Assembly (NCBI RefSeq): GCF_001563265.1
Contig: NZ_CP005088.1
Coordinates: 1-64,000, forward strand
Length of the DNA stretch: 64,000 nt
Source: Sphingobium sp. TKS
GTDB taxonomy: Bacteria; Pseudomonadota; Alphaproteobacteria; Sphingomonadales; Sphingomonadaceae
Direction of reading: 5' to 3'
Shown here one piece after another: positions 1-64,000 of the stretch (positions within the stretch are counted from its first letter, which is position 1; every line of letters starts with the position of its first letter). A program made the position numbers and the translations under genes. A model generated the notes under the pieces. It was not told the DNA's origin. It worked only from the letters and a program-made list of their open reading frames with translations, and did no database searches.

Positions 1-1104
1 ATGAAACCCCGAATCGAGCCTGACCGTCAACGAAACCCCGAACTTCCGCTTGCCGTCAACGAAACCCCGAACGGCGCGGAGGGTCGCCCTCCCCTGTTGC
101 CGGTTCGCTATCCCGATCCCGATCTGTTCATTTGCGATGTTCTCGACGCCATCCCCAAGGATGACATGGCCTCGATGGAGCATCCGATTTTCTCGCTCGC
201 GACCAAGCCCGATCGGCGCGTGTTCCGCTACGAGCATAACGGCAACAAGCTCGAAATCGTCCCCAGCGTCAAAGGGCTGGCGACGATCCACGACAAGGAT
301 ATTCTGATCTACTGCATCTCCCAGCTCATCGGGAAGATGAACCAGGGCGAGCGGCCGAGCCGCACCTTGCACCTCACGGCGCGCGATCTGCTAGTGTGGA
401 CCAACCGGCAAACCGATGGCGACGGCTATGACCGACTGCGGAGCGCGTTCGAGCGCCTGTCGGGGACGCGGATCACCACGAACATCAAGGCCGATGGCGA
501 GGAAATCACCGAAGGGTTCGGCCTCATCAACGAATGGCGGATCGTGCGGCAAACCCGCTCCGGCCAAATGTCGGAAATCAAGGTCACGCTCTCCGATTGG
601 CTGTTCAAGATGGTCGAGGGGCGCAGTGTCCTGACGCTGCACCGCGACTATTTCCGTCTCCGCAAGCCGCTCGAACGGCGCATCTACGAGCTGGCGCGCA
701 AGCATTGCGGCGCGCAGGAAAAATGGTCGATCTCGGTCGAAACGCTACAGAAAAAGACTGGCGCGAGTAGCCATCTGCGCGTGTTCCGCTCGATGCTGCG
801 CGATCTCGTCGCGCACGATCATCTGCCCGACTATGCCGTGGAAATGAACGGCGATACGGTCACGTTCCGCAATCGCGAGGCGCTGGATACGGTCGAGGCG
901 ATCGAGGCGGAACCCGAACGGCCCTATATCGACCCCGAAGGCTTCCACGACGCCAAGAGCGTTGCGCCTGGCTATGACGTGTATGCGCTCTATGACCAAT
1001 GGGTGTCATGGTGGATCGACAGCGGACGGCCGGAACTGAAAAGCCCCCGCGCCGCCTTCATCGGCTTCTGCCGCAACAAGCACAAGACCGCCCCCTTGCG
1101 CTAG
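1..1104 (+). CDS. repA: RepA-type plasmid replication initiator
   Basis: Replication initiator of the RPA (replication initiator protein A) family of alphaproteobacterial plasmids; it should bind the plasmid origin and start replication. The protein has 367 residues. The stretch KDDMASMEHPIFSLATKPD at about residues 53-71 is the conserved opening of the domain, followed by a winged-helix-like body. The ATG is the first base of the window and lies inside an iteron array, so the true start could be further upstream or at a later ATG. Its stop codon sits in one arm of a palindrome shared with the convergent RHH gene. parA follows convergently. The family is clear; the start is not. Confidence 0.85.
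   Translation: MKPRIEPDRQRNPELPLAVNETPNGAEGRPPLLPVRYPDPDLFICDVLDAIPKDDMASMEHPIFSLATKPDRRVFRYEHNGNKLEIVPSVKGLATIHDKDILIYCISQLIGKMNQGERPSRTLHLTARDLLVWTNRQTDGDGYDRLRSAFERLSGTRITTNIKADGEEITEGFGLINEWRIVRQTRSGQMSEIKVTLSDWLFKMVEGRSVLTLHRDYFRLRKPLERRIYELARKHCGAQEKWSISVETLQKKTGASSHLRVFRSMLRDLVAHDHLPDYAVEMNGDTVTFRNREALDTVEAIEAEPERPYIDPEGFHDAKSVAPGYDVYALYDQWVSWWIDSGRPELKSPRAAFIGFCRNKHKTAPLR
3..72 (+). repeat. Iteron-like direct repeats at the repA start
   Basis: The core GAAACCCCGAA occurs at 3-13, 32-42 and 61-71, exactly 29 bp apart, and the second and third copies are preceded by CGTCAAC. The spacing and position next to a rep gene suggest initiator-binding iterons (oriV). The array overlaps the first codons of repA and probably continues upstream of the window. 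Confidence 0.6.
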
Positions 1105-1136
1105 TATAGGCGTATACAGCTATACACCTATACTAG
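1101..1136. promoter_or_regulatory. 36-bp palindrome shared by two stop codons
   Basis: CTAGTATAGG (1101-1110) pairs perfectly with CCTATACTAG (1127-1136), and an inner GTATA/TATAC pair lies between them. The TAG stop of repA and the TAG stop of the convergent RHH gene both use the outer CTAG bases. It may be a bidirectional terminator or, because the TATA-rich motif recurs near parA, a partition or operator site. There is no GC-rich stem plus T-run, so a binding site is at least as likely. Confidence 0.55.
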
Positions 1137-1420
1137 CTGGTGATGCGCCCCCTCCCCTTCTTCACGAACAGGTCGTCCAGCGCCTCGCCTAGCAGGCTTT
1201 GAACGGTCGTCCCTTCCTCGGCCGCGATAATACGAAGCTGTGTGCTGACCTCCGGGGGGAAATGCCCGCCAATCAACTTGGTCCCCTGTCGGCCGCTCGG
1301 CGGGGCCTTGCGGGACACGTCTACCGGCTCGATCGCCGGCGCTGGTGCCGGGGCCGCGTCTCCGTCCGCCTTGGCGCGGTTCAGCACCGCTTGCAGACTG
1401 TTTCCGCCCTTCGCCATCAC
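1133..1420 (-). CDS. Ribbon-helix-helix partition partner of ParA
   Basis: Small protein of 95 residues beginning MMAKGG. It has a disordered Ala/Pro-rich first half and a C-terminal half (about residues 47-90, GGHFPPEVSTQLRIIAAEEG onward) that looks like a ribbon-helix-helix DNA-binding fold. Its start overlaps the parA stop by four bases (ATGA), so the two are co-translated. By position it is the likely centromere-binding partner and autorepressor for the ParA upstream, as in ParF/ParG-like systems. An RHH antitoxin is the alternative, but there is no toxin next to it. Confidence 0.6.
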   Translation of the reverse strand: MMAKGGNSLQAVLNRAKADGDAAPAPAPAIEPVDVSRKAPPSGRQGTKLIGGHFPPEVSTQLRIIAAEEGTTVQSLLGEALDDLFVKKGRGRITS

Positions 1421-2052
1421 GCCGCCTCCGCTTCATTGTATAGGCGTATAGTTGTATACTCGTATAGCCGGTGGATTTCGTCGGCCGCTGGTCCGTGCGG
1501 CTCGAACTCCTGCACGGCCTGGCCTGCGGCTTGGGCGCGGAAAAAGGCTTTGCGGTTGCCGATCGTCACCGGGCAAACCGTCGCGCCCAGCTCCGCCACG
1601 GCCTGAATCGCATCGCCGGTTTCCTGACCTTGTGGGGGCACGAAGGTAAGGACCACGGCAAAGGCGCGGTCGAGCTGGCGCACAACGTCGAGCGTGTGCG
1701 TCATGCTCATGGTGTCGAATACGGCCGTCTTGGTCGGGATCAGGATGAAATCGGCTTGGCGCGCTGCCTCATAGGCCACGTCGCGCGCGACCGCCGCCCC
1801 GTCGATCACGACAAGATCGGTGCCGGCATCCTCGCAGGCTTTGAGCATGGCGGGCAGGCGCACCGGCTGAATCGACGCCACGGCGGGCGTGTCGAGCTGG
1901 CGCACGTCTTTCCAGAACGAGGCCGTCGCCTGCGGGTCCAGGTCGATGATCGCAGCGACCTTGCCGGCCTGCTCGGCCGCGACCGCCAGACAGGTGGCGA
2001 GCGTCGTTTTCCCGACGCCCCCTTTCTGTGAGAGAATGGCGAGAACCTTCAT
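1417..2052 (-). CDS. parA: ParA-family partition ATPase
   Basis: Walker-type ATPase of 211 residues that drives plasmid segregation together with a DNA-binding partner. The deviant Walker A KGGVGKTT is at residues 10-17, DLDPQATAS is near residue 38, and VVIDGAA gives the Walker B strand. The length fits the small ParA (ParF-like, MinD-like) class that lacks an N-terminal HTH. The RHH gene follows with a 4-bp overlap. Upstream (2067-2090) is a TATA-rich palindromic cluster, and a second lies inside the 3' end of parA just before the RHH start; both suggest autoregulation. Confidence 0.85.
   Translation of the reverse strand: MKVLAILSQKGGVGKTTLATCLAVAAEQAGKVAAIIDLDPQATASFWKDVRQLDTPAVASIQPVRLPAMLKACEDAGTDLVVIDGAAVARDVAYEAARQADFILIPTKTAVFDTMSMTHTLDVVRQLDRAFAVVLTFVPPQGQETGDAIQAVAELGATVCPVTIGNRKAFFRAQAAGQAVQEFEPHGPAADEIHRLYEYTTIRLYNEAEAA
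1437..1467. promoter_or_regulatory. TATA-rich operator-like cluster before the RHH gene
   Basis: Inside the last codons of parA, the motif TATAGGCGTATA is followed by GTTGTATACTCGTATAG. The same words occur at 1105-1131, 2067-2090 and 48708-48733. It lies 17 bp upstream of the RHH start codon, a sensible place for an RHH repressor or centromere site. Confidence 0.4.
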
Positions 2053-2066
2053 GCTACACTCCTACA

Positions 2067-2090
2067 CGTATAGTCCTATACTTGTATACG
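2067..2090. promoter_or_regulatory. parA promoter/operator cluster
   Basis: Three TATA-containing half sites (CGTATAG, CCTATAC, TTGTATACG) lie 15-38 bp upstream of the parA start. They match the words at 1101-1136 and 1437-1467. This is inferred to be the autoregulated parA promoter and possibly the centromere; binding is not shown by sequence alone. Confidence 0.45.
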
Positions 2091-2110
2091 CGGTGAACCG
2101 AGAGGGAAAG

Positions 2111-2138
2111 CCCTATCGTCGCTGAAATGACGATAGGG
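2111..2138 (-). terminator. Hairpin downstream of the SprT-like gene
   Basis: A perfect 10-bp stem, CCCTATCGTC paired with GACGATAGGG, encloses an 8-base loop between the end of the protease gene and the parA promoter. On the minus strand the stem is followed by CTTTCCCTC, a weak pyrimidine tail. A transcription terminator for the 2806-2174 gene is likely. Confidence 0.5.
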
Positions 2139-2173
2139 CGGCGCTGAATCTGAACTGACGAAAGCGCGGCGCA

Positions 2174-2806
2174 TCATTCCTCCGGCTCGGCCTCGTCATC
2201 GTCCAGCGGCTCATGCTGCATCTGGCCGTGATCCTCGATCGGGCAAAGCGGCGCTCCGGCCAGCTCCAACCATTTGCGCGCGGTCCTGACGGTATAGCCG
2301 CACGTCGCGCACTCGCATTTGAGCATCCGGGTTTTCTGCTTCTTGGGCGCGGTCGACTCTCCATCCGTATCAAGGCGGGCATGGGGGAGGGGGCCGACGC
2401 TCTCCAAGATCGGCGCGATGGCCGCAAGGAACGCCTCGCCGGGGGTGGTGGCGCGCATCGGCCCGACTAGGCCCAGCCCAAGGGCGGCCCGTTTAAACGC
2501 CTTCCCATGCCCTGCCGGGATGCCGACTGCGGCATGGACCAGCTCATGCGCGAGGATGGCCGCGATCTGCGCCGGCATGGCGTCGGGCGCGTGCGCCAGG
2601 TCGGGCCGGATGAAGATTTCAAAATGGCCGTCCGCGCTCAAGCGATTATCCCAGCACTCGCCGATCGCCTTGGCCTTCGCGCCTCTGCTGGTGAAGCCGA
2701 TCGCCACGCGCACGCGGTCGGGCAGGGGGGCGTCCAGCGCCTCGAACAGCGGAGCCATGCCCTGCGCCACCGCATTGAGCCAGCTTTCACGGGTTTGGTG
2801 GGTCAT
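2174..2806 (-). CDS. SprT-like zinc metallopeptidase
   Basis: Protein of 210 residues with the metallopeptidase signature HELVH at residues 87-91 and a likely third ligand at H100 (GHGKAF), as in SprT/Spartan-like domains. The C-terminal part has a zinc-ribbon pattern, C-x-C-x2-C, with a further Cys about 26 residues later. The ATG at 2806 is chosen because an upstream in-frame start would be TTG, and GGGAG/AAGGA lies just before this ATG. SprT-like proteins are common on sphingomonad conjugative plasmids; the substrate is unknown, and DNA-bound proteins are a guess from Spartan. It is monocistronic, with a hairpin after its stop. Confidence 0.75.
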   Translation of the reverse strand: MTHQTRESWLNAVAQGMAPLFEALDAPLPDRVRVAIGFTSRGAKAKAIGECWDNRLSADGHFEIFIRPDLAHAPDAMPAQIAAILAHELVHAAVGIPAGHGKAFKRAALGLGLVGPMRATTPGEAFLAAIAPILESVGPLPHARLDTDGESTAPKKQKTRMLKCECATCGYTVRTARKWLELAGAPLCPIEDHGQMQHEPLDDDEAEPEE

Positions 2807-3224
2807 CGTCCTTACTCCCTTCAAATCGCCTGTCCGGCGATGGCCATGCCATCGGCCGGAACACGGACGCCCAAGAACGCCGGCGGGAGAGGGGGGCAGC
2901 GGGATTCGATGGGGGTGGAGCGGCCGCAGCGCAGCGAGGCACGGCCCCGTCTAATCCCGTTGCGGGGGAGAGAAGGCCGGGACCGGCTTTCCCCCACAAG
3001 GCAGACGACGCGCCGGCGAACGCCGGCACCTTGGCTAGCGAGATCCGCTTGCGATCTCGCCCCCGCCATGTGGGTCGTCACCTTGGGCCAAGACCGCTTG
3101 CGGGCTTGGGGAGCGCAGCGAGTAGGGCCACGGTGCCGCGCAGCGGCAGGCGCAAATCCCAGCCTCCGAACGCCCAAGGCGAAGGAGCTTGAATTAATGT
3201 CTCCGTTTTGATACACCCAGCCTC
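2807..3224. other. Non-coding GC-rich stretch
   Basis: About 420 bp between the protease gene and the toxin gene. Open frames here show no recognisable protein and poor codon structure. A possible promoter, TTGAAT then GATACA with a short 15-bp spacer, lies at about 3190-3216, pointing at the toxin gene. No other structure was identified. Confidence 0.4.
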
Positions 3225-3548
3225 ATGAAGCCGGTAGAGTGGTTGGGAAGTAGCAAGGCCGATGTTCGCGCCTTCCCCGAAGATGCGCGAACAGATGCCG
3301 GTTGGCAGCTTGAGCTTGTCCAACGCGGCGACGATCCCGACGACTGGAAGCCCATGAAAACCGTGGGGCAAGGCGTTCGGGAAATTCGCATCCGGGAAGC
3401 GTCGGGCGCGTTCCGGGTGATCTATCTGGCGACGTTGGAAGACCGGGTTCTGGTGCTTCATGCGTTCCAGAAAAAGACGCAGGCAACGGCAAAGAAAGAC
3501 CTCGAACTCGCGGCGCAAAGGTTGAAACGATGGAAGGCGGAGCAATGA
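3225..3548 (+). CDS. HigB/RelE-type toxin (Gp49-like)
   Basis: Protein of 107 residues of the phage-derived Gp49/HigB branch of the RelE superfamily: an opening MKPVEWLGSSK, a central VREIRIREASGAFRVIY strand pattern and LHAFQKKTQAT near the C terminus are typical. Such toxins are ribosome-dependent mRNA endonucleases. The XRE antitoxin follows with an ATGA overlap (toxin first, antitoxin second), the usual higBA order. No strong ribosome binding site is visible before the ATG. It probably helps plasmid maintenance. Confidence 0.85.
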   Translation: MKPVEWLGSSKADVRAFPEDARTDAGWQLELVQRGDDPDDWKPMKTVGQGVREIRIREASGAFRVIYLATLEDRVLVLHAFQKKTQATAKKDLELAAQRLKRWKAEQ

Positions 3549-3826
3549 CATCGGAAATCTATGAGAACGTGTGGGACGCGCTCGCTGATACCGAGCAGGA
3601 GGCCGCGAACCTGAAACTGCGCTCGTCCTTGCTGTATGAAATCCGCAAGGTGGTGCAGGGCTGGAATGTCTCACAGGACGAAGCGGGCAAGCGGCTTGGG
3701 CTGACACGGCCCCGGACCAATGATCTGCTGCGCGGCAAGCTGGCCAAGTTCTCCCTGGATGCGCTCGTCAACATTGCAGCGTCGGCCCATCTGCACGTCG
3801 AGTTGACGCTGAAAGAAGCGGCCTGA
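3545..3826 (+). CDS. XRE-family antitoxin (HigA-like)
   Basis: Antitoxin of 93 residues with a helix-turn-helix at about residues 42-72 (VSQDEAGKRLGLTRPRTNDL). The ATG at 3545 overlaps the toxin stop, and MTSEIYENVWDAL is the usual start of this family (sometimes called XRE antitoxin with an ADTEQEA motif). It should neutralise the toxin and repress the operon. The frame is open further upstream, but the overlapping ATG is preferred. Confidence 0.85.
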   Translation: MTSEIYENVWDALADTEQEAANLKLRSSLLYEIRKVVQGWNVSQDEAGKRLGLTRPRTNDLLRGKLAKFSLDALVNIAASAHLHVELTLKEAA

Positions 3827-3838
3827 GCGACGGGCAAA

Positions 3839-4075
3839 ATGGCAGGCCATCGCCCGTTTCGCGATCTTGTGGCTGATCGCATGAAGGATTGGAGTCCAGA
3901 GCGCCGCGCCCAGTATGAGGCGCGCAAGGCGCAGTTCGAGGCCGAAATGGCGGCGACGGCCGAGCTGACCGGCCAAGCCGCGACGCGCGCGGCGATCGAG
4001 GAACTGGAAGCGGGGAAGGGGGCACGCTTCCCCAGCGTCGATGCGCTTATGACGGATTTGCATGATGGCGATTGA
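3839..4075 (+). CDS. Small antitoxin-like protein
   Basis: Protein of 78 residues, 12 bp after the antitoxin. The first part (FRDLVADRMKDWSPERRAQYE) resembles the N terminus of XRE antitoxins, and the end (AAIEELEAGKGARFPSVDAL) resembles RelB/Phd-type antitoxin tails. No toxin partner is adjacent unless the overlapping next ORF serves. The function is not established; it may be an orphan antitoxin in the plasmid stability operon. Confidence 0.45.
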   Translation: MAGHRPFRDLVADRMKDWSPERRAQYEARKAQFEAEMAATAELTGQAATRAAIEELEAGKGARFPSVDALMTDLHDGD

Positions 4076-4247
4076 TCGGCCGCGCAAAGGGGAAACGGCT
4101 GCGGAGTTTTTCAGGCGGCGTTCCAAAGGCTCCACATTGGATGGTCTTGACCGCATCTTGGCCAAGGTGCCCGATCGGCCTCCCGAACCCGGCGACGAAT
4201 TGCCCGAAGGCTGGACGCCCGATCGGCTCCGGGACAACCGGCTATGA
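4062..4247 (+). CDS. Hypothetical small protein
   Basis: Basic protein of 61 residues beginning MMAIDRPRKGETAAEFF, overlapping the end of the preceding gene by 14 bp and the start of the next by 4 bp. The tight packing argues that it is translated. It has no recognisable domain, and its Pro/Asp-rich tail looks disordered. Confidence 0.45.
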   Translation: MMAIDRPRKGETAAEFFRRRSKGSTLDGLDRILAKVPDRPPEPGDELPEGWTPDRLRDNRL

Positions 4248-4870
4248 GGGCGATTTTCATCCGCCACGGCCAAAGCACCGGCAACGCCGGCGTGCCCTGC
4301 GATGATCTCGGCGCGATCGAGCTGACGGAGCTGGGCCAGGAACAGGCGCGCGAAGTCGCGGCGAGCTGGACGCAAGCGCCCGCGCTCATCGTCACGTCGC
4401 CCTATACGCGCACCCGGCAGACGGCCGCGCCGACGATCGCGCGCTTTCCCGGCGTGCCGGTCGAAGTGTGGCCGATCGAAGAGTTCACCTATCTGCAACC
4501 GGCGCGCTGGAACGGCACGCGCAGCGCGGAGCGGATGCCGCACCTCGAACGCTATTGGAGCGCGGCCGATCCTGATTATTGCGACGGGGAAGGGGCGGAG
4601 AGCTTCGCCACCCTGCTACGGCGCTGCGAGGCCGCGCTGGCGCGGCTCGCCGCCATGCCGGCTGCATCGCTGGTCTATGTGTTCGGGCATGGGCAGTTCA
4701 TCCAGGCCGCGCGCGCGATCGTCGCTGACGCCCATCTGGACGAACGGGCCAAGATGCGGGCGTTCTGGCGCAAGGGCGAGCCGCCCGCGATCGCCAACGC
4801 GCAGCGGGTAGGATTTCATTGGGAAGGTGGCCGCTGGTCCTGTGCGCCGGCGCTGGCCGGCACGGCCTAA
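4244..4870 (+). CDS. Histidine phosphatase family protein
   Basis: Protein of 208 residues of the phosphoglycerate-mutase-like (histidine phosphatase) superfamily. The catalytic RHG is at residues 7-9 (IRHGQSTGN), a second arginine lies in SPYTRTRQTA, and the second histidine is in VFGHGQFI near residue 150. It would transfer phosphate through a phospho-histidine; the substrate cannot be told. The start overlaps the previous gene (ATGA), making it the last gene of the 3225-4870 operon. The convergent hypothetical gene overlaps it by 4 bp. Confidence 0.75.
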   Translation: MRAIFIRHGQSTGNAGVPCDDLGAIELTELGQEQAREVAASWTQAPALIVTSPYTRTRQTAAPTIARFPGVPVEVWPIEEFTYLQPARWNGTRSAERMPHLERYWSAADPDYCDGEGAESFATLLRRCEAALARLAAMPAASLVYVFGHGQFIQAARAIVADAHLDERAKMRAFWRKGEPPAIANAQRVGFHWEGGRWSCAPALAGTA

Positions 4871-5352
4871 AACTGCGCGGAAAGCCGGGGCCACAAAGCC
4901 TGAAAATCTGCTTGCAGCGTCGCCCAGCTCGCGGAGTCCAGAAACTCGCCCTGGTCGTTATCTTCAAGCCGGTGATATTGCATGACGGCCGCCTCGGCTT
5001 CGGCCTGGTGCGCCGCAAGCCATGCCTCCATCTCGCGCACGATCTCATGCTGTTCCGGCCTCAACAGCTTCGGATTGACGTAGGTTCGCACAACGAAATT
5101 CGTCGGGGTGGGGTAAAAGACGGTGTGATTCCGCATACAATATTTGTTGAAGGTCACATGGCCGCCTGAATTGTCGATCTTTGGTTCGGCCTGGAAGCGA
5201 CCGAGTAGCAGGCCGCCGGCGAACGGTATGGCGAGCGGCGATCCGTTCGCCTGCCCCCCGGTCGCGCGCACGGCCAAGGCCGGCAGGATATAGGTTGTCG
5301 CCAGTCGCCGCGCGATCGAGCGCACCGCCGCGTCATGTTGGCCCCTGTGCAT
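4867..5352 (-). CDS. Hypothetical protein
   Basis: Protein of 161 residues with no family recognised. The C-terminal half (residues 80-160) is helical and rich in Glu/Ala/Trp. The N-terminal 30 residues (MHRGQHDAAVRSIARRLATTY) lie next to the truncated Tn3 transposase, so the start or the upstream part may have been altered by the transposon. It converges on the histidine phosphatase gene. Confidence 0.4.
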   Translation of the reverse strand: MHRGQHDAAVRSIARRLATTYILPALAVRATGGQANGSPLAIPFAGGLLLGRFQAEPKIDNSGGHVTFNKYCMRNHTVFYPTPTNFVVRTYVNPKLLRPEQHEIVREMEAWLAAHQAEAEAAVMQYHRLEDNDQGEFLDSASWATLQADFQALWPRLSAQF

Positions 5353-5367
5353 TATCAGGACACGGAT

Positions 5368-6761
5368 TCACGGTAGCGGTTTGATGAGCAGCGGCATGAG
5401 GCCGTTGGCGTCGAGATCGAGGTGATCGGACCAGACATAATCGCCGGTGAGATTGATGCGATCCCAACCCAACGGCGAGAGCCGGGACAGCATAGCTGGA
5501 TCGATGGGGCTTCCTCGACGACGCATTTCGTCGACGGCGCGCCCCAGATAGCGACAGTTGAACAGGATAATCGCTGCGGTGACGAGGTTGAGCGCGGCCG
5601 CTCGGGTCTGCTGGTTCTCCAGGCCACGGTCGCGAAAACGGCCGAGCCGATGGAAGGCGACCGCCCGGGCAAGGCTGTTGCGGGCCTCGCCCTTGTTCAA
5701 CTCGGCAGTGACGGTACGGCGCAGAGCCGGATCCTCGAACCAGCGGAGCGTGAACAGCGTGCGCTCGATCCGCCCGATCTCCCGCAGCGCCGCAGCGAGG
5801 CTGTTCTGCTGGCGGTAGGCGGACAGCTTCTTCAGGATCAACGATGGCGTGACGGTGCGGTGACGGATCGCGCCAATGACACGTTCAATATCGGGCCAGT
5901 GGCTGACGATCAGGTCCCGGTTGAGCCTGTGACCGAACAGTGGCGCAAGCCTGCCATAGCGCTTCGAGGGTTCGAAAGCGTAGAGGCGCCGGTCGGACAG
6001 GCGAGGAATGCGCGGCTCGAAATCGAGCCCGAGGAGATGCATCGTCGCGAATACGATGTCGGAAACGCCGCCTCCATCGACGTGCAGCGCGGTCAGATCG
6101 GCGTTGCTGTCATGGCCGAGGAGCCCATCGAGCGCATGGATGGCTTCTCCTGCCGTGCCGGCGATCACCGTCTGGTGCAGCGGCGCGTAGCGGTCGGTGA
6201 TGGTGGTGTAGATCTTGACCACTGGGTCGCGACCATAATGGGCGTTGACCGCTCCGCCGGCTTCGCCCGGCCCGCCCAGGTAGAAGGCCTGGCCATCCGC
6301 GGAAGCCCGGTGTCCTTGCCCAAACCAGGCGGCGATCGGCTCGGCGTGGATGGCGTCGGTCAGACAGGCGAGCGCCGCCCGAAAGGTTTCCTCGCGCATG
6401 TGCCATGTCTGCATGCGCAGCAGCGCGCGGCGTGACCCTGCGCCGCATACCTCGGCCATGCGCGACAGCCCAAGATTGGTCGCTTCGGCAATCAGAGTGG
6501 CGAGGAAGGCCTGCTCATCGCCAGGCGGCAACCCGGTCGAGACGTGCCCGAAGTGCCGGGTGAAGCCGGTCCAGCGTTCGACTTGCGACAACACGTCGGT
6601 GATACGCGTGGCAGGCAGCATGTCGTAGCAGGCAAGCGTCAGGCGCCGTCCTTCGTCGTGCCTGGCATCATCGTCCTTCAGTTCCTTGGGAAATCGCAAT
6701 CGCTCGCCAGCGAACAGGGCAGCATCGCGTCCGGCCAGATTGTGGGCGACGTCGCGCAAGG
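5368..6761 (-). pseudogene. tnpA: Tn3-family transposase, C-terminal fragment
   Basis: About 464 codons of the C-terminal part of a Tn3-family TnpA (DDE-type replicative transposase). Conserved stretches include LHVDGGGVSDIVFATMHLLG, PRIPRLSDRRLYAF and NCRYLGRAVDEMRRRG. The N-terminal half is missing: the frame runs straight into IS6100-A at 6762, which cut it. No terminal inverted repeat was found just beyond the stop codon. It is a different lineage from the Tn3-type transposase at 50-56 kb. Confidence 0.85.
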
Positions 6762-7641
6762 GGCTCTGTTGCAAAAATCGTGAAGCTTGAGCATGCTTGG
6801 CGGAGATTGGACGGACGGAACGATGACGGATTTCAAGTGGCGCCATTTCCAGGGTGATGTGATCCTGTGGGCGGTGCGCTGGTATTGTCGCTATCCGATC
6901 AGCTATCGCGACCTTGAGGAAATGCTGGCGGAACGCGGCATTTCGGTCGACCATACGACGATCTATCGCTGGGTCCAGTGCTACGCCCCGGAGATGGAGA
7001 AGCGGCTGCGCTGGTTCTGGCGGCGTGGCTTTGATCCGAGCTGGCGCCTGGATGAAACCTACGTCAAGGTGCGGGGCAAGTGGACCTACCTGTACCGGGC
7101 AGTCGACAAGCGGGGCGACACGATCGATTTCTACCTGTCGCCGACCCGCAGCGCCAAGGCAGCGAAGCGGTTCCTGGGCAAGGCCCTGCGAGGCCTGAAG
7201 CACTGGGAAAAGCCTGCCACGCTCAATACCGACAAAGCGCCGAGCTATGGTGCAGCGATCACCGAATTGAAGCGCGAAGGAAAGCTGGACCGGGAGACGG
7301 CCCACCGGCAGGTGAAGTATCTCAATAACGTGATCGAGGCCGATCACGGAAAGCTCAAGATACTGATCAAGCCGGTGCGCGGTTTCAAATCGATCCCCAC
7401 GGCCTATGCCACGATCAAGGGATTCGAAGTCATGCGAGCCCTGCGCAAAGGACAGGCTCGCCCCTGGTGCCTGCAGCCCGGCATCAGGGGCGAGGTGCGC
7501 CTTGTGGAGAGAGCTTTTGGCATTGGGCCCTCGGCGCTGACGGAGGCCATGGGCATGCTCAACCACCATTTCGCAGCAGCCGCCTGATCGGCGCAGAGCG
7601 ACAGCCTACCTCTGACTGCCGCCAATCTTTGCAACAGAGCC
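6762..7641 (+). mobile_element. IS6100 copy A (IS6 family)
   Basis: 880-bp element bounded by GGCTCTGTTGCAAA (6762-6775) and its complement (7628-7641). The flanking 8-mers are GCGCAAGG and TGTTCGCC, so there is no target duplication: this copy is a recombination junction rather than a simple insertion. On its left it cuts a Tn3 transposase; on its right it stops 9 bp before the E1-beta start codon. Confidence 0.97.
6793..7587 (+). CDS. tnpA: IS6100 transposase
   Basis: IS6-family DDE transposase of 264 residues. The catalytic acidic residues lie in LDETYVK, NTDKAPSY and VIEADHGK. IS6-family enzymes move by replicative transposition and form cointegrates between replicons, which fits the mosaic seen here. 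The start at MLGGDWTDG matches the usual length of IS6100 Tnp; a later ATG (MTDFKWRH) would give 254 residues. The other five copies in the window appear to encode an identical protein. Confidence 0.95.
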   Translation: MLGGDWTDGTMTDFKWRHFQGDVILWAVRWYCRYPISYRDLEEMLAERGISVDHTTIYRWVQCYAPEMEKRLRWFWRRGFDPSWRLDETYVKVRGKWTYLYRAVDKRGDTIDFYLSPTRSAKAAKRFLGKALRGLKHWEKPATLNTDKAPSYGAAITELKREGKLDRETAHRQVKYLNNVIEADHGKLKILIKPVRGFKSIPTAYATIKGFEVMRALRKGQARPWCLQPGIRGEVRLVERAFGIGPSALTEAMGMLNHHFAAAA

Positions 7642-7650
7642 TGTTCGCCA

Positions 7651-8634
7651 ATGGCTAAGCGGCGCCTCATCCATGCTGTCAACGAAGCGCTTCATGAAGA
7701 AATGGAGCGCGACGATCGTGTGATCCTCTATGGCGAGGATGTCAGGATCGGCTTGTTCGGCGATACACGCGGCCTCTTCGACAAGTTCGGGGGCAAGCGG
7801 GTGATCAACACGCCAATCTCCGAGGTTGTCATGACCGGTATGGCGGTTGGGATGGCAGCGGCCGGCTATCGCCCGATCTGCCACATGATGTATGGCAACT
7901 TCCTTTATACCGGCTTTGACTCCATCGCGAACCAGGCCGCCAAGCTTCGCTATATGACGGCGGGCCAGCTCAAGCTGCCGCTCGTTTACCTGGCATCTAC
8001 AGGTGCCGGCCGCTCATCTGGCGCCCAGCATTCCGATGCACCCTATCCAGGCGTTATGAACCTTGGCGGCATCAAGGTCGTGATCCCCAGCACGCCAGCC
8101 GACGCCAAGGGTTTGATGAAGGCCAGCATCCGTGAGGATAATCCGGTCCTCTTCCTGCTGCCCACCCGCCGCGGCGGCGAGCAAGGAGAAGTGCCCGATG
8201 GCGATCATGTCGTGCCGCTCGGCAAGGGATCGGTGAAGCGCGAGGGTCGCGATGTCACGGTGGTCGCGATCGGTGTGATGGTGCGTCATGCAATGCGCGC
8301 AGCGGCGACATTGTCCGAAGAGGGGATCGAGGTCGAAGTTGTCGATCCGATGACGCTCTTCCCGCTCGATAAGGAGCTGATCCTGGCCTCGGTTCGCAAG
8401 ACCGGGCGCCTAGTAATCCTCGATGAGGCGCGTGCTACATGCAGCGCCGCAAGTGAAATTGCCGCTATCGTCGCCGAACAGGGTTTTGCTTCGTTGCGTG
8501 GTCCCGTGCGCCGGGTCACCGTGCAGGATGTGGCGATCCCGTTCGCGCCCCATCTCGAAAATGCGGTGATCCCTGATGAGGCTATGGTTGAGGCTGCGAT
8601 CCGCGCGGCTGTACGCGATGGAGACGTTGCATGA
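7651..8634 (+). CDS. 2-oxoacid dehydrogenase E1 beta subunit
   Basis: Protein of 327 residues of the pyruvate/acetoin/branched-chain dehydrogenase E1-beta family: LYGEDV near residue 27, NTPISEVVMTGMAVGMA, HSDAPYPGV and VEVVDPMTLFPLD are family landmarks. E1-beta works with a thiamine-diphosphate-binding E1-alpha, which is absent: IS6100-A ends 9 bp upstream, so E1-alpha and the native ribosome binding site were probably lost. The lipoyl protein follows with an ATGA overlap. The substrate is unknown. Expression would need a promoter from IS6100 or beyond. Confidence 0.85.
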   Translation: MAKRRLIHAVNEALHEEMERDDRVILYGEDVRIGLFGDTRGLFDKFGGKRVINTPISEVVMTGMAVGMAAAGYRPICHMMYGNFLYTGFDSIANQAAKLRYMTAGQLKLPLVYLASTGAGRSSGAQHSDAPYPGVMNLGGIKVVIPSTPADAKGLMKASIREDNPVLFLLPTRRGGEQGEVPDGDHVVPLGKGSVKREGRDVTVVAIGVMVRHAMRAAATLSEEGIEVEVVDPMTLFPLDKELILASVRKTGRLVILDEARATCSAASEIAAIVAEQGFASLRGPVRRVTVQDVAIPFAPHLENAVIPDEAMVEAAIRAAVRDGDVA

Positions 8635-8870
8635 AGATGTCGCTTAAGTTGCCGATGTTTGGCATGAACATGGAAGAAGGCACGATCGCTCGCTGGCACG
8701 TACAGCTGGGCGCAGACTTTGCTCTCGGTGACATCCTTTATGAGGTGGAAACCGAAAAGGTGACGTCCGAGGTGGAAGCCCCGTGCGATGGAACTCTCAT
8801 TGAAATATTGGTTTCTGAAGGTGATGATGCTGCTGTTGGAGCGGCAGTCTGCCGAATAGAAACGAAATAA
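8631..8870 (+). CDS. Lipoyl/biotinyl carrier domain protein
   Basis: Stand-alone carrier domain of 79 residues. The motif VETEKVTSEVEAP at about residues 39-51 places K43 as the lipoylated lysine. It would carry acyl groups for the 2-oxoacid dehydrogenase encoded just upstream (4-bp overlap). No E2 acyltransferase catalytic domain follows, so the complex is incomplete here. Confidence 0.85.
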   Translation: MKMSLKLPMFGMNMEEGTIARWHVQLGADFALGDILYEVETEKVTSEVEAPCDGTLIEILVSEGDDAAVGAAVCRIETK

Positions 8871-8981
8871 TTGTCCTGACACCGGAGTGAAGTGGGCAGG
8901 AGACACGGATAGTTTTTCAACGCGACCGAAGAAAAAATGTTTAAGAGCGCGAAACGATACTTCGGTCATATCTAGGGAGGG

Positions 8982-11522
8982 ATGGTTATGATTGTCAGAC
9001 CAGAAAGCACAACGAAACGGCACGGCATTAACTTATACGCATCGGGCGTCGCGCTTCTTTGCTTCTGTTCGCCCGCATTCGCCCAGAGCGAGGCTCCGGC
9101 GGAGCAGCCTGCTGCCCAATCCGCAGCCGCCGAAGCGCCGCAGAGTGAAAGTCTGGGTGCCGGCGAGATCATCGTCACCGCCAGCAAGCGCGCTGAATCG
9201 ATCAACAAGGTCGGCCTCACGATTGCGGCGGTCAGTGGCGATCAGCTCGTCAAGCAGGGTATCAGCAGCGTCCAGGATTTGACCAAGGCCGTCCCGGGTC
9301 TGACCTATGCGCGGTCGGCATTCGGCACCCCGGTGTTCACGCTGCGTGGCGTCGGCTATTTCGATACCGCTCTGGCGGCATCGCCTGCGGTTAGCGTTTA
9401 TGTCGACCAGGCGCCTCTCAGCTTCTCCGCGCTGCCCGGCATCGGGGTCGGTTTGGACATGGAGCGTGTTGAGGTACTGAAAGGTCCGCAGGGCATTCTG
9501 TTCGGCCAGAATTCCACCGGCGGCGCGATCAACTACATCGCCAACAAGCCGACCGACACTCTGACGAGCGGGTTCAGCCTTGGCTATGGACGATTTAGCA
9601 CGGTTGAAGGCGAAGCTTTCATCAGTGGACCTGTGACCGACACGCTCAATATACGGCTCGCTGGCCGCAGCACTTATGCGGGATCGTGGCAGAAAAATTA
9701 CTTCTCTCGTCCAGGTGACGAGTTCGGGAAGCGGCGGGAATTCGCTGGCCGTATCACTCTAGACTGGAAGCCCACCGATAGACTCAGTTTCATGGCCAGC
9801 CTGAGTGGTTGGCATGACGGCAGCGAGCCGCAGATCGGGCAGTACATCTTCCTGCGTCCTGCCACGGCGGGGCAGGAGCAATTTTTGAGCCCTCAGCTTT
9901 ATAATTTCGAAACGGGTACATTGGTGACGCCATATGCGCCGCGCAAGGCGCGCGCCGCCGATTGGTCCGCGGATGCTGAACCTTTCCGTGACGACAGAAT
10001 GTATAATGCCGCGCTGCGTACCGACTATGACGTGACCGATAATCTGACCCTGACCTCGATCACTTCTTATTCGGACTATAAGCGTAATAGCCGGGCGGCG
10101 GATGACGGCACTGCGGTGCAAGACTATGATTATGTCGCCAACGACGGATATATTCGTGACTTCAACCAGGAATTGCGCCTGTCGAACGACGCCGCATCGC
10201 GCATGCGGGTCACCGTCGGTGCTAATTATCAGCACAGCAAAGTCTATGAGCTAAGCAAGCTTTCCGATGGAGATAGCATCATCTCGAATTTCTCTCAGAT
10301 AGACGGGACGAGCACTTTGCTGCCGGTGCCATTTTCCAGAGCATCGGATTTCAGCCGGCAGACGATCGAAAATTATGCGTTCTTTGGAAACGTCGATTTC
10401 GATGTGACAGACACCATCACGGTGAAGGGTGGCCTTCGCTATACGAACAGCAAGCGCCATTTCGTCGGCTGTACCTTTGATAATAATTTCGACCCGATAC
10501 ATGGCGACGACGCCCAGCGCAGGCTGTTCGACATTATCCACACGTTCGCCAGATCCCTGGTGGGCCTGGGAGCATCGACCCCCCTGCAGCCGGGTGACTG
10601 CACCAGTGCGATCGACCCGCTGACGGATGCCAACGGCAATCCACTTATCGGTGTAGAGAATGGGCAACGGCCGGATGCCTTTGAGAGCATCCTCGGCGAT
10701 ACCAACCTCAATGAGGATAATCTGTCCTGGAAGGTTGGCGTCGACTTCAAGCCGGTGGCTGGTTCGCTATTTTACGCGAACGTGACCAAGGGCTATAAGG
10801 CAGGCAGCTTCCCAACGATTACGGCGGCGTTTGTCAGTCAATATCGTCCGGTCGTTCAGGAATCGGTCATTGCCTACGAAGCGGGTTTCAAGCAGGAGCT
10901 GTTCGACCGCTCGGTGCTGCTCACCGGTGCTGGCTTCTACTATGACTACCGCAACAAGCAGCTGAGGGGCTTCTTCGATCAGCCGCCTTTCGGCATCGTG
11001 TTCGCACTCGACAACGTGCCTAAGTCCACCGTCAAGGGCGGTGAGCTGGCCATCGTATGGCGGCCGGTCGATGGCCTCAACCTCAGTGGCGCGGTGACCT
11101 ATGTCGACACGAAGATCAAAAAATACTCCGGTCTGAATTCCGACGGGGTATTTACTGACTTTGCCGGCGACCGGGTGCCATTCGCTCCGAAATGGAATGC
11201 GAGTGCAAACGCCGACTATACCGTTCCGCTTGGCGCCAGCCTGGCAGTGAATTTGGGTGCCAGCCTGACCTATAACAGCAGCACGCAGGCTGCGATCGGT
11301 CATGATGCGGTGACGAAGGCGGTAACCTACATCAAGCCGTTTACCACCGTTGATGCTCGCATTGCACTTCAGGATGCGGACAATGCATGGCAGGTCCAGT
11401 TCTGGGTGAAGAATCTGACCAACGAATATTACTGGAACAACGTAGCGTTCCTGTCCGATACGGCGGTTCGGTATGCGGCCATGCCACGCACCTACGGAGT
11501 AAAGACCAGCTTCCGTTTCTAA
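8982..11522 (+). CDS. TonB-dependent receptor
   Basis: Outer-membrane receptor of 846 residues. It has a signal peptide ending near SPAFAQ (residue 35), a TonB-box/plug start GEIIVTASKRAESINKVGLTIAAVSG and plug motifs VEVLKGPQGILFGQNSTGGAINY, followed by a long beta-barrel ending in the aromatic MPRTYGVKTSFRF. AGGGAGGG lies directly before the ATG at 8982; a second ATG two codons on is also possible. A strong hairpin follows the gene. It probably imports a catabolic substrate. Its neighbours (E1-beta, XdhC, SDRs, acyl-CoA dehydrogenase) suggest an organic acid or terpenoid, but the ligand is unknown. Confidence 0.9.
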   Translation: MVMIVRPESTTKRHGINLYASGVALLCFCSPAFAQSEAPAEQPAAQSAAAEAPQSESLGAGEIIVTASKRAESINKVGLTIAAVSGDQLVKQGISSVQDLTKAVPGLTYARSAFGTPVFTLRGVGYFDTALAASPAVSVYVDQAPLSFSALPGIGVGLDMERVEVLKGPQGILFGQNSTGGAINYIANKPTDTLTSGFSLGYGRFSTVEGEAFISGPVTDTLNIRLAGRSTYAGSWQKNYFSRPGDEFGKRREFAGRITLDWKPTDRLSFMASLSGWHDGSEPQIGQYIFLRPATAGQEQFLSPQLYNFETGTLVTPYAPRKARAADWSADAEPFRDDRMYNAALRTDYDVTDNLTLTSITSYSDYKRNSRAADDGTAVQDYDYVANDGYIRDFNQELRLSNDAASRMRVTVGANYQHSKVYELSKLSDGDSIISNFSQIDGTSTLLPVPFSRASDFSRQTIENYAFFGNVDFDVTDTITVKGGLRYTNSKRHFVGCTFDNNFDPIHGDDAQRRLFDIIHTFARSLVGLGASTPLQPGDCTSAIDPLTDANGNPLIGVENGQRPDAFESILGDTNLNEDNLSWKVGVDFKPVAGSLFYANVTKGYKAGSFPTITAAFVSQYRPVVQESVIAYEAGFKQELFDRSVLLTGAGFYYDYRNKQLRGFFDQPPFGIVFALDNVPKSTVKGGELAIVWRPVDGLNLSGAVTYVDTKIKKYSGLNSDGVFTDFAGDRVPFAPKWNASANADYTVPLGASLAVNLGASLTYNSSTQAAIGHDAVTKAVTYIKPFTTVDARIALQDADNAWQVQFWVKNLTNEYYWNNVAFLSDTAVRYAAMPRTYGVKTSFRF

Positions 11523-11614
11523 AGCTGATCGGAGGATCTTGGGTTGGTCTGTCGAGATTGGCCTGGGATCTCCCCTCCTCTGCCGGCATGAAGCCGGTGG
11601 TGCATTGAATGGAT

Positions 11615-11652
11615 ACGGCCGGAGCATCCGATTTTTCGGACGCTCCGGCCGT
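11615..11652 (+). terminator. Terminator after the TonB receptor
   Basis: ACGGCCGGAGC pairs with GCTCCGGCCGT, and the stem continues through TCCG/CGGA with one mismatch around an ATTTTT loop. This strong GC hairpin lies 92 bp after the receptor stop; the tail AATCCTTT is only moderately T-rich. Confidence 0.65.
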
Positions 11653-11692
11653 AATCCTTTAAGTTCAGCATTTTTTGGATCAGAATGGGATC

Positions 11693-12634
11693 ATGGCTGA
11701 GGCAGCGGATGACCTGGATGTCGTGATAGATGCCGCGGCGCTATGGCTTGCGGCGGGCCGTCATGTCGCGCTTGCCACAGTGATCGAGACCTGGGGGTCG
11801 GCGCCTCGGCGGGCGGGATCCCATCTGGTGATCCGCGACGACGGAATTTTCGAAGGCTCCGTCAGCGGCGGTTGTGTCGAAGGCGACGTCATCGTTCAGG
11901 CTCTCGAATTGATTGCGGCAGGGGGCGGCTTTCGTCGCCTGGATTATGGCGTGGCTGACGCGCAGGCCTGGGAGGTGGGACTTGCTTGCGGCGGCCGAAT
12001 CTCCATCCTGTTACAGACCGTCGATGGGGCACATTTTCCGCCTGCGCTGATCGAGCGTATCGTTGATGCACGGGCGCAGGGTTTGCCGCTGGGTCTGGCG
12101 ACGGATCTGACAAGCGGTGCGACCCGCGAGAATGCGGCCCCTCTGAAGGAATGGTTCTTCAATCTCTATCCTCCGCGCCGTCGTCTCGCGATCGTGGGGG
12201 CGGTTCATATCGCCCAGCTGCTCGTCCCGATGGCGCGCCTTGCGGGCTATGAGACAACCGTTATCGATCCGCGCGGCATGTTCGCGGCGGCTGCCCGATT
12301 TGATCAACCTGTAGACGAGAATTGGCCCGACGAAGCGCTTGATCGTTGGCGCCCGGACGGCGGCTCCGCGGTAGTCAGTTTGACGCATGATCCAAAGCTT
12401 GATGATCCGGCGCTGGCGCGCGCTCTGAACTCGCCGGCCTTCTATATCGGCGCATTGGGATCACGAAAAACACATGCTGCCCGGCTCGAGCGGCTCGGCG
12501 CCGCCGGCTTCACGGATAAGGAGCTCGCCCGCATCCATGGGCCGGCAGGGCTCCCAATCGGTGCGGCGGGACCAGCCGAGATCGCCGTTTCCATCCTGGC
12601 CGAGATGACGACAGTCTTGCGGAGCTCGAAGTGA
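11693..12634 (+). CDS. XdhC/CoxI-family maturation protein
   Basis: XdhC-type protein of 313 residues, involved in loading or sulfurating the molybdenum cofactor of molybdenum hydroxylases. The N-terminal XdhC/CoxI domain shows WGSAPRRAGSHLVI and GSVSGGCVEGDV; the C-terminal Rossmann domain shows LAIVGAVHIAQLL and AFYIGALGSRKTHAARLERL. The ATG at 11693 is preferred; the in-frame codon 18 bp upstream would be TTG. The MoeA-like gene follows with a GTGA overlap. No molybdenum hydroxylase is found in the window. Confidence 0.8.
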   Translation: MAEAADDLDVVIDAAALWLAAGRHVALATVIETWGSAPRRAGSHLVIRDDGIFEGSVSGGCVEGDVIVQALELIAAGGGFRRLDYGVADAQAWEVGLACGGRISILLQTVDGAHFPPALIERIVDARAQGLPLGLATDLTSGATRENAAPLKEWFFNLYPPRRRLAIVGAVHIAQLLVPMARLAGYETTVIDPRGMFAAAARFDQPVDENWPDEALDRWRPDGGSAVVSLTHDPKLDDPALARALNSPAFYIGALGSRKTHAARLERLGAAGFTDKELARIHGPAGLPIGAAGPAEIAVSILAEMTTVLRSSK

Positions 12635-13623
12635 GGTTTGGACGGGTATCGCTGGAAGAGGCCGAGGGTGCGATCCTGGCCCATAGCCTCTCGATTCCGG
12701 GACGCCGCTTGCCAAAAGGGCGCGTGCTCGATTGCGATGATCTGGCGGCGGTCCGGCATGCGGGATTGGAAGCGCTCACCGTTGCTCGGCTCGATACGGA
12801 CGATATTGGTGAAAATGATGTCGCGATGGCGATTGCGCAGAGGCTGGCCGGAGATCATGTCCGCGCCGAACCTCCCGTCCATGGGCGGGCTGATCTGATC
12901 GCCGAGACGAACGGCCTTCTCGTTTATGCACCCGACGGCATAGGCAAGCTCAATCGGGCAACGGAGGCGATCACATTCGCCGCCGTCGCGCCGATGACGC
13001 CGGTGCGCGCGGGCGACGTGGTAGGCACCGTCAAGATAATTCCCTATGCGGTGCCCCGAGCCGAACTTGTCTCAGCGGGGCAAGTCGCGGATGGTTGCAA
13101 GGTCCGTATAGCTGCATTCGGGCCCCTCTCGGTCAATCTCGTGCAAACCAGTCTAGGCAGCGTAAGCCTCAAGCTTCTCGCCAAGACCGAAACCGTTATA
13201 AGGCAGCGAGTCGAGAGGCTTGGCGGACATTTGAATCATGTGTGGATCTGCGATCATGATGAAGCGGCTCTAACCAATTTGCTCGCGGACTCTTCGGAGG
13301 CGGATCTTGTGCTGATCATGGCGGCATCGGCGACGGCCGACCGCGAAGATGTGGTCCCCGCGGCCATTCGACAAGCGGGCGGGCGCGTGGAGCGGGTGGG
13401 AATGCCGGTCGATCCCGGCAATCTCCTGTGCCTCGGTTGGTTGCGCAGGCGGGCTGTCATTGGGTTGCCGGGTTGTGCACGTAGCCCCCTGCGTAATGGA
13501 GTTGATCTGATATTGGAGCGGCTCTTCGCTGGGTTCGGCGTGGATAGCGATGTGATCGCCGGCATGGGAGTCGGCGGTCTGCTCGGGGATGGAGGCGGAC
13601 GACTCGATGCGCGCGCCCTCTAG
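12631..13623 (+). CDS. MoeA-like molybdopterin-binding protein
   Basis: Protein of 330 residues with a GTG start overlapping the xdhC-like stop. The molybdopterin-binding (MoCF) domain is seen around residues 165-300, with ADLVLIMAASATADREDVVPAAIR, VDPGNLLCLG and VIGLPGCARSPL. In related clusters this protein is often fused to a MobA-like nucleotidyltransferase and sits beside xdhC; here the fusion part is absent and the end LGDGGGRLDARAL looks like linker. It probably acts in cofactor delivery to a molybdenum hydroxylase encoded elsewhere. Confidence 0.75.
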   Translation: MRFGRVSLEEAEGAILAHSLSIPGRRLPKGRVLDCDDLAAVRHAGLEALTVARLDTDDIGENDVAMAIAQRLAGDHVRAEPPVHGRADLIAETNGLLVYAPDGIGKLNRATEAITFAAVAPMTPVRAGDVVGTVKIIPYAVPRAELVSAGQVADGCKVRIAAFGPLSVNLVQTSLGSVSLKLLAKTETVIRQRVERLGGHLNHVWICDHDEAALTNLLADSSEADLVLIMAASATADREDVVPAAIRQAGGRVERVGMPVDPGNLLCLGWLRRRAVIGLPGCARSPLRNGVDLILERLFAGFGVDSDVIAGMGVGGLLGDGGGRLDARAL

Positions 13624-13661
13624 CTGTAGAAAAACAACACTTACTTGGTTGGGATTATTGG

Positions 13662-15008
13662 ATGTTGACCTACGACTATGATCTGTTCGTCATTGGGGCG
13701 GGCTCGGGCGGAGTGCGCGCGGCGCGGGTTTCGGCAGCCTATGGCGCGCGGGTGGCGGTCGCCGAGGAGCATCGGGTGGGCGGCACCTGCGTGATCCGGG
13801 GCTGCGTGCCCAAGAAGCTGCTCGTCTATGGCTCGCATTTCGCCGAGGATCTGCAGGATGCACGGCGCTTTGGCTGGAAGGTGCCCGATTGCGAATTTGA
13901 CTGGTCGGCGCTGCGCGACAATGTGCTCGCCGAGGTCTCGCGGCTCGAAGGTCTCTACACCGAGACGCTCGGCAACAATAAGGTCGAGATCATCCGCGAG
14001 CGGGCGACCGTCGCCGGGCCGCATGAGGTGCTGCTCGGCTCGGGCCAGACGATCACCGCCGGCAAAATCCTGATCGCAACCGGCGCTTGGCCGATCGTAC
14101 CCCATTTTCCGGGGGCCGAGCATGGCATCACCTCGAATGAAGTGTTCCATCTCGATACCTTCCCCAAGCGCGTGGTGATCGCAGGGGCGGGCTATATCGC
14201 CAATGAATTTGCCGGCATCTTCCACCAGTTTGGTGCGCATGTGACGCTGGTCAACCGCACCGACGTGATCCTGCGCGGCTATGACGAGCAGATCCGCGAC
14301 CGGCTGCTCCAGATCTCGATGACCAAGGGGATCGAGTTCAAATTCCACGTCGCCTTCGAGAAGGTCGACAAGCAACCGGACGGCTCGCTGCTGGTGCACA
14401 TGACCGGCCATGAGCCGATCCCGGCCGACATGCTGCTATTCGCCACCGGCCGACGCCCGCATACCGAAAATCTCGGGCTGGAGACGGCCGACGTCGCACT
14501 CGACGCCAAGGGCGCGATCAAGGTGGACGACGACAACCGCTCGAGCTGCGCCAGCATCTATGCGGTGGGCGACGTCACCAACCGGGTGCAGCTGACGCCG
14601 GTCGCGATCCGCGAGGGCCAGGCCTTTGCCGACACTGTGTTCGGCAATAATCCCCGCCGGGTCGATTATGGCTGCATCCCGTCCGCCGTATTCAGCCATC
14701 CGCCGATGGCGGGCGTGGGCATGACCGAGGCCGAGGCGCGCAACAAGCTCGGTGAGGTCAAGGTCTACACCTCCGACTTCCGGGCGATGAAGAATGTGCT
14801 CGCCGACCGCCACGAGCGCGCGCTCTACAAGCTGGTCGTCCATCCTGAGACCGACGTGGTGGTCGGCATCCACATGATCGGCCCCGACGCGCCTGAAATC
14901 CTGCAGGCCGCCGCGATCGCGGTGAAGGCGAGGCTCACCAAGGCCCAGTTCGACGATACCGTAGCACTGCATCCCTCTATGGCCGAGGAACTGGTGCTGA
15001 TGCGGTAG
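13662..15008 (+). CDS. gor: Glutathione-disulfide reductase
   Basis: FAD-dependent pyridine nucleotide disulfide oxidoreductase of 448 residues. The FAD motif GAGSGG is at residues 12-17, and the redox-active pair C43/C48 lies in GGTCVIRGCVPKK. An NADPH-binding fold begins at VVIAGAGYIANEFAG, and the dimerisation-domain HPSMAEE near the C terminus supplies the catalytic histidine. The RGCVPKK context separates glutathione reductase from lipoamide dehydrogenase. It would keep glutathione reduced in the cytosol, which can matter for glutathione-dependent catabolic steps such as LinD, although linD is not in the window. Confidence 0.88.
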   Translation: MLTYDYDLFVIGAGSGGVRAARVSAAYGARVAVAEEHRVGGTCVIRGCVPKKLLVYGSHFAEDLQDARRFGWKVPDCEFDWSALRDNVLAEVSRLEGLYTETLGNNKVEIIRERATVAGPHEVLLGSGQTITAGKILIATGAWPIVPHFPGAEHGITSNEVFHLDTFPKRVVIAGAGYIANEFAGIFHQFGAHVTLVNRTDVILRGYDEQIRDRLLQISMTKGIEFKFHVAFEKVDKQPDGSLLVHMTGHEPIPADMLLFATGRRPHTENLGLETADVALDAKGAIKVDDDNRSSCASIYAVGDVTNRVQLTPVAIREGQAFADTVFGNNPRRVDYGCIPSAVFSHPPMAGVGMTEAEARNKLGEVKVYTSDFRAMKNVLADRHERALYKLVVHPETDVVVGIHMIGPDAPEILQAAAIAVKARLTKAQFDDTVALHPSMAEELVLMR

Positions 15009-15142
15009 GGCTTGGGTTGCCAGCTACCGACGTATGCGCCTGGGCGCTGCGTCGGTCATGCGCTTGGCCTGCCGTTCGCCTGAACGCGACCGGCAGGCCG
15101 TTAGCTGGTCATTGCGACCGAATAACAGGGTCGGCAATTCAA

Positions 15143-16381
15143 CTATTGACGATAGCGGCGCATTTCGAGGCGAGCGATCGCGCGGTTGTGAACCTCATCC
15201 GGCCCATCCACCAGGCGCATTGTGCGGAGATGTGCATAGGCGCGCGCAAGGCCGAAGTCGTCGGCGACGCCCGCGCCGCCATGCGCCTGGATCGCATCGT
15301 CGGCGATCTTCAACGCCATATGCGGCCCCGCCACCTTGATCATCGCGATTTCCGCTTGTGCTGCCTTGGCCCCAAGCTTGTCCATCACGTCGGCGGCCTT
15401 GAGGCATAGGAGGCGGGTCATTTCAAGTGACGTCCGTGCTTCGGCGATCCGCTGCTCCCAGATGGAATGCTCTGCTAGGCGTTTCCCAAAGGCAGTGCGC
15501 GAAAGGAGCCGCTCCACCATTTTCTTCAAGATTTCCTCGGCCAAGCCAATCGTGCGCATACAGTGATGGATTCGGCCTGGCCCCAATCGCCCCTGAGCAA
15601 TTTCAAAGCCGCGCCCCTCGCCGAGCAGCATATTCTCGACCGGAACGCGAACATCCTTCAGCTCGACTTCGCCATGACCATGAGGCGCATCGTCATAGCC
15701 AAACACAGGAAGCATTCGCAGAACCTTAACCCCCGGCGTGTCGAGCGGCAGGAGGATCATGCTCTGCTGAGCATGGCGCGGGGCATCAGGATCGGTCTTT
15801 CCCATGAGAATGCCGACCGAGCATCGAGGATCGCCTATGCCCGAAGACCACCATTTGCGGCCGTTGATCACATAATGGTCGCCGTCACAAACGATGGAGG
15901 TTTCGATATTGGTGGCGTCAGAGGATGCGACTCGCGGCTCGGTCATCAGAAAGACCGAGCGAATCTTCCCCTCCATCAGCGGCCGGAGCCAGCGCTCCTT
16001 ATGCTCGCGAGTTCCATAGCGGTGCAGGACCTCCATGTTGCCGGTATCGGGCGCGGAGCAGTTGAACACCTCGGACGCCCATTCGATGCGGCCCATCTCT
16101 TCCGCGCAGGAGGCATATTCCAGATTGGTAAGGCCCGGAGCGACGAACTCGAAGCTGCTGTCGACGGGATTGTGGCCGGCCAGCGGCGGCATGAAAAGAT
16201 TCCATATGCCGTCCGCTTTCGCGCGCTCCTTCAATTCCTCGATTATCGGCAGAGTCTTCCACCGCTCTCCACTAGCCTGCTGCGCGGCATAGGTCTCATC
16301 ATGGGGCCGAACCACATCGTTCATGAAATTACGGACCCGATCACGCCACATGGTTTCCGCGGGCGACATCGTGAAATTCAT
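15143..16381 (-). CDS. Acyl-CoA dehydrogenase
   Basis: Flavoenzyme of 412 residues. The N-terminal helical domain is followed by [19 protein letters not shown] (FAD/substrate loop), [11 protein letters not shown], and the C-terminal helical domain with [20 protein letters not shown] and [12 protein letters not shown]. It oxidises an acyl-CoA to the enoyl-CoA. It is divergent from SDR1 across a 367-bp region holding two ACCA-N2-TGGT palindromes, suggesting co-regulation. The substrate is unknown; the length and the WSSGIGDP signature fit the FadE-like group common in sphingomonads. Confidence 0.88.
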
Positions 16382-16414
16382 ATTGCAGTCCTTATCTGGC
16401 CCATGGGCATGATG

Positions 16415-16424
16415 ACCACATGGT
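16415..16424. promoter_or_regulatory. ACCA-N2-TGGT operator-like site 1
   Basis: ACCACATGGT followed by AAT, 34 bp upstream of the acyl-CoA dehydrogenase start. It is one of four related sites. Confidence 0.5.
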
Positions 16425-16627
16425 AATTATCATTAACCCCTGCATGATCCAAGCGATTCGATAAAAGGAGGGCATGCGCCATCTGCGTAGGCTTTTTCAC
16501 TTCGAGTCGGAGATTGCAGGCCGCGAACGCTGTAAAGGAAGCCATTGTAGAACATAGAGTATGAACCAGCGCCTTTCGCCCCGGCTGGACAAGAGGGCAT
16601 TTCGTCCTCTCGCAAAGCAGGCTTGTA

Positions 16628-16637
16628 ACCATGTGGT
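16628..16637. promoter_or_regulatory. ACCA-N2-TGGT operator-like site 2
   Basis: ACCATGTGGT followed by AAG, about 110 bp upstream of the SDR start at 16749. Confidence 0.5.
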
Positions 16638-16748
16638 AAGTATGCTCTGATCTTTCAGGCTGGTGCCAGGCACATGGGGCCACTGGCGATGTGGTCAAGG
16701 CTGAAGCGAAGTCAATTCGCGCAGTTGAGCATTTTCGGAGGATGAAGA

Positions 16749-17501
16749 ATGGCTAACAGACTCGCAGGCAAGGTTGCGCTCATCACGGGTGGAGCGAGCG
16801 GGCTCGGCGCCGCTCAGGCGAAGCGTTTCGCGGAAGAAGGCGCCAAGGTCGTAATCGGCGACCTCAATGAAGAGATGGCCAAGGGCGTCGTAGCCGAAAT
16901 CAGGGCTGCTGGTGGCGATGCGCTCTTCATTCGGTTGGATGTTACCGATGCGGCGAGCTGGAATAATGCGATTGCCGCTGCCGTCGAGGCTTTTGGCGGG
17001 CTTACGACTCTATCCAACACTGCCGGTATCATTCATCCTGGCGGCTTCGAGGAGGAGAGCATTGAAGGCTGGAACAAGATGGTGGCGGTCAATCAGACTG
17101 CTATCTTCCTCGGAATCAAGGCGGCAATCCCCGAGCTGGTGAAGTCGGGCAATGGCTCGATCATCAACATCAGTTCGTTGATCGGCATGTTTCCCACCGC
17201 CGGCAATGCCAGCTACTGTGCCACCAAAGCGGCCGTGCGCATCATGAGCAAGGCGGCGGCGCTGGAGTTTGTGGACCGCGGCGTTCGGGTGAATACGATC
17301 GTGCCCGGCGGAATGAACACGCCGATCACGGCGAATGTCCCCCCTGACGTGCTGAAGCAGCAGACAAGCCAGATCCCCATGGGAAAGCTCGGTGACCCGA
17401 TCGACATTGCCAACGGCGCGCTTTTTCTGGCCTCTGACGAGGCGAAATATATTACTGGCGTGGATCTGCCGATTGACGGAGGCTGGTCCGTGGGTGTTTG
17501 A
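16749..17501 (+). CDS. Short-chain dehydrogenase/reductase (SDR1)
   Basis: Classical SDR of 250 residues: nucleotide-binding TGGASGLG at 13-20, NTAG at 90-93 (Thr in place of the usual second Asn), a catalytic serine at 142/143 and Y156-x3-K160. It oxidises or reduces a hydroxyl/keto group with NAD(P); D38 in GDLN suggests NAD. GGAGGATGAAG precedes the start. It is paralogous to the damaged SDR downstream (similar along the whole length) and divergent from the acyl-CoA dehydrogenase gene. The substrate is unknown. Confidence 0.88.
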   Translation: MANRLAGKVALITGGASGLGAAQAKRFAEEGAKVVIGDLNEEMAKGVVAEIRAAGGDALFIRLDVTDAASWNNAIAAAVEAFGGLTTLSNTAGIIHPGGFEEESIEGWNKMVAVNQTAIFLGIKAAIPELVKSGNGSIINISSLIGMFPTAGNASYCATKAAVRIMSKAAALEFVDRGVRVNTIVPGGMNTPITANVPPDVLKQQTSQIPMGKLGDPIDIANGALFLASDEAKYITGVDLPIDGGWSVGV

Positions 17502-17545
17502 ACTCATTGATATTATTTGTGAAAACACAGCATTAGAAAGTGAAA

Positions 17546-17568
17546 GCGCGCGGCTGCGTGCCGCGCGC
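17546..17568 (+). terminator. GC-rich hairpin after SDR1
   Basis: GCGCGCGG pairs with CCGCGCGC around a 7-base loop, 45 bp after the SDR1 stop. There is no T-run, so this is a weak candidate terminator. Confidence 0.4.
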
Positions 17569-17649
17569 AAAGGGGCAGCATTAGCGGGCCAGGGGACTTG
17601 GACATTTAGTCTCACTTTTCGGTCCGGTTCCTCAGAATCCAGCTTGACT

Positions 17650-17659
17650 ACCAACTGGT
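17650..17659. promoter_or_regulatory. ACCA-N2-TGGT operator-like site 3
   Basis: ACCAACTGGT followed by AATT, about 113 bp upstream of the damaged SDR2. Confidence 0.5.
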
Positions 17660-17771
17660 AATTGTGCTTGGATCAAGGTCCGGTGATCGGCCCAGTTGTT
17701 GTGCATCGGAAAAAAGAACCCTCAGCGACGCGGGTCTGAATTGCGCGCTCAAGCTATTTAGGAGGCACAGG

Positions 17772-18522
17772 ATGAGCAACAGAATGGCAGGAAAGTCGCG
17801 CTCGTAACGGGCGCGGCGAGCGGCCTGGGTGCAGCGCAGGCTCGGCTTTTTGCCAAGGAGGGCGCCAAGGTCGTCGTCGCCGATCTGAATGTCGAAATGG
17901 GCAACAAGGTCGTGGCCGAGATTCAGGAAAGCGGGGGCGAGGCCCTATCGTGCGGCTGGATATCACCGATGCTGCGAGCTGGGCGGGGGCTGTCGAGGCG
18001 GCGGTTGGGGCCTTTGGGAAGCTCACGACGCTTTACAACACCGCGGGCATCATCCACGGCGCGATGATCCAGGACGAGACGCTCGAAGGCTGGAGCAAGA
18101 TGATCGCGGTCAACCAGACTGCGCTTTTCCTGGGCCTGAAGATGGTTGCGCCGGAAATTGCGAAGTCGGGAAATGGTGCGATCCTAAACATCAGTTCGCT
18201 CGTCAGCGTCATCTGTGAGCCTGGCTTGATCAGCTATGCGGCGACCAAGTCTGCGGTACGCGCGATGACCAAGGTGGCTGCGCTGGAATATGTCGGGCAA
18301 GGGGTGCGGGTGAACACCATCGTTCCTGGTGGCATGAAGACGCCGATGCAGGCGAACGTCACGCCCGAGCAGGTTGAATGGTACAAAGCGCAGATCCCGA
18401 TGGGCGATCTTGGCGAGCCGAACGATATCGCTTATGGGGCGCTATATCTTCTGTCAGACGAAGCTAAATATGTTACTGGAACGGAACTGTTCATCGATGG
18501 CGGCTGGTCTTCTGCGGCCTAA
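17772..18522 (+). pseudogene. SDR2, broken by two single-base deletions
   Basis: Aligned by eye with SDR1, the gene starts at ATG 17772 (MSNRMAGK) and should continue VALVTGAASGLGAAQA. One base is missing near 17793 (GGAAAGTC where AAGGTC is expected), giving an early stop at 17805. A second base is missing near 17945 (GCCCTATCG), after which the frame runs in register from VRLDITDAASW to the stop at 18522, including NTAG and the YAATK active site. Both changes are -1. It is either a real pseudogene or sequence error at short homopolymers. It lies directly upstream of linA. Confidence 0.75.
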
Positions 18523-18582
18523 ATCCTTGATGCCCTCGATCCTGCTAAGATTACGGGATTATATTCAACTAGGAGATACAAA

Positions 18583-19053
18583 ATGAGTGATCTAGACAGA
18601 CTTGCAAGCCGGGCCGCGATTCAGGACCTCTACTCTGACAAGCTCATTGCCGTAGACAAGCGCCAAGAGGGCCGTCTCGCTTCTATTTGGTGGGATGATG
18701 CAGAGTGGACCATTGAGGGAATCGGCACCTACAAGGGCCCGGAAGGCGCCCTCGATTTGGCCAATAACGTACTCTGGCCAATGTTTCACGAATGTATTCA
18801 TTATGGAACCAATCTGCGCTTGGAATTTGTGAGCGCGGACAAGGTAAATGGTATTGGCGACGTCCTTCTCCTTGGAAATCTCGTCGAAGGTAATCAGTCG
18901 ATTCTTATCGCTGCGGTCTTCACGGATGAGTATGAGCGCCGTGACGGGGTGTGGAAGTTCTCTAAGCGCAACGCATGCACGAACTATTTCACCCCGCTGG
19001 CCGGCATTCATTTCGCACCGCCCGGCATTCATTTCGCACCGTCCGGCGCATAA
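18583..19053 (+). CDS. linA: gamma-HCH dehydrochlorinase LinA
   Basis: Protein of 156 residues recognised as LinA, which removes HCl from gamma-hexachlorocyclohexane to pentachlorocyclohexene and then tetrachlorocyclohexadiene, the first steps of lindane degradation. The fold is SnoaL/scytalone-dehydratase-like. The catalytic dyad D25 and H73 is present, and K20, C71, L96, A131 and T133 match the variant with those residues (LinA2/UT26 type, from memory). AGGAGA lies before the ATG. The 3' end contains a perfect 20-bp direct repeat encoding GIHFAPP/GIHFAPS. Base composition is visibly less GC-rich than its neighbours, fitting recent acquisition. A terminator follows. Confidence 0.95.
   Translation: MSDLDRLASRAAIQDLYSDKLIAVDKRQEGRLASIWWDDAEWTIEGIGTYKGPEGALDLANNVLWPMFHECIHYGTNLRLEFVSADKVNGIGDVLLLGNLVEGNQSILIAAVFTDEYERRDGVWKFSKRNACTNYFTPLAGIHFAPPGIHFAPSGA
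19001..19041 (+). repeat. Direct repeat at the linA 3' end
   Basis: CCGGCATTCATTTCGCACCG occurs at 19001-19020 and 19022-19041, a 21-bp in-frame tandem unit encoding seven residues near the C terminus. Confidence 0.9.
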
Positions 19054-19075
19054 TCTTATATATACAAGTGATTAG

Positions 19076-19120
19076 TTGGGCATTCACATGACGCTTGTCG
19101 TGTGGATGCCCAATTTTATA
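19076..19120 (+). terminator. linA terminator
   Basis: TTGGGCATTCACA (19076-19088) pairs with TGTGGATGCCCAA (19101-19113) with one G-T-type mismatch, followed by TTTTATAT. It is a rho-independent terminator 22 bp after the linA stop. Confidence 0.8.
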
Positions 19121-19481
19121 TGGATGGAGAACTCAAACACAACGCGACTCGCGATTGGAGATGAGTCACGCCGGGGCACCTGGCGCCGAATGGTGGCCCC
19201 CCATTCAGCATTGCCGATCGGGCTTGCAATTTCGCCCGCCTGGTCCGTTAGAAGCATGAGCGCCGCCCATCGAAAGATGTTTCGGGATGGCCCCATTTGC
19301 CTTCTCGTGCTTGCCGATGCGGAGATCAGGCGCGGTTGACATGTGACCATTTGGTAATCTATCCTTTCCTTGTATCGAGGTGCGACGTGATCTCGCTTCG
19401 GTAAAAGAAGGGCGGAGCATTGACTTCGACGCAGGAGAGACGGTCGGCGGCTTTGGGTCGTTCGACCGGTGGAGGGCATTC
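19121..19481. other. Intergenic region, linA to FAD oxidoreductase
   Basis: About 360 bp with no recognised gene. It holds operator-like site 4 (19346-19355) and an in-frame GTG at 19380 that could extend the next gene by 34 codons. Confidence 0.4.
19346..19355. promoter_or_regulatory. ACCA-N2-TGGT operator-like site 4
   Basis: ACCATTTGGT followed by AATC, upstream of the FAD oxidoreductase gene. Confidence 0.5.
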
Positions 19482-20603
19482 TTGAAGCAATCGGCAGAGC
19501 GATCGCGGTTATCTCGCCGCGCTTTCATCCAGGCCGGCGGCGCGGGGCTGGCGGTTTCCACCCTGGGTGCTGCGGCATCTGCTCCGGCTGTTGCCGCGGT
19601 GGGCCGGCAGTGGACCCAAATCGCGGATATAGTCGTGGTCGGCAGCGGCGCGGCCGCCTCGGTTGCCGCACTTGCGGCTGCCAAGGACGGCGCGAAGGTC
19701 CTCATGCTGGAAAAAGCGCCGGTATATGGCGGTACGTCCGCGAAATCCGGTGGGGCTTTCTGGGTGCCCAATAATTTCAGGCTGAAGGAGCGGGGGATCG
19801 AGGATCCAAAGGCTTCGCTCCTGGCTTATTGCGCTGCCTATTCATATCCGCATCTTTTCGACAGCAATTCACCGACGCTCGGCCTGGGTGAGGATGTCTA
19901 CAAACTGCTTGAGGCGTTTTACGACAACGCGTCGCCGATGACGGACATGTTGCGGGAAATCAAGGCAGCCGAGATAGGCCGCTTTCATGTCCTTCCCGAC
20001 GGCCAGGGAACCGATCTGCCTGACTATGGCGTGCTCGACGGCAACAATAAGGTGCCTCGCGGACGGTGCCTCGGACCCATCAAGCCTGATGGGTCGCCAG
20101 GATTCGGCGCGGAGTTGATGCGCCAGATCAAGGCGCGCATCGACGCTTATGGCATTCCCCTGCTCACCAGCCACCAGGTTGTCCGCCTGGTTACCGACGG
20201 GGATGGCGCGGTGCTCGGCGTCGAGGCGCTGAACGACGGGAAGGAGGTTTCCTTTGGCGCGCGCAAAGGCGTGATCTTCGCAACGGGCGGGTTCACCTAT
20301 AATCGCGAAATGCTCAATCTCCATCAGACAGGGCCGGTCTATGGCGGTTGCGGGGTGCCGACCAATACTGGCGACTTTGTATCGATTGCCGGGGCTGTTG
20401 GAGCGAAGCTTGGCAATATGGGAAGCGCCTGGCGCGCCGAGATCGTGCTGGAAGAGGCGCTGGAATATGTAAGCGTGCCAAGCGACGTATGGATTCCGCC
20501 GGGCGACAGCATGTTCATTGTCAATCGCTATGGGAATCGTGTCTTCAACGAGAAGCGCAATTACCATGACCGTGCGCGCGTACATCAACATTATGATCCC
20601 AAC
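19482..20603 (+). pseudogene. Tat-exported FAD oxidoreductase, 3' truncated
   Basis: FAD_binding_2 (fumarate reductase/3-ketosteroid dehydrogenase-like) flavoprotein. A twin-arginine signal, SRRAFIQAGGAGLAV, is followed by the FAD motif VVVGSGAAASVAALAAAKDGA, GGTSAKSGGAFWVPNN and VIFATGGFTYN. The start at TTG 19482 is preferred because GGAGGG lies 5 bp before it and gives a normal Tat N-region; GTG 19380 in the same frame is the alternative. IS6100-B cuts the gene at 20603 and replaces the C terminus with GSVAKIGGSQR encoded by the IS end, so the substrate-domain end is lost. Confidence 0.8.
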
Positions 20604-21483
20604 GGCTCTGTTGCAAAGATTGGCGGCAGTCAGAGGTAGGCTGTCGCTCTGCGCCGATCAGGCGGCTGCTGCGAAATGGTGGTTGAGCATGCCCATGGCC
20701 TCCGTCAGCGCCGAGGGCCCAATGCCAAAAGCTCTCTCCACAAGGCGCACCTCGCCCCTGATGCCGGGCTGCAGGCACCAGGGGCGAGCCTGTCCTTTGC
20801 GCAGGGCTCGCATGACTTCGAATCCCTTGATCGTGGCATAGGCCGTGGGGATCGATTTGAAACCGCGCACCGGCTTGATCAGTATCTTGAGCTTTCCGTG
20901 ATCGGCCTCGATCACGTTATTGAGATACTTCACCTGCCGGTGGGCCGTCTCCCGGTCCAGCTTTCCTTCGCGCTTCAATTCGGTGATCGCTGCACCATAG
21001 CTCGGCGCTTTGTCGGTATTGAGCGTGGCAGGCTTTTCCCAGTGCTTCAGGCCTCGCAGGGCCTTGCCCAGGAACCGCTTCGCTGCCTTGGCGCTGCGGG
21101 TCGGCGACAGGTAGAAATCGATCGTGTCGCCCCGCTTGTCGACTGCCCGGTACAGGTAGGTCCACTTGCCCCGCACCTTGACGTAGGTTTCATCCAGGCG
21201 CCAGCTCGGATCAAAGCCACGCCGCCAGAACCAGCGCAGCCGCTTCTCCATCTCCGGGGCGTAGCACTGGACCCAGCGATAGATCGTCGTATGGTCGACC
21301 GAAATGCCGCGTTCCGCCAGCATTTCCTCAAGGTCGCGATAGCTGATCGGATAGCGACAATACCAGCGCACCGCCCACAGGATCACATCACCCTGGAAAT
21401 GGCGCCACTTGAAATCCGTCATCGTTCCGTCCGTCCAATCTCCGCCAAGCATGCTCAAGCTTCACGATTTTTGCAACAGAGCC
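20604..21483 (-). mobile_element. IS6100 copy B
   Basis: 880 bp with the usual 14-bp ends. The flanking 8-mers ATCCCAAC and ATTTCAGC differ. It truncates an FAD oxidoreductase on the left and a TonB receptor on the right, and is in the same orientation as copy C. Confidence 0.97.
20658..21452 (-). CDS. tnpA: IS6100 transposase (copy B)
   Basis: 264 residues, apparently identical to copy A. Confidence 0.95.
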   Translation of the reverse strand: MLGGDWTDGTMTDFKWRHFQGDVILWAVRWYCRYPISYRDLEEMLAERGISVDHTTIYRWVQCYAPEMEKRLRWFWRRGFDPSWRLDETYVKVRGKWTYLYRAVDKRGDTIDFYLSPTRSAKAAKRFLGKALRGLKHWEKPATLNTDKAPSYGAAITELKREGKLDRETAHRQVKYLNNVIEADHGKLKILIKPVRGFKSIPTAYATIKGFEVMRALRKGQARPWCLQPGIRGEVRLVERAFGIGPSALTEAMGMLNHHFAAAA

Positions 21484-21848
21484 ATTTCAGCGGCGCACGG
21501 CTGCCGTTTTCGCCCAAATGGCAATCGAGCCTGAGCGCGGACTACAGCCTGCCGCTGGGTGGCGTGAACCTAACCATGGGCACGACGATCTCCTCACAAA
21601 GCAAATCGCTGGGCGTTCTGGCCATCACCAACGCGGACAAGGATCTCTACGAGGTGAATGGCCGCACGCTCGTTTCCGCGCGGCTTGGCGTGGAAGCGCC
21701 TGATGGCCGCTGGGCGGTCTTCGGCTGGGGTCGCAATATCTTCAACAAGTATTACTGGACAAACACGATCCAGACTTACGATACCGTTGTTCGCTACGCT
21801 GGTCGACCCGCCGAATATGGCTTGACCGTGCGCTTCAAGTTCCAGTAA
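21484..21848 (+). pseudogene. TonB-dependent receptor, C-terminal fragment
   Basis: About 121 codons of the last beta-strands of an outer-membrane receptor: FSPKWQSSLSADYSLPLGG, VSARLGVEAPDGRWAVFGWGRNIFNKYYW and the terminal aromatic GRPAEYGLTVRFKFQ. The rest was removed at the IS6100-B junction. It resembles the ends of the two complete receptors in the window (8982 and 33913). The native linC neighbourhood probably included this receptor. Confidence 0.85.
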
Positions 21849-21887
21849 TGAAACCGGAACGCCGATAAGAAACTGTTGGAGGGATAG

Positions 21888-22640
21888 ATGTCTGATTTGA
21901 GCGGCAAGACGATAATCGTGACGGGTGGTGGCAGCGGCATCGGGCGCGCCACCGTGGAATTGCTGGTGGCCAGTGGTGCCAACGTCGCGGTGGCGGACAT
22001 CAACGACGAGGCCGGTGAGGCGGTCGTCGCTGCGTCTGGCGGGAAGGCCGCCTATTTCCGGTGCGACATCGCACAGGAAGAGGACGTGAAGGCACTTGTC
22101 GCGCAGACTCTGGCGGCGTTCGGCGGGCTTGACGGCGCGTTCAACAATGCGGCGATCCCGCAGGCCGGACTGCCGCTTGCCGAAGTGTCGCTCGAACGGT
22201 TTCGGCAGAGCATGGATATCAATGTAACCGGCACGTTCCTGTGCATGAAGTACCAGATCCTTGCGATGATCGAGCGCGGGACGAAGGGATCGATCGTCAA
22301 CACCGCATCCGTCGCTGGCGTGGTCGGCGTGCCGATGCACGGCGAATATGTCGGCGCGAAGCATGCGGTGGTCGGGCTGACCCGCGTGGCGGCGGCAGAC
22401 TATGGCAAGCACGGCATTCGCGTGAACGCGCTTGTGCCCGGCGCGGTGCGCACGCCTATGCTGCAGCGCGCGATGGACAATGATGCGGGCCTTGAGCCCT
22501 ATCTGAACTCGATCCACCCGATCGGCCGTTTCAGCGAACCGCACGAGCAGGCCCAGGCCGCCGTATGGTTGCTGTCCGACGCGGCTTCGTTCGTCACCGG
22601 CTCCTGCCTTGCAGCAGACGGCGGCTTTACCGCGATCTGA
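21888..22640 (+). CDS. linC: 2,5-DDOL dehydrogenase LinC
   Basis: SDR of 250 residues recognised as LinC, which oxidises 2,5-dichloro-2,5-cyclohexadiene-1,4-diol to 2,5-dichlorohydroquinone with NAD, the step after LinB in gamma-HCH breakdown. TGGGSGIG is at 12-19, NNAA at 86-89, S141, Y154 and K158 form the active site, and D37 in the cofactor loop favours NAD. GGAGGGAT precedes the ATG. The EthD-like gene follows 21 bp on, probably in one operon. The block sits between IS6100 copies B and C, both on the minus strand. Confidence 0.93.
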   Translation: MSDLSGKTIIVTGGGSGIGRATVELLVASGANVAVADINDEAGEAVVAASGGKAAYFRCDIAQEEDVKALVAQTLAAFGGLDGAFNNAAIPQAGLPLAEVSLERFRQSMDINVTGTFLCMKYQILAMIERGTKGSIVNTASVAGVVGVPMHGEYVGAKHAVVGLTRVAAADYGKHGIRVNALVPGAVRTPMLQRAMDNDAGLEPYLNSIHPIGRFSEPHEQAQAAVWLLSDAASFVTGSCLAADGGFTAI

Positions 22641-22661
22641 TCATTTTACGGAGCAGCCTCC

Positions 22662-23348
22662 ATGCACAGCATCAAGATACTCGCGACGATCCCGCGCCGG
22701 AAGGACATTTCGGAACAGCAGTTCCACGATCACTGGCGCCATCCGCACGGCACACTCAGCAAGAAGATCGCGTGCCTGCGCGGCTATGTGCAATCGCACC
22801 GGATCGTCTCTCCGCTGCTGCCTGATACACAGCTGGCCTACGACGGCATTACCGAGCTGTGGTATGACAGTCTCGACGATGCGCTCAACATGGGCAAAGA
22901 TCCCGCGCATCGCAAATACAACATCCCCGACGAACCGCTGTTCGTCGACATGGACGGACTGAAGTTCACCTTCTTCGAGGAGGACATTATCCGCTCGCGA
23001 CCGGCGGTGGACGATCCCGATGATGCGGCCGTGCAGTGGTCGCCCACCGAATGGTCGGTAAGCGTCAAGATCCTGCAACTGGTCAAGGCGGATGGCAATC
23101 CGGCCTGGGCAGGCGATCAGGACAAGGCGCTGGGCGATCGCATCGGCGCGTTTCGGCATGTCCGCTCGTTCGCGATAGACGCGGTGCACAAGGGCACCTC
23201 GCCGTTCATCGGCGCGCGCGAACTGTGGTGGCCGACGCTATCCGATTTCGAACGCGGCGTGGCGGGTGATCGCGCGGCGTTCGATGCGCTCCTGGCACAG
23301 GCCGGCCAGCATTACACGATGCTGGCATCGGCCGAGCGGGTGATCTGA
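22662..23348 (+). CDS. EthD-domain protein
   Basis: Protein of 228 residues of the EthD/dimeric alpha-beta barrel family, possibly a tandem of two such domains (residues 1-110 with HSIKILATIPRRKDISEQQFHDHWRHPHG, and 130-225). Family members are small accessory or ring-handling proteins in catabolic operons; no specific reaction can be assigned. It follows linC closely and overlaps the next ORF by one base (TGATG). Confidence 0.75.
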   Translation: MHSIKILATIPRRKDISEQQFHDHWRHPHGTLSKKIACLRGYVQSHRIVSPLLPDTQLAYDGITELWYDSLDDALNMGKDPAHRKYNIPDEPLFVDMDGLKFTFFEEDIIRSRPAVDDPDDAAVQWSPTEWSVSVKILQLVKADGNPAWAGDQDKALGDRIGAFRHVRSFAIDAVHKGTSPFIGARELWWPTLSDFERGVAGDRAAFDALLAQAGQHYTMLASAERVI

Positions 23349-23710
23349 TGCCGGCCCCCGCGCTCGACGAGGAGCCCGTGCTGCCCCCCGGCTTCGAGGA
23401 TCTTCTCGAATTCGTGCCGCACTGGATCGGCGAGACGGCGCAGGAACGATGGGATATCCGGGCGCGCGCGACTATGGCGGAGATAACCCGCTTCTACGAT
23501 GTGCTGCTCTCCCGTTCGGAAGCCATCCTCGACCATGTCGAGACCTTTCCGCTCGACGCGATGCCGGCGCCGACGCTGCGCCTGTTCAGGCTACAGCTGG
23601 CGCTGGCTCACGCGGCGATGTCCGTAGAATTGCACAAGCAGCCGCGCGCGCACAATTCGCCCTATCCGCACCAGGTCCGCATCCTGCGGACGGCAGAGCC
23701 AACGCTGTAA
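23348..23710 (+). CDS. Hypothetical protein downstream of linC-ethD
   Basis: Acidic helical protein of 120 residues with no family recognised (LPPGFEDLLEFVPHWIG, RARATMAEITRFYDVLLSR). The one-base overlap with the EthD gene and good codon structure support translation. It is probably an accessory gene of the same catabolic operon. Confidence 0.55.
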   Translation: MPAPALDEEPVLPPGFEDLLEFVPHWIGETAQERWDIRARATMAEITRFYDVLLSRSEAILDHVETFPLDAMPAPTLRLFRLQLALAHAAMSVELHKQPRAHNSPYPHQVRILRTAEPTL

Positions 23711-23723
23711 AGGAGTTCGTCGC

Positions 23724-23753
23724 ATGAACGAGATGACCGAGCTTGCCAGCATC
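23724..23753 (+). pseudogene. First ten codons of a gene cut by IS6100-C
   Basis: AAAGGAG lies 8 bp before an ATG at 23724, and MNEMTELASI is encoded before IS6100-C begins. The spacing and signal say this was the next gene of the linC operon; its identity is lost. Confidence 0.5.
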
Positions 23754-24633
23754 GGCTCTGTTGCAAAGATTGGCGGCAGTCAGAGGTAGGCTGTCGCTCT
23801 GCGCCGATCAGGCGGCTGCTGCGAAATGGTGGTTGAGCATGCCCATGGCCTCCGTCAGCGCCGAGGGCCCAATGCCAAAAGCTCTCTCCACAAGGCGCAC
23901 CTCGCCCCTGATGCCGGGCTGCAGGCACCAGGGGCGAGCCTGTCCTTTGCGCAGGGCTCGCATGACTTCGAATCCCTTGATCGTGGCATAGGCCGTGGGG
24001 ATCGATTTGAAACCGCGCACCGGCTTGATCAGTATCTTGAGCTTTCCGTGATCGGCCTCGATCACGTTATTGAGATACTTCACCTGCCGGTGGGCCGTCT
24101 CCCGGTCCAGCTTTCCTTCGCGCTTCAATTCGGTGATCGCTGCACCATAGCTCGGCGCTTTGTCGGTATTGAGCGTGGCAGGCTTTTCCCAGTGCTTCAG
24201 GCCTCGCAGGGCCTTGCCCAGGAACCGCTTCGCTGCCTTGGCGCTGCGGGTCGGCGACAGGTAGAAATCGATCGTGTCGCCCCGCTTGTCGACTGCCCGG
24301 TACAGGTAGGTCCACTTGCCCCGCACCTTGACGTAGGTTTCATCCAGGCGCCAGCTCGGATCAAAGCCACGCCGCCAGAACCAGCGCAGCCGCTTCTCCA
24401 TCTCCGGGGCGTAGCACTGGACCCAGCGATAGATCGTCGTATGGTCGACCGAAATGCCGCGTTCCGCCAGCATTTCCTCAAGGTCGCGATAGCTGATCGG
24501 ATAGCGACAATACCAGCGCACCGCCCACAGGATCACATCACCCTGGAAATGGCGCCACTTGAAATCCGTCATCGTTCCGTCCGTCCAATCTCCGCCAAGC
24601 ATGCTCAAGCTTCACGATTTTTGCAACAGAGCC
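23754..24633 (-). mobile_element. IS6100 copy C
   Basis: 880 bp. The flanking 8-mers CCAGCATC and CGCTACTC differ. It truncates the linC operon on one side and an efflux gene on the other. Confidence 0.97.
23808..24602 (-). CDS. tnpA: IS6100 transposase (copy C)
   Basis: 264 residues, apparently identical to copy A. Confidence 0.95.
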   Translation of the reverse strand: MLGGDWTDGTMTDFKWRHFQGDVILWAVRWYCRYPISYRDLEEMLAERGISVDHTTIYRWVQCYAPEMEKRLRWFWRRGFDPSWRLDETYVKVRGKWTYLYRAVDKRGDTIDFYLSPTRSAKAAKRFLGKALRGLKHWEKPATLNTDKAPSYGAAITELKREGKLDRETAHRQVKYLNNVIEADHGKLKILIKPVRGFKSIPTAYATIKGFEVMRALRKGQARPWCLQPGIRGEVRLVERAFGIGPSALTEAMGMLNHHFAAAA

Positions 24634-25691
24634 CGCTACTCGATCGGCGTTGGCGTCACAGGATTCGAGCTCGATTTCTGGGGCCGGGTGCGCAACCTTT
24701 CTGACGCAGCGCGCTCGCAATATCTAGCAACCGTGCAGGCTGAACGGGCGTTCCGCCTCGCGTTGATCCGGGATGTGGCCTCGACCTATTTTGCTTCCCG
24801 GGAAGCCGACGAGCGGATCGCCCTTGCCGAAGCTACGGTACGCAGCCGGCAGGAAGGCCTCCGCATAGCCGAGCGTCGCCTTGAAGCCGGGGTGACTTCA
24901 GCTCTTGATTTTCGACAGGCGGAGTCGCTACTGACTCAAGCCGAAACGGAGTTGGCCAGCCTGCGCTTGGCCGAGGCGCAGAGTGAGAACTTCCTGGCCG
25001 TACTCTTGGGCGGACCCGTTCCTGTCGGGCTCACGGTGCCGCTGACGCTGGCTGACCAGAAAAACGGAACGGTGATTGCCGCCGGATTACCCTCCGAGCT
25101 GATGGTGACTCGACCGGACATATTGGCGGCAGAAGAGAAACTGCGGGCAGCGCGTGCCAATATCGGTGCTGCTCGGGCAGCCTTCCGCGTGCCAATATCG
25201 GTGCTGCTCGGGCAGCCTTCTTTCCATCCATCTCACTAACCGGTAGTATCGGTTTCGCTTCAACTGATCTTGGGAATTTGATCGGAAACGAAGGACTGAG
25301 CTGGAGCTTTGGACCTTCGATCAGCCTACCCATCTTCGATTGGGGTGCGAGGAAGGGCAATCTGAGCGTGGCTGAGGCACGTGAGGATATTGCCATCGCC
25401 GAATACGAACGCACCATTCAGGGAGCTTTCCGCGAAGTTGCGGACGCCCTTGCCGGGCGCCGCTGGCTTGCTGAACAGGTCGCCGCGCAGGTTCGTGCCA
25501 CTGCGGCACAGCGAGCGATCGCCGATCTTGCCCGCACTCGCTACCGCGAGGGCGTCGCAAATTACCTTGAAGTGCTCGATGCCGAACGGAATCTGTTCAT
25601 CGCGGAACAGACACTGATACAGCTGCGTCGCGCCGAGCTGGATGCTCTCGTCTCTCTGTATGTCGCTCTGGGCGGCGGCCAGCAAGGGTAA
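24634..25691 (+). pseudogene. Outer-membrane efflux protein (NodT-like), broken
   Basis: TolC/OprM-like outer-membrane factor of an RND-type efflux pump. The first part is missing, cut by IS6100-C. The remaining frame begins near GFELDFWGRVRNLSDAARSQYL, a hallmark of the family, and continues through RRLEAGVTSALDFRQAE and TRPDILAAEEKLRAARANIGAARAAF. There a 35-bp tandem duplication (25151-25220) shifts the frame. The second half (ISLPIFDWGARKGNL, EVLDAERNLFIAE) is open from 25278 to 25691. Removing one 35-bp unit restores a continuous protein. Confidence 0.85.
25151..25220 (+). repeat. 35-bp tandem duplication
   Basis: Two perfect, directly adjacent copies (25151-25185, 25186-25220), each starting CGCGTGCCAATATCGG. 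The unit length is not a multiple of three and breaks the efflux gene. Confidence 0.95.
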
Positions 25692-25859
25692 TGGTGGTAA
25701 TGTTCCACCGACGGGCCTTGGCTATTGATCATGACAACCTACAGATCGGTCCGCCGATAAATTCCCTGACCTATATATGATAATGTCCTTTATCATACAC
25801 TCTTCCCCTTAGGCGCGCTGCATGGTAGAAAGGTGGCTAATTTTCTAGAAAGGCGGACC

Positions 25860-26108
25860 ATGAGCCTCAATGTTAAAGACCCTGAAGCCCATCGGCTTGC
25901 GCAGGCCATCGCCCAAGCGACCGGCCAGAGCATGACCCGCGTGGTGACGGAGGCGCTGCGCGAGCGCTTCGCCAGGATCGAGCGTCAGAAAAGCAAGGCG
26001 AGCGTCGCGGAACTGCTAACGATCGCCGATCGCGCCGCCACGCATGTGAAGCGCCCCTATGTCGATCATGCCGAACTGTTTTATGACGATAATGGCCTGC
26101 CGAAATGA
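25860..26108 (+). CDS. vapB: VapB-type antitoxin
   Basis: Protein of 82 residues of the Rv0623-like VapB group: MSLNVKDPEAHRLAQAIAQATGQSMTRVVTEALRERF is the N-terminal RHH/AbrB-like DNA-binding part, and the tail YVDHAELFYDDNGLPK binds the toxin. AAAGGCGG precedes the ATG. The gene overlaps vapC by 4 bp. It should repress its own operon and neutralise VapC. Confidence 0.85.
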   Translation: MSLNVKDPEAHRLAQAIAQATGQSMTRVVTEALRERFARIERQKSKASVAELLTIADRAATHVKRPYVDHAELFYDDNGLPK

Positions 26109-26494
26109 TCCTCGACACCTCGGCCCTGGTCGCGATCCTCTATCGCGAACCCGAAGCGGCGACCTTCGCACAAGCCATCCATGATGCCGATGCCTGCCGC
26201 ATCAGCGTCGCCAGCTATGTCGAGCTGTCGATGGTCATCGAACGCCAGCTCGGTCCCGAAGGGATGCGCCAGACCGAAGCCTTCTTTCGCCGCGCCGGCA
26301 TCACGATCGAACCGGTGACGCTCGATCATGGCGAACTGGCGCGACAGGCGTTTCTCGATTTCGGCAAGGGCCGCCACAAAGCGGGCCTGAACTTTGGCGA
26401 CTGCTTTTCCTATGCGCTGGCCAAGGCGACCGACGAGCCGCTGTTGTTCAAGGGCAATGATTTTGCCCTGACGGACATAGAGGCGGCGGCATAA
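26105..26494 (+). CDS. vapC: VapC-type PIN-domain toxin
   Basis: PIN-domain ribonuclease of 129 residues. The acidic active-site residues are D4 (ILDTSAL), E40 (SYVELSMV) and D99 (NFGDCFSYALA), with FKGNDF after them. VapC toxins cut tRNA or rRNA. It overlaps vapB upstream and touches the next gene by one base, so three or four genes may be co-transcribed. Confidence 0.88.
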   Translation: MILDTSALVAILYREPEAATFAQAIHDADACRISVASYVELSMVIERQLGPEGMRQTEAFFRRAGITIEPVTLDHGELARQAFLDFGKGRHKAGLNFGDCFSYALAKATDEPLLFKGNDFALTDIEAAA

Positions 26495-26799
26495 TGCGCG
26501 CGGTGCACGACAAGATCGAAGGCCCCTTCGCCATCGAGGAGAATATCGCCCTCTATGGCATGGTCGCTGGCGATGCGACGCTGCATCGGGGCATCCGTTT
26601 CATCCTCCACGGCACAATTACGGGCAACCTGACGATCGAGACCGGCGCGCGCGCAATCATCCATGGCACGGTGGCGGGACGCATCTACAACGAAGGCGGT
26701 CGCGTCGAGATCTTCGGGATCGCCGATGCCGTCGCCAACGGCTCGCGCGACGCCATCACGATCATCGATCCCGCCGCCCATGTCCGGGGCCGGCCATGA
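26494..26799 (+). CDS. Bactofilin-like small beta-helix protein
   Basis: Protein of 101 residues made of short hydrophobic repeats (VAGDATLHRGIRFILHGTITG, NLTIETGARAIIHGTVAGRI) like those of polymer-forming bactofilins, but shorter than typical ones. It starts one base after vapC and overlaps the next gene by 4 bp. The role is unknown; its position between vapBC and an integrase is unusual for a cytoskeletal protein. Confidence 0.5.
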   Translation: MRAVHDKIEGPFAIEENIALYGMVAGDATLHRGIRFILHGTITGNLTIETGARAIIHGTVAGRIYNEGGRVEIFGIADAVANGSRDAITIIDPAAHVRGRP

Positions 26800-27194
26800 C
26801 CCAGATCGGCGGTGTCCCCGACATGCACGACGAGGATGATTACCCGTATGACAATCCCGTGTCCCGCGCCCAGGCCGAGAGCTTGCGGGAGCAGGCCCGC
26901 GCGGGCGGGTTGCGGTTTGAGGCCTATCTGCCCCCGGCGCTGGCCGACTGGCTGTTGGAACCGATCGAGCGCGGCATGTTCGCCGATCCTTCGGAGGCGG
27001 TGTTCGCGATCGTCGGCAACTTCCGCGATCTGGAGCCGCATCGTGATCTGCGCGACGCGTTGCTGCGCCGGTTGTTGCAGGCGGCGGTCGATGATCCGAG
27101 GCCGGGCACTCCCCATGAACAGGTGCAAGCGGAGATGGCGCGCCGTCGCGTCGAACCGCGCGCCGCGCCCGCACGCTGGCGGAGAGAGGGGTAA
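26796..27194 (+). CDS. ParD-like hypothetical protein
   Basis: Protein of 132 residues. The central segment RFEAYLPPALADWLLEPIERGMFADPSEAVFAIV resembles the RHH/antitoxin pattern of ParD (a short strand, a helix, a G-x-F-x-S/D-P-S-E turn, then a helix). No ParE toxin follows. It overlaps both neighbours, the last being the integrase (TAATG). It may control the recombinase. Confidence 0.45.
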   Translation: MTQIGGVPDMHDEDDYPYDNPVSRAQAESLREQARAGGLRFEAYLPPALADWLLEPIERGMFADPSEAVFAIVGNFRDLEPHRDLRDALLRRLLQAAVDDPRPGTPHEQVQAEMARRRVEPRAAPARWRREG

Positions 27195-28156
27195 TGGCTC
27201 AGCTCGCCCCCCTTCCCTCGCCCACGCTGGCCTTGCCGGCGCTGATCGCGTCGGCCGACGACCGCGCGCGGTTGCGGTTCCTGGAGTTTTTCGCCGTCAC
27301 CATCCGCAACGCGCATACGCGCCGCGCCTATGCGCGCGCGGCTGGCGACTTCCTGACCTGGGTAGCGGCGCGCGGGGTCACGTCCCTTGGGGCCGTGCAG
27401 CCGCTCCACGTCGGCGCGTGGATCGAGGCGCTGGGAGGCGAGATGAGCGCGCCCAGCGTCAAGCAGCAGCTCGCCGGCGTGCGTCGGCTGTTCGACTGGC
27501 TGGTGATAGGCCAGGTCATGCCGGTGAACCCCGCCGCATCGGTGCGCGGGCCGGCGCATAGTCAGCGGCGCGGCAAGACGCCGGTGCTGGCCCCCGACGA
27601 GGCGCGGCGGCTGCTTGATACGATCGACGTGGGTGGGCCGGCGGGTCTGCGCGACCGCGCGCTAATCGGGCTGATGGTCTATTCGTTCGCGCGGATCGGC
27701 GCGGCGCTCTCCATGCGTGTCGAGGACGTTTTCATGCAGAACCGCCGTCTCTGGGTGCGGCTGCACGAAAAGGGCGGCAAGCAGCACGAAATGCCCTGCC
27801 ACCATAATCTTGAGGACTATCTGACCGCCTATATCGACGGGTGTGAGCTGCGCGCGCAAGCCAAGGGGCCGTTGTTCCGCACGATCGCGCGCGGGACCAA
27901 GCGGCTAAGCGACACTCCCCTGCCCCAGGCCAATGCGTTCGCGATGGTGCGCCGACGCGCGGTGGCGGCCGAGATCGGCACGGCGATCGGCAACCATTCG
28001 TTCCGCGCGACCGGGATTACCACTTACCTGAAGAACGGCGGCACGCTGGAGACGGCCGCGACGATGGCGAACCATAGCTCCACGCGCACGACCCAGCTCT
28101 ACGATCGGAGGCCCGATGACGTGACGCTCGATGAGGTGGAACGGGTGTTGATCTAG
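27194..28156 (+). CDS. Tyrosine recombinase/integrase
   Basis: XerC/D-like site-specific recombinase of 320 residues. A SAM-like core-binding domain (residues 25-115) is followed by the catalytic domain with R167, K195, H268-x2-R271, H294 and nucleophile Y303. It could resolve plasmid multimers or integrate a mobile segment. The stop codon TAG is exactly where an IS630-family element has inserted; the original stop appears unchanged. It is the last gene of the vapBC-bactofilin-ParD-like row. Confidence 0.85.
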   Translation: MAQLAPLPSPTLALPALIASADDRARLRFLEFFAVTIRNAHTRRAYARAAGDFLTWVAARGVTSLGAVQPLHVGAWIEALGGEMSAPSVKQQLAGVRRLFDWLVIGQVMPVNPAASVRGPAHSQRRGKTPVLAPDEARRLLDTIDVGGPAGLRDRALIGLMVYSFARIGAALSMRVEDVFMQNRRLWVRLHEKGGKQHEMPCHHNLEDYLTAYIDGCELRAQAKGPLFRTIARGTKRLSDTPLPQANAFAMVRRRAVAAEIGTAIGNHSFRATGITTYLKNGGTLETAATMANHSSTRTTQLYDRRPDDVTLDEVERVLI

Positions 28157-29316
28157 TCACCTGGAACTGAAGTAAGCTTCATTGTATAAGCCCTTGTAGA
28201 TCAGACGGAGGTTAATGTGATGGCGGGCAGACGGGCGGATTTGGTTGTCTTGAGCGGAGATGACCGGCGTTTTCTCGAAGCTCAGGTCCGCCGCCACAAA
28301 GCGCCGCGTTCACTCTCTGATCGATGCCGGATGGTCCTGCTTTGTGCAGAAGGGCTGCAGAGCAAGGAAGTCGCCGAACGCCTGGGCGTTCACGAGCACA
28401 CGGTTGGCAAATGGCGCCGCCGGTTCGTGCAGGCTGGCATTGAAGGACTGACTGACGAATATCGTGCGGGTCGGCCACGAACAGTATCTGACACGCAAGT
28501 AGCTCAGGTGATCGAGCGTACGCTGAACACGACCCCCAAGGACGCCACGCATTGGTCGATCCGTTCCATGGCCGCCAAGTCCGGGCTGTCACACACCACC
28601 ATCCGCCGGATCTGGGGCGCGTTCGGCCTGCAGCCGCACCGGTCCGAGACATTCAAGCTGTCCACCGATCCGCTATTTGTCGACAAGGTGCAGGACATAG
28701 TCGGGCTCTACATGTCGCCGCCGAACCGGGCGATCGTGCTGTGCGTGGATGAAAAATCGCAAATCCAGGCGCTGGATCGCGAGCAGCCGGTCTTGCCCAT
28801 GGCGCCGGGGGTTCCTGAGCGGCGCACCCATACCTACGTCCGCAATGGCACGACATCCCTGTTCGCCGCGCTCGACATTGCCACCGGCGCCGTGATCGGG
28901 AAATGCTACAAGCGCCATCGGGCAACCGAGTTCCTCGACTTCCTCAAGCGGATCGACGCCGCGATCCCCAAGGGGCCAGACGTCCACCTCGTGATGGACA
29001 ACTATGCGACCCACAAGACGCCAAAGATCAAGGCCTGGCTCGCACGCCGCCCGCATTGGCATGCTCACTTCACACCGACTTCGGCGTCCTGGATCAATCA
29101 GGTCGAACGATGGTTTGCAGAACTGACCCGCAAGCAGTTGCAGCGCGGTGTCCACCGATCAACCGCTGAACTTGAGACCGACATCACCGCATTCATCGCG
29201 GCGCACAACGAAAACCCCAAGCCCTACAAATGGGTCAAATCCGCCGACGAAATCCTCGCCGCCGTCAAACGATTCTGCCAAAAAACAATGAGCCGAACTT
29301 CAGATTCAGGTGACTA
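28154..29316 (+). mobile_element. IS630-family element
   Basis: The ends are inverted repeats, CTAGTCACCTGGAACTGAAG (28153-28172) and its counterpart at 29298-29317, matching at 18 of 20 positions. The element lies between TA dinucleotides (28154-28155 and 29315-29316), as expected for the TA target of IS630/mariner elements. Confidence 0.8.
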
Positions 29317-29317
29317 G
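28217..29317 (+). CDS. IS630-family transposase
   Basis: DDE transposase of 366 residues. The N-terminal HTH is [20 protein letters not shown]; the catalytic motifs are [22 protein letters not shown] and [17 protein letters not shown] precedes a GTG (28217) and an ATG (28220), either of which may be the start. The stop codon TAG is contributed by the inverted repeat and duplicated TA target. It appears intact. Confidence 0.9.
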
Positions 29318-29362
29318 CACTACTTTGGCAGTTTTTGTTCAGGCCTGTCTACGAGGAGCTTT

Positions 29363-29730
29363 TCACAATGGGGGCACCGAAGTGGCGGAGGCCTTATGAA
29401 GATGTTCAAGATCGCCTGTCGGATAGCTGGCATGCTCGGTTGTGGCGGCGGCCCCCCGACTCTTTTTTTTCCGCCCCGCTGCTTTGAGACGGCGGGCTTG
29501 AAGGAAAGCGTATGCGATCATTGTCATCAATGCATGTCGATGTAATCCAACCCAGGAGCGGCCTTCGAAATGATCGAGGCCCAGTTCTTCCTTGAGCTGC
29601 TGATGTGCTTGCTCGCAGATCCATCTCGCCTTGATCGTCGCGGCGAGCATTTTGAGGGTGGCGTCGGCAGGTAAATTTGAGACGTAGTTATAGCGCGACG
29701 ATCTGGGTGAGAGGTCAGCGACTATCAGGA
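29363..29730 (-). pseudogene. IS701/IS4-like transposase, C-terminal fragment
   Basis: About 120 codons with [49 protein letters not shown] and [12 protein letters not shown], typical of the C-terminal end of IS701-family transposases. The upstream part is lost at 29731, where the end of an IS21-like element begins. Confidence 0.75.
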
Positions 29731-29767
29731 TGAGAACAGATTGTCGCGGCGGGTTCATGGTGCCGGG

Positions 29768-32459
<2,692 letters not shown>

Positions 32460-32493
32460 TACCCATTCGTTCCGATCAATCCACTAGGGAGGT

Positions 32494-32696
32494 ATGGTGG
32501 CAAAAAACAATTCGGTCGCAAGAGTGCGGGGACCCCGCTCTGCGGCGCGGCGGCAGCATATATTGGCCACGACCCGCGATCTCTTCGTCAAACGCGGATT
32601 CCATCAGACCGGGATGGCCCAAATCGCCAGTTCATCCGGCATCGCGGTGGGGCAGATCTATCGGGACTTTGCCAACAAGGAGGCGATCATTGCCGC
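32494..32696 (+). pseudogene. TetR-family regulator, N-terminal fragment
   Basis: 68 codons with a strong ribosome binding site (AGGGAGG). The TetR helix-turn-helix is complete: RQHILATTRDLFVKRGFHQTGMAQIASSSGIAVGQIYRDFANKEAIIAAA. IS6100-D removes the ligand-binding domain, adding LLQKS from the IS end. The fragment could still make a DNA-binding peptide but not a normal dimer. Confidence 0.85.
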
Positions 32697-33576
32697 GGCT
32701 CTGTTGCAAAAATCGTGAAGCTTGAGCATGCTTGGCGGAGATTGGACGGACGGAACGATGACGGATTTCAAGTGGCGCCATTTCCAGGGTGATGTGATCC
32801 TGTGGGCGGTGCGCTGGTATTGTCGCTATCCGATCAGCTATCGCGACCTTGAGGAAATGCTGGCGGAACGCGGCATTTCGGTCGACCATACGACGATCTA
32901 TCGCTGGGTCCAGTGCTACGCCCCGGAGATGGAGAAGCGGCTGCGCTGGTTCTGGCGGCGTGGCTTTGATCCGAGCTGGCGCCTGGATGAAACCTACGTC
33001 AAGGTGCGGGGCAAGTGGACCTACCTGTACCGGGCAGTCGACAAGCGGGGCGACACGATCGATTTCTACCTGTCGCCGACCCGCAGCGCCAAGGCAGCGA
33101 AGCGGTTCCTGGGCAAGGCCCTGCGAGGCCTGAAGCACTGGGAAAAGCCTGCCACGCTCAATACCGACAAAGCGCCGAGCTATGGTGCAGCGATCACCGA
33201 ATTGAAGCGCGAAGGAAAGCTGGACCGGGAGACGGCCCACCGGCAGGTGAAGTATCTCAATAACGTGATCGAGGCCGATCACGGAAAGCTCAAGATACTG
33301 ATCAAGCCGGTGCGCGGTTTCAAATCGATCCCCACGGCCTATGCCACGATCAAGGGATTCGAAGTCATGCGAGCCCTGCGCAAAGGACAGGCTCGCCCCT
33401 GGTGCCTGCAGCCCGGCATCAGGGGCGAGGTGCGCCTTGTGGAGAGAGCTTTTGGCATTGGGCCCTCGGCGCTGACGGAGGCCATGGGCATGCTCAACCA
33501 CCATTTCGCAGCAGCCGCCTGATCGGCGCAGAGCGACAGCCTACCTCTGACTGCCGCCAATCTTTGCAACAGAGCC
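32697..33576 (+). mobile_element. IS6100 copy D
   Basis: 880 bp. The flanking 8-mers ATTGCCGC and CGCACCAC differ. It cuts a tetR gene on the left and an istB-like remnant on the right. Confidence 0.97.
32728..33522 (+). CDS. tnpA: IS6100 transposase (copy D)
   Basis: 264 residues, apparently identical to copy A. Confidence 0.95.
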   Translation: MLGGDWTDGTMTDFKWRHFQGDVILWAVRWYCRYPISYRDLEEMLAERGISVDHTTIYRWVQCYAPEMEKRLRWFWRRGFDPSWRLDETYVKVRGKWTYLYRAVDKRGDTIDFYLSPTRSAKAAKRFLGKALRGLKHWEKPATLNTDKAPSYGAAITELKREGKLDRETAHRQVKYLNNVIEADHGKLKILIKPVRGFKSIPTAYATIKGFEVMRALRKGQARPWCLQPGIRGEVRLVERAFGIGPSALTEAMGMLNHHFAAAA

Positions 33577-33719
33577 CGCACCACGTCTCCATCCTCACCA
33601 TGAATGGCGACAGCTACCGCCTCAAACAGTCCGCCGGCCGGCGCTCCGCCAGAAGGGTGGAGCAAAACCAGGCCACTGTGTCGGCCGACCCGAACACCGG
33701 AGAGATCCCGCCGACATAG
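33577..33719 (+). pseudogene. istB-like C-terminal remnant
   Basis: The frame entering from IS6100-D reads HHVSILTMNGDSYRLKQS and then a tail, which looks like the end of an IstB-type ATPase. Downstream, GGTGGAGCAAAACCAGGCCA (33654-33673) and an imperfect inverted copy near 33820-33841 resemble IS21-family end repeats. This is probably the relic of another IS21-like element. Confidence 0.45.
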
Positions 33720-33737
33720 CCGGGAGAAAACGGTCAC

Positions 33738-33781
33738 GACGACATGGAAAGGGCCCCGATCGGGGCCCTTTCCATGTCGTC
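33738..33781. repeat. Perfect 44-bp palindrome
   Basis: The arm of 20 bases beginning GACGACATGGAAAGGGCCCC at 33738 is matched without mismatch by its complement ending at 33781, around GATC. The GC-rich arms and TTTCC on the falling side could act as a terminator or an inverted dimer scar. It lies between the istB-like relic and the TonB receptor promoter. Confidence 0.9.
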
Positions 33782-33912
33782 ATCACGCCTCGACCGATGG
33801 CCTACTTTTACACCGCCACCCTGGCCGGATTTTGCTCCGCCGTTGACAGTCGCCGCTGATCCGAATATGGACCATGCTTCGAGCAGATAAAAGACAAACG
33901 AGGGGATGATTC

Positions 33913-36285
33913 ATGAGAGCTTATCTTTACTGTAGCGTCGCTGGGCTCCTGCTCGCGGGCGGGGGTGCCGCTTCGGCGCAAGACGCACCGGCATCGGCGC
34001 CCGCGCCGAACGCTGCGACCGCGCAGGGCGCAAACGAGATCGTGGTTACCGCGAATAAGCGCGAGGAAAAACTCAACAATGTCGGCCTGTCGATCACAGC
34101 GCTATCCGGTAATGCGCTGGCGGAGCGTAAGATAACGTCGCTTCAGGACGTCGCGTCCGCCATCCCTGGCCTTGCCTACGCGCAAAGCGCCACCAACACG
34201 CCGATCCTCACATTGCGTGGCGTAGGCTTCAACGAAAGCTCGCTCGGCGTCTACCCGGCGGTCAGCGTCTACGTCGACCAGGCCCCTCTTCCGTTTCCGG
34301 TTCTGGCAAGCCATTCGGCGTTCGATCTTCAGCGGATCGAGGTCCTGAAAGGCCCGCAGGGAACCTTGTTCGGCCAGAACTCAACCGGCGGTGCGATCAA
34401 CTATATCGCGGCCAAGCCGACCCGCAGCTTCACAGCAGGCGGCGACATCAGCTACGGCCGCTTCAACGAAATTGACGGCAATGCCTATCTGAGCGGCCCG
34501 ATCACCGAGAACCTGCGCGCCCGGATAGCTGTTAGCGGCACACACACCGATGACTGGCAGCGCAGCAACAGTCGCCCCTACGACACCAACGGAAAGGTCT
34601 CCTATATCACAGGGCGCGCCATCGTCGATTGGGATGCGTCGGACAGCGTGCGGTTCTCGCTCAGCCTGAATGCGTGGCGTGATACATCGGATCCGCAAGC
34701 CTCCCAATACATCGCACTTCGCGGCCAGAACCCTTTCGTGCAGCAATCGTCGATCGATTATCCGTTCTCGCCACAAAATCCCCGAGCAGCCGACTGGTCG
34801 ACGGGTATCAGTACGCCGCGCAGCGACCGCAAATTCTACCAGCCCGCGCTCCGCGCGGACATCGATCTCACCGAAGCGATCACGCTGACGTCGCTCACCT
34901 CTTACGGCCACTACACCCAGCGGCAGACGACCGATGGTGATGGCATGGCGCTTGCACAAGGCGATCTGGTCAGGGACGATGGCCGGATCACCACCTTCAA
35001 CCAGGAAGTGCGCCTTGCCAACTCGAGCAAGTCGGCGTTCCGATGGGTTCTCGGCGCCAACTATGAGCGCAGCCGCACTTACGAGAACCAGTTCCTCAAC
35101 TTCGCAGATTCGTCCCAGAACAATGCCGGTGCCAATTTCATCGATGCGGGGGGCGTATACAATCGCCAGCGGATCAGGAACTATGCTATCTTTGGGAACG
35201 CTGAATATGACCTGACGTCCAGGCTGACGCTGAAAGGCGCAGTTCGGTATACCAACAGCCACAATCACGCGCTGACATGCACCTACGACGGTGGGGACGG
35301 ACGGGTGGCGCAACTCCTCAACCTGCTGGGAAGCCTTCTCGGGACCGTGCCGTTCACGCCGATCGGCATCAATGACTGCTACGCGCTCAACCAGAACAAC
35401 GTCCCGGGGACGCCCTATATCGGCCAGCTCAACCAGCACAATGTGTCCTGGCGGGCCGGTGTGGACTATCATGTCGGGCCCACCTCGTTGCTCTATGCGA
35501 ACGTGTCTCGCGGGTATAAGGCAGGCAGCTTCCCGGTACTCGCTACCGCAAGCCAGTCCTCGCTGAACCCGGTGACACAGGAGCAACTCACTGCCTACGA
35601 AGCCGGCGCGAAGCTGGGTCTCTGGGATCGAAAGGTGCAGCTCAACCTGGCCGGCTTCTATTATGATTATCGTAACAAGCAGGTGCGCGGAAAGATCAAC
35701 GATCCATTGTTTTCCGTGCTCGACCTCCTCGCCAATGTTCCTAAATCGCGCGTCCTTGGTTTCGATGGAGATGTGACGATCAACCCCTTGCCGGGCCTTA
35801 GTCTCACAGGATCCCTCACCTATCTCGATAGCAAGGTCCAACGCTATTCGGGTTACAACGCGATCGGAGAGGTCAACAATTTCGCGGGCGACCGGCTGCC
35901 CTTCACGTCGAAGTGGAATGTCGGCCTCAATGCCGACTACAAGGCTCGGCTCGACAATGGCGGAGCGCCCTTCATCGGAATTACGATGAATGCGCGATCC
36001 TCGCAGGACGCGGTAATCGGCGGCGGACGCATCGTCATCCCACCATCGCCGGTGAACAAGGTACTTCCAGGATTGATTCATCCCTTCGAGATGAAGGGCT
36101 ACGCCACGTTCGACGCGCGGGTGGGATACGAGGCGCCGGATGGGCGCTGGACCGTGTCCCTCTGGGGCAAGAATATCTTCAACAAATATTACTTCACCAG
36201 CGTGATCACTTTCGACGACTCGATCTCGCGATTTGCTGCTCGGCCAGCGACCTATGGAGTCACGCTTGGCTTCAAGTTCGATTGA
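33913..36285 (+). CDS. TonB-dependent receptor
   Basis: Outer-membrane receptor of 790 residues with a signal peptide (MRAYLYCSVAGLLLAGGGAASAQ), a plug beginning NEIVVTANKREEKLNNVGLSI and containing IEVLKGPQGTLFGQNSTGGAINY, and a barrel ending RPATYGVTLGFKFD. GAGGGG lies before the ATG. It is paralogous to the receptor at 8982 and the fragment at 21484. It stands alone between IS6100 copies D and E, so its original pathway neighbours are gone; the ligand is unknown. Confidence 0.9.
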   Translation: MRAYLYCSVAGLLLAGGGAASAQDAPASAPAPNAATAQGANEIVVTANKREEKLNNVGLSITALSGNALAERKITSLQDVASAIPGLAYAQSATNTPILTLRGVGFNESSLGVYPAVSVYVDQAPLPFPVLASHSAFDLQRIEVLKGPQGTLFGQNSTGGAINYIAAKPTRSFTAGGDISYGRFNEIDGNAYLSGPITENLRARIAVSGTHTDDWQRSNSRPYDTNGKVSYITGRAIVDWDASDSVRFSLSLNAWRDTSDPQASQYIALRGQNPFVQQSSIDYPFSPQNPRAADWSTGISTPRSDRKFYQPALRADIDLTEAITLTSLTSYGHYTQRQTTDGDGMALAQGDLVRDDGRITTFNQEVRLANSSKSAFRWVLGANYERSRTYENQFLNFADSSQNNAGANFIDAGGVYNRQRIRNYAIFGNAEYDLTSRLTLKGAVRYTNSHNHALTCTYDGGDGRVAQLLNLLGSLLGTVPFTPIGINDCYALNQNNVPGTPYIGQLNQHNVSWRAGVDYHVGPTSLLYANVSRGYKAGSFPVLATASQSSLNPVTQEQLTAYEAGAKLGLWDRKVQLNLAGFYYDYRNKQVRGKINDPLFSVLDLLANVPKSRVLGFDGDVTINPLPGLSLTGSLTYLDSKVQRYSGYNAIGEVNNFAGDRLPFTSKWNVGLNADYKARLDNGGAPFIGITMNARSSQDAVIGGGRIVIPPSPVNKVLPGLIHPFEMKGYATFDARVGYEAPDGRWTVSLWGKNIFNKYYFTSVITFDDSISRFAARPATYGVTLGFKFD

Positions 36286-36401
36286 CGTGCGCCTGGCATG
36301 GGCGCCTGAGGGAGGGGGCACCGTCACGTCCCTCAATATTGTCGGCCTGGGACTTTGCAGGCCGGCAGACATCAAGCTTCACACCTGCTGGCGACTGGGA
36401 G

Positions 36402-37281
36402 GGCTCTGTTGCAAAGATTGGCGGCAGTCAGAGGTAGGCTGTCGCTCTGCGCCGATCAGGCGGCTGCTGCGAAATGGTGGTTGAGCATGCCCATGGCCTC
36501 CGTCAGCGCCGAGGGCCCAATGCCAAAAGCTCTCTCCACAAGGCGCACCTCGCCCCTGATGCCGGGCTGCAGGCACCAGGGGCGAGCCTGTCCTTTGCGC
36601 AGGGCTCGCATGACTTCGAATCCCTTGATCGTGGCATAGGCCGTGGGGATCGATTTGAAACCGCGCACCGGCTTGATCAGTATCTTGAGCTTTCCGTGAT
36701 CGGCCTCGATCACGTTATTGAGATACTTCACCTGCCGGTGGGCCGTCTCCCGGTCCAGCTTTCCTTCGCGCTTCAATTCGGTGATCGCTGCACCATAGCT
36801 CGGCGCTTTGTCGGTATTGAGCGTGGCAGGCTTTTCCCAGTGCTTCAGGCCTCGCAGGGCCTTGCCCAGGAACCGCTTCGCTGCCTTGGCGCTGCGGGTC
36901 GGCGACAGGTAGAAATCGATCGTGTCGCCCCGCTTGTCGACTGCCCGGTACAGGTAGGTCCACTTGCCCCGCACCTTGACGTAGGTTTCATCCAGGCGCC
37001 AGCTCGGATCAAAGCCACGCCGCCAGAACCAGCGCAGCCGCTTCTCCATCTCCGGGGCGTAGCACTGGACCCAGCGATAGATCGTCGTATGGTCGACCGA
37101 AATGCCGCGTTCCGCCAGCATTTCCTCAAGGTCGCGATAGCTGATCGGATAGCGACAATACCAGCGCACCGCCCACAGGATCACATCACCCTGGAAATGG
37201 CGCCACTTGAAATCCGTCATCGTTCCGTCCGTCCAATCTCCGCCAAGCATGCTCAAGCTTCACGATTTTTGCAACAGAGCC
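36402..37281 (-). mobile_element. IS6100 copy E
   Basis: 880 bp. The flanking 8-mers ACTGGGAG and TACCGTTT differ. Confidence 0.97.
36456..37250 (-). CDS. tnpA: IS6100 transposase (copy E)
   Basis: 264 residues, apparently identical to copy A. Confidence 0.95.
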   Translation of the reverse strand: MLGGDWTDGTMTDFKWRHFQGDVILWAVRWYCRYPISYRDLEEMLAERGISVDHTTIYRWVQCYAPEMEKRLRWFWRRGFDPSWRLDETYVKVRGKWTYLYRAVDKRGDTIDFYLSPTRSAKAAKRFLGKALRGLKHWEKPATLNTDKAPSYGAAITELKREGKLDRETAHRQVKYLNNVIEADHGKLKILIKPVRGFKSIPTAYATIKGFEVMRALRKGQARPWCLQPGIRGEVRLVERAFGIGPSALTEAMGMLNHHFAAAA

Positions 37282-37412
37282 TACCGTTTTGCGACGCGGG
37301 TTTCCAGAACAGTTTTGACAAAGTGCGGCCCGCAGATTTACGTTGCCGGCCCAGCAAGGCGATCGGCTCGTCAGAAACGGTCGTTTTGCAGAACCGCTGA
37401 GGAGCCGGGTTC

Positions 37413-38105
37413 ATGCAGGTGCTCGATACGGTTGGCTGGGTCGGTGATGGCGACGACACCGACTTCTTCCTCGCAATCGAGCGCACCTTCGATCTGCGCC
37501 TGCGCTCGAACCTGCCTTGGACAACGTTCGGCGAGGTGCGTGACCATGTCGTCGCGCATGTCGCAGCCTACAGCGGGGGCGGCACGACATGCGCCACGCA
37601 GATGACGTTCTACAGGCTTCGACGCGCGCTCGGGCTTGGCCGGCACGTCGGGCCGGATGCGCCGTTGGCGCCGCTGATCGGTGGGAAGCTGCGCCAAGCG
37701 TTCAGCGACCTGGAAGCCGATACCGACCTCAAGATGCCGGCGACGCGAGCCGGATGGCTTGGGATTGTCAGTGGTCTCTGCTTCGCTGTCGCGGTCGCGA
37801 TCCTCGCCTTCACGACGCTGGCACCTCCCCTTCGCATCTTCGCTGCTGGAGCGAGCGCCTACGCGGGGCTATGGTTACGGCACCTCGACCGCCGGCGATT
37901 ACCTCGGAGGTGCGACACTATCGGCGATCTCGCCCGACTGGTCACGGAGCAGAACCGTGGCAGGCTTGCCCGCGACGGCGCGCGCCTCACCGCCCCCGAG
38001 ATTTGGCGGATCATCCAGCAACTGGCCGCCGAGGAGAGCGGGATCGACCCCGATCTGATTGGGTCGGAAACGACCTTCTTCCGAGCCAAAGTGCGAGCAG
38101 CCTGA
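37413..38105 (+). CDS. Membrane protein with acyl-carrier-like N terminus
   Basis: Protein of 230 residues. The first 50 residues (DFFLAIERTFDLRLRSNLPWTTFGEVRDHVVAHV) resemble an acyl-carrier-protein helix bundle, without an obvious DSL phosphopantetheine site. Two hydrophobic helices follow at about residues 115-155 (GIVSGLCFAVAVAILAF, FAAGASAYAGLWL), then a basic cytosolic tail. Function is not assignable. It sits in a small group of membrane genes next to IS6100-E. Confidence 0.5.
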   Translation: MQVLDTVGWVGDGDDTDFFLAIERTFDLRLRSNLPWTTFGEVRDHVVAHVAAYSGGGTTCATQMTFYRLRRALGLGRHVGPDAPLAPLIGGKLRQAFSDLEADTDLKMPATRAGWLGIVSGLCFAVAVAILAFTTLAPPLRIFAAGASAYAGLWLRHLDRRRLPRRCDTIGDLARLVTEQNRGRLARDGARLTAPEIWRIIQQLAAEESGIDPDLIGSETTFFRAKVRAA

Positions 38106-38133
38106 TCAATGGCTTACTGGATTGCATAGATTG

Positions 38134-38586
38134 ATGCCGAGACACGGGACATTGCGTGGCGTCGGACTGACGGCTTTGGGTGCCGTTGTCGTCGCAGGCT
38201 CTTTCGTCGCTCTCGGATTGCGACCGGATGGGATCGCCAGCTACTATCGCGATACGCTGACTCCGGCAGGGTTTGCCATTTGGTTCTGCGGCTTCGTAGC
38301 CGCCACACTCGCTCCACCCGCCATAGCTGTACTCTGCTGGTTTGGCGCCATGCGGTTCCGCTACGGGTGGCTTCTCCACATCCTGCTTGTTCCTGCCACC
38401 TACGCCGCTGTGCGAGGATCAATCGCGCTCATGCTCGCGGTAGCAAGTGAGCCGGACAGCGATGGCCCAACGAGATGGGCTACCGATCCAGCAGTGATGC
38501 TGATGGTGGTTTGCCCCATCGTGTACTTTCTGATCTTGGGTTCCACAAAGCTGCGTGAGCATCGCGCATCAGCAAATGACTGCTAA
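38134..38586 (+). CDS. Hypothetical membrane protein
   Basis: Protein of 150 residues with about four membrane helices (LTALGAVVVAGSFVALGL, FAIWFCGFVAATLAPPAIAVL, WLLHILLVPATYAAV, AVMLMVVCPIVYFLIL). It begins at ATG 38134, 28 bp after the previous gene, and may be co-transcribed with it. No family was recognised. Confidence 0.5.
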   Translation: MPRHGTLRGVGLTALGAVVVAGSFVALGLRPDGIASYYRDTLTPAGFAIWFCGFVAATLAPPAIAVLCWFGAMRFRYGWLLHILLVPATYAAVRGSIALMLAVASEPDSDGPTRWATDPAVMLMVVCPIVYFLILGSTKLREHRASANDC

Positions 38587-39308
38587 TCTCGACTTTGTAG
38601 TTGGCAGATACCATGAGCGGCCCTTTGCCGTTTGCGAGCAGACGCGGATGATGGCGAGCACATTGTCGGATAGCGTGAGCAGCATAGTCGGCTCGTTGTC
38701 AGGTAATCTGGGCAGGAAAAGGCGCTGTTTGCGAGCAGAAGCTGCTACGGTTGCAAGCGCCTACACCTAGCGCCCATCCAGCGGCGCATATGATCGGAAC
38801 GTAAAGCGGAAGCAAGCCAGCGCTGGGATAGGCGTGGTTCGCCCATGAAAGGGCGGTGACGGCAACGAGGATCGCGAACCAGGCATGTTCGCGCGGCAGG
38901 GATTCCAGACGTTCGGCCATTCGGCCGACAGGGAGATGACTGTTCACGCGCTTCCCACCCCTACCGCAAAGCTCCATCTGCACTCGCCGGCGACAGTCGA
39001 TCGGACAGCCGACCGCACGCCGCCACATCGGAAGCGTGCAGCCGGCAGCAACCGGCCATTGGAAACCTGATGTAAGTCAGGCGCGAACACCTTTGGGCCA
39101 AGGGCCTTGGACATGCGTGTTCGCTGCCCGGTCGCTGAAGCTCGTCTTACATTGAGAGGTTTCCACGCCTCTGCCCCCCTCTCAGCGGGCGCGTGTCGTT
39201 TAGAGGAAAAGCATTACGAATTGCAAATAAAGTGCAGTTCCGCACGTTCGCGGCGCTGCCCTCCGCTAAGTCGTTTAAACGATCTCAACCAACGCAGAGG
39301 CGCGATCG
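38587..39308. other. Gene-poor stretch with a sensor-like fragment
   Basis: About 720 bp without an intact gene. On the minus strand, 38765-38920 encodes MAERLESLPREHAWFAILVAVTALSWANHAYPSAGLLPLYVPIICAAGWALG, which looks like the membrane-anchoring start of a sensor kinase or GGDEF protein that then breaks off. An inverted pair GCGAACAC/GTGTTCGC spans 39081-39124, and CGTTTAAACG is at 39272-39281. Confidence 0.4.
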
Positions 39309-39542
39309 TCACTCGCGAAATAGGTCCACCACATGACAGCCCAGCGCGCCCGCAATCGAATCCAACAGTTCCAACGTGGGGTTGCCGCGTCCGTTTTCTA
39401 TGCGCGATAGATACGAGGCAGTAACGCCGGATCGCTCCGATAATTCTGTTTGGGACATTTCGAGTTGCACGCGGCGCTCGCGGCAGTTTCGGCCGACAAG
39501 CATCGCGAAGCTCTCTACTCCGGCAAGAGCTGGTTGGTTCAT
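39309..39542 (-). CDS. XRE-family transcriptional regulator
   Basis: Small regulator of 77 residues that is almost entirely one Cro/C1 helix-turn-helix: RRVQLEMSQTELSERSGVTASYLSRIENGRGNPTLELLDSIAGALG. It overlaps the DUF6118-like gene by 4 bp (ATGA) and is probably co-translated with it. It may regulate the conjugation or plasmid maintenance genes. Confidence 0.85.
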   Translation of the reverse strand: MNQPALAGVESFAMLVGRNCRERRVQLEMSQTELSERSGVTASYLSRIENGRGNPTLELLDSIAGALGCHVVDLFRE

Positions 39543-40276
39543 GGTTTTTGTCCGCTATCCGCTTTGACCTCAATCGTGCAGCGCACGGGCTTTGCCGCCT
39601 TTTCCGCCTGCTCACGGCATTTCTGCACCGTCTCGCGATTGGCATCCGTCAGCGGGGAAGCCGCGACGATCAGCGCCCAGCTCTCCGGATCGGCCGCCTG
39701 CATCAACCGCTGCCCCGCCCCCCACGGGCCAGGCTCATTGAGAACGCGGGTCGCCATACGCTCGGGCCAGCGCCAGCTATCGGGGGTCGCCCGCGCGAGC
39801 GGGCCGGCAAGTAGGGCGTAGAGCAACAGCCCCAGCACCACGCCGCAAGCGCCGATGACATACAGCCAGCGGTTTTGCTCGTCGCCGCGCCGCGCCGATG
39901 CGAGACGGTTGCCGATCTCGCGCGCGGCCTGGTCCAGCGCCGTGCGCGCCTCGGTGATAAGGCGCTGATCCTCGCGGCGCGCGTTCGTGGCGGCGCTGGC
40001 GATCTCACCCGCCATATGCGCCGGGTCCATCGACAGGGCGGGGCTTTTCCGCATGGCGGCGATCTGCTGGGCCAGCACCCCCAGCACTTGCTCGGTGCGC
40101 CCCAGCGTCGGCTCGTAATCGGGAATCTCGATATTCTCGCGCGCGGCGGTCAGCCCCTCGATCGCGGCGCGCAGCAACGCCACCTCGCCATGCACCGACG
40201 CCAACCGATCCTCGACCCGCGCGAACGCCAGCGCCGGATCGTCAGCGTCGCCAAAACTATCATCCTCTTCCCGCAT
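39539..40276 (-). CDS. DUF6118-like plasmid membrane protein
   Basis: Protein of 245 residues with a long helical, coiled-coil-prone N-terminal half (residues 15-130), one membrane helix at about 140-160 (WLYVIGACGVVLGLLLYALLAG) and a periplasmic or outer tail ending CTIEVKADSGQKP. It resembles DUF6118 proteins that occur near traA on sphingomonad plasmids. The role is unknown; the location suggests a conjugation accessory function. Confidence 0.65.
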   Translation of the reverse strand: MREEDDSFGDADDPALAFARVEDRLASVHGEVALLRAAIEGLTAARENIEIPDYEPTLGRTEQVLGVLAQQIAAMRKSPALSMDPAHMAGEIASAATNARREDQRLITEARTALDQAAREIGNRLASARRGDEQNRWLYVIGACGVVLGLLLYALLAGPLARATPDSWRWPERMATRVLNEPGPWGAGQRLMQAADPESWALIVAASPLTDANRETVQKCREQAEKAAKPVRCTIEVKADSGQKP

Positions 40277-40355
40277 CGCCGCCTCCGTCCGTCTATATTT
40301 GACAATTTTTCACAACATCCAACGAAATCAAATGATAAGGCGGCGCGCGACCCGA

Positions 40356-40384
40356 AAGTCTCAATAGCGACTCTCTTGAGACTT
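40356..40384. repeat. Inverted repeat AAGTCTCAA/TTGAGACTT
   Basis: Perfect 9-bp arms at 40356-40364 and 40376-40384 in the gap between traA and the DUF6118-like gene. It is a possible operator site. Confidence 0.5.
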
Positions 40385-40386
40385 AC

Positions 40387-40421
40387 TGGCCTGCCAGTCG
40401 TGGGACTGGCAGGCCATTTTT
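40387..40421 (+). terminator. Strong hairpin with T5 tail
   Basis: TGGCCTGCCAGTC (40387-40399) pairs perfectly with GACTGGCAGGCCA (40404-40416) and is followed by TTTTT on the plus strand. This is a textbook rho-independent terminator for plus-strand transcription, although no plus-strand gene ends here. It could also weaken minus-strand readthrough from traA. Confidence 0.65.
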
Positions 40422-40433
40422 CCGGTCGGCCAA

Positions 40434-43400
40434 TTACCGGCTAAGGCCACGATCGCGGCCAATCCCAAGTTCGTGCGTCAACTGGTGGCTAAGGTCGCGC
40501 CCGCGCCCCATGCCCATCTCAAGCCCCAGCTCGCGCTCACGGCCGCGCAGGATCGATTCCACCTGGGGATCGCGCTCAAGGCTTTTCGCCATGCCCGCCA
40601 TTTCCTTGCCCGCCTTCTCGCGGCCCGTCATGTCGCCGGCGCGATAAAGCCGGTCACGGTCCTGGGAGAGCTGTTGCCAGCGTTCCACGAACCGATCGGC
40701 GCGCAAGTTCGGATCGGCCCGCACCTTGGCCTCCTGCGCCATCGCATCCATCATCGGGCCGCTGCGCCCCGCCGCCGCCTCATGGAGCAAGCCGGGTTCG
40801 CGCTGGAACGCCGATGCCATATCGCGCGAAGCCCCCGCCCTGATCTGGTCCAGCGCCTCGGTCGCGCGCTCGAGCGCGACCTTCTGATGCTCCAATACCG
40901 GCCCGCCCGATGCGCGGGCCTGCAACACCGCCTCGGCCGAACGCGAGGCCCGCTCGACCGCGCGCCGGAAATCATGGGTAAGGCCCTGCTCGGCACGCGC
41001 CGGGGCTTCCTTCGCCGGCGTCGGCGTGCGCGACGACAGTTTCAGCCCATCGAACATGCCCCGCTTGGGAGCCGCTTTTTCCTTCGCGCCCTGCGCTGGC
41101 TCGGCCGCCTTCGCCGGCTCGGCCGACAGCTTCAAGCCGTCGAACATGCCGCGCCGCGGCTGTCGCTCGGCCGCGGCCTTCGCATCCCCTGCGCCGCGGC
41201 CCTCGCCGATCTCGCGTGGGCGTGGATCTCCGCCCATCTGGCGCATGGTGCCAGCACGCGGGCCAAGAAGCTCCACACCCTTGCGCTCGGGCGCATCCGG
41301 CAATCGGATCTCGCCCGACAGACCGCGCCGATCGGCGAACGATTGCGCCTCGGCGTCGCGGTCCCGATACATGGGATAATCCGACGCCATATCCTTCGCC
41401 CGCTCGCGCGACAGCGTGCGGACAAGCCGCCGATCGTCGGCGAAGTCGTCGCGGCCATAGTGGAGCTGCACGCCCTCACGGTGCCGCGACAGCGCCACAT
41501 AGGCCGCATGGCGGTCCATCCCCGGCGTCGCCAGCACATGCCCCTGATCGACCGTCACGCCCTGCGATTTGTGGATGGTCGCGGCATAGCCATGATCGAC
41601 ATGGGCATAGTCCTTGAGGTCGAACGCCACCTGTCGGCCATCATCGAGCCGCACCGCCATGCTGTCGGGCGACACGCGCTCGACCTTCCCCAGCGTGCCG
41701 TTCTTCACGCCTAGCCCGCGCTCGTTTTTCAGGAACATGATGCGGTCGCCGGTCGCGAACTCGCGCGCGCCCCGCTCGGCCGAAATCCGCACGTCCTGCC
41801 CCAGCTCGCCGGCTTCGCGCAGCCGATCGCGCGCGGCCTGGTTCAAATCACGAACCTCGGCATTGGTGTGGGTGAGGATGATCCGCGTCTTTTCGGGATC
41901 GGCAAGCCGCTGCGCGTCCCATGTGTCGATCAGCTCGGCCCGCGCAGCCTCGCGCGTCTCGGCCGCGTGGACCATGCCATGCTCGGCATAGGCATGGATC
42001 GCCTCGCCGGTCCTGCCCGTCGCCAGCGCCCGCGTGGCGTCCTTCTGCCAGTCCTCATGCTGCCGGCGAACCTCGCTGATCTCGGCCGCGCCGTGGCGCT
42101 CGGCAAGGGACCGGAACGCCGCCCCGGCCTCGATCGCCTGCAACTGCTCGGGATCGCCGACAAGGACCACCTTCGCGCCGGCCCTTTCGGCCTCGGACAA
42201 TACGCGCTCCATCTGGCGCGTGCCGATCATGCCCGCCTCGTCGATCACCAGCACGTCGCGCGGGCCTAGCAGCTCGCGGCCCTGGTCCCACTGATATTCC
42301 ATGCTCGCGATCGTGCGGGACTGGATGCCGGAACCGCCCTCAAGCCCCTCGGCCGCGATGCCGGACAAGGCCGCGCCGCGCACCTGATAGCCGGCGCGCT
42401 CCCATTCGTCGCGCGCCACGCCCAACATGGTCGATTTGCCGGTGCCGGCATAGCCGACGACGATTGCCAGGTCGTTCTTGCCGGTGATATGCGCCAGGGC
42501 GTCCTTTTGCTGGCTTCCCAGCGCAAGGCTTCCACTCTCGGCGGTGTCTCGCCCCCCCATTTGAGACGCCGCCGAGAGACCATGCCCCGCCCGATCCGCA
42601 AGCCGATCGCCGGCCTGGCTCAACCGCTGCTCGGTGTCGATCATGTCGCGCGACGTGAACCGATCCTCGCCGCGCCCGTCCTTCCCCAGCGCCACCAGCT
42701 CGGGCGAGGTCCGCACCGCGCTCATCACCTGGTCGAACTGATCCTTGCCGTCGCTGTGCCGGAACGCGAACTGCGCCAGGTCGCGCCGCGTGAACGTCGC
42801 CTGCTGGCGCGTGATCGCGTCCAGCGCGATCTCGGGCCGCGCAATGATCTTCTCGCCATTTTCGCGCGCGATCCGGGCATGGTCCTCGACCCGCTCGGCC
42901 TCAAGCCCTTGTTCGGGCATCCGCGATGCAGCCGGCCCGATCTTGTGTTGCGGCTCAAGGTCGATCCCCTGCGCCGCCAACGTGCGATGGTCGATCCGCG
43001 CGTCAATATCCAGCTCGGCAAGGCGCTGGTTCACATGGTCGGCCCACGCCTCGCGCCACTCCTTCAGGAGCGCCGTGCTGTTCCACTCGACTACCTTCTT
43101 GCCGAAGCCGTCCGGGCTGATTTCACGCATCGACAACATGACATGCGCGTGCGGCTTGGGCTGGCCGTCCTTGCCCATGTCCCAATGCACATTGAGGTCG
43201 GCCACCATGCCGCGTTCGACGAACTGCTTTTCGACGAACTCGCGGGCGAGCTGGACGCCCTGCTGCTGGTTCAGCTCGCGCGGAATCGAGAACTCGACTT
43301 CGCGGGCAAGTTGCGCGTCCTTGCGCTTCTCGCCGGCCTCCACCTCGTTCCACAAGGTCGCGCGATCGTTTAAACGCTCCGGCGCACCTTCGGGCAGCAT

Positions 43401-43559
43401 GATTTCCGAATGGACGACGCCGGCCTTGTTCGAGAAATCATGATCGCGCCCGAGTCGGTCATCGTGCAGCCGCTCCGCCGCACGATAGGCCGCGCTCGCA
43501 ACGGCGCTCGATCCACTGGATCGGCCAATGACTTTCGCGGAGAAATGGTAGATTGCCAT
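40434..43559 (-). CDS. traA: TraA conjugative relaxase/helicase (Ti type)
   Basis: Protein of 1041 residues combining a MobA/MobL relaxase domain and a RecD/TraI-like helicase. N terminus: MAIYHFSAKVIGRSSGSSAVASAAYRAAERL, with metal-binding histidines in PKPHAHVMLSMREI. Helicase: Walker A GYAGTGKSTML near residue 390, VLVIDEAGMIGTRQM, VLVGDPEQLQAIEAG and ATIHKSQGVT. The tail contains a doubled RGMFDGLKLS element. It nicks oriT and unwinds the transferred strand. The start at MAIYHF is chosen by homology; the divergent traC begins 173 bp away, with a predicted oriT between them. Confidence 0.92.
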   Translation of the reverse strand: MAIYHFSAKVIGRSSGSSAVASAAYRAAERLHDDRLGRDHDFSNKAGVVHSEIMLPEGAPERLNDRATLWNEVEAGEKRKDAQLAREVEFSIPRELNQQQGVQLAREFVEKQFVERGMVADLNVHWDMGKDGQPKPHAHVMLSMREISPDGFGKKVVEWNSTALLKEWREAWADHVNQRLAELDIDARIDHRTLAAQGIDLEPQHKIGPAASRMPEQGLEAERVEDHARIARENGEKIIARPEIALDAITRQQATFTRRDLAQFAFRHSDGKDQFDQVMSAVRTSPELVALGKDGRGEDRFTSRDMIDTEQRLSQAGDRLADRAGHGLSAASQMGGRDTAESGSLALGSQQKDALAHITGKNDLAIVVGYAGTGKSTMLGVARDEWERAGYQVRGAALSGIAAEGLEGGSGIQSRTIASMEYQWDQGRELLGPRDVLVIDEAGMIGTRQMERVLSEAERAGAKVVLVGDPEQLQAIEAGAAFRSLAERHGAAEISEVRRQHEDWQKDATRALATGRTGEAIHAYAEHGMVHAAETREAARAELIDTWDAQRLADPEKTRIILTHTNAEVRDLNQAARDRLREAGELGQDVRISAERGAREFATGDRIMFLKNERGLGVKNGTLGKVERVSPDSMAVRLDDGRQVAFDLKDYAHVDHGYAATIHKSQGVTVDQGHVLATPGMDRHAAYVALSRHREGVQLHYGRDDFADDRRLVRTLSRERAKDMASDYPMYRDRDAEAQSFADRRGLSGEIRLPDAPERKGVELLGPRAGTMRQMGGDPRPREIGEGRGAGDAKAAAERQPRRGMFDGLKLSAEPAKAAEPAQGAKEKAAPKRGMFDGLKLSSRTPTPAKEAPARAEQGLTHDFRRAVERASRSAEAVLQARASGGPVLEHQKVALERATEALDQIRAGASRDMASAFQREPGLLHEAAAGRSGPMMDAMAQEAKVRADPNLRADRFVERWQQLSQDRDRLYRAGDMTGREKAGKEMAGMAKSLERDPQVESILRGRERELGLEMGMGRGRDLSHQLTHELGIGRDRGLSR

Positions 43560-43588
43560 GACGATACGAAACTTACCTTTCTTAGCGC

Positions 43589-43618
43589 AGGTCGGCAACG
43601 ACCTATAAGCGCGCACTC
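43589..43618. other. oriT: Predicted oriT (hairpin plus nic-like site)
   Basis: A perfect inverted repeat, AGGTCG-GCAA-CGACCT (43589-43604), is followed immediately by ATAAGCGCGCACTC. That resembles the nic region of RSF1010/Ti-type origins, in which TAAG-n-GCGC-n-CT follows a hairpin. It lies between the divergent traA and traC genes, where Ti-type plasmids keep oriT. This is a prediction from pattern and context. Confidence 0.65.
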
Positions 43619-43732
43619 ACCACTCACTGCCGTTCGCGTGATTGACTTCACCGTATTTCTGTTCGGAACCGCTGTCCTGCCAGCGCGATCATGCTACTGT
43701 GCGGCTTCTGTTCGACGGGCGCGAGGGAGAGA

Positions 43733-44041
43733 ATGATGCGAAAGACGCGCGACTATGACGCCGAATTGCGGGCACTGAGCGACAAGGCCAAGTCTATCAA
43801 GGCGAAGAAGATACAGCAACTCGGCGAGCTGGTGACGGGGACCGGGGCCGATGCGCTCGATCTGGACACGCTCGCCGGTGCGCTGCTCGCCGCCGTGGAA
43901 TCGGCCGACGCGGAGGAAAGGGAGGCGTGGCGCTCGCGGGGCGCGGCCTTCTTTCAAGGACGCGGGCGCAAGGCTGGGCGACGCGCTGGCGGCAACGGCG
44001 AAGGCGGAAACCAAGCTGGCGCAGGCGAGGCACAGGGTTGA
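43733..44041 (+). CDS. traC: Conjugal transfer protein TraC
   Basis: Protein of 102 residues: basic N terminus MMRKTRDYDAELRALSDKAKSIKAKK, then QLGELVTGTGADALDLDTLAGALLAAV, the family's conserved part, and a Gly/Arg-rich tail. TraC-type proteins are accessory factors for relaxosome formation beside oriT. GAGGGAGAG lies before the ATG. traD follows in another frame. Confidence 0.75.
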   Translation: MMRKTRDYDAELRALSDKAKSIKAKKIQQLGELVTGTGADALDLDTLAGALLAAVESADAEEREAWRSRGAAFFQGRGRKAGRRAGGNGEGGNQAGAGEAQG

Positions 44042-44078
44042 AGCCGCCAAGCGCCGCACCGATACGAGAGGATGGGTC

Positions 44079-44315
44079 GTGCAGCGTCGCGAACGCACCC
44101 GCCATCTCATAGAGCTGGGCGGCCTCGTCCAGAAAGCCGGGCTCGTCGAACTGACCGACGACGATCGAGCAACGCTCTATGGCGCGATGCTCGATCTGGC
44201 CGCCCGCGCGCAAGGCGATGGCAACGCCCTCGCGCTCTGGAAGCGGCGCGGCAAACGGGCCTTCGACGCGGAAGCGGAAGGACAGGACAACGCGGAAGGA
44301 AACGCCCATGACTGA
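44079..44315 (+). CDS. traD: Conjugal transfer protein TraD
   Basis: Small protein with the TraD-type core RTRHLIELGGLVQKAGLVELTDDDRATLYGAMLDLA. The start is uncertain: GTG 44079 gives 78 residues, but the frame is open back to 43851, and the segment before it (ALAATAKAETKLAQARHRVEAAKRR) has protein-like character, so a longer TraD overlapping traC, or a frameshift, is possible. It overlaps the next gene by 8 bp. Confidence 0.6.
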   Translation: MQRRERTRHLIELGGLVQKAGLVELTDDDRATLYGAMLDLAARAQGDGNALALWKRRGKRAFDAEAEGQDNAEGNAHD

Positions 44316-44583
44316 CACGTCGCGCCTCTCCTGGCAGCTCCTGATGGTCGGACCGGGAATCGACCGGATCACCCCCGACATTCAGGACAAGCTCGCCTCG
44401 CTGCTCGATCTGCTTCCCGCCACCGCGACCATCAATGTCCAGACCGATGCCGGCTATGTCACCGTCTCGCGCGACTGGCCCAGTCACCGCATGGAAACCG
44501 TCGATAGCCTGGTGGACGAAATCGCCGCCGCTCCGGGCATCACCCATATCGCGCTGCCGGCAAGCGAAGGACAGGAACCGTGA
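44308..44583 (+). CDS. Hypothetical protein in the tra operon
   Basis: Protein of 91 residues, MTDTSRLSWQLLMVGPGIDRITPDIQDKLASLLDLLP, with alternating short strands and helices. It overlaps traD by 8 bp and the next gene by 4 bp. No family was recognised; conserved packing supports its reality. Confidence 0.5.
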   Translation: MTDTSRLSWQLLMVGPGIDRITPDIQDKLASLLDLLPATATINVQTDAGYVTVSRDWPSHRMETVDSLVDEIAAAPGITHIALPASEGQEP

Positions 44584-44864
44584 CGCGCGCCCTCGACATC
44601 GGGGCGATCCGCGCCCAGGTCCGCGCGCTCGATTATGTGCGCGGCACCCCCGCCGAAGTCGCGATGTGGCGCGAAGGCGATGCCGAAGCCCGCGCCAATC
44701 TCGCGATCGAAGGCATGGACCTCGACGCCGACGAACACGCCCTGTTCGACATGCTGCGCGCGGAAGCTGTCCCCCCTCCCCTCGCCACCGCGATCGTCCT
44801 CAAGCTGCTCGATCATCCCGACGCGGACCCGGCGCTGGCGATCACGCCGGCAACGATCGGATGA
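44580..44864 (+). CDS. Hypothetical helical protein in the tra operon
   Basis: Acidic helical protein of 94 residues with a GTG start overlapping the previous stop (GTGA). It also overlaps the nucleotidyltransferase gene by 4 bp and might be a partner or antitoxin of it. No family was recognised. Confidence 0.5.
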   Translation: MTRALDIGAIRAQVRALDYVRGTPAEVAMWREGDAEARANLAIEGMDLDADEHALFDMLRAEAVPPPLATAIVLKLLDHPDADPALAITPATIG

Positions 44865-45796
44865 CGATGCGGGCCGATCTCGATCATCTTCCCGCCGCCA
44901 AGCGCCGCGAACTGGAACGGGTCGCCCGCGTCCTGTTCGATGAATTTGAGGATGCCGTCAAAACCAAGCTCTCCGACAAACGCAAGGGCGGCCGCATCCT
45001 CAAGCTGATCCTGTTCGGCTCCTACGCGCGCGGCGATTGGGTCGAGGATCGCGCCAGCGGCTACATCTCCGACTATGACCTTCTCGTCGTCGTCAACTCC
45101 GAGACCTTCACCGATCTGCAAACATGGTGGGCGGTCGCCGACGATCATCTGGTGCGCGAGCTGACCGTCACCCGCCATCTCTCAACGCCGGTCAATTTCA
45201 TCGTCCATTCCCTGATGGACGTAAATGACCAGCTCGCGCGCGGCCGTCCCTTCTTTGCCGACATAGCCCGCGATGGCATTGCCCTCTACGAAGCGCCGGG
45301 ACAGGGCCTCGCCATGCCGCGCCAGCTCGACGCGCAGGAACGCCACGCCGAAGCCCTGCGCCATCGCGACCATTGGTTCCCGCTCGCCGCGCACGCGCTC
45401 AAGCTCGCCCAGGACAGCATCGCCGACGGCGTGCCGCGCGATGCGGCGTTCATGCTGCACCAGGCCGTCGAGCGGGCTTACAATGCCGTGCTGCTCGTCC
45501 TGACGCTCTACGCGCCCAAATCGCACCGTCTCGGCATCCTGCGCTCGCTCGCCGAAAATCTAGACCCCCGGCTGATCGAAGCATGGCCGCGCGATACTCG
45601 CGCGGCCCGCCGCCATTTCGCACAGTTGCAGCGCGCCTATGTCGAGGCCCGCTATTCCCACGCCTATGAAATCACCCCCGACGAACTGGCCTGGCTCGTC
45701 GAGCGCGTGAGGCATTTCCACACGATCGCCGCCGCGATCTGCGCCGAACATCTCGCCACGATCGACACCAAAAACGACCCAGGAGGATTGCCATGA
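44861..45796 (+). CDS. Fused nucleotidyltransferase-HEPN protein
   Basis: Protein of 311 residues. The N-terminal minimal nucleotidyltransferase has GSYARG at 53-58 and the acidic pair in DYDLLVVV at 71-73. The C-terminal part from about residue 165 is a HEPN domain (HALKLAQDSIADGVPRDAAFMLHQAVERAYNAVLLVL, ending VEARYSHAYEI). MNT and HEPN usually form a toxin-antitoxin pair; here they are one chain. Possible roles are nucleotidylation of a target or of its own HEPN part. Context: a tra operon between small ORFs and a lipoprotein. Confidence 0.75.
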   Translation: MTMRADLDHLPAAKRRELERVARVLFDEFEDAVKTKLSDKRKGGRILKLILFGSYARGDWVEDRASGYISDYDLLVVVNSETFTDLQTWWAVADDHLVRELTVTRHLSTPVNFIVHSLMDVNDQLARGRPFFADIARDGIALYEAPGQGLAMPRQLDAQERHAEALRHRDHWFPLAAHALKLAQDSIADGVPRDAAFMLHQAVERAYNAVLLVLTLYAPKSHRLGILRSLAENLDPRLIEAWPRDTRAARRHFAQLQRAYVEARYSHAYEITPDELAWLVERVRHFHTIAAAICAEHLATIDTKNDPGGLP

Positions 45797-46509
45797 AACC
45801 AGCCCTGTTCCTCACGCCCCTGCTCGGCCTCGCCGCCTGCACCCCCGCTGCGCCCGACCCTCGCGGTGTCGATCGCGACGAAACCGTGCTGACCGTCACC
45901 GGCACGGGGCGCGCCGAAGCCACCCCCGATCAGGCGTTGTTCACTGCCGGCCTGTCGAGCATCGCCGCCGACGCGCAGGCCGCCAGCGCCCGCAACGCGG
46001 AAACCATGAACAAGATCACCGCCGCGCTCGCCAGGCTCGACATTCCGGCGCGGGATATTCAGACCCGCAACCTCTCGGTCAACCGGATCGACTATGGCGC
46101 GAACAAGGGCCGCTATGAGGCCAGCAACAGCGTCGCCGTGCGGGTCCGCGACAACAAACGGGTGAGCGAAGCTCTCGCCGCCGTCACCGCTGCCGGGGCC
46201 AACATCGTCTCCGGCCCCAATCTCTCGGTCGCCGATCCCGAAAAGGCCAACCTCGGCGCTTATGGCACCGCCTACAAGGCCGCGCGCGCCAAGGCCGATG
46301 CCTATGCCGCCGCCGCCAACCTGCGCGTTACGCGCGTGCTGGCGATCAGCGATGGCGGCCAGGGCGGCTATATGCCGCAAATGGCCGACATGGAGGCCCG
46401 CATCGCCGCTCCCCCGACAGTCGTGCCACAGGCAGCGCCCCCGGTGATGGCGGGGACCAACATGAACATCGTGACCGTGCGGGTGGATTTCGCCCTGGCG
46501 GCGAAGTGA
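45793..46509 (+). CDS. SIMPL-domain lipoprotein
   Basis: Protein of 238 residues of the SIMPL (DUF541) family. The lipobox LAAC ends a signal sequence near residue 17, followed by VTGTGRAEATPDQALFTAGLSS and a SIMPL fold with YGTAYKAARAKADAYAAAANLRV. It is expected at the periplasmic face of a membrane. Its presence between an MNT-HEPN gene and traG, with an ATGA overlap, suggests an envelope role in mating-pair stability, but no function is established. Confidence 0.75.
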   Translation: MKPALFLTPLLGLAACTPAAPDPRGVDRDETVLTVTGTGRAEATPDQALFTAGLSSIAADAQAASARNAETMNKITAALARLDIPARDIQTRNLSVNRIDYGANKGRYEASNSVAVRVRDNKRVSEALAAVTAAGANIVSGPNLSVADPEKANLGAYGTAYKAARAKADAYAAAANLRVTRVLAISDGGQGGYMPQMADMEARIAAPPTVVPQAAPPVMAGTNMNIVTVRVDFALAAK

Positions 46510-46515
46510 TCCGGC

Positions 46516-48177
46516 ATGGAATGGTTCCGCCAGCTCGGCCGCGCGATCCGCAACCTCGCCCGCCTCGCGCGCGAGCAACCGATTTGGGCGATCACGGCGC
46601 TGACCCTTAGCCCGCTCGCGCTCATCCGCCATCTGTTTCGCACCGCGATCCTGTTCCTGATCGTCGGCATCGTCCTGGCCGGCGGGATGCAATTCGTCCT
46701 CGCCTCCCTGCTCGGCCTGGCTCGCGATTCCAATCTCTACCAGCTCGGCATGATGCTGACGTTCCTCGTCATCATCCTGGTCACGCTGCGCGCCCTCTTC
46801 CAACCGCTGATCCTGCGCTATGGTGGCCCTGCCGGCGACGATACCCACGGCTCGGCCCGCTTCGCCACCGATCGCGAGACGCGCCCCCTCGCCCAAAATG
46901 GCGACGGCCTGCTGATCGGCCGCGACCGCAAATCGGGCAAGCCGCTGCGCTATGCCGGCCCCGCCCATCTGCTGACGATCGCGCCGACGCGCACCGGCAA
47001 GGGCGTGGGCACCATCATCCCCAACCTGCTCGACTATCCCGGCCCGGTCGTCTGCATCGACCCCAAGGGCGAGAACGCGCGTATCACCGCCCACTATCGC
47101 GCACGCTTCGGCCCGGTCCATGTCCTCGATCCCTTCGGCGTAACGGGCATGGTCGGGGCCGCGTTCAATCCATTGGATCGTATCGACCCTGCCGGCCTCG
47201 ATCTCGCCGACGACTGCATGACGCTGGCCGACGCACTGGTCTATGACGCCCCCGGCGAAGCGGGCGAGGCGCATTGGAACGAGGAAGCCAAGGCGTTGAT
47301 CGCCGGCCTGATCCTGCATATCGTTTGCCAGGAGCCGGCGGGCACACGAACCCTTGCCACGCTGCGCGACCGGCTCACCCTCGCTCCGCAAGCCTTCGCC
47401 GCCCAGCTCGAAGCCATGCAGGCGCAAGGCGGCCTCACCGCCCGCGCCGCCAATCGCCACCTCGGCAAGTCCGATCGCGAAGCCGCTGGCGTGCTGTCGG
47501 CCGCGCAGCGCCATACCCATTTTCTCGACAGCCCGCGCATGACGGCGGTGCTGGGGCACTCGGATTTCACGTTCGCCGATGTGAAGGCGCAGCCTACCAG
47601 CGTCTATCTGGTGCTGCCGCCCGATCGGCTCGCCACCTATGCGCGCTGGCTGCGCCTGATGCTCGCGCAAGGGCTGACCGATCTCGCGCGCGCGCCGGCC
47701 TCCCCTGCCCGCTCCGTCCTGTTCCTGCTCGATGAGTTCGCCGCCCTCGGCCGCCTCGAACCCGTCGAGCGCGCTATGGGCCTCATGGCCGGCTACGGCA
47801 TCCAGCTCTGGCCGATCCTGCAAGACGTTCACCAGCTCCGCGCGCTCTACGAGCGCCGCGCCGGCACCTTCCTGTCGAACGCCGGCGTCTTGCAGATATT
47901 CGGCGTCAACGATCACGACAGCGCCAAGCTCGTCTCCGATCTGCTCGGCCAGGAAACGGTCGTGTTCGAGAGCATGAGCCGCGCGATCGACGCGGAAGAG
48001 ACCGGCATATCGTTCGGATCGCAGCATGTCGGCCGCCCCTTGCTCACGCCCGATGAGGTCCGCACGCTGCGCGAGGATTTGCAGCTCCTGTTCCTCGCGG
48101 GGCAACGGCCGATCGTCGCCGCCAAGCTACGCTATTTCGCCGATCGCGAGTTCGCGGGGAAGTTCGACAAGGTGTAG
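46516..48177 (+). CDS. traG: TraG/VirD4-type coupling protein
   Basis: Type IV coupling protein of 553 residues that links the relaxosome to the transfer channel. Two membrane helices at the N terminus (TAILFLIVGIVLAGGMQFVLA, LGMMLTFLVIILVTLRALF) are followed by the Walker A region APTRTGKGVG at 156-165, VVCIDPKGEN, and Walker B VLFLLDEFAALGRLE. It closes the traC-traG operon. No mating-pair-formation (trb/virB) genes are in the window. Confidence 0.92.
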   Translation: MEWFRQLGRAIRNLARLAREQPIWAITALTLSPLALIRHLFRTAILFLIVGIVLAGGMQFVLASLLGLARDSNLYQLGMMLTFLVIILVTLRALFQPLILRYGGPAGDDTHGSARFATDRETRPLAQNGDGLLIGRDRKSGKPLRYAGPAHLLTIAPTRTGKGVGTIIPNLLDYPGPVVCIDPKGENARITAHYRARFGPVHVLDPFGVTGMVGAAFNPLDRIDPAGLDLADDCMTLADALVYDAPGEAGEAHWNEEAKALIAGLILHIVCQEPAGTRTLATLRDRLTLAPQAFAAQLEAMQAQGGLTARAANRHLGKSDREAAGVLSAAQRHTHFLDSPRMTAVLGHSDFTFADVKAQPTSVYLVLPPDRLATYARWLRLMLAQGLTDLARAPASPARSVLFLLDEFAALGRLEPVERAMGLMAGYGIQLWPILQDVHQLRALYERRAGTFLSNAGVLQIFGVNDHDSAKLVSDLLGQETVVFESMSRAIDAEETGISFGSQHVGRPLLTPDEVRTLREDLQLLFLAGQRPIVAAKLRYFADREFAGKFDKV

Positions 48178-48214
48178 AGCGTTTAAACCGTCTCAAACAC
48201 AAGGTATTTCGACC

Positions 48215-48676
48215 ATGCCTAATGAACGATTTGAGGAATTTGCCGATCGATTCATGAAAAGCATCGGCGAGCCGGGCTGTGACCTACAAGCATTGGTCGA
48301 TGAGCTGATAGAACTGCACGCTGTCGAGCGCGACGAATTTAACCGTGTCCGCCTGATAAGTATGCACATTGCGTTGACCAACATCGCTGCCGAAGGCTTG
48401 GCCAAGGCACAAGCCCCAGGCTCTCAGATCATCGGCTTTCTGGCCGATAACCTTTCGACTTACCATCTCATGCTCCGCCAGGAGAGTTTGGTTGACGGGC
48501 AGATCGACAAGGCCGTGCTTTTGCGCGTGACCGAACGCGAAATCACCGCTGGCCGCATGAAGGGCAACGATCCTCTCCGGGCATTTGCCGAAGGCGGCGA
48601 GTATATTCGCGACAATCCGATGGAGGGCCTTTTCCACGCTGATCCATCGGCCGACGACAAACCCGTCCTGAATTGA
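48215..48676 (+). CDS. Hypothetical protein downstream of traG
   Basis: Acidic, mostly helical protein of 153 residues (MPNERFEEFADRFMKSIGEPGC) starting 37 bp after traG and just after a GTTTAAAC palindrome. No family was recognised. It uses somewhat less GC-biased codons than the tra genes. Confidence 0.5.
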   Translation: MPNERFEEFADRFMKSIGEPGCDLQALVDELIELHAVERDEFNRVRLISMHIALTNIAAEGLAKAQAPGSQIIGFLADNLSTYHLMLRQESLVDGQIDKAVLLRVTEREITAGRMKGNDPLRAFAEGGEYIRDNPMEGLFHADPSADDKPVLN

Positions 48677-48707
48677 AGCGATAGCACCACGCGCCACAGG
48701 GCGCGAA

Positions 48708-48733
48708 TGTATAGGCGTATACAAATATACAAG
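48708..48733. promoter_or_regulatory. TATA-rich operator-like cluster, distant copy
   Basis: TATAGGCGTATAC followed by AAATATAC, the same words found three times around repA/parA more than 46 kb away. It is possibly another binding site for the RHH protein. Confidence 0.4.
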
Positions 48734-48794
48734 TTCGCCGTCTGTTCGGCCTGGGCGTTGTTTAGCGGACTTTCCGCGCCCTCCCCTGCCGGTT

Positions 48795-48827
48795 CTTAGC
48801 GTAGGATTCCGCCCTCTCCCGCAACGA
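48795..48827 (-). repeat. Tn3-family terminal repeat remnant
   Basis: Read on the minus strand, CGTTGCGGGAGAGGGCGGAA followed by TCCTACGCTAAG resembles the inner part of a Tn5393-like terminal repeat (ending in the ACGCTAAG typical of Tn3 ends). The outermost bases have diverged. No matching partner was found. Confidence 0.45.
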
Positions 48828-48974
48828 TGATCGGGCCAGGTTCGCGAAATCGTTGTCTGGCGCACAAATCTTGAAGCTCGCCGCGCCGATCGCGGCCGCT
48901 CGGACCCGATGTTGCCGTTTTTCAGCCCTAGCGTCCATAAAGGGGTGACTGCACGAAAGTGACTTATCTGCACG

Positions 48975-49414
48975 CTAAGAGCGAACGGACCGGGAACGCT
49001 GGGACTTTGTGTTCTTCTCCGTGGCTTCGAGGGCTTTGTAGAGGGCGGTTTTGCCGATCTTGAGGCGCGCGGCGGCCTCGCGAACTGTGAGGCCGGAAGC
49101 GATATGTTCGCGCGCCTTGCGGAGCTTGTCAGGTGTGACCACTGGCCGCCGCCCACCGGGGCGACCTCGCTCGCGAGCGGCCTTGAGGCCTGCATGGGTG
49201 CGCTCCCGGATCAGATCGCGCTCAAACTGGGCAAGCGAGCCGAAGATGTTGAACACCAGCATCCCGCCCGAAGTGGTGGTGTCGATGTTCTCGGTGAGCG
49301 AGCGGAACCCGATACCTCGCGTCGCTAGCTCGCCGACCTTCTCAATCAGATGGCTCATCGAGCGCCCAAGACGGTCGAGTTTCCAAACCACCAGCGTGTC
49401 GCCGCTGCGCAGAT
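48975..49414 (-). pseudogene. Serine recombinase, N-terminal part missing
   Basis: Resolvase/invertase-type recombinase. YLRSGDTLVVWKLDRLGRSMSHLIE, TENIDTTTSGGMLVFNIFGSLAQFERDLIRERT and a C-terminal HTH (LTVREAAARLKIGKTALYKAL) are present. The N-terminal segment with the catalytic serine is absent: the gene is interrupted at 49414 by the end of the Tn3-family transposon, and the missing part is not found at the transposon's other side. Confidence 0.85.
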
Positions 49415-49460
49415 AGGCCCAGTCGGCCCGAAGCTGCGATTTTGGCCATGTTGAAGAACA
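49415..49460 (+). repeat. Tn3-family terminal inverted repeat, left
   Basis: Reads inward AGGCCCAGTCGGCCCGAAGC and continues to GAAGAACA. It pairs with 56051-56096. Confidence 0.85.
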
Positions 49461-49478
49461 AAGATTGAACATGGCGAT

Positions 49479-50345
49479 CTACCAGGCTCGCTCTTGTCCT
49501 CCAATCTCGTAAACATCGGTCTCGATCGAGCACCTGTAGCTCTCTGCGATGTTGAACATCTCTGTCTGGAGAGATGCGATCTCATCATCGAGGCTGACGC
49601 CATCGGCACCCTGATCATAGGCGACGGTCAGCGTGTAATCGCAGTTCCCGGTCTTTTGCATCTGGTAATCCCGCTCCAGCATCGCCTCAATGCGCTCGCG
49701 AGCGGGCTTTCTGCCACGACCATGCTTGTTGAAGTTCTCGATGGTCAGATGCAGGGCGATGGTGACAGAAGGCGGCTTTTCCGGCAGCCCGATCCTTGAA
49801 GGAATGACGTCAAGCGCCCGATAGACGGTCATTCTTGAGATCTTGAGGTCGCGCGCGACGCTGGCCTTGCTCGCGCCGGCGGTGATCCGGCGTCGGATTT
49901 CATCGTCATCGATGTTTTTCTTCCGGCCTTTGTAGACGCCTTCGGCGCGCGCCGCCTCGATCCCGGCGCGCTGCCGGTCCTTGATGAACGTCAGTTCCAT
50001 GTCCGCGACCATGCCCAGAATGGTGATCACCATCCGCCCCATGCTTCCGGCCGTCGTCACCTCCGGCTCAAGCACCCGCAATGAGGCTCCCTTCTGGTCG
50101 AGTTCATGAACCAGATTGAGAACATCGCGTGTGGAGCGACCGAGCCGATCGAGACGCAGGACGACGAGTTCGTCATCGGCGCGCAGGAACTGCATGATCG
50201 TCTCAAGCTCCGTGCGTCCAGTGCGCGATGCGCCCGAGCCTGTTTCGGAGCGGAGGATTTCACAGCCCGCTGCCTTCAACCGGGCAACCTGGATGTCGAG
50301 ATCCTGGTCGATGGTGCTGACGCGGGCGTAGCCGACGCGGGTCAT
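49479..50345 (-). CDS. tnpR: TnpR resolvase with C-terminal extension
   Basis: Serine recombinase of 288 residues. MTRVGYARVSTIDQDLDIQVARL contains catalytic S10; ELVVLRLDRLGRSTRDVLNLV and GMVADMELTFIKDRQRAGIEAARAEG lead to the HTH KASVARDLKISRMTVYRAL. About 100 further residues follow (to EIGGQERAW), well beyond the usual ~185 of Tn3 resolvases. It resolves cointegrates at the adjacent res site. The start is set at MTRVGYARVST. Confidence 0.88.
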   Translation of the reverse strand: MTRVGYARVSTIDQDLDIQVARLKAAGCEILRSETGSGASRTGRTELETIMQFLRADDELVVLRLDRLGRSTRDVLNLVHELDQKGASLRVLEPEVTTAGSMGRMVITILGMVADMELTFIKDRQRAGIEAARAEGVYKGRKKNIDDDEIRRRITAGASKASVARDLKISRMTVYRALDVIPSRIGLPEKPPSVTIALHLTIENFNKHGRGRKPARERIEAMLERDYQMQKTGNCDYTLTVAYDQGADGVSLDDEIASLQTEMFNIAESYRCSIETDVYEIGGQERAW

Positions 50346-50487
50346 GGGCAAATCCGTCACATTAGGGTGGCTTTGCCCTCGTACAGTAACATTGGTGACG
50401 GAACCACCCTTTTGTGACATGTCGTATATGTCACTTCCGATCGTCACGTTCGGGTGCACCCAAATGGTGCGAGCGGAAAGGCCCCGG
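50346..50487. promoter_or_regulatory. Predicted res site of the Tn3-family transposon
   Basis: The gap between tnpA and tnpR is rich in GTCAC/GTGAC words, including GTGACAT-n7-ATGTCAC (near 50416-50437) and further copies at about 50357, 50395 and 50445. This is the expected place for resolvase binding subsites and the tnpR promoter. Confidence 0.55.
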
Positions 50488-52268
50488 TCAGGCAGCAAGC
50501 CGCCCAAAATCGATCCGGCTATTCAGATCGAGGTCGAAGCGGCCATAAGGATTGACGTGGCTGTAAATCAGCGGTGTGAGGCCGCGATAATCATCCGGCG
50601 TCATCCGGCCCGTCCATTTCGGTTCCACCAGCACGCTCTGAAGCATTCGGGTGTTCACATAGACAAGCGACGCTTGCAGCAAATGTAGCGCCAGGACCGA
50701 GAGCTGCTGCTCATCGATGCGGTTAGTGGCGATCTCGCCGCCCTTGCCGAAGAAAACGAACCCATTGGCACTGTTCCAGTTTTCAACGACATTCAGGCCT
50801 TCATGAATTTCGCGGCGGAAGGACTCCTCGCGCAGATACCGGCACAGGAAGATCGTCTTGACCGCGCGGCCCAGCTCACTCAACGCCTTGTAGGTCGGGT
50901 GCATCACCTCGGAGCGGCTAAACCGGCGCAGGATCGCCTCCGGGTCGGCGGTTTTTGTCTGCATCGCGGCTGCATATTTGACCATCTCGTCATATTGCTG
51001 CTCGATCTCATCCCAGTTGATCGGACTGGAGAGGATCGGCTGCAAGTGGGGAAGCCGCGTTCGCATGCCGACATCGGGAAGAGCCAGCTTCTGGCGAGCG
51101 ATCGCTTTCAGGCGGGGTGCAAGCTCAAATCCGAGAAGCCGGCAAAATGCAAAGCCAACCGCGCTTTGGCCATGACTATCAACATATTGTCGCTGGATTT
51201 CCATGTCGGTGCAATGGCGCAGCACGCCCTCGATCATGGAGGCGACCTCGGAGGAAGAGCAGCGCTTGAGCTGGGAATAGACGCATGTCGCGCGTCGTTC
51301 GACATGCCAGTAGATCATGACGCCCCGTCCACCATAACGCGCATGCCATTCCGTCATCAGGTTGCGATCCCAGGCTCCGAACTTTGTGGAATCTGACGCA
51401 CAGGCCGTGCCGGCGTCCCCCCAGACTGCAGCATTGCGGATTGCCAGGGTCGCATTCGCAACCCTGGCACACGCCTCCTTGAGCGCCGCGGCATGAACGA
51501 AGCGGCGATGGACATGCAGCAGCTCTTCATAGCTGACATCGGGGGTGGCGCCGGCGATCCGCTTGAGCCCGGCATTCGTTCCCAGGCCGTAGAGGCATAG
51601 CAGGAGACGTTGATCCAGCGCGGTTTTCGGCAGTGCAACACGCGAGGCCGATGTTTCGAACGCTTCGAGAAGTCCCGTATCAAGGGCAGCCTCCTTCAGT
51701 ACGTCGAGCAGCCCGGTCATCGGCCAGCGTTGGCCGATCTCGGTCTTGATCGAGGCGAGACCCCTGGGTTCGGGCAAGGGTTTGAACGGGGTGAGAGATA
51801 TACGGTTCTCGCCGCGCCACAGCAGCCGAACCTTGTCGTTCCGGGGAATATTGGCATTGAGGAGCAACAGTTCCTGAGCAAGCTCTTCCCGGATGGCGCT
51901 TGAAAATGCACGCGCATCCGCCGTCAGGTTCAATCCTGTGTAATATGCTTCTCGCCGCGCATCGAAGTCCTTGGGAAGATCGTCATCGGGATTGCGGTAT
52001 CGGTCCGCCCCGACAACCCAGATTTCCTTAGAACGGATGCGATCGCGCAGTTGCGCGAGGACACAAAGCTCATAACTGATCCGGTTTACGCGCCCCTCTT
52101 CATCAATGACGGAACTGCGCCATCTCGCCGGAATGACCTCGTCGACCGGCACTGCGTGCGGCGGCACGTAGCGGCATCCATCATCCACTTTGCTTCTGAT
52201 CCAGTCCAGGGCCGCCAGCACCGGACGCCACACGGCGTTGTTCGACCGGAACTCCAGTGCCGAAAGCA
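50488..52268 (-). pseudogene. tnpA: Tn3-family TnpA, C-terminal part (split gene)
   Basis: About 593 codons, continuing from [22 protein letters not shown] to [24 protein letters not shown]. Conserved parts include [35 protein letters not shown] and [19 protein letters not shown]. It is separated from its N-terminal part by the IS21-family insertion. Joining 54845-55973 to this segment restores a single 969-residue reading frame. Confidence 0.9.
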
Positions 52269-52393
52269 GGCTTGGCTGTGGAGCGGCGTGCAAAATTGAC
52301 CCCCTTAGCGGGGTGATCGGCGTCTAAAATTGACCCCCATCATTCCAGAGTGTGAGGCGTCGCGGCTTGGGCTTCCAGGCGGCGAGGACGGGG

Positions 52394-53911
52394 ATGTTGA
52401 TTGTGGAGACTATTGCCAAGATACGCAGGGAGCACAGGGACGGTAAGCCGATCAAAGAGATTGCGCGTGATTTACGGTTGTCGCGCAACACGGTGCGCAA
52501 GGCGATCCGTGCTCCGGAGGCGGATTTCAGCTACGAGAGGAAGGAGCAGCATCGTCCGCAGACCGGTCCATTTCGCGAACGGTTAGATGAGTTGCTGGCG
52601 GAGAACGAAGAGCGCCCCCGGCGCGAGCGACTGCGGCTGACGCGGATTCATGATCTGCTGGAACGTGAGGGGTTCACCGGCTCCTACGATGCGGTGCGGC
52701 GCTATGCGGCCCGCTGGAAGCAGGAGCGCCACGCCGGTGGCAGCGGGGATATGAGCAAGGTGTTCATCCCGCTCATGTTCCGGCCTGGCGAGGCCTACCA
52801 GTTTGATTGGAGCCACGAGGACGTGGAGATCGCCGGCAAGCCGATGCGGGTTAAGGTGGCGCATATGCGGCTATGCTGGTCGCGGGCGCCCTTTGTGCGG
52901 GCTTATCCGCGTGAGACCCAGGAGATGGTGTTTGACGCCCATGCCAGGGGCTTTGCTTTTCTCGGCGGGGTGCCGACGCGCGGCATCTACGACAACATGA
53001 AGACCGCGGTGACGACGGTGTTCACTGGCAAGGAGCGGGTGTTCAACCGGCGCTTCCTGATCATGACGGATCATTATGGCGTTGAGCCGGTGGCCTGTAG
53101 CCCGGCGGCAGGCTGGGAGAAGGGACAGGTCGAGAACCAGGTCCAGACCGGCAGGGAACGGCTGTTCAAGCCACGTCTGCGGTTTGCCAGCATGGAAGAG
53201 TTGAACGCATGGCTGGAGGCCGAGTGTCGCCGATGGGCCGAGCGCTATGCCCATCCGGATATGGAAGATATGACCATCGCCCAGGCACTGGAGATGGAAC
53301 GACCCTCCCTACAGCCGCTCACCACGCCTTTTGACGGCTTCTTCGAGAGCGAACATGTGGCGAGCTCGACCTGCCTCGTCAGCTTCGATCGCAACCGTTA
53401 CTCGGTCATGGCCGTTGCTGCCCGGCATGCGGTGCAACTGCGCGCCTATGCCGACCGGGTCGTCATCCGTTGTGCCGGCAAGGTGGTCGCCGAGCATGCC
53501 CGCCTGTTCGGCCGCAATCAGACGAAGTTCGATCCCTGGCACTATCTGCCGGTCCTGATCCGCAAGCCAGGCGCATTGCGCAACGGCGCTCCCTTCCAGG
53601 ACTGGGATCTTCCGCCGGCCCTGGCCCAGCTGCGCCGCAAGCTGGGCAAAAGCGATGACGCAGACCGACGCTTTGTACGGGTACTGGCAGCGGTGCCCGA
53701 GGATGGCCTGGAGGCAGTCGAAGCTGCCGTGCGCGAAGCCATGGCGGCGGGCACGGCCAATGACGAGGTCATTCTCAACATCCTGTCGCGCCGACGCGAA
53801 CCACAGCCTGTGCAGGCGATCAATGTTGTCGTCGATCTCAGGCTCAAGCATCCGCCCATTGCCGATTGCGCGCGCTACGATACGGTGCGAGGCCTCAATG
53901 CAGCGGCATGA
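52394..53911 (+). CDS. istA: IstA transposase
   Basis: DDE transposase of 505 residues. The N-terminal HTH is [22 protein letters not shown]; the integrase core has FQFDWSHE-like [27 protein letters not shown] and [19 protein letters not shown]; a tail with beta-strands follows. The start at [17 protein letters not shown] is preferred over an earlier ATG at 52352. It overlaps istB by 14 bp. Confidence 0.9.
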
Positions 53912-54626
53912 GATGTTGGCAGCCCTCAAGGGGCTGGGCCTGAAGGGCATGATCGCCGCGTTCGACGATGCCGTCACCAATGGCATCCGCCGTGACCGGA
54001 CCGCCATGGAGATGCTTGGCGATCTGCTACGCGCCGAAACGGCCCACCGTGAAGCCGCCTCGATCCGGTATCGCATGACTGCGGCCAGGCTGCCGGCCAT
54101 CAAGGATCTCGACGGCTTTGTCTTCGCCGACACACCGATCAACGAGAGCCTGGTGCGTTCGCTCCATGCCGGCTCGTTCCTGCCGGAACGGCGCAATATC
54201 GTGCTGGTTGGTGGCACCGGCACCGGCAAGACGCATCTCGCGCTCGCCATCACCGCTGCGGTGGTCCGCGCCGGGGCCAGGGGCCGGTTCTTCAATACCG
54301 TCGATCTGGTCAATCGTCTGGAGGAAGAAACCCGGCAGGCCAAGGCCGGCAGCCTGGCCGCCCAGATGGCCCGCCTGGACGTCGTGGTTCTGGACGAGCT
54401 CGGGTATCTGCCGTTCGCCCGGTCAGGAGGCCAGATGCTGTTCCATCTGATCAGCAAACTCTACGAAAAGACCTCGGTGATCATCACCACCAATCTCGCC
54501 TTCGGCGAATGGCCTAGCGTCTTCCAGGATGCCAAAATGACGACGGCGCTGCTGGACCGTGTCACGCATCATTGCGACATCATCGAAACCGGCAACGACA
54601 GCTGGCGGTTCAAAAACCGAAGCTAA
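53898..54626 (+). CDS. istB: IstB helper ATPase
   Basis: AAA+ protein of 242 residues with Walker [12 protein letters not shown] and [12 protein letters not shown], ending [16 protein letters not shown]. It assembles on target DNA to direct IstA. It is of a different type from the istB at 29768. Confidence 0.92.
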
Positions 54627-54660
54627 GAGACGGGAAAAACCCCTTCCCCCGGACCCCCAT

Positions 54661-54776
54661 CCCCGGCGGTTACCCCGGTGGGTCCACAGGTACCTCCCGC
54701 GGACGCCGCCGCCAGCGCTCCTGACGGCGCGCGTCGGCGTCCGCGGGTCCCTCCTATGGACTACCGGGATAACCGC
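54661..54776 (+). repeat. Long imperfect hairpin near the IS21 right end
   Basis: CCGGCGGTTACCCCGG, GGGTCCA and CGCGGACGCCG are mirrored by CGGCGTCCGCGGG, TGGACTACCGGG and ATAACCGCCGG over about 115 bp. The folded structure lies between istB and the terminal repeats and could act as a terminator or protect the transposase genes from readthrough. Confidence 0.65.
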
Positions 54777-54844
54777 CGGAACTCACGAAAAAGGGGGTCA
54801 ATGTTGGGCGCCGATAGGGGGTCAACTTTGCGCGCCGGTTGACA

Positions 54845-55973
54845 GGCTTGGCAGCATACGGCGATAATGATTGGCCCATGACCTCCGCATCACCTTGTAG
54901 ATCCGCCGATCCAAGGCGCCCTTTGCCTGGCTTTCCTTGATGATCGCCGCCAGTTTGTCCTTGCCGGCGATTGGGAAAATGACATCGCAGATGCGCCCGG
55001 ATGGATCGTCGATCGAAGCGCTGGCAATCTCGACCAGGAGTCGCTCCTTGCCATAGACCCGCTCGATGTCTTTCGCGATATCGCCCACCACCTTGCGTTT
55101 CGAGCGCGATCCGATCTTATGGACCGTCTCGATCAGCAGGTCGACCATCGCATCCGTAAGCTGAGCTTCCCGCGCCATCAGATAAACGGCATAGAGCCCG
55201 AGCTGGCGCGCCGGTACATGCCGGCGCATCTCCGAGGCTTTCTCGCCGGCAACCCGGCGAACGATCTGATCGACCCATGCCTTGCCCGTGACCGATAGGA
55301 AATCTCGGGGAAGAGCAAGCCGTTGGATAAAGGCGAGTTTGGCGGTCACGCCAAGAATGTTTTCGAGCGTCGCCTGACCTGCATCCCCCTTCATCGTGTT
55401 GAAGCCGGTCGGGCCATCGGGATCGGCGAGCGAGGCTTCCAGCAAGGCGACCGCATCCGGCGCAAGCCGATCGCGGACTCGGGCCAACAGGGCCTCCAGA
55501 TAGAGGTGTCGTTGCGAACGGACGAGGCGTTCCAGCTCCTTGCGCGACGGCCCATAGATACGGCGGTCGCGGCACCACAGGAAAACATGCTCGAGCATGG
55601 CATTGATCGGCTGCCCGCCCGCACAAAGATCGTCGGAAATCCACCTCGACAACGCCCTGCGATCCGTCTGCGTCATACGGCGGAACCCGAGATGCCGCAA
55701 AATCTCCGCGCAATGCCGGCGGGCGGTGCGCCCGGAAAAATCATAGTGGTTCACGGATTTGGCATCGAGACCAAGTTGCTCCGCCAGATACAAGACACCG
55801 TCGGAGGGTATCGACGCATGATCCGGCACAAAGAAGCCATGCCCGGCGAAAAATCTAAGCTGAACCGCCAATCCCAGTCGTGCCGTCTCCGCTTTGCCGG
55901 TCACGAACGCGATGTCCGAAAAACTCAGGCTCCAGGAGCCGATCAGATCCCCACTCGAAACGCCAAGGCTCAT
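54845..55973 (-). pseudogene. tnpA: Tn3-family TnpA, N-terminal part (split gene)
   Basis: About 376 codons starting MSLGVSSGDLIGSWSLSFSD with GGGAG upstream. It covers the N-terminal DNA-binding region (RFFAGHGFFVPDHASIP, GRTARRHCAEILRHLGFR) up to HYRRMLPSL, where the IS21-family element interrupts. Confidence 0.9.
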
Positions 55974-56050
55974 AACGCCGCTCCCTTATCGGAGCGGAAC
56001 GTCGTTCCTCGCATGGGCGATCGTCAACAACAACCAGCCCGTTCCCGACG

Positions 56051-56096
56051 TGTTCTCCAAGATGACCAAAATCGCAGCTTCGGGCCGACTGGGCCT
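56051..56096 (-). repeat. Tn3-family terminal inverted repeat, right
   Basis: Complement of 49415-49460 with four differences. The outside bases TCTTC do not match those beyond the left end. Confidence 0.85.
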
Positions 56097-56128
56097 TCTT
56101 CGGGTCTGACGATGCGGCGAGTTCGGAG

Positions 56129-56398
56129 TTATCCACAGGCAGGGCTACCCTAAAACTCACCTAAAACTCACCGTTCGCGTTCTGATTCAAAGATTCTTCT
56201 TAGATTCAAGATTCAGGGTGCCTCAAACCCGCAGAAAACCAAGAAAAATTGCCCCGAAAAGTGAGTTTTGGGGTCGAGTCGCGTGAGTGTTGGGGTAGCC
56301 TTCGGTGAGTTTTGGGGTCGGTAAAAGTGAGTTTTGGGGTCGAGTCCGGTGAGTGTTGGGGTAGCCGCCAAATCAACGGTGAGGTTTGGGGTATCCCC
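56129..56398 (+). other. oriV: Iteron origin of the second replicon
   Basis: A perfect DnaA box TTATCCACA (56129-56137) is followed by inverted half-iterons (CTAAAACTCAC near 56150-56171). Then come five iterons GTGAGTKTTGGGGT starting at 56261, 56283, 56305, 56327 and 56349, exactly 22 bp apart, and a sixth variant at 56379. This is a typical iteron oriV upstream of a Rep_3 gene. One more inverted copy lies after rep at 57379-57394. Confidence 0.9.
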
Positions 56399-56462
56399 TC
56401 CCCACCCTCCATCGGGGAGCTTTAGGAATTGCCTAGCTCACCGTTGCTGCTAAAGTGAGGAC

Positions 56463-57374
56463 ATGACTCGCGCAAGCTCACCTGTAAATAACGGAAAGGC
56501 AAAGATTGCCCTAGGCGATGATACCGCCCTCACCCTCTCGCAAAAGGGGCGCGGAAACCCGTTCGATCCCGCCAATTACGGGGAAATCGTCAAACCCGGC
56601 GAGCTGGTCGATATTGTCGAGCTGTCCCCCCTCACCCTCGCCGATCGCCGAATCTACAATCTGCTGATTGCCAACGCCTGGGAGCGGATCAGCGAGCCGG
56701 TCATTCACCGCATCGCCAAAACCGCGCTCAAGGGCACGCACCAAGGCAACGAGCGCATAGAAAGCTCGCTGCTGCGCCTGATGGGCACAATCGCCATCGT
56801 CACGATCCGCAAGGGCGGCAAGAGCTACAAGCGCCGCGTTCAGCTTCTCGGCTCCAGCGACGAAAGCCTCGAAAAAGACGGCTTCCTGCATTACCGCATC
56901 CCCGAAGAACTGATTGAGATTTTGCGTAACAGCGAGGTCTATGCGCGACTTAAGACGCAAGTGATGTATTGTTTCGAGTCGAAATACGCGCTGTGCCTCT
57001 ATGAAATGATCGAACGCCGTATCGGCCTCGAATATAAGCAAAGCGAAGAGTTCACGATTGCGGAGCTACGCGGCCTGCTCAACGTGCCGGAAGGCAAGTT
57101 GGAACGGTTCGCTGATTTCAACAAATACTGCCTCAAGGTCGCCCAGGAGGAAATCAACAAGCTCTGCCCCTTCTGGGTCGAGTTCACCCCGATCAAGAAG
57201 GGGCGCAAGGTCGAGCGGGTTTCTATGATGTGGCTCCCGAAAACCATGAGCGGCCGTCGTGACGCGCAAAACCTGATCGACCAACATAGCATCGTCCGCC
57301 GCGCCAAACTGCGCGGCGATATACCCGAAATGCCGGTGCTGGTGGATTTCAGCGCGCCCGCCGCCCAAAGGTGA
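56463..57374 (+). CDS. rep: Rep_3-family replication initiator
   Basis: Initiator of 303 residues of the RepB/Rep_3 winged-helix family. Landmarks are LSLADRRIYNLLIANAW-like LTLADRRIYNLLIANAWERI, RIPEELIEILRNSEVYARLKTQVMYCFESKYALCLYEMIERRI and FTIAELRGLLNVPEGKLERFADFNKYCLKVAQEEIN. It binds the 22-bp iterons upstream to start and control replication. It is distinct from the RepA at the window start, so the molecule has two initiators. Confidence 0.92.
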   Translation: MTRASSPVNNGKAKIALGDDTALTLSQKGRGNPFDPANYGEIVKPGELVDIVELSPLTLADRRIYNLLIANAWERISEPVIHRIAKTALKGTHQGNERIESSLLRLMGTIAIVTIRKGGKSYKRRVQLLGSSDESLEKDGFLHYRIPEELIEILRNSEVYARLKTQVMYCFESKYALCLYEMIERRIGLEYKQSEEFTIAELRGLLNVPEGKLERFADFNKYCLKVAQEEINKLCPFWVEFTPIKKGRKVERVSMMWLPKTMSGRRDAQNLIDQHSIVRRAKLRGDIPEMPVLVDFSAPAAQR

Positions 57375-57378
57375 ACCC

Positions 57379-57394
57379 CTACCCCAAAACTCAC
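57379..57394 (-). repeat. Single inverted iteron after rep
   Basis: CTACCCCAAAACTCAC is the complement of the iteron core, five bases past the rep stop codon. It may help handcuffing or autoregulation. Confidence 0.6.
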
Positions 57395-57430
57395 TTTTCG
57401 CGCGCCGGGGCCGCCTCGCCCTAGCCGGCC

Positions 57431-57712
57431 CTACCCCTCGCCGGCATCGAGCGCACGGCTCACCGTGAACTGTATCCATGCGCTGCGGCTGATCCCGCGC
57501 CGCTTGGCCGCTGCATCGACCTTCGCCAGCAACGCGCGATCGAAACGGAGCATCACCGGCGACTTGCGCGGCTCGGCCCCCTGCCCCGCCTCGTCGGCCT
57601 CGGTCGCGATCGGCTCGGCCTTCGGCTTGGCCGCCCCGGCAATGAAGGCATCGGCCGCCGCCTCATCCATCGGCGACTTGGGCTTGCTGTTCGGTTTACG
57701 AGCGATAGCCAT
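57431..57712 (-). CDS. Ribbon-helix-helix partner of the second ParA
   Basis: Protein of 93 residues: a Lys/Ala-rich flexible N terminus, then the RHH region SPVMLRFDRALLAKVDAAAKRRGISRSAWIQFTVSRALD at about residues 50-90. It lies 25 bp downstream of parA on the same strand. It is the expected centromere-binding and autoregulatory protein of this partition cassette. Confidence 0.65.
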   Translation of the reverse strand: MAIARKPNSKPKSPMDEAAADAFIAGAAKPKAEPIATEADEAGQGAEPRKSPVMLRFDRALLAKVDAAAKRRGISRSAWIQFTVSRALDAGEG

Positions 57713-57737
57713 CGAAATTCACTCCGCTATCATTATG

Positions 57738-58373
57738 CTATACAAATACCGCGCTGACCAATGCGGCCAGCTCGTCGATCGCCTTGGCGTCACGCGGCGA
57801 TTGCTCCCCTACCGCCCTGCCCTCGGCCGCCGCGTTCGGGAACGCCTTGCGCCGCACTATCGACGTGGGCAGCACCTCGATCCCCTCAATGTCGCCGATC
57901 ATTTCCAAGGCGGCCTCATTGTCGGCCCCTTGCGCGTCCGCGCCGTTCAGCACGGCGACGGCGCGCAAGCCCTCGTTGATCTCGCGCGCCTCGGCCACCA
58001 GCGCCGCAACCTGGTCAAGCGCCCACACGTCGAAGCTGCGCGGCTGCACCGGCACCAGCAACGTGTCAGCCACGGTGAGCGCGGCGCGCAGCGAGCCGGT
58101 ATCACGGCCGCCCACGTCAATGATAATATCGTCATATTTGGCCGCGAGCTGGCGGACCTGGCTGCGAAGCGCCGCGCCGGTGAGCGCAACGGCGGTATAG
58201 CCAGCTTGCCCAAGTCGATCGGCGCGCAGCTCGGTAAAGGTGAGGGCGGTCCCCTGCTCGTCGCCGTCCACCAGCAAGAGGTCGCGGCCCGCAAGCGCGC
58301 GCGCCACCGCGAGGTTGACGGCAAGGGTCGTCTTGCCGACACCGCCCTTAGTGTTTCCGACTGCCAATATCAT
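57738..58373 (-). CDS. parA: ParA-family partition ATPase (second replicon)
   Basis: Small ParA of 211 residues with Walker A TKGGVGKTT at 8-16, LLVDGDEQGTALTF and IIIDVGGRDTGSLRAAL. It is the same length class as the ParA at 1417 but clearly different in sequence, so the two partition systems may coexist. IS6100-F begins 38 bp upstream of its start, probably removing most of the native promoter. Confidence 0.88.
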   Translation of the reverse strand: MILAVGNTKGGVGKTTLAVNLAVARALAGRDLLLVDGDEQGTALTFTELRADRLGQAGYTAVALTGAALRSQVRQLAAKYDDIIIDVGGRDTGSLRAALTVADTLLVPVQPRSFDVWALDQVAALVAEAREINEGLRAVAVLNGADAQGADNEAALEMIGDIEGIEVLPTSIVRRKAFPNAAAEGRAVGEQSPRDAKAIDELAALVSAVFV

Positions 58374-58411
58374 TCTGCTCTCGCTCCGCTGGCAATATGG
58401 TTGCGCTGTAG

Positions 58412-59291
58412 GGCTCTGTTGCAAAAATCGTGAAGCTTGAGCATGCTTGGCGGAGATTGGACGGACGGAACGATGACGGATTTCAAGTGGCGCCATTTCC
58501 AGGGTGATGTGATCCTGTGGGCGGTGCGCTGGTATTGTCGCTATCCGATCAGCTATCGCGACCTTGAGGAAATGCTGGCGGAACGCGGCATTTCGGTCGA
58601 CCATACGACGATCTATCGCTGGGTCCAGTGCTACGCCCCGGAGATGGAGAAGCGGCTGCGCTGGTTCTGGCGGCGTGGCTTTGATCCGAGCTGGCGCCTG
58701 GATGAAACCTACGTCAAGGTGCGGGGCAAGTGGACCTACCTGTACCGGGCAGTCGACAAGCGGGGCGACACGATCGATTTCTACCTGTCGCCGACCCGCA
58801 GCGCCAAGGCAGCGAAGCGGTTCCTGGGCAAGGCCCTGCGAGGCCTGAAGCACTGGGAAAAGCCTGCCACGCTCAATACCGACAAAGCGCCGAGCTATGG
58901 TGCAGCGATCACCGAATTGAAGCGCGAAGGAAAGCTGGACCGGGAGACGGCCCACCGGCAGGTGAAGTATCTCAATAACGTGATCGAGGCCGATCACGGA
59001 AAGCTCAAGATACTGATCAAGCCGGTGCGCGGTTTCAAATCGATCCCCACGGCCTATGCCACGATCAAGGGATTCGAAGTCATGCGAGCCCTGCGCAAAG
59101 GACAGGCTCGCCCCTGGTGCCTGCAGCCCGGCATCAGGGGCGAGGTGCGCCTTGTGGAGAGAGCTTTTGGCATTGGGCCCTCGGCGCTGACGGAGGCCAT
59201 GGGCATGCTCAACCACCATTTCGCAGCAGCCGCCTGATCGGCGCAGAGCGACAGCCTACCTCTGACTGCCGCCAATCTTTGCAACAGAGCC
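58412..59291 (+). mobile_element. IS6100 copy F
   Basis: 880 bp. The flanking 8-mers CGCTGTAG and TTCTATTA differ. It lies just upstream of parA of the second replicon and truncates a metallophosphoesterase on the right. Confidence 0.97.
58443..59237 (+). CDS. tnpA: IS6100 transposase (copy F)
   Basis: 264 residues, apparently identical to copy A. Confidence 0.95.
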   Translation: MLGGDWTDGTMTDFKWRHFQGDVILWAVRWYCRYPISYRDLEEMLAERGISVDHTTIYRWVQCYAPEMEKRLRWFWRRGFDPSWRLDETYVKVRGKWTYLYRAVDKRGDTIDFYLSPTRSAKAAKRFLGKALRGLKHWEKPATLNTDKAPSYGAAITELKREGKLDRETAHRQVKYLNNVIEADHGKLKILIKPVRGFKSIPTAYATIKGFEVMRALRKGQARPWCLQPGIRGEVRLVERAFGIGPSALTEAMGMLNHHFAAAA

Positions 59292-60227
59292 TTCTATTAT
59301 ATTGAACCCGTCCTCAGCGGCGGGCGCGGAGATACAGACAAGTGCGTCACCGCCCGGAACGGAGAGCACTTCGACCGGGTCGGTGTGGATATGGCCATGC
59401 AGGTACAATATTGGCCTTCCGGCTTCCATTAACGAGGCGCGAACCGCTCCAGAGTTGACAAGTTCGGTATAGGGGGCAAGGCGGGTCATGCGCTGAGGGA
59501 GCAGGTTGTGATGAGCGACCACGACCAACTGTTCCTCCCGGGGCATCTTACCAGCAGTCTCTACGAGATGCGCTATGCTGTTGTCGGAGAACGCCGGTGT
59601 GTCAAACTGGCGGTCGTAGTATGCGCTCAGGACCTTTGGATCACCCGCCGCGATCGCAGCCTCGATTGCAGGCCCCACACTATCACGAAACTCCGCAGGG
59701 ATGTATTCAACCGCTCCACATCCCCAGCAGCTGTTCATTAATACGACCGCGCACGTCGCATCGGATGGCCCCACATGGCGGATGAGCGATTGCTCGACCG
59801 GGATCTGCTCCAATCCGACGGCGCTCAATGCGGCATTGAGCGGGCCGAATTTTGCCGTCATGCTCGGCTTTTTCGCCAAGTTGCGATCAATGTCGTGATT
59901 TCCCGGCACGATACCGCAGAAGGTCAACGCGTTGCGACGCCCCTTGCCCAGTTGCAATGCGTTTGCAACGTAAGCCGCGCCCGCCCTATAGCCGTCCAAC
60001 TTACCAAAGTCGGTCATGTCTCCCATGAGCAGAATTCCATCAATCTCCTCTGCCTCGCACATTCGATAGATGCGCTTGAAGACAGTCTTGATGGGTTGAC
60101 GAGAAATGACGTTGCGCAGCTCAACTGAGAAAGTACGGTCCTTTTGGTCCACCGACCTTTCAGTGCGAGCAGCCGACGGCAGATGCAGATCGCCAATCTG
60201 CAGCAACCTGACGCGCGGTAACCCCAA
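59292..60227 (-). pseudogene. Metallophosphoesterase, 3' truncated
   Basis: Calcineurin-like phosphoesterase: LLQIGDLHLPS (metal-binding D and H), ILLMGDMTDFGK, IVPGNHDID, VVVAHHNLLPQ and LYLHGHIHTDP give the full set of metal ligands in about 312 codons. The start is TTG at 60227 with GGGGGA before it. The 3' end is cut by IS6100-F, and the frame now ends GSVAKIGGSQR within the IS. The lost part may have been a further domain. The substrate and original context are unknown. Confidence 0.8.
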
Positions 60228-60580
60228 TGTCTATCCCCCGATATTCAACGCTTTAACCTCTTACAGAATTCACCGTGTGCTGCAAGGTGACGCGGGCGAG
60301 CATGGCAATCACGTTACACGGCTGTCACTCTCCACACATCCATCCTCACTCCGACGAACACGGCGACCGCCAGCGATCAACCTTTCTACCATTGCTTCGC
60401 AGGAAGCCCTTTATACGGCCATCCGAAAGCTCAGGCGACTTGAATGAGCACGTTCGGGCTCTCAACTTTCTATGAGCTGTGAACGGCAGCTTTCTTGATT
60501 TGGTGTTTCCTAAGCCGACATTCGGGTACGTCCCCGAGTTTCCAAAAATCTGCTGTGCCTGAAGCCTTTCCGCGATAGCT
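60228..60580. other. Intergenic region
   Basis: About 350 bp between the metallophosphoesterase start and the dnaE2 stop, somewhat less GC-rich than its surroundings. It should hold the metallophosphoesterase promoter; no gene or clear structure was seen. Confidence 0.4.
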
Positions 60581-63500
60581 TCAATGGAAATTTCTGCTCT
60601 TTATCAATGGCCGGTCGCGGACCTGATCGATGTGCAGATCTCTCACGAGGATGTCCCGTGGGTTGGGCGGACCAGCCAAAACCGCCCCAGTGTCAGGACC
60701 GACGTGGCTGAGCGCTCTGTCGTCTGGACCGAGTGAGGAAGGGCCAGCTTCCCATCTCTGACCCAGCGAACCCAGCAACGGCGACAAGTCGATGAGCTTC
60801 TTCGCGATCACATGGACAACCTCGCCCTCACGTTGCACCTGCCCATAGAGTCCCATCATCCGCGCCCCCATGACGATCCGCCGGTTCTGCTCGAACATGC
60901 GCGGCCAGATGATGAGATTGGCGATCCCGCTCTCATCCTCGATGGTGATGAACATGACGCCCTTGGCCGATCCCGGCCGCTGCCGGACCAGCACCAGTCC
61001 GGCCAGCCAGATATAGCGCCCGTCTTTGGTGCGATCGAGCGCACTGCAAGGCACCATCTTCTGCCGCAGCAATTCCTCGCGCAGGAACGACACCGGATGC
61101 TGCCGGAGGGTGAGGCCGACATGGCCATAATCCTCGACCACCTCCCTCCCCTCGCTCATCGGCCGCAGCGCGACGGGCTGCTCGACAATTTCCTGGACGA
61201 GCCCGTTCTCCCGCGCGTCAGCGGCAGCAAACAGTGGCAATTGCTCGTCGCGCAGCGCCTTGATCGCCCAAAGCGCCTCCCGCCGCGCCAGGCGCATCGA
61301 CCCGCGAAACGCATCGGCTTCCGCCAGCCGGTTCAGCGAGCCTATCCCTACCCCGACCCGACGCCATAGCTCCTCTACGCTGACAAACGGTTCATCCGCC
61401 CGCGCCACGATGATCCGAGCGGCGTCAGCCTCTTTCAGCCCCGTGACCATCCGCATGCCGAGCCGCACCGCGAACCGATCCCCATCCGCCGGCTCCAGCG
61501 TACAATCCCAGCGGGAAGCATTGATGCAGACCGGCCGCACTTCCACCCGGTGCGCGCGGGCATCGGCCACGATCTGTGCCGGTGCATAAAAGCCCATGGG
61601 TTGGGCATTCAGCAGGCTCGCACAGAAAATCTCAGGATGCCAGCATTTGAGCCAGCAGGACGCATAGGCGATCAGCGCGAACGACGCCGCATGGCTTTCC
61701 GGGAACCCATAACTGCCAAAGCCCTCGAGCTGCCCGAAGGTCTTCTCGGCAAACTCCGCCGTGTAACCGCGCTCGACCATGCCGCTCACCAGCTTTTCCT
61801 TGAATTTCGAGACGCCGCCGGTGAACTTGAACGTCGCCATGGCGCGCCGCAGCTGGTCGGCCTCGGATGCGGTGAACCCTGCGCATTCGATCGCGACCCG
61901 CATCGCCTGTTCCTGGAACAGCGGCACGCCCAGCGTCTTGCCCAGCACCTTTTCCAGTTCGGGCTTGGGGTATTCGACCTTCTCCTTGCCCGCCCGGCGG
62001 CGCAGATAGGGATGGACCATATCCCCCTGGATGGGGCCGGGCCTTACGATCGCCACCTCGATCACCAGATCATAGAAAGTGCGCGGCTTGATATGCGGGA
62101 GCATCGCCATCTGCGCCCGGCTCTCGATCTGGAAGGCGCCCAGCGTGTCGGCGGCGCGGATCATCGCATAGGTGCGCGGATCCTCGGGCGGGATCGAAGC
62201 CAGGTCCATGCGGATTCCCTTATGTTGTTCCAGAAAATCAAACCCGCGCTTCATCGCCGTCAGCATGCCCAGCGCCAGGCAATCGACCTTCATAAATTTG
62301 AGCGCATCGATATCATCCTTGTCCCATTCGATCACCTGCCGGTCCGCCATGGCCGCTGGTTCGATCGGCACCAGCTCATCAAGCCGGTCATGGGTCAGGA
62401 CAAAGCCGCCGGGATGCTGCGACAAATGCCGCGGCGTGCCGATCAGTTCGCGCGCAAGATCGAGCGCCAGACGCAACCGCCGGTCGGAGAGATTGAGATT
62501 GAGCTCCTCGGCATGGCGCTCCTGCACGCCCTCCTCGCTCCACCCCCAGACCTGCCCGGAAAGCGCCTTGATCAGATCTTCCGACAGGCCCAGCGCCTTG
62601 CCGACATCCTTGATCGCGCCCTTGGCGCGGTAGCGGATGACGGTCGAACAAAGCGCGCTATGGTCGCGGCCATAGGTGTCGAACACCCATTGCATGACGA
62701 TCTCGCGCCGCTCATGCTCGAAGTCGACGTCGATATCGGGCGGCTCCTTCCGCTCCTGGCTGATGAACCGCTCGAACAGCAGGTCGGAACGTTCGGGGTC
62801 GATCGAGGTGATGCCCAGGACATAGCAGACCGCACTGTTGGCGGCCGATCCCCGCCCCTGGCAGAGAATGTCCCGGCTGCGTGCGAAGCGGACGATGGAG
62901 TTCACCGTCAGAAAATAGGGCGCATAGCCAAGCTCTGCGATCAGCCCCAGTTCGTGGCGCAGCAGGCGCGCGACCTTGTCAGGCACGCCCTCGGGATAGC
63001 GGACCTTGGCCGCCTCCCAGCTCATCTGCTCCAGCGCCGCCTGCGGCGTCAGGCCCGTTATGCTGGCTTCTTCCGGATATTGATATTTGAGCTCGTCGAG
63101 CGAGAAGCGGCAGCGGTCGGCAATTTCGAGCGTCCGCGCCAGCGCCTGGGGATAGCGACCGTAGAGACGGTGCATTTCCGCAGCCGGCATCAAATAGCGG
63201 TCGGCATACAGTTCGCGGCGGGCGCCGAGTTCATCGATCGTGCAGCGATGACGGGTGCAGGTCATCACCTCCTGGAGCACCCGGCGGTGCGGATGATGAT
63301 AGAGAACATCGCCGGTGATCACCGTCGGCACCGCATGCCGTGCGGCCAGGTTGGAGAGATTGTGCAGCCGCAGTTGATCGCCCGGCCGCCGGCGCAGCGT
63401 CAGCGCCAGATAGCCTCGTCCGGCAAAGATCCTGGCGAAGCGCGAAATCACGGCTTGCGCCTCCTCCACCTCGCCGGGCAGCAATATGGCGAGCAGCCCT

Positions 63501-63847
63501 TCGGCAAAATCCGCGACATCGTCCCAGCCGATGATGCACTTGCCCTTCCCGCCCCGCTTTTTGCCGCGGCTGAGCAACCGGCAGAGATGGGCATAGCCGG
63601 ATCGGTCGATGGGATAGACCAGCAGCGACTGACCTTCGGCAAGATCGAGCCGGCAACCGACGATCAACCGGACGCCGGTGACCTTTGCTGCCTCATGAGC
63701 GCGCACGATTCCGGCCAGGCTGTTACGATCGGTAATGGCGAGGGCGTCGAGGCCACAGGCTTCCGCCTGGGTGAACAGCTCCTCGCAGCTCGATGCCCCG
63801 CGCAGGAAGGAGAAATGCGAGGCGCATTGGAGTTCAGCATATCGCAT
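60581..63847 (-). CDS. dnaE2: Error-prone DNA polymerase DnaE2
   Basis: C-family polymerase of 1088 residues. An N-terminal PHP domain ([22 protein letters not shown]), catalytic acidic residues in [61 protein letters not shown] and a C-terminal OB domain are present. The end PLIKSRNFH is the usual DnaE2 terminus, so it is full length. With ImuA/ImuB it does damage-tolerant, mutagenic synthesis. A GTTC-N7-GTTC box 37 bp upstream indicates LexA control. Confidence 0.93.
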
Positions 63848-63883
63848 GGCGGCACCTGCCGATTCTCACATCATAGCGCATAT

Positions 63884-63898
63884 GTTCGCTATTTGTTC
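63884..63898. promoter_or_regulatory. LexA-type SOS box before dnaE2
   Basis: GTTC-GCTATTT-GTTC matches the alphaproteobacterial LexA consensus GTTC-N7-GTTC exactly and lies 37 bp from the dnaE2 start codon. Confidence 0.8.
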
Positions 63899-63928
63899 CA
63901 ATGGGCAGAGAGTCAACGGGCACGGCGG

Positions 63929-64000
63929 TCACTCCGCCAATTTGAGCGCGATGCTGCCGCTGTCGGCACCATCGGTCCAGGATAAAAGGATCCCCGCCGG
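63929..64000 (-). CDS. C-terminal end of an upstream gene (partial)
   Basis: The last 23 codons of a frame running off the window, ending SWTDGADSGSIALKLAE before a TGA at 63929-63931. By position it could be part of an imuA-imuB-dnaE2 group, but the residues are too few to recognise. Confidence 0.3.
   Translation of the reverse strand, partial: PAGILLSWTDGADSGSIALKLAE

Follow-up and report, generated by a model that had tools for sequence, protein, structure and literature searches.

The window analysed here is a stretch of 64,000 nucleotides, positions 1-64000 of plasmid pTK4 (contig C6, 75,938 bp) of Sphingobium sp. TKS. It contains linA (18583..19053), encoding a gamma-HCH dehydrochlorinase of the UT26/LinA2 type (156 aa), and linC (21888..22640), encoding a 2,5-DDOL dehydrogenase of the SDR type (250 aa), both on the plus strand. 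In the gamma-HCH pathway, LinA carries out step 1, the dehydrochlorination of gamma-HCH; its product is hydrolysed by LinB, encoded elsewhere in the same cell, and the diol is oxidised by LinC at step 3. A sequence-only reading of the window had the gene names and the step numbers, one and three, right. The activities of LinA and LinC from pTK4 are predicted from this known pathway, and we infer them for the present copies.

The TKS genome comprises 6,228,879 bp in 11 contigs, including C5 (pTK3, 87,635 bp) and C8 (pTK6, 34,300 bp). It was published as two chromosomes and nine plasmids summing to 6,228,879 bp (Tabata et al. 2016, PMC4824264). The 75,938-bp pTK4 of that report (CP005088) is the same plasmid as the contig of the window, with no difference, and linA and linC were placed on it; linB and linC were located on chromosome 1 and pTK3, linDER on pTK6, and linFb, a distant linF homologue, on chromosome 1. 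The presence of linA and linC on pTK4 and the location of linB and linDER are already published for TKS and are not new.

Genes of the linA region and the linC cassette

All six residues named by the sequence-only reading (K20, D25, H73, L96, A131 and T133) were present in ORF 18583-19053; we take D25 and H73 to be the catalytic pair. Over its full length the protein had no differences from the LinA of pMI2 and of S. quisquiliarum P25. It differed from LinA of pISP1 at 3 positions, and from the LinA1-type protein of B90A pSRL1 by 11 substitutions and in the C-terminus. Three of the four PDB matches were LinA (3a76 at 357.5 bits) and the fourth, the non-LinA protein 3ef8, scored 22.7 bits. LinC, located 2.8 kb beyond linA as had been claimed, was identical to the annotated LinC of pSRL1 and pMI1, differed at 1 position from that of pISP4 and matched its best solved SDR at 201 bits. 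None of the NCBIfam models matched LinA, and the sole match of LinC above cut-off among the best 25 of 231 was a generic 'glucose 1-dehydrogenase' SDR subfamily, as would be seen if the two proteins were non-Lin SnoaL-like and SDR enzymes. That possibility is negligible and was rejected at the sequence level: LinA was identical to annotated LinA, the solved LinA outscored the only non-LinA structure by 357.5 to 22.7 bits, LinC was identical to annotated LinC, and neither protein was closer to a non-Lin SnoaL or SDR family. Both assignments, predicted from sequence, rest on near-identity to annotated proteins.

A survey of species genomes with LinA yielded 6 loci from 33 stretches. Half of them were linA (P25, RL-3 and LE124) and the other 3 were remote relatives (28-44%). 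The linC cassette had no match beside linA of P25, RL-3 or LE124 within the retrieved DNA, in which the P25 contig ends inside or at the IS.

The downstream half of the linA region occupies 7642..20603, and window 7642-21483 was contiguous with pMI2 at 99.75%. With the names of the pMI2 annotation, its genes are those for E1-beta, a lipoyl protein, a TonB receptor, an XdhC-like protein, a molybdopterin-binding protein, gorA, an acyl-CoA dehydrogenase, linX, linA and an FAD oxidoreductase. The last of these, an FAD-dependent oxidoreductase gene (19380..20639, plus strand), is cut at its 3' end by IS6100 and its frame continues into the IS; the junction ATCCCAAC/IS6100 is the same in pMI2, pISP1, P25 and RL-3. 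The linX gene (16749..17501, plus strand) encodes a LinC-like dehydrogenase, and its DNA was identical to linX of pSRL1, pMI2 and pISP1, which RefSeq annotates as 2,5-DDOL dehydrogenase. The sequence-only reading made no mention of linX, whose product may also oxidise the diol at step 3. In the available part of PMC4478539, linX is a linC-like sequence that is dispensable for HCH degradation.

An SDR gene between linX and linA (17784..18522, plus strand) is frameshifted relative to pMI2 and pSRL1 and open only from 17950, as two 1-bp length differences inside the gene were found by alignment. It is intact in pMI2 and pSRL1, 1 bp shorter in pTK4, pISP1, P25 and RL-3, and one further base has been lost in pTK4. 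pMI2 and pSRL1 have two copies of a 20-bp unit just upstream of this gene, against a single copy in pTK4, pISP1, P25 and RL-3.

The linC cassette (21484..23753, plus strand; 2,270 bp) is composed of the 3' remnant of a TonB-receptor gene, linC, an EthD-domain gene and a hypothetical gene. Exact copies of the whole 2,270 bp were present in pTK3, TKS chromosome 1, pMI1 and pSRL1, and not in pISP4. The cassette is flanked by directly repeated IS6100 copies 2 and 3, both on the plus strand, so that a pseudo-compound transposon arrangement, with cargo between direct IS copies, exists for linC and not for linA alone. The 8-bp direct repeats of an IS6-family pseudo-compound transposon were not found outside this pair, as the outer flanks ATCCCAAC and CGCTACTC differ; such repeats can vanish around IS6-family pairs through intramolecular events, according to an excerpt of PMC7986276.

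The IS junction in the TonB gene on the linC side varied in position. Taking the pTK4 junction as 0 and negative values as further from linC, it lies at -78 in pTK3, at -993 in pSRL1 and pMI1 and at +177 in pISP4; in TKS chromosome 1 it lies at about -733, next to an IS6100 remnant. The IS to the left of linC in pSRL1, pMI1, pTK3 and pISP4 has, relative to linC, the orientation opposite to copy 2 of pTK4.

Plasmid backbone, replicons and mobility

pTK4 is a pUT1-type backbone with a 26-kb Tn3-type insert bearing a second (Rep3) replicon and with an IS6100-bounded lin block. S. indicum UT26 pUT1 (NC_014005.1) matched pTK4 at 99.99-100% in five stretches (1-6765, 24632-25185, 25186-32409, 37279-48941 and 75141-75938); unlike pTK4, its annotation has neither lin genes nor a second replicon. 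The lin block (6762-24633) stands in place of pUT1 6762-10304.

The claim of a two-replicon plasmid was supported by Pfam domains. An RPA-type replication initiator gene (1..1104, plus strand; PF10134) marks the start of the pUT1-type backbone, with window 1-6761 identical to pUT1. The second replicon encodes a Rep3-type initiator (56463..57374, plus strand; PF01051/PF21205), and window 56095-58411 was 100% identical to pISP4 in two pieces. The Tn3-type insert carrying this replicon measures 26.2 kb (contig 48942-75142, of which 48942..64000 lie in the window). Its 5-bp duplication ATAAA occurs on both sides in pTK4 and once in pUT1, and its terminal repeats are related (GGGGTGACT.CACGAAAGT). 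From 49416 to 75142, pTK4 equals pTK3 27221-1495, that is 25,727 bp letter for letter. The insert common to both plasmids also contains a DnaE-like polymerase candidate (60581-63847, named by eye) and a Y-family polymerase gene (contig 64697-66298), which are error-prone-polymerase-like.

The sequence-only reading had described the plasmid as conjugative, and this held in part. As a self-transmissible plasmid would require, both a MobA/MobL (TraA-type) relaxase with helicase (40434..43616, minus strand) and a type IV coupling protein of the TraG/VirD4 type with a T4SS-DNA_transf domain (46516..48177, plus strand) were detected on pTK4 by Pfam domain search. No match to the VirB4/VirB10-type mating-pair formation families PF03135 and PF03743, the two families searched genome-wide, was present on pTK4; elsewhere in TKS, PF03135 had 6 matches (C1, C3, C4 and C7) and PF03743 had 12 (C1, C2, C3, C4 and C7). 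Self-conjugation as an established property of pTK4 was rejected on this ground. In its gene content pTK4 resembles a mobilizable plasmid more than a self-conjugative one, but its relative pUT1 is listed in PLSDB as conjugative, MPF_T, which speaks against 'mobilizable'.

IS6100 copies and their junctions

Six full 880-bp copies of IS6100, 100% identical, bound the blocks of the window as had been claimed. The element, a member of the IS6/IS26 family, has the expected length of 880 bp and the 14-bp terminal repeats GGCTCTGTTGCAAA. Terminal repeats of IS6100 occur 32 times in forward and 30 times in reverse orientation in the TKS genome, and the 880-bp copies compared within TKS were 100% identical. 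IS6-family elements produce 8-bp repeats, cointegrates and intramolecular deletions, as the available text of PMC7986276 describes.

Copy 1 (6762..7641, minus strand) has the pUT1 sequence GCGCAAGG as left flank and TGTTCGCC of the linA region, shared with pTK3, as right flank. Copy 2 (20604..21483, plus strand) connects the linA region, at ATCCCAAC, with the TonB remnant in the linC cassette; its left flank and orientation are those of the linA-side IS of pMI2, pISP1, P25 and RL-3, and its right flank ATTTCAGC lies in the TonB-receptor gene upstream of linC. Copy 3 (23754..24633, plus strand) has the left flank of the copy at pTK3 C5:76693 and the right flank of that at C5:79935, beyond which pUT1 10305 follows. 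Both flanks of copy 6 (58412..59291, minus strand) were identical to those at pTK3 C5:17346, inside the shared 25.7-kb stretch. Copies 4 (32697..33576, minus strand) and 5 (36402..37281, plus strand) are inverted, and a second TonB receptor gene (33913-36285) is located between them in place of pUT1 DNA.

Copies 1 and 2, the nearest pair around linA, are inverted, and simple recombination between them would therefore invert linA and not move it. The proposal that HCH catabolism is transferable in pieces thus applies to linC, with its direct IS6100 pair and its cassette repeated letter for letter on other replicons, and not to linA.

IS6100 copies paired by reciprocal 8-bp flanks, left-left or right-right, were observed on C1, the largest contig (229152, 479503 and 4083212), and C3 (41581, 401256 and 453442), a pattern expected from IS6100-driven inversions. 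At C7:48431-53106, other DNA of about 3.8 kb divides an IS6100 copy into two parts that overlap by 5 bp.

linB and linE in the TKS genome

The whole-genome search with LinB gave 6 matches. Two were full-length (C5:34952-35839 and C1:230419-231306) and four were weak matches on C1 and C2; none was on pTK4, so the statement that no linB is present extends from the window to the plasmid. The search with LinE gave one match (C8:18769-19731) and none on pTK4. The search proposed for linB, linDER and linR was run for linB and linE, and the locations of these two agree with the published TKS statement. On pTK3, a direct pair of IS6100 copies encloses the linB cassette (C5:33765-36827), and the 8-bp repeats GGTCGATC are intact on either side.

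A linA region divided between pTK3 and pTK4

The 8-bp sequence TGTTCGCC borders copy 1 of pTK4 on its right side and the IS6100 of pTK3 at C5:48377 on its left side; it is an IS6100 target duplication common to both plasmids. pTK3 43749-48376 corresponds to 4628 bp of the pMI2 stretch up to and including the TGTTCGCC site (99.94%). When the flanks from pTK3 and pTK4 were joined, they gave a continuous match to pMI2 of 1200/1200 bp (100%) and matched pSRL1 at 99.4%. The fact that TGTTCGCC is shared and that its flanks are continuous in pMI2 and pSRL1 indicates that one IS6100 event split the linA region onto two plasmids. The upstream half of the region is now on pTK3 with linB and linC, and the linA half is on pTK4. 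E1-alpha (pTK3 C5:47414-48376) and E1-beta (pTK4 7651-8634), of a 2-oxoacid-dehydrogenase-like operon, were parted by the IS6100 event; E1-alpha of pTK3 lacks its last codons and its frame runs into the IS, giving an IS-derived tail.

A second scar, GTTCGCTG, brackets a 24-kb part of pTK3. Most of this part matched R. wittichii DC-6 pDC08 (CP021189.1), in which the empty site for GTTCGCTG is intact and uninterrupted (978 bp at 100%). The pDC08-like DNA is part of the sister plasmid pTK3 and not of pTK4. Plasmid pDE4 had been tried as the empty site and was rejected, with no match for the joined flanks; pDC08 was found afterwards.

The 60 IS6100 ends of TKS yielded 7 reciprocal 8-bp pairs directly next to the IS, and one of these pairs links pTK3 with pTK4. 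The remaining pairs are two within C1, two within C3 and two within C5, one of the latter around linB. At six control offsets further out the numbers were 0, 0, 0, 1, 0 and 1, with about 0.03 expected by chance; the control offsets are thus not wholly empty, with 2 chance or shared-sequence pairs over the six.

Discussion

The genes and replicons of pTK4, the IS6100 junctions, the 8-bp scar pairs and the empty sites were read directly from the DNA. The layout of pTK4 is probably the result of IS6100 acting on a fused plasmid, and how many events there were, in what order and in which host, belongs to the reconstruction that follows. An IS6100 event at TGTTCGCC would have linked a pUT1-type plasmid, which already had IS6100 beside the linC cassette, to the linA region, and a pDC08-like plasmid would have been captured at GTTCGCTG, either before or after that joining. 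The fused order would have been pUT1 backbone - IS - linA region - ... - upstream half - IS - pDC08 - IS - TonB-linC - IS - 2.4 kb - IS - pUT1 backbone. In the line leading to pTK4, the IS6100 downstream of linA would then have targeted the TonB gene next to linC at ATTTCAGC. The resulting deletion would have taken away the upstream half of the linA region, together with any DNA attached to that half, and would have produced the order linA-IS6100-linC. Two direct IS6100 copies would finally have recombined and removed 2.4 kb downstream of linC; this loss is read from copy 3, whose flanks are those of C5:76693 on the left and of C5:79935 on the right. pTK3 would be a sister derivative in which linB and linC survived together with the upstream half of the linA region. 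Plasmid history has been traced from IS scars before, an established approach judging from the accessible sections of PMC5142620.

pTK4 likely lost the upstream half of the linA region through an IS6100 deletion. A reciprocal ATTTCAGC scar next to another IS copy had 0 matches in the TKS genome; a deletion would lose it, yet its absence leaves the step at ATTTCAGC unproven. pTK3 as the excised circle of this deletion was rejected, as the full TonB78-linC junction is kept on pTK3. The pUT1-type DNA beside the linC cassette of pTK3 stops after about 1.2 kb and another plasmid type follows, and pTK3 therefore needs further unseen events.

We tentatively propose, at a little less than an even chance, that pTK3 and pTK4 are both remnants of a single fused plasmid with linA, linC and probably linB, and that linB was lost in the same IS6100 deletion that brought linA next to linC. 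The 25,727 bp common to the two plasmids letter for letter count for a fused plasmid; the presence of linB on the same molecule is what we infer. No fetched plasmid stretch carries linA, linB and linC together (pISP4, pUT1, pTA15-2, pDE4 and pDC08 were whole plasmids), and the MI1205 copies examined have linA on pMI2 and linB on pMI1. The absence of linB from pTK4 is not best read as piecemeal gain alone, because linB sits on the sister plasmid pTK3 with the torn-off upstream half of the linA region.

Piecemeal gain would mean that pTK3 and pTK4 gathered IS6100-flanked lin cassettes independently through IS6100 recombination and that one plasmid with linA and linC never existed. The identity of the linC cassette across pTK3, pTK4 and chromosome 1 shows that cassettes move on their own, the linB cassette of pTK3 has its own direct 8-bp repeats, and IS6100 copies that are 100% identical recombine easily; the same junctions can come from homologous recombination between them. 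We nevertheless consider this unlikely as the sole explanation, as it accounts neither for one 8-bp duplication divided between the two plasmids with flanks continuous in pMI2 and pSRL1, nor for their shared 25.7 kb. A mis-join at identical IS6100 copies, with the linA region perhaps bearing a simple IS6100 insertion on one plasmid, is quite improbable. The genome was derived from 454 and Illumina mate-pair reads (PMC4824264), and the identical, repeated 880-bp IS6100 copies and the 25.7 kb shared by pTK3 and pTK4 are places where such an assembly could mis-join them. Against this, the replicons were declared finished and circular with the use of GenoFinisher and AceFileViewer (PMC4824264). 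The 75.94-kb pTK4 was also completely reconstructed from old HCH factory soil in a capture study, according to the available part of PMC5351058, where it is displayed as read coverage of this same reference and is thus not fully independent.

The pairing of linA and linC is also known from S. indicum B90A, in which pSRL1 (NZ_CP013071.1) has linX, linA1, IS6100 and linC in the same order as pTK4 and shares the linC cassette letter for letter. In pSRL1, unlike in pTK4, the IS truncates the 3' end of linA, which is a linA1-type allele, and the FAD oxidoreductase gene that separates linA from the IS in pTK4 is lacking; the IS also has the opposite orientation, and the linC-side junction lies 993 bp further out in the TonB gene. 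The join thus differs at both ends between B90A and TKS, which indicates that the linA/linC pairing arose at least twice; a common event was rejected on the basis of IS orientation, linA end and linC-side junction. The linA1-linF-linC cluster of B90A is on record in the seen portion of PMC4478539, which also catalogues five insertion sites downstream of linA and proposes IS6100-driven clustering. The linA region of pTK4 recurs in pMI2 of Sphingobium sp. MI1205 and in pISP1 of Sphingomonas sp. MM-1, both of which also share its IS6100 junction ATCCCAAC downstream of linA. In contrast to pTK4, linC does not follow the linA region in the fetched stretches of either plasmid, and in pMI2 the upstream half is still attached.

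Among the titles listed on these plasmids or on IS6100 cointegrates and HCH, none was on a split scar between pTK3 and pTK4, and the consulted parts of the cited papers did not mention it; the main TKS genome paper (DNA Res 2016, 10.1093/dnares/dsw041) is outside that scope. The split-scar record is an addition of the present analysis, though that paper may already print it.

Lindane is an insecticide, and its breakdown is a model of a pathway for a man-made compound assembled within decades. What is added here is a readable record of IS6100 scars, in which a single transposition event has left one of its ends on each of two plasmids in the same cell, and linA-IS6100-linC was formed at least twice through different joins. 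Such junctions let one ask whether scattered lin genes are arriving or dispersing. If pTK3 and pTK4 do descend from one fused plasmid, the split pathway in TKS would owe as much to the breaking apart of an assembled pathway as to stepwise gain, and the same tear would have put E1-alpha and E1-beta on two plasmids.
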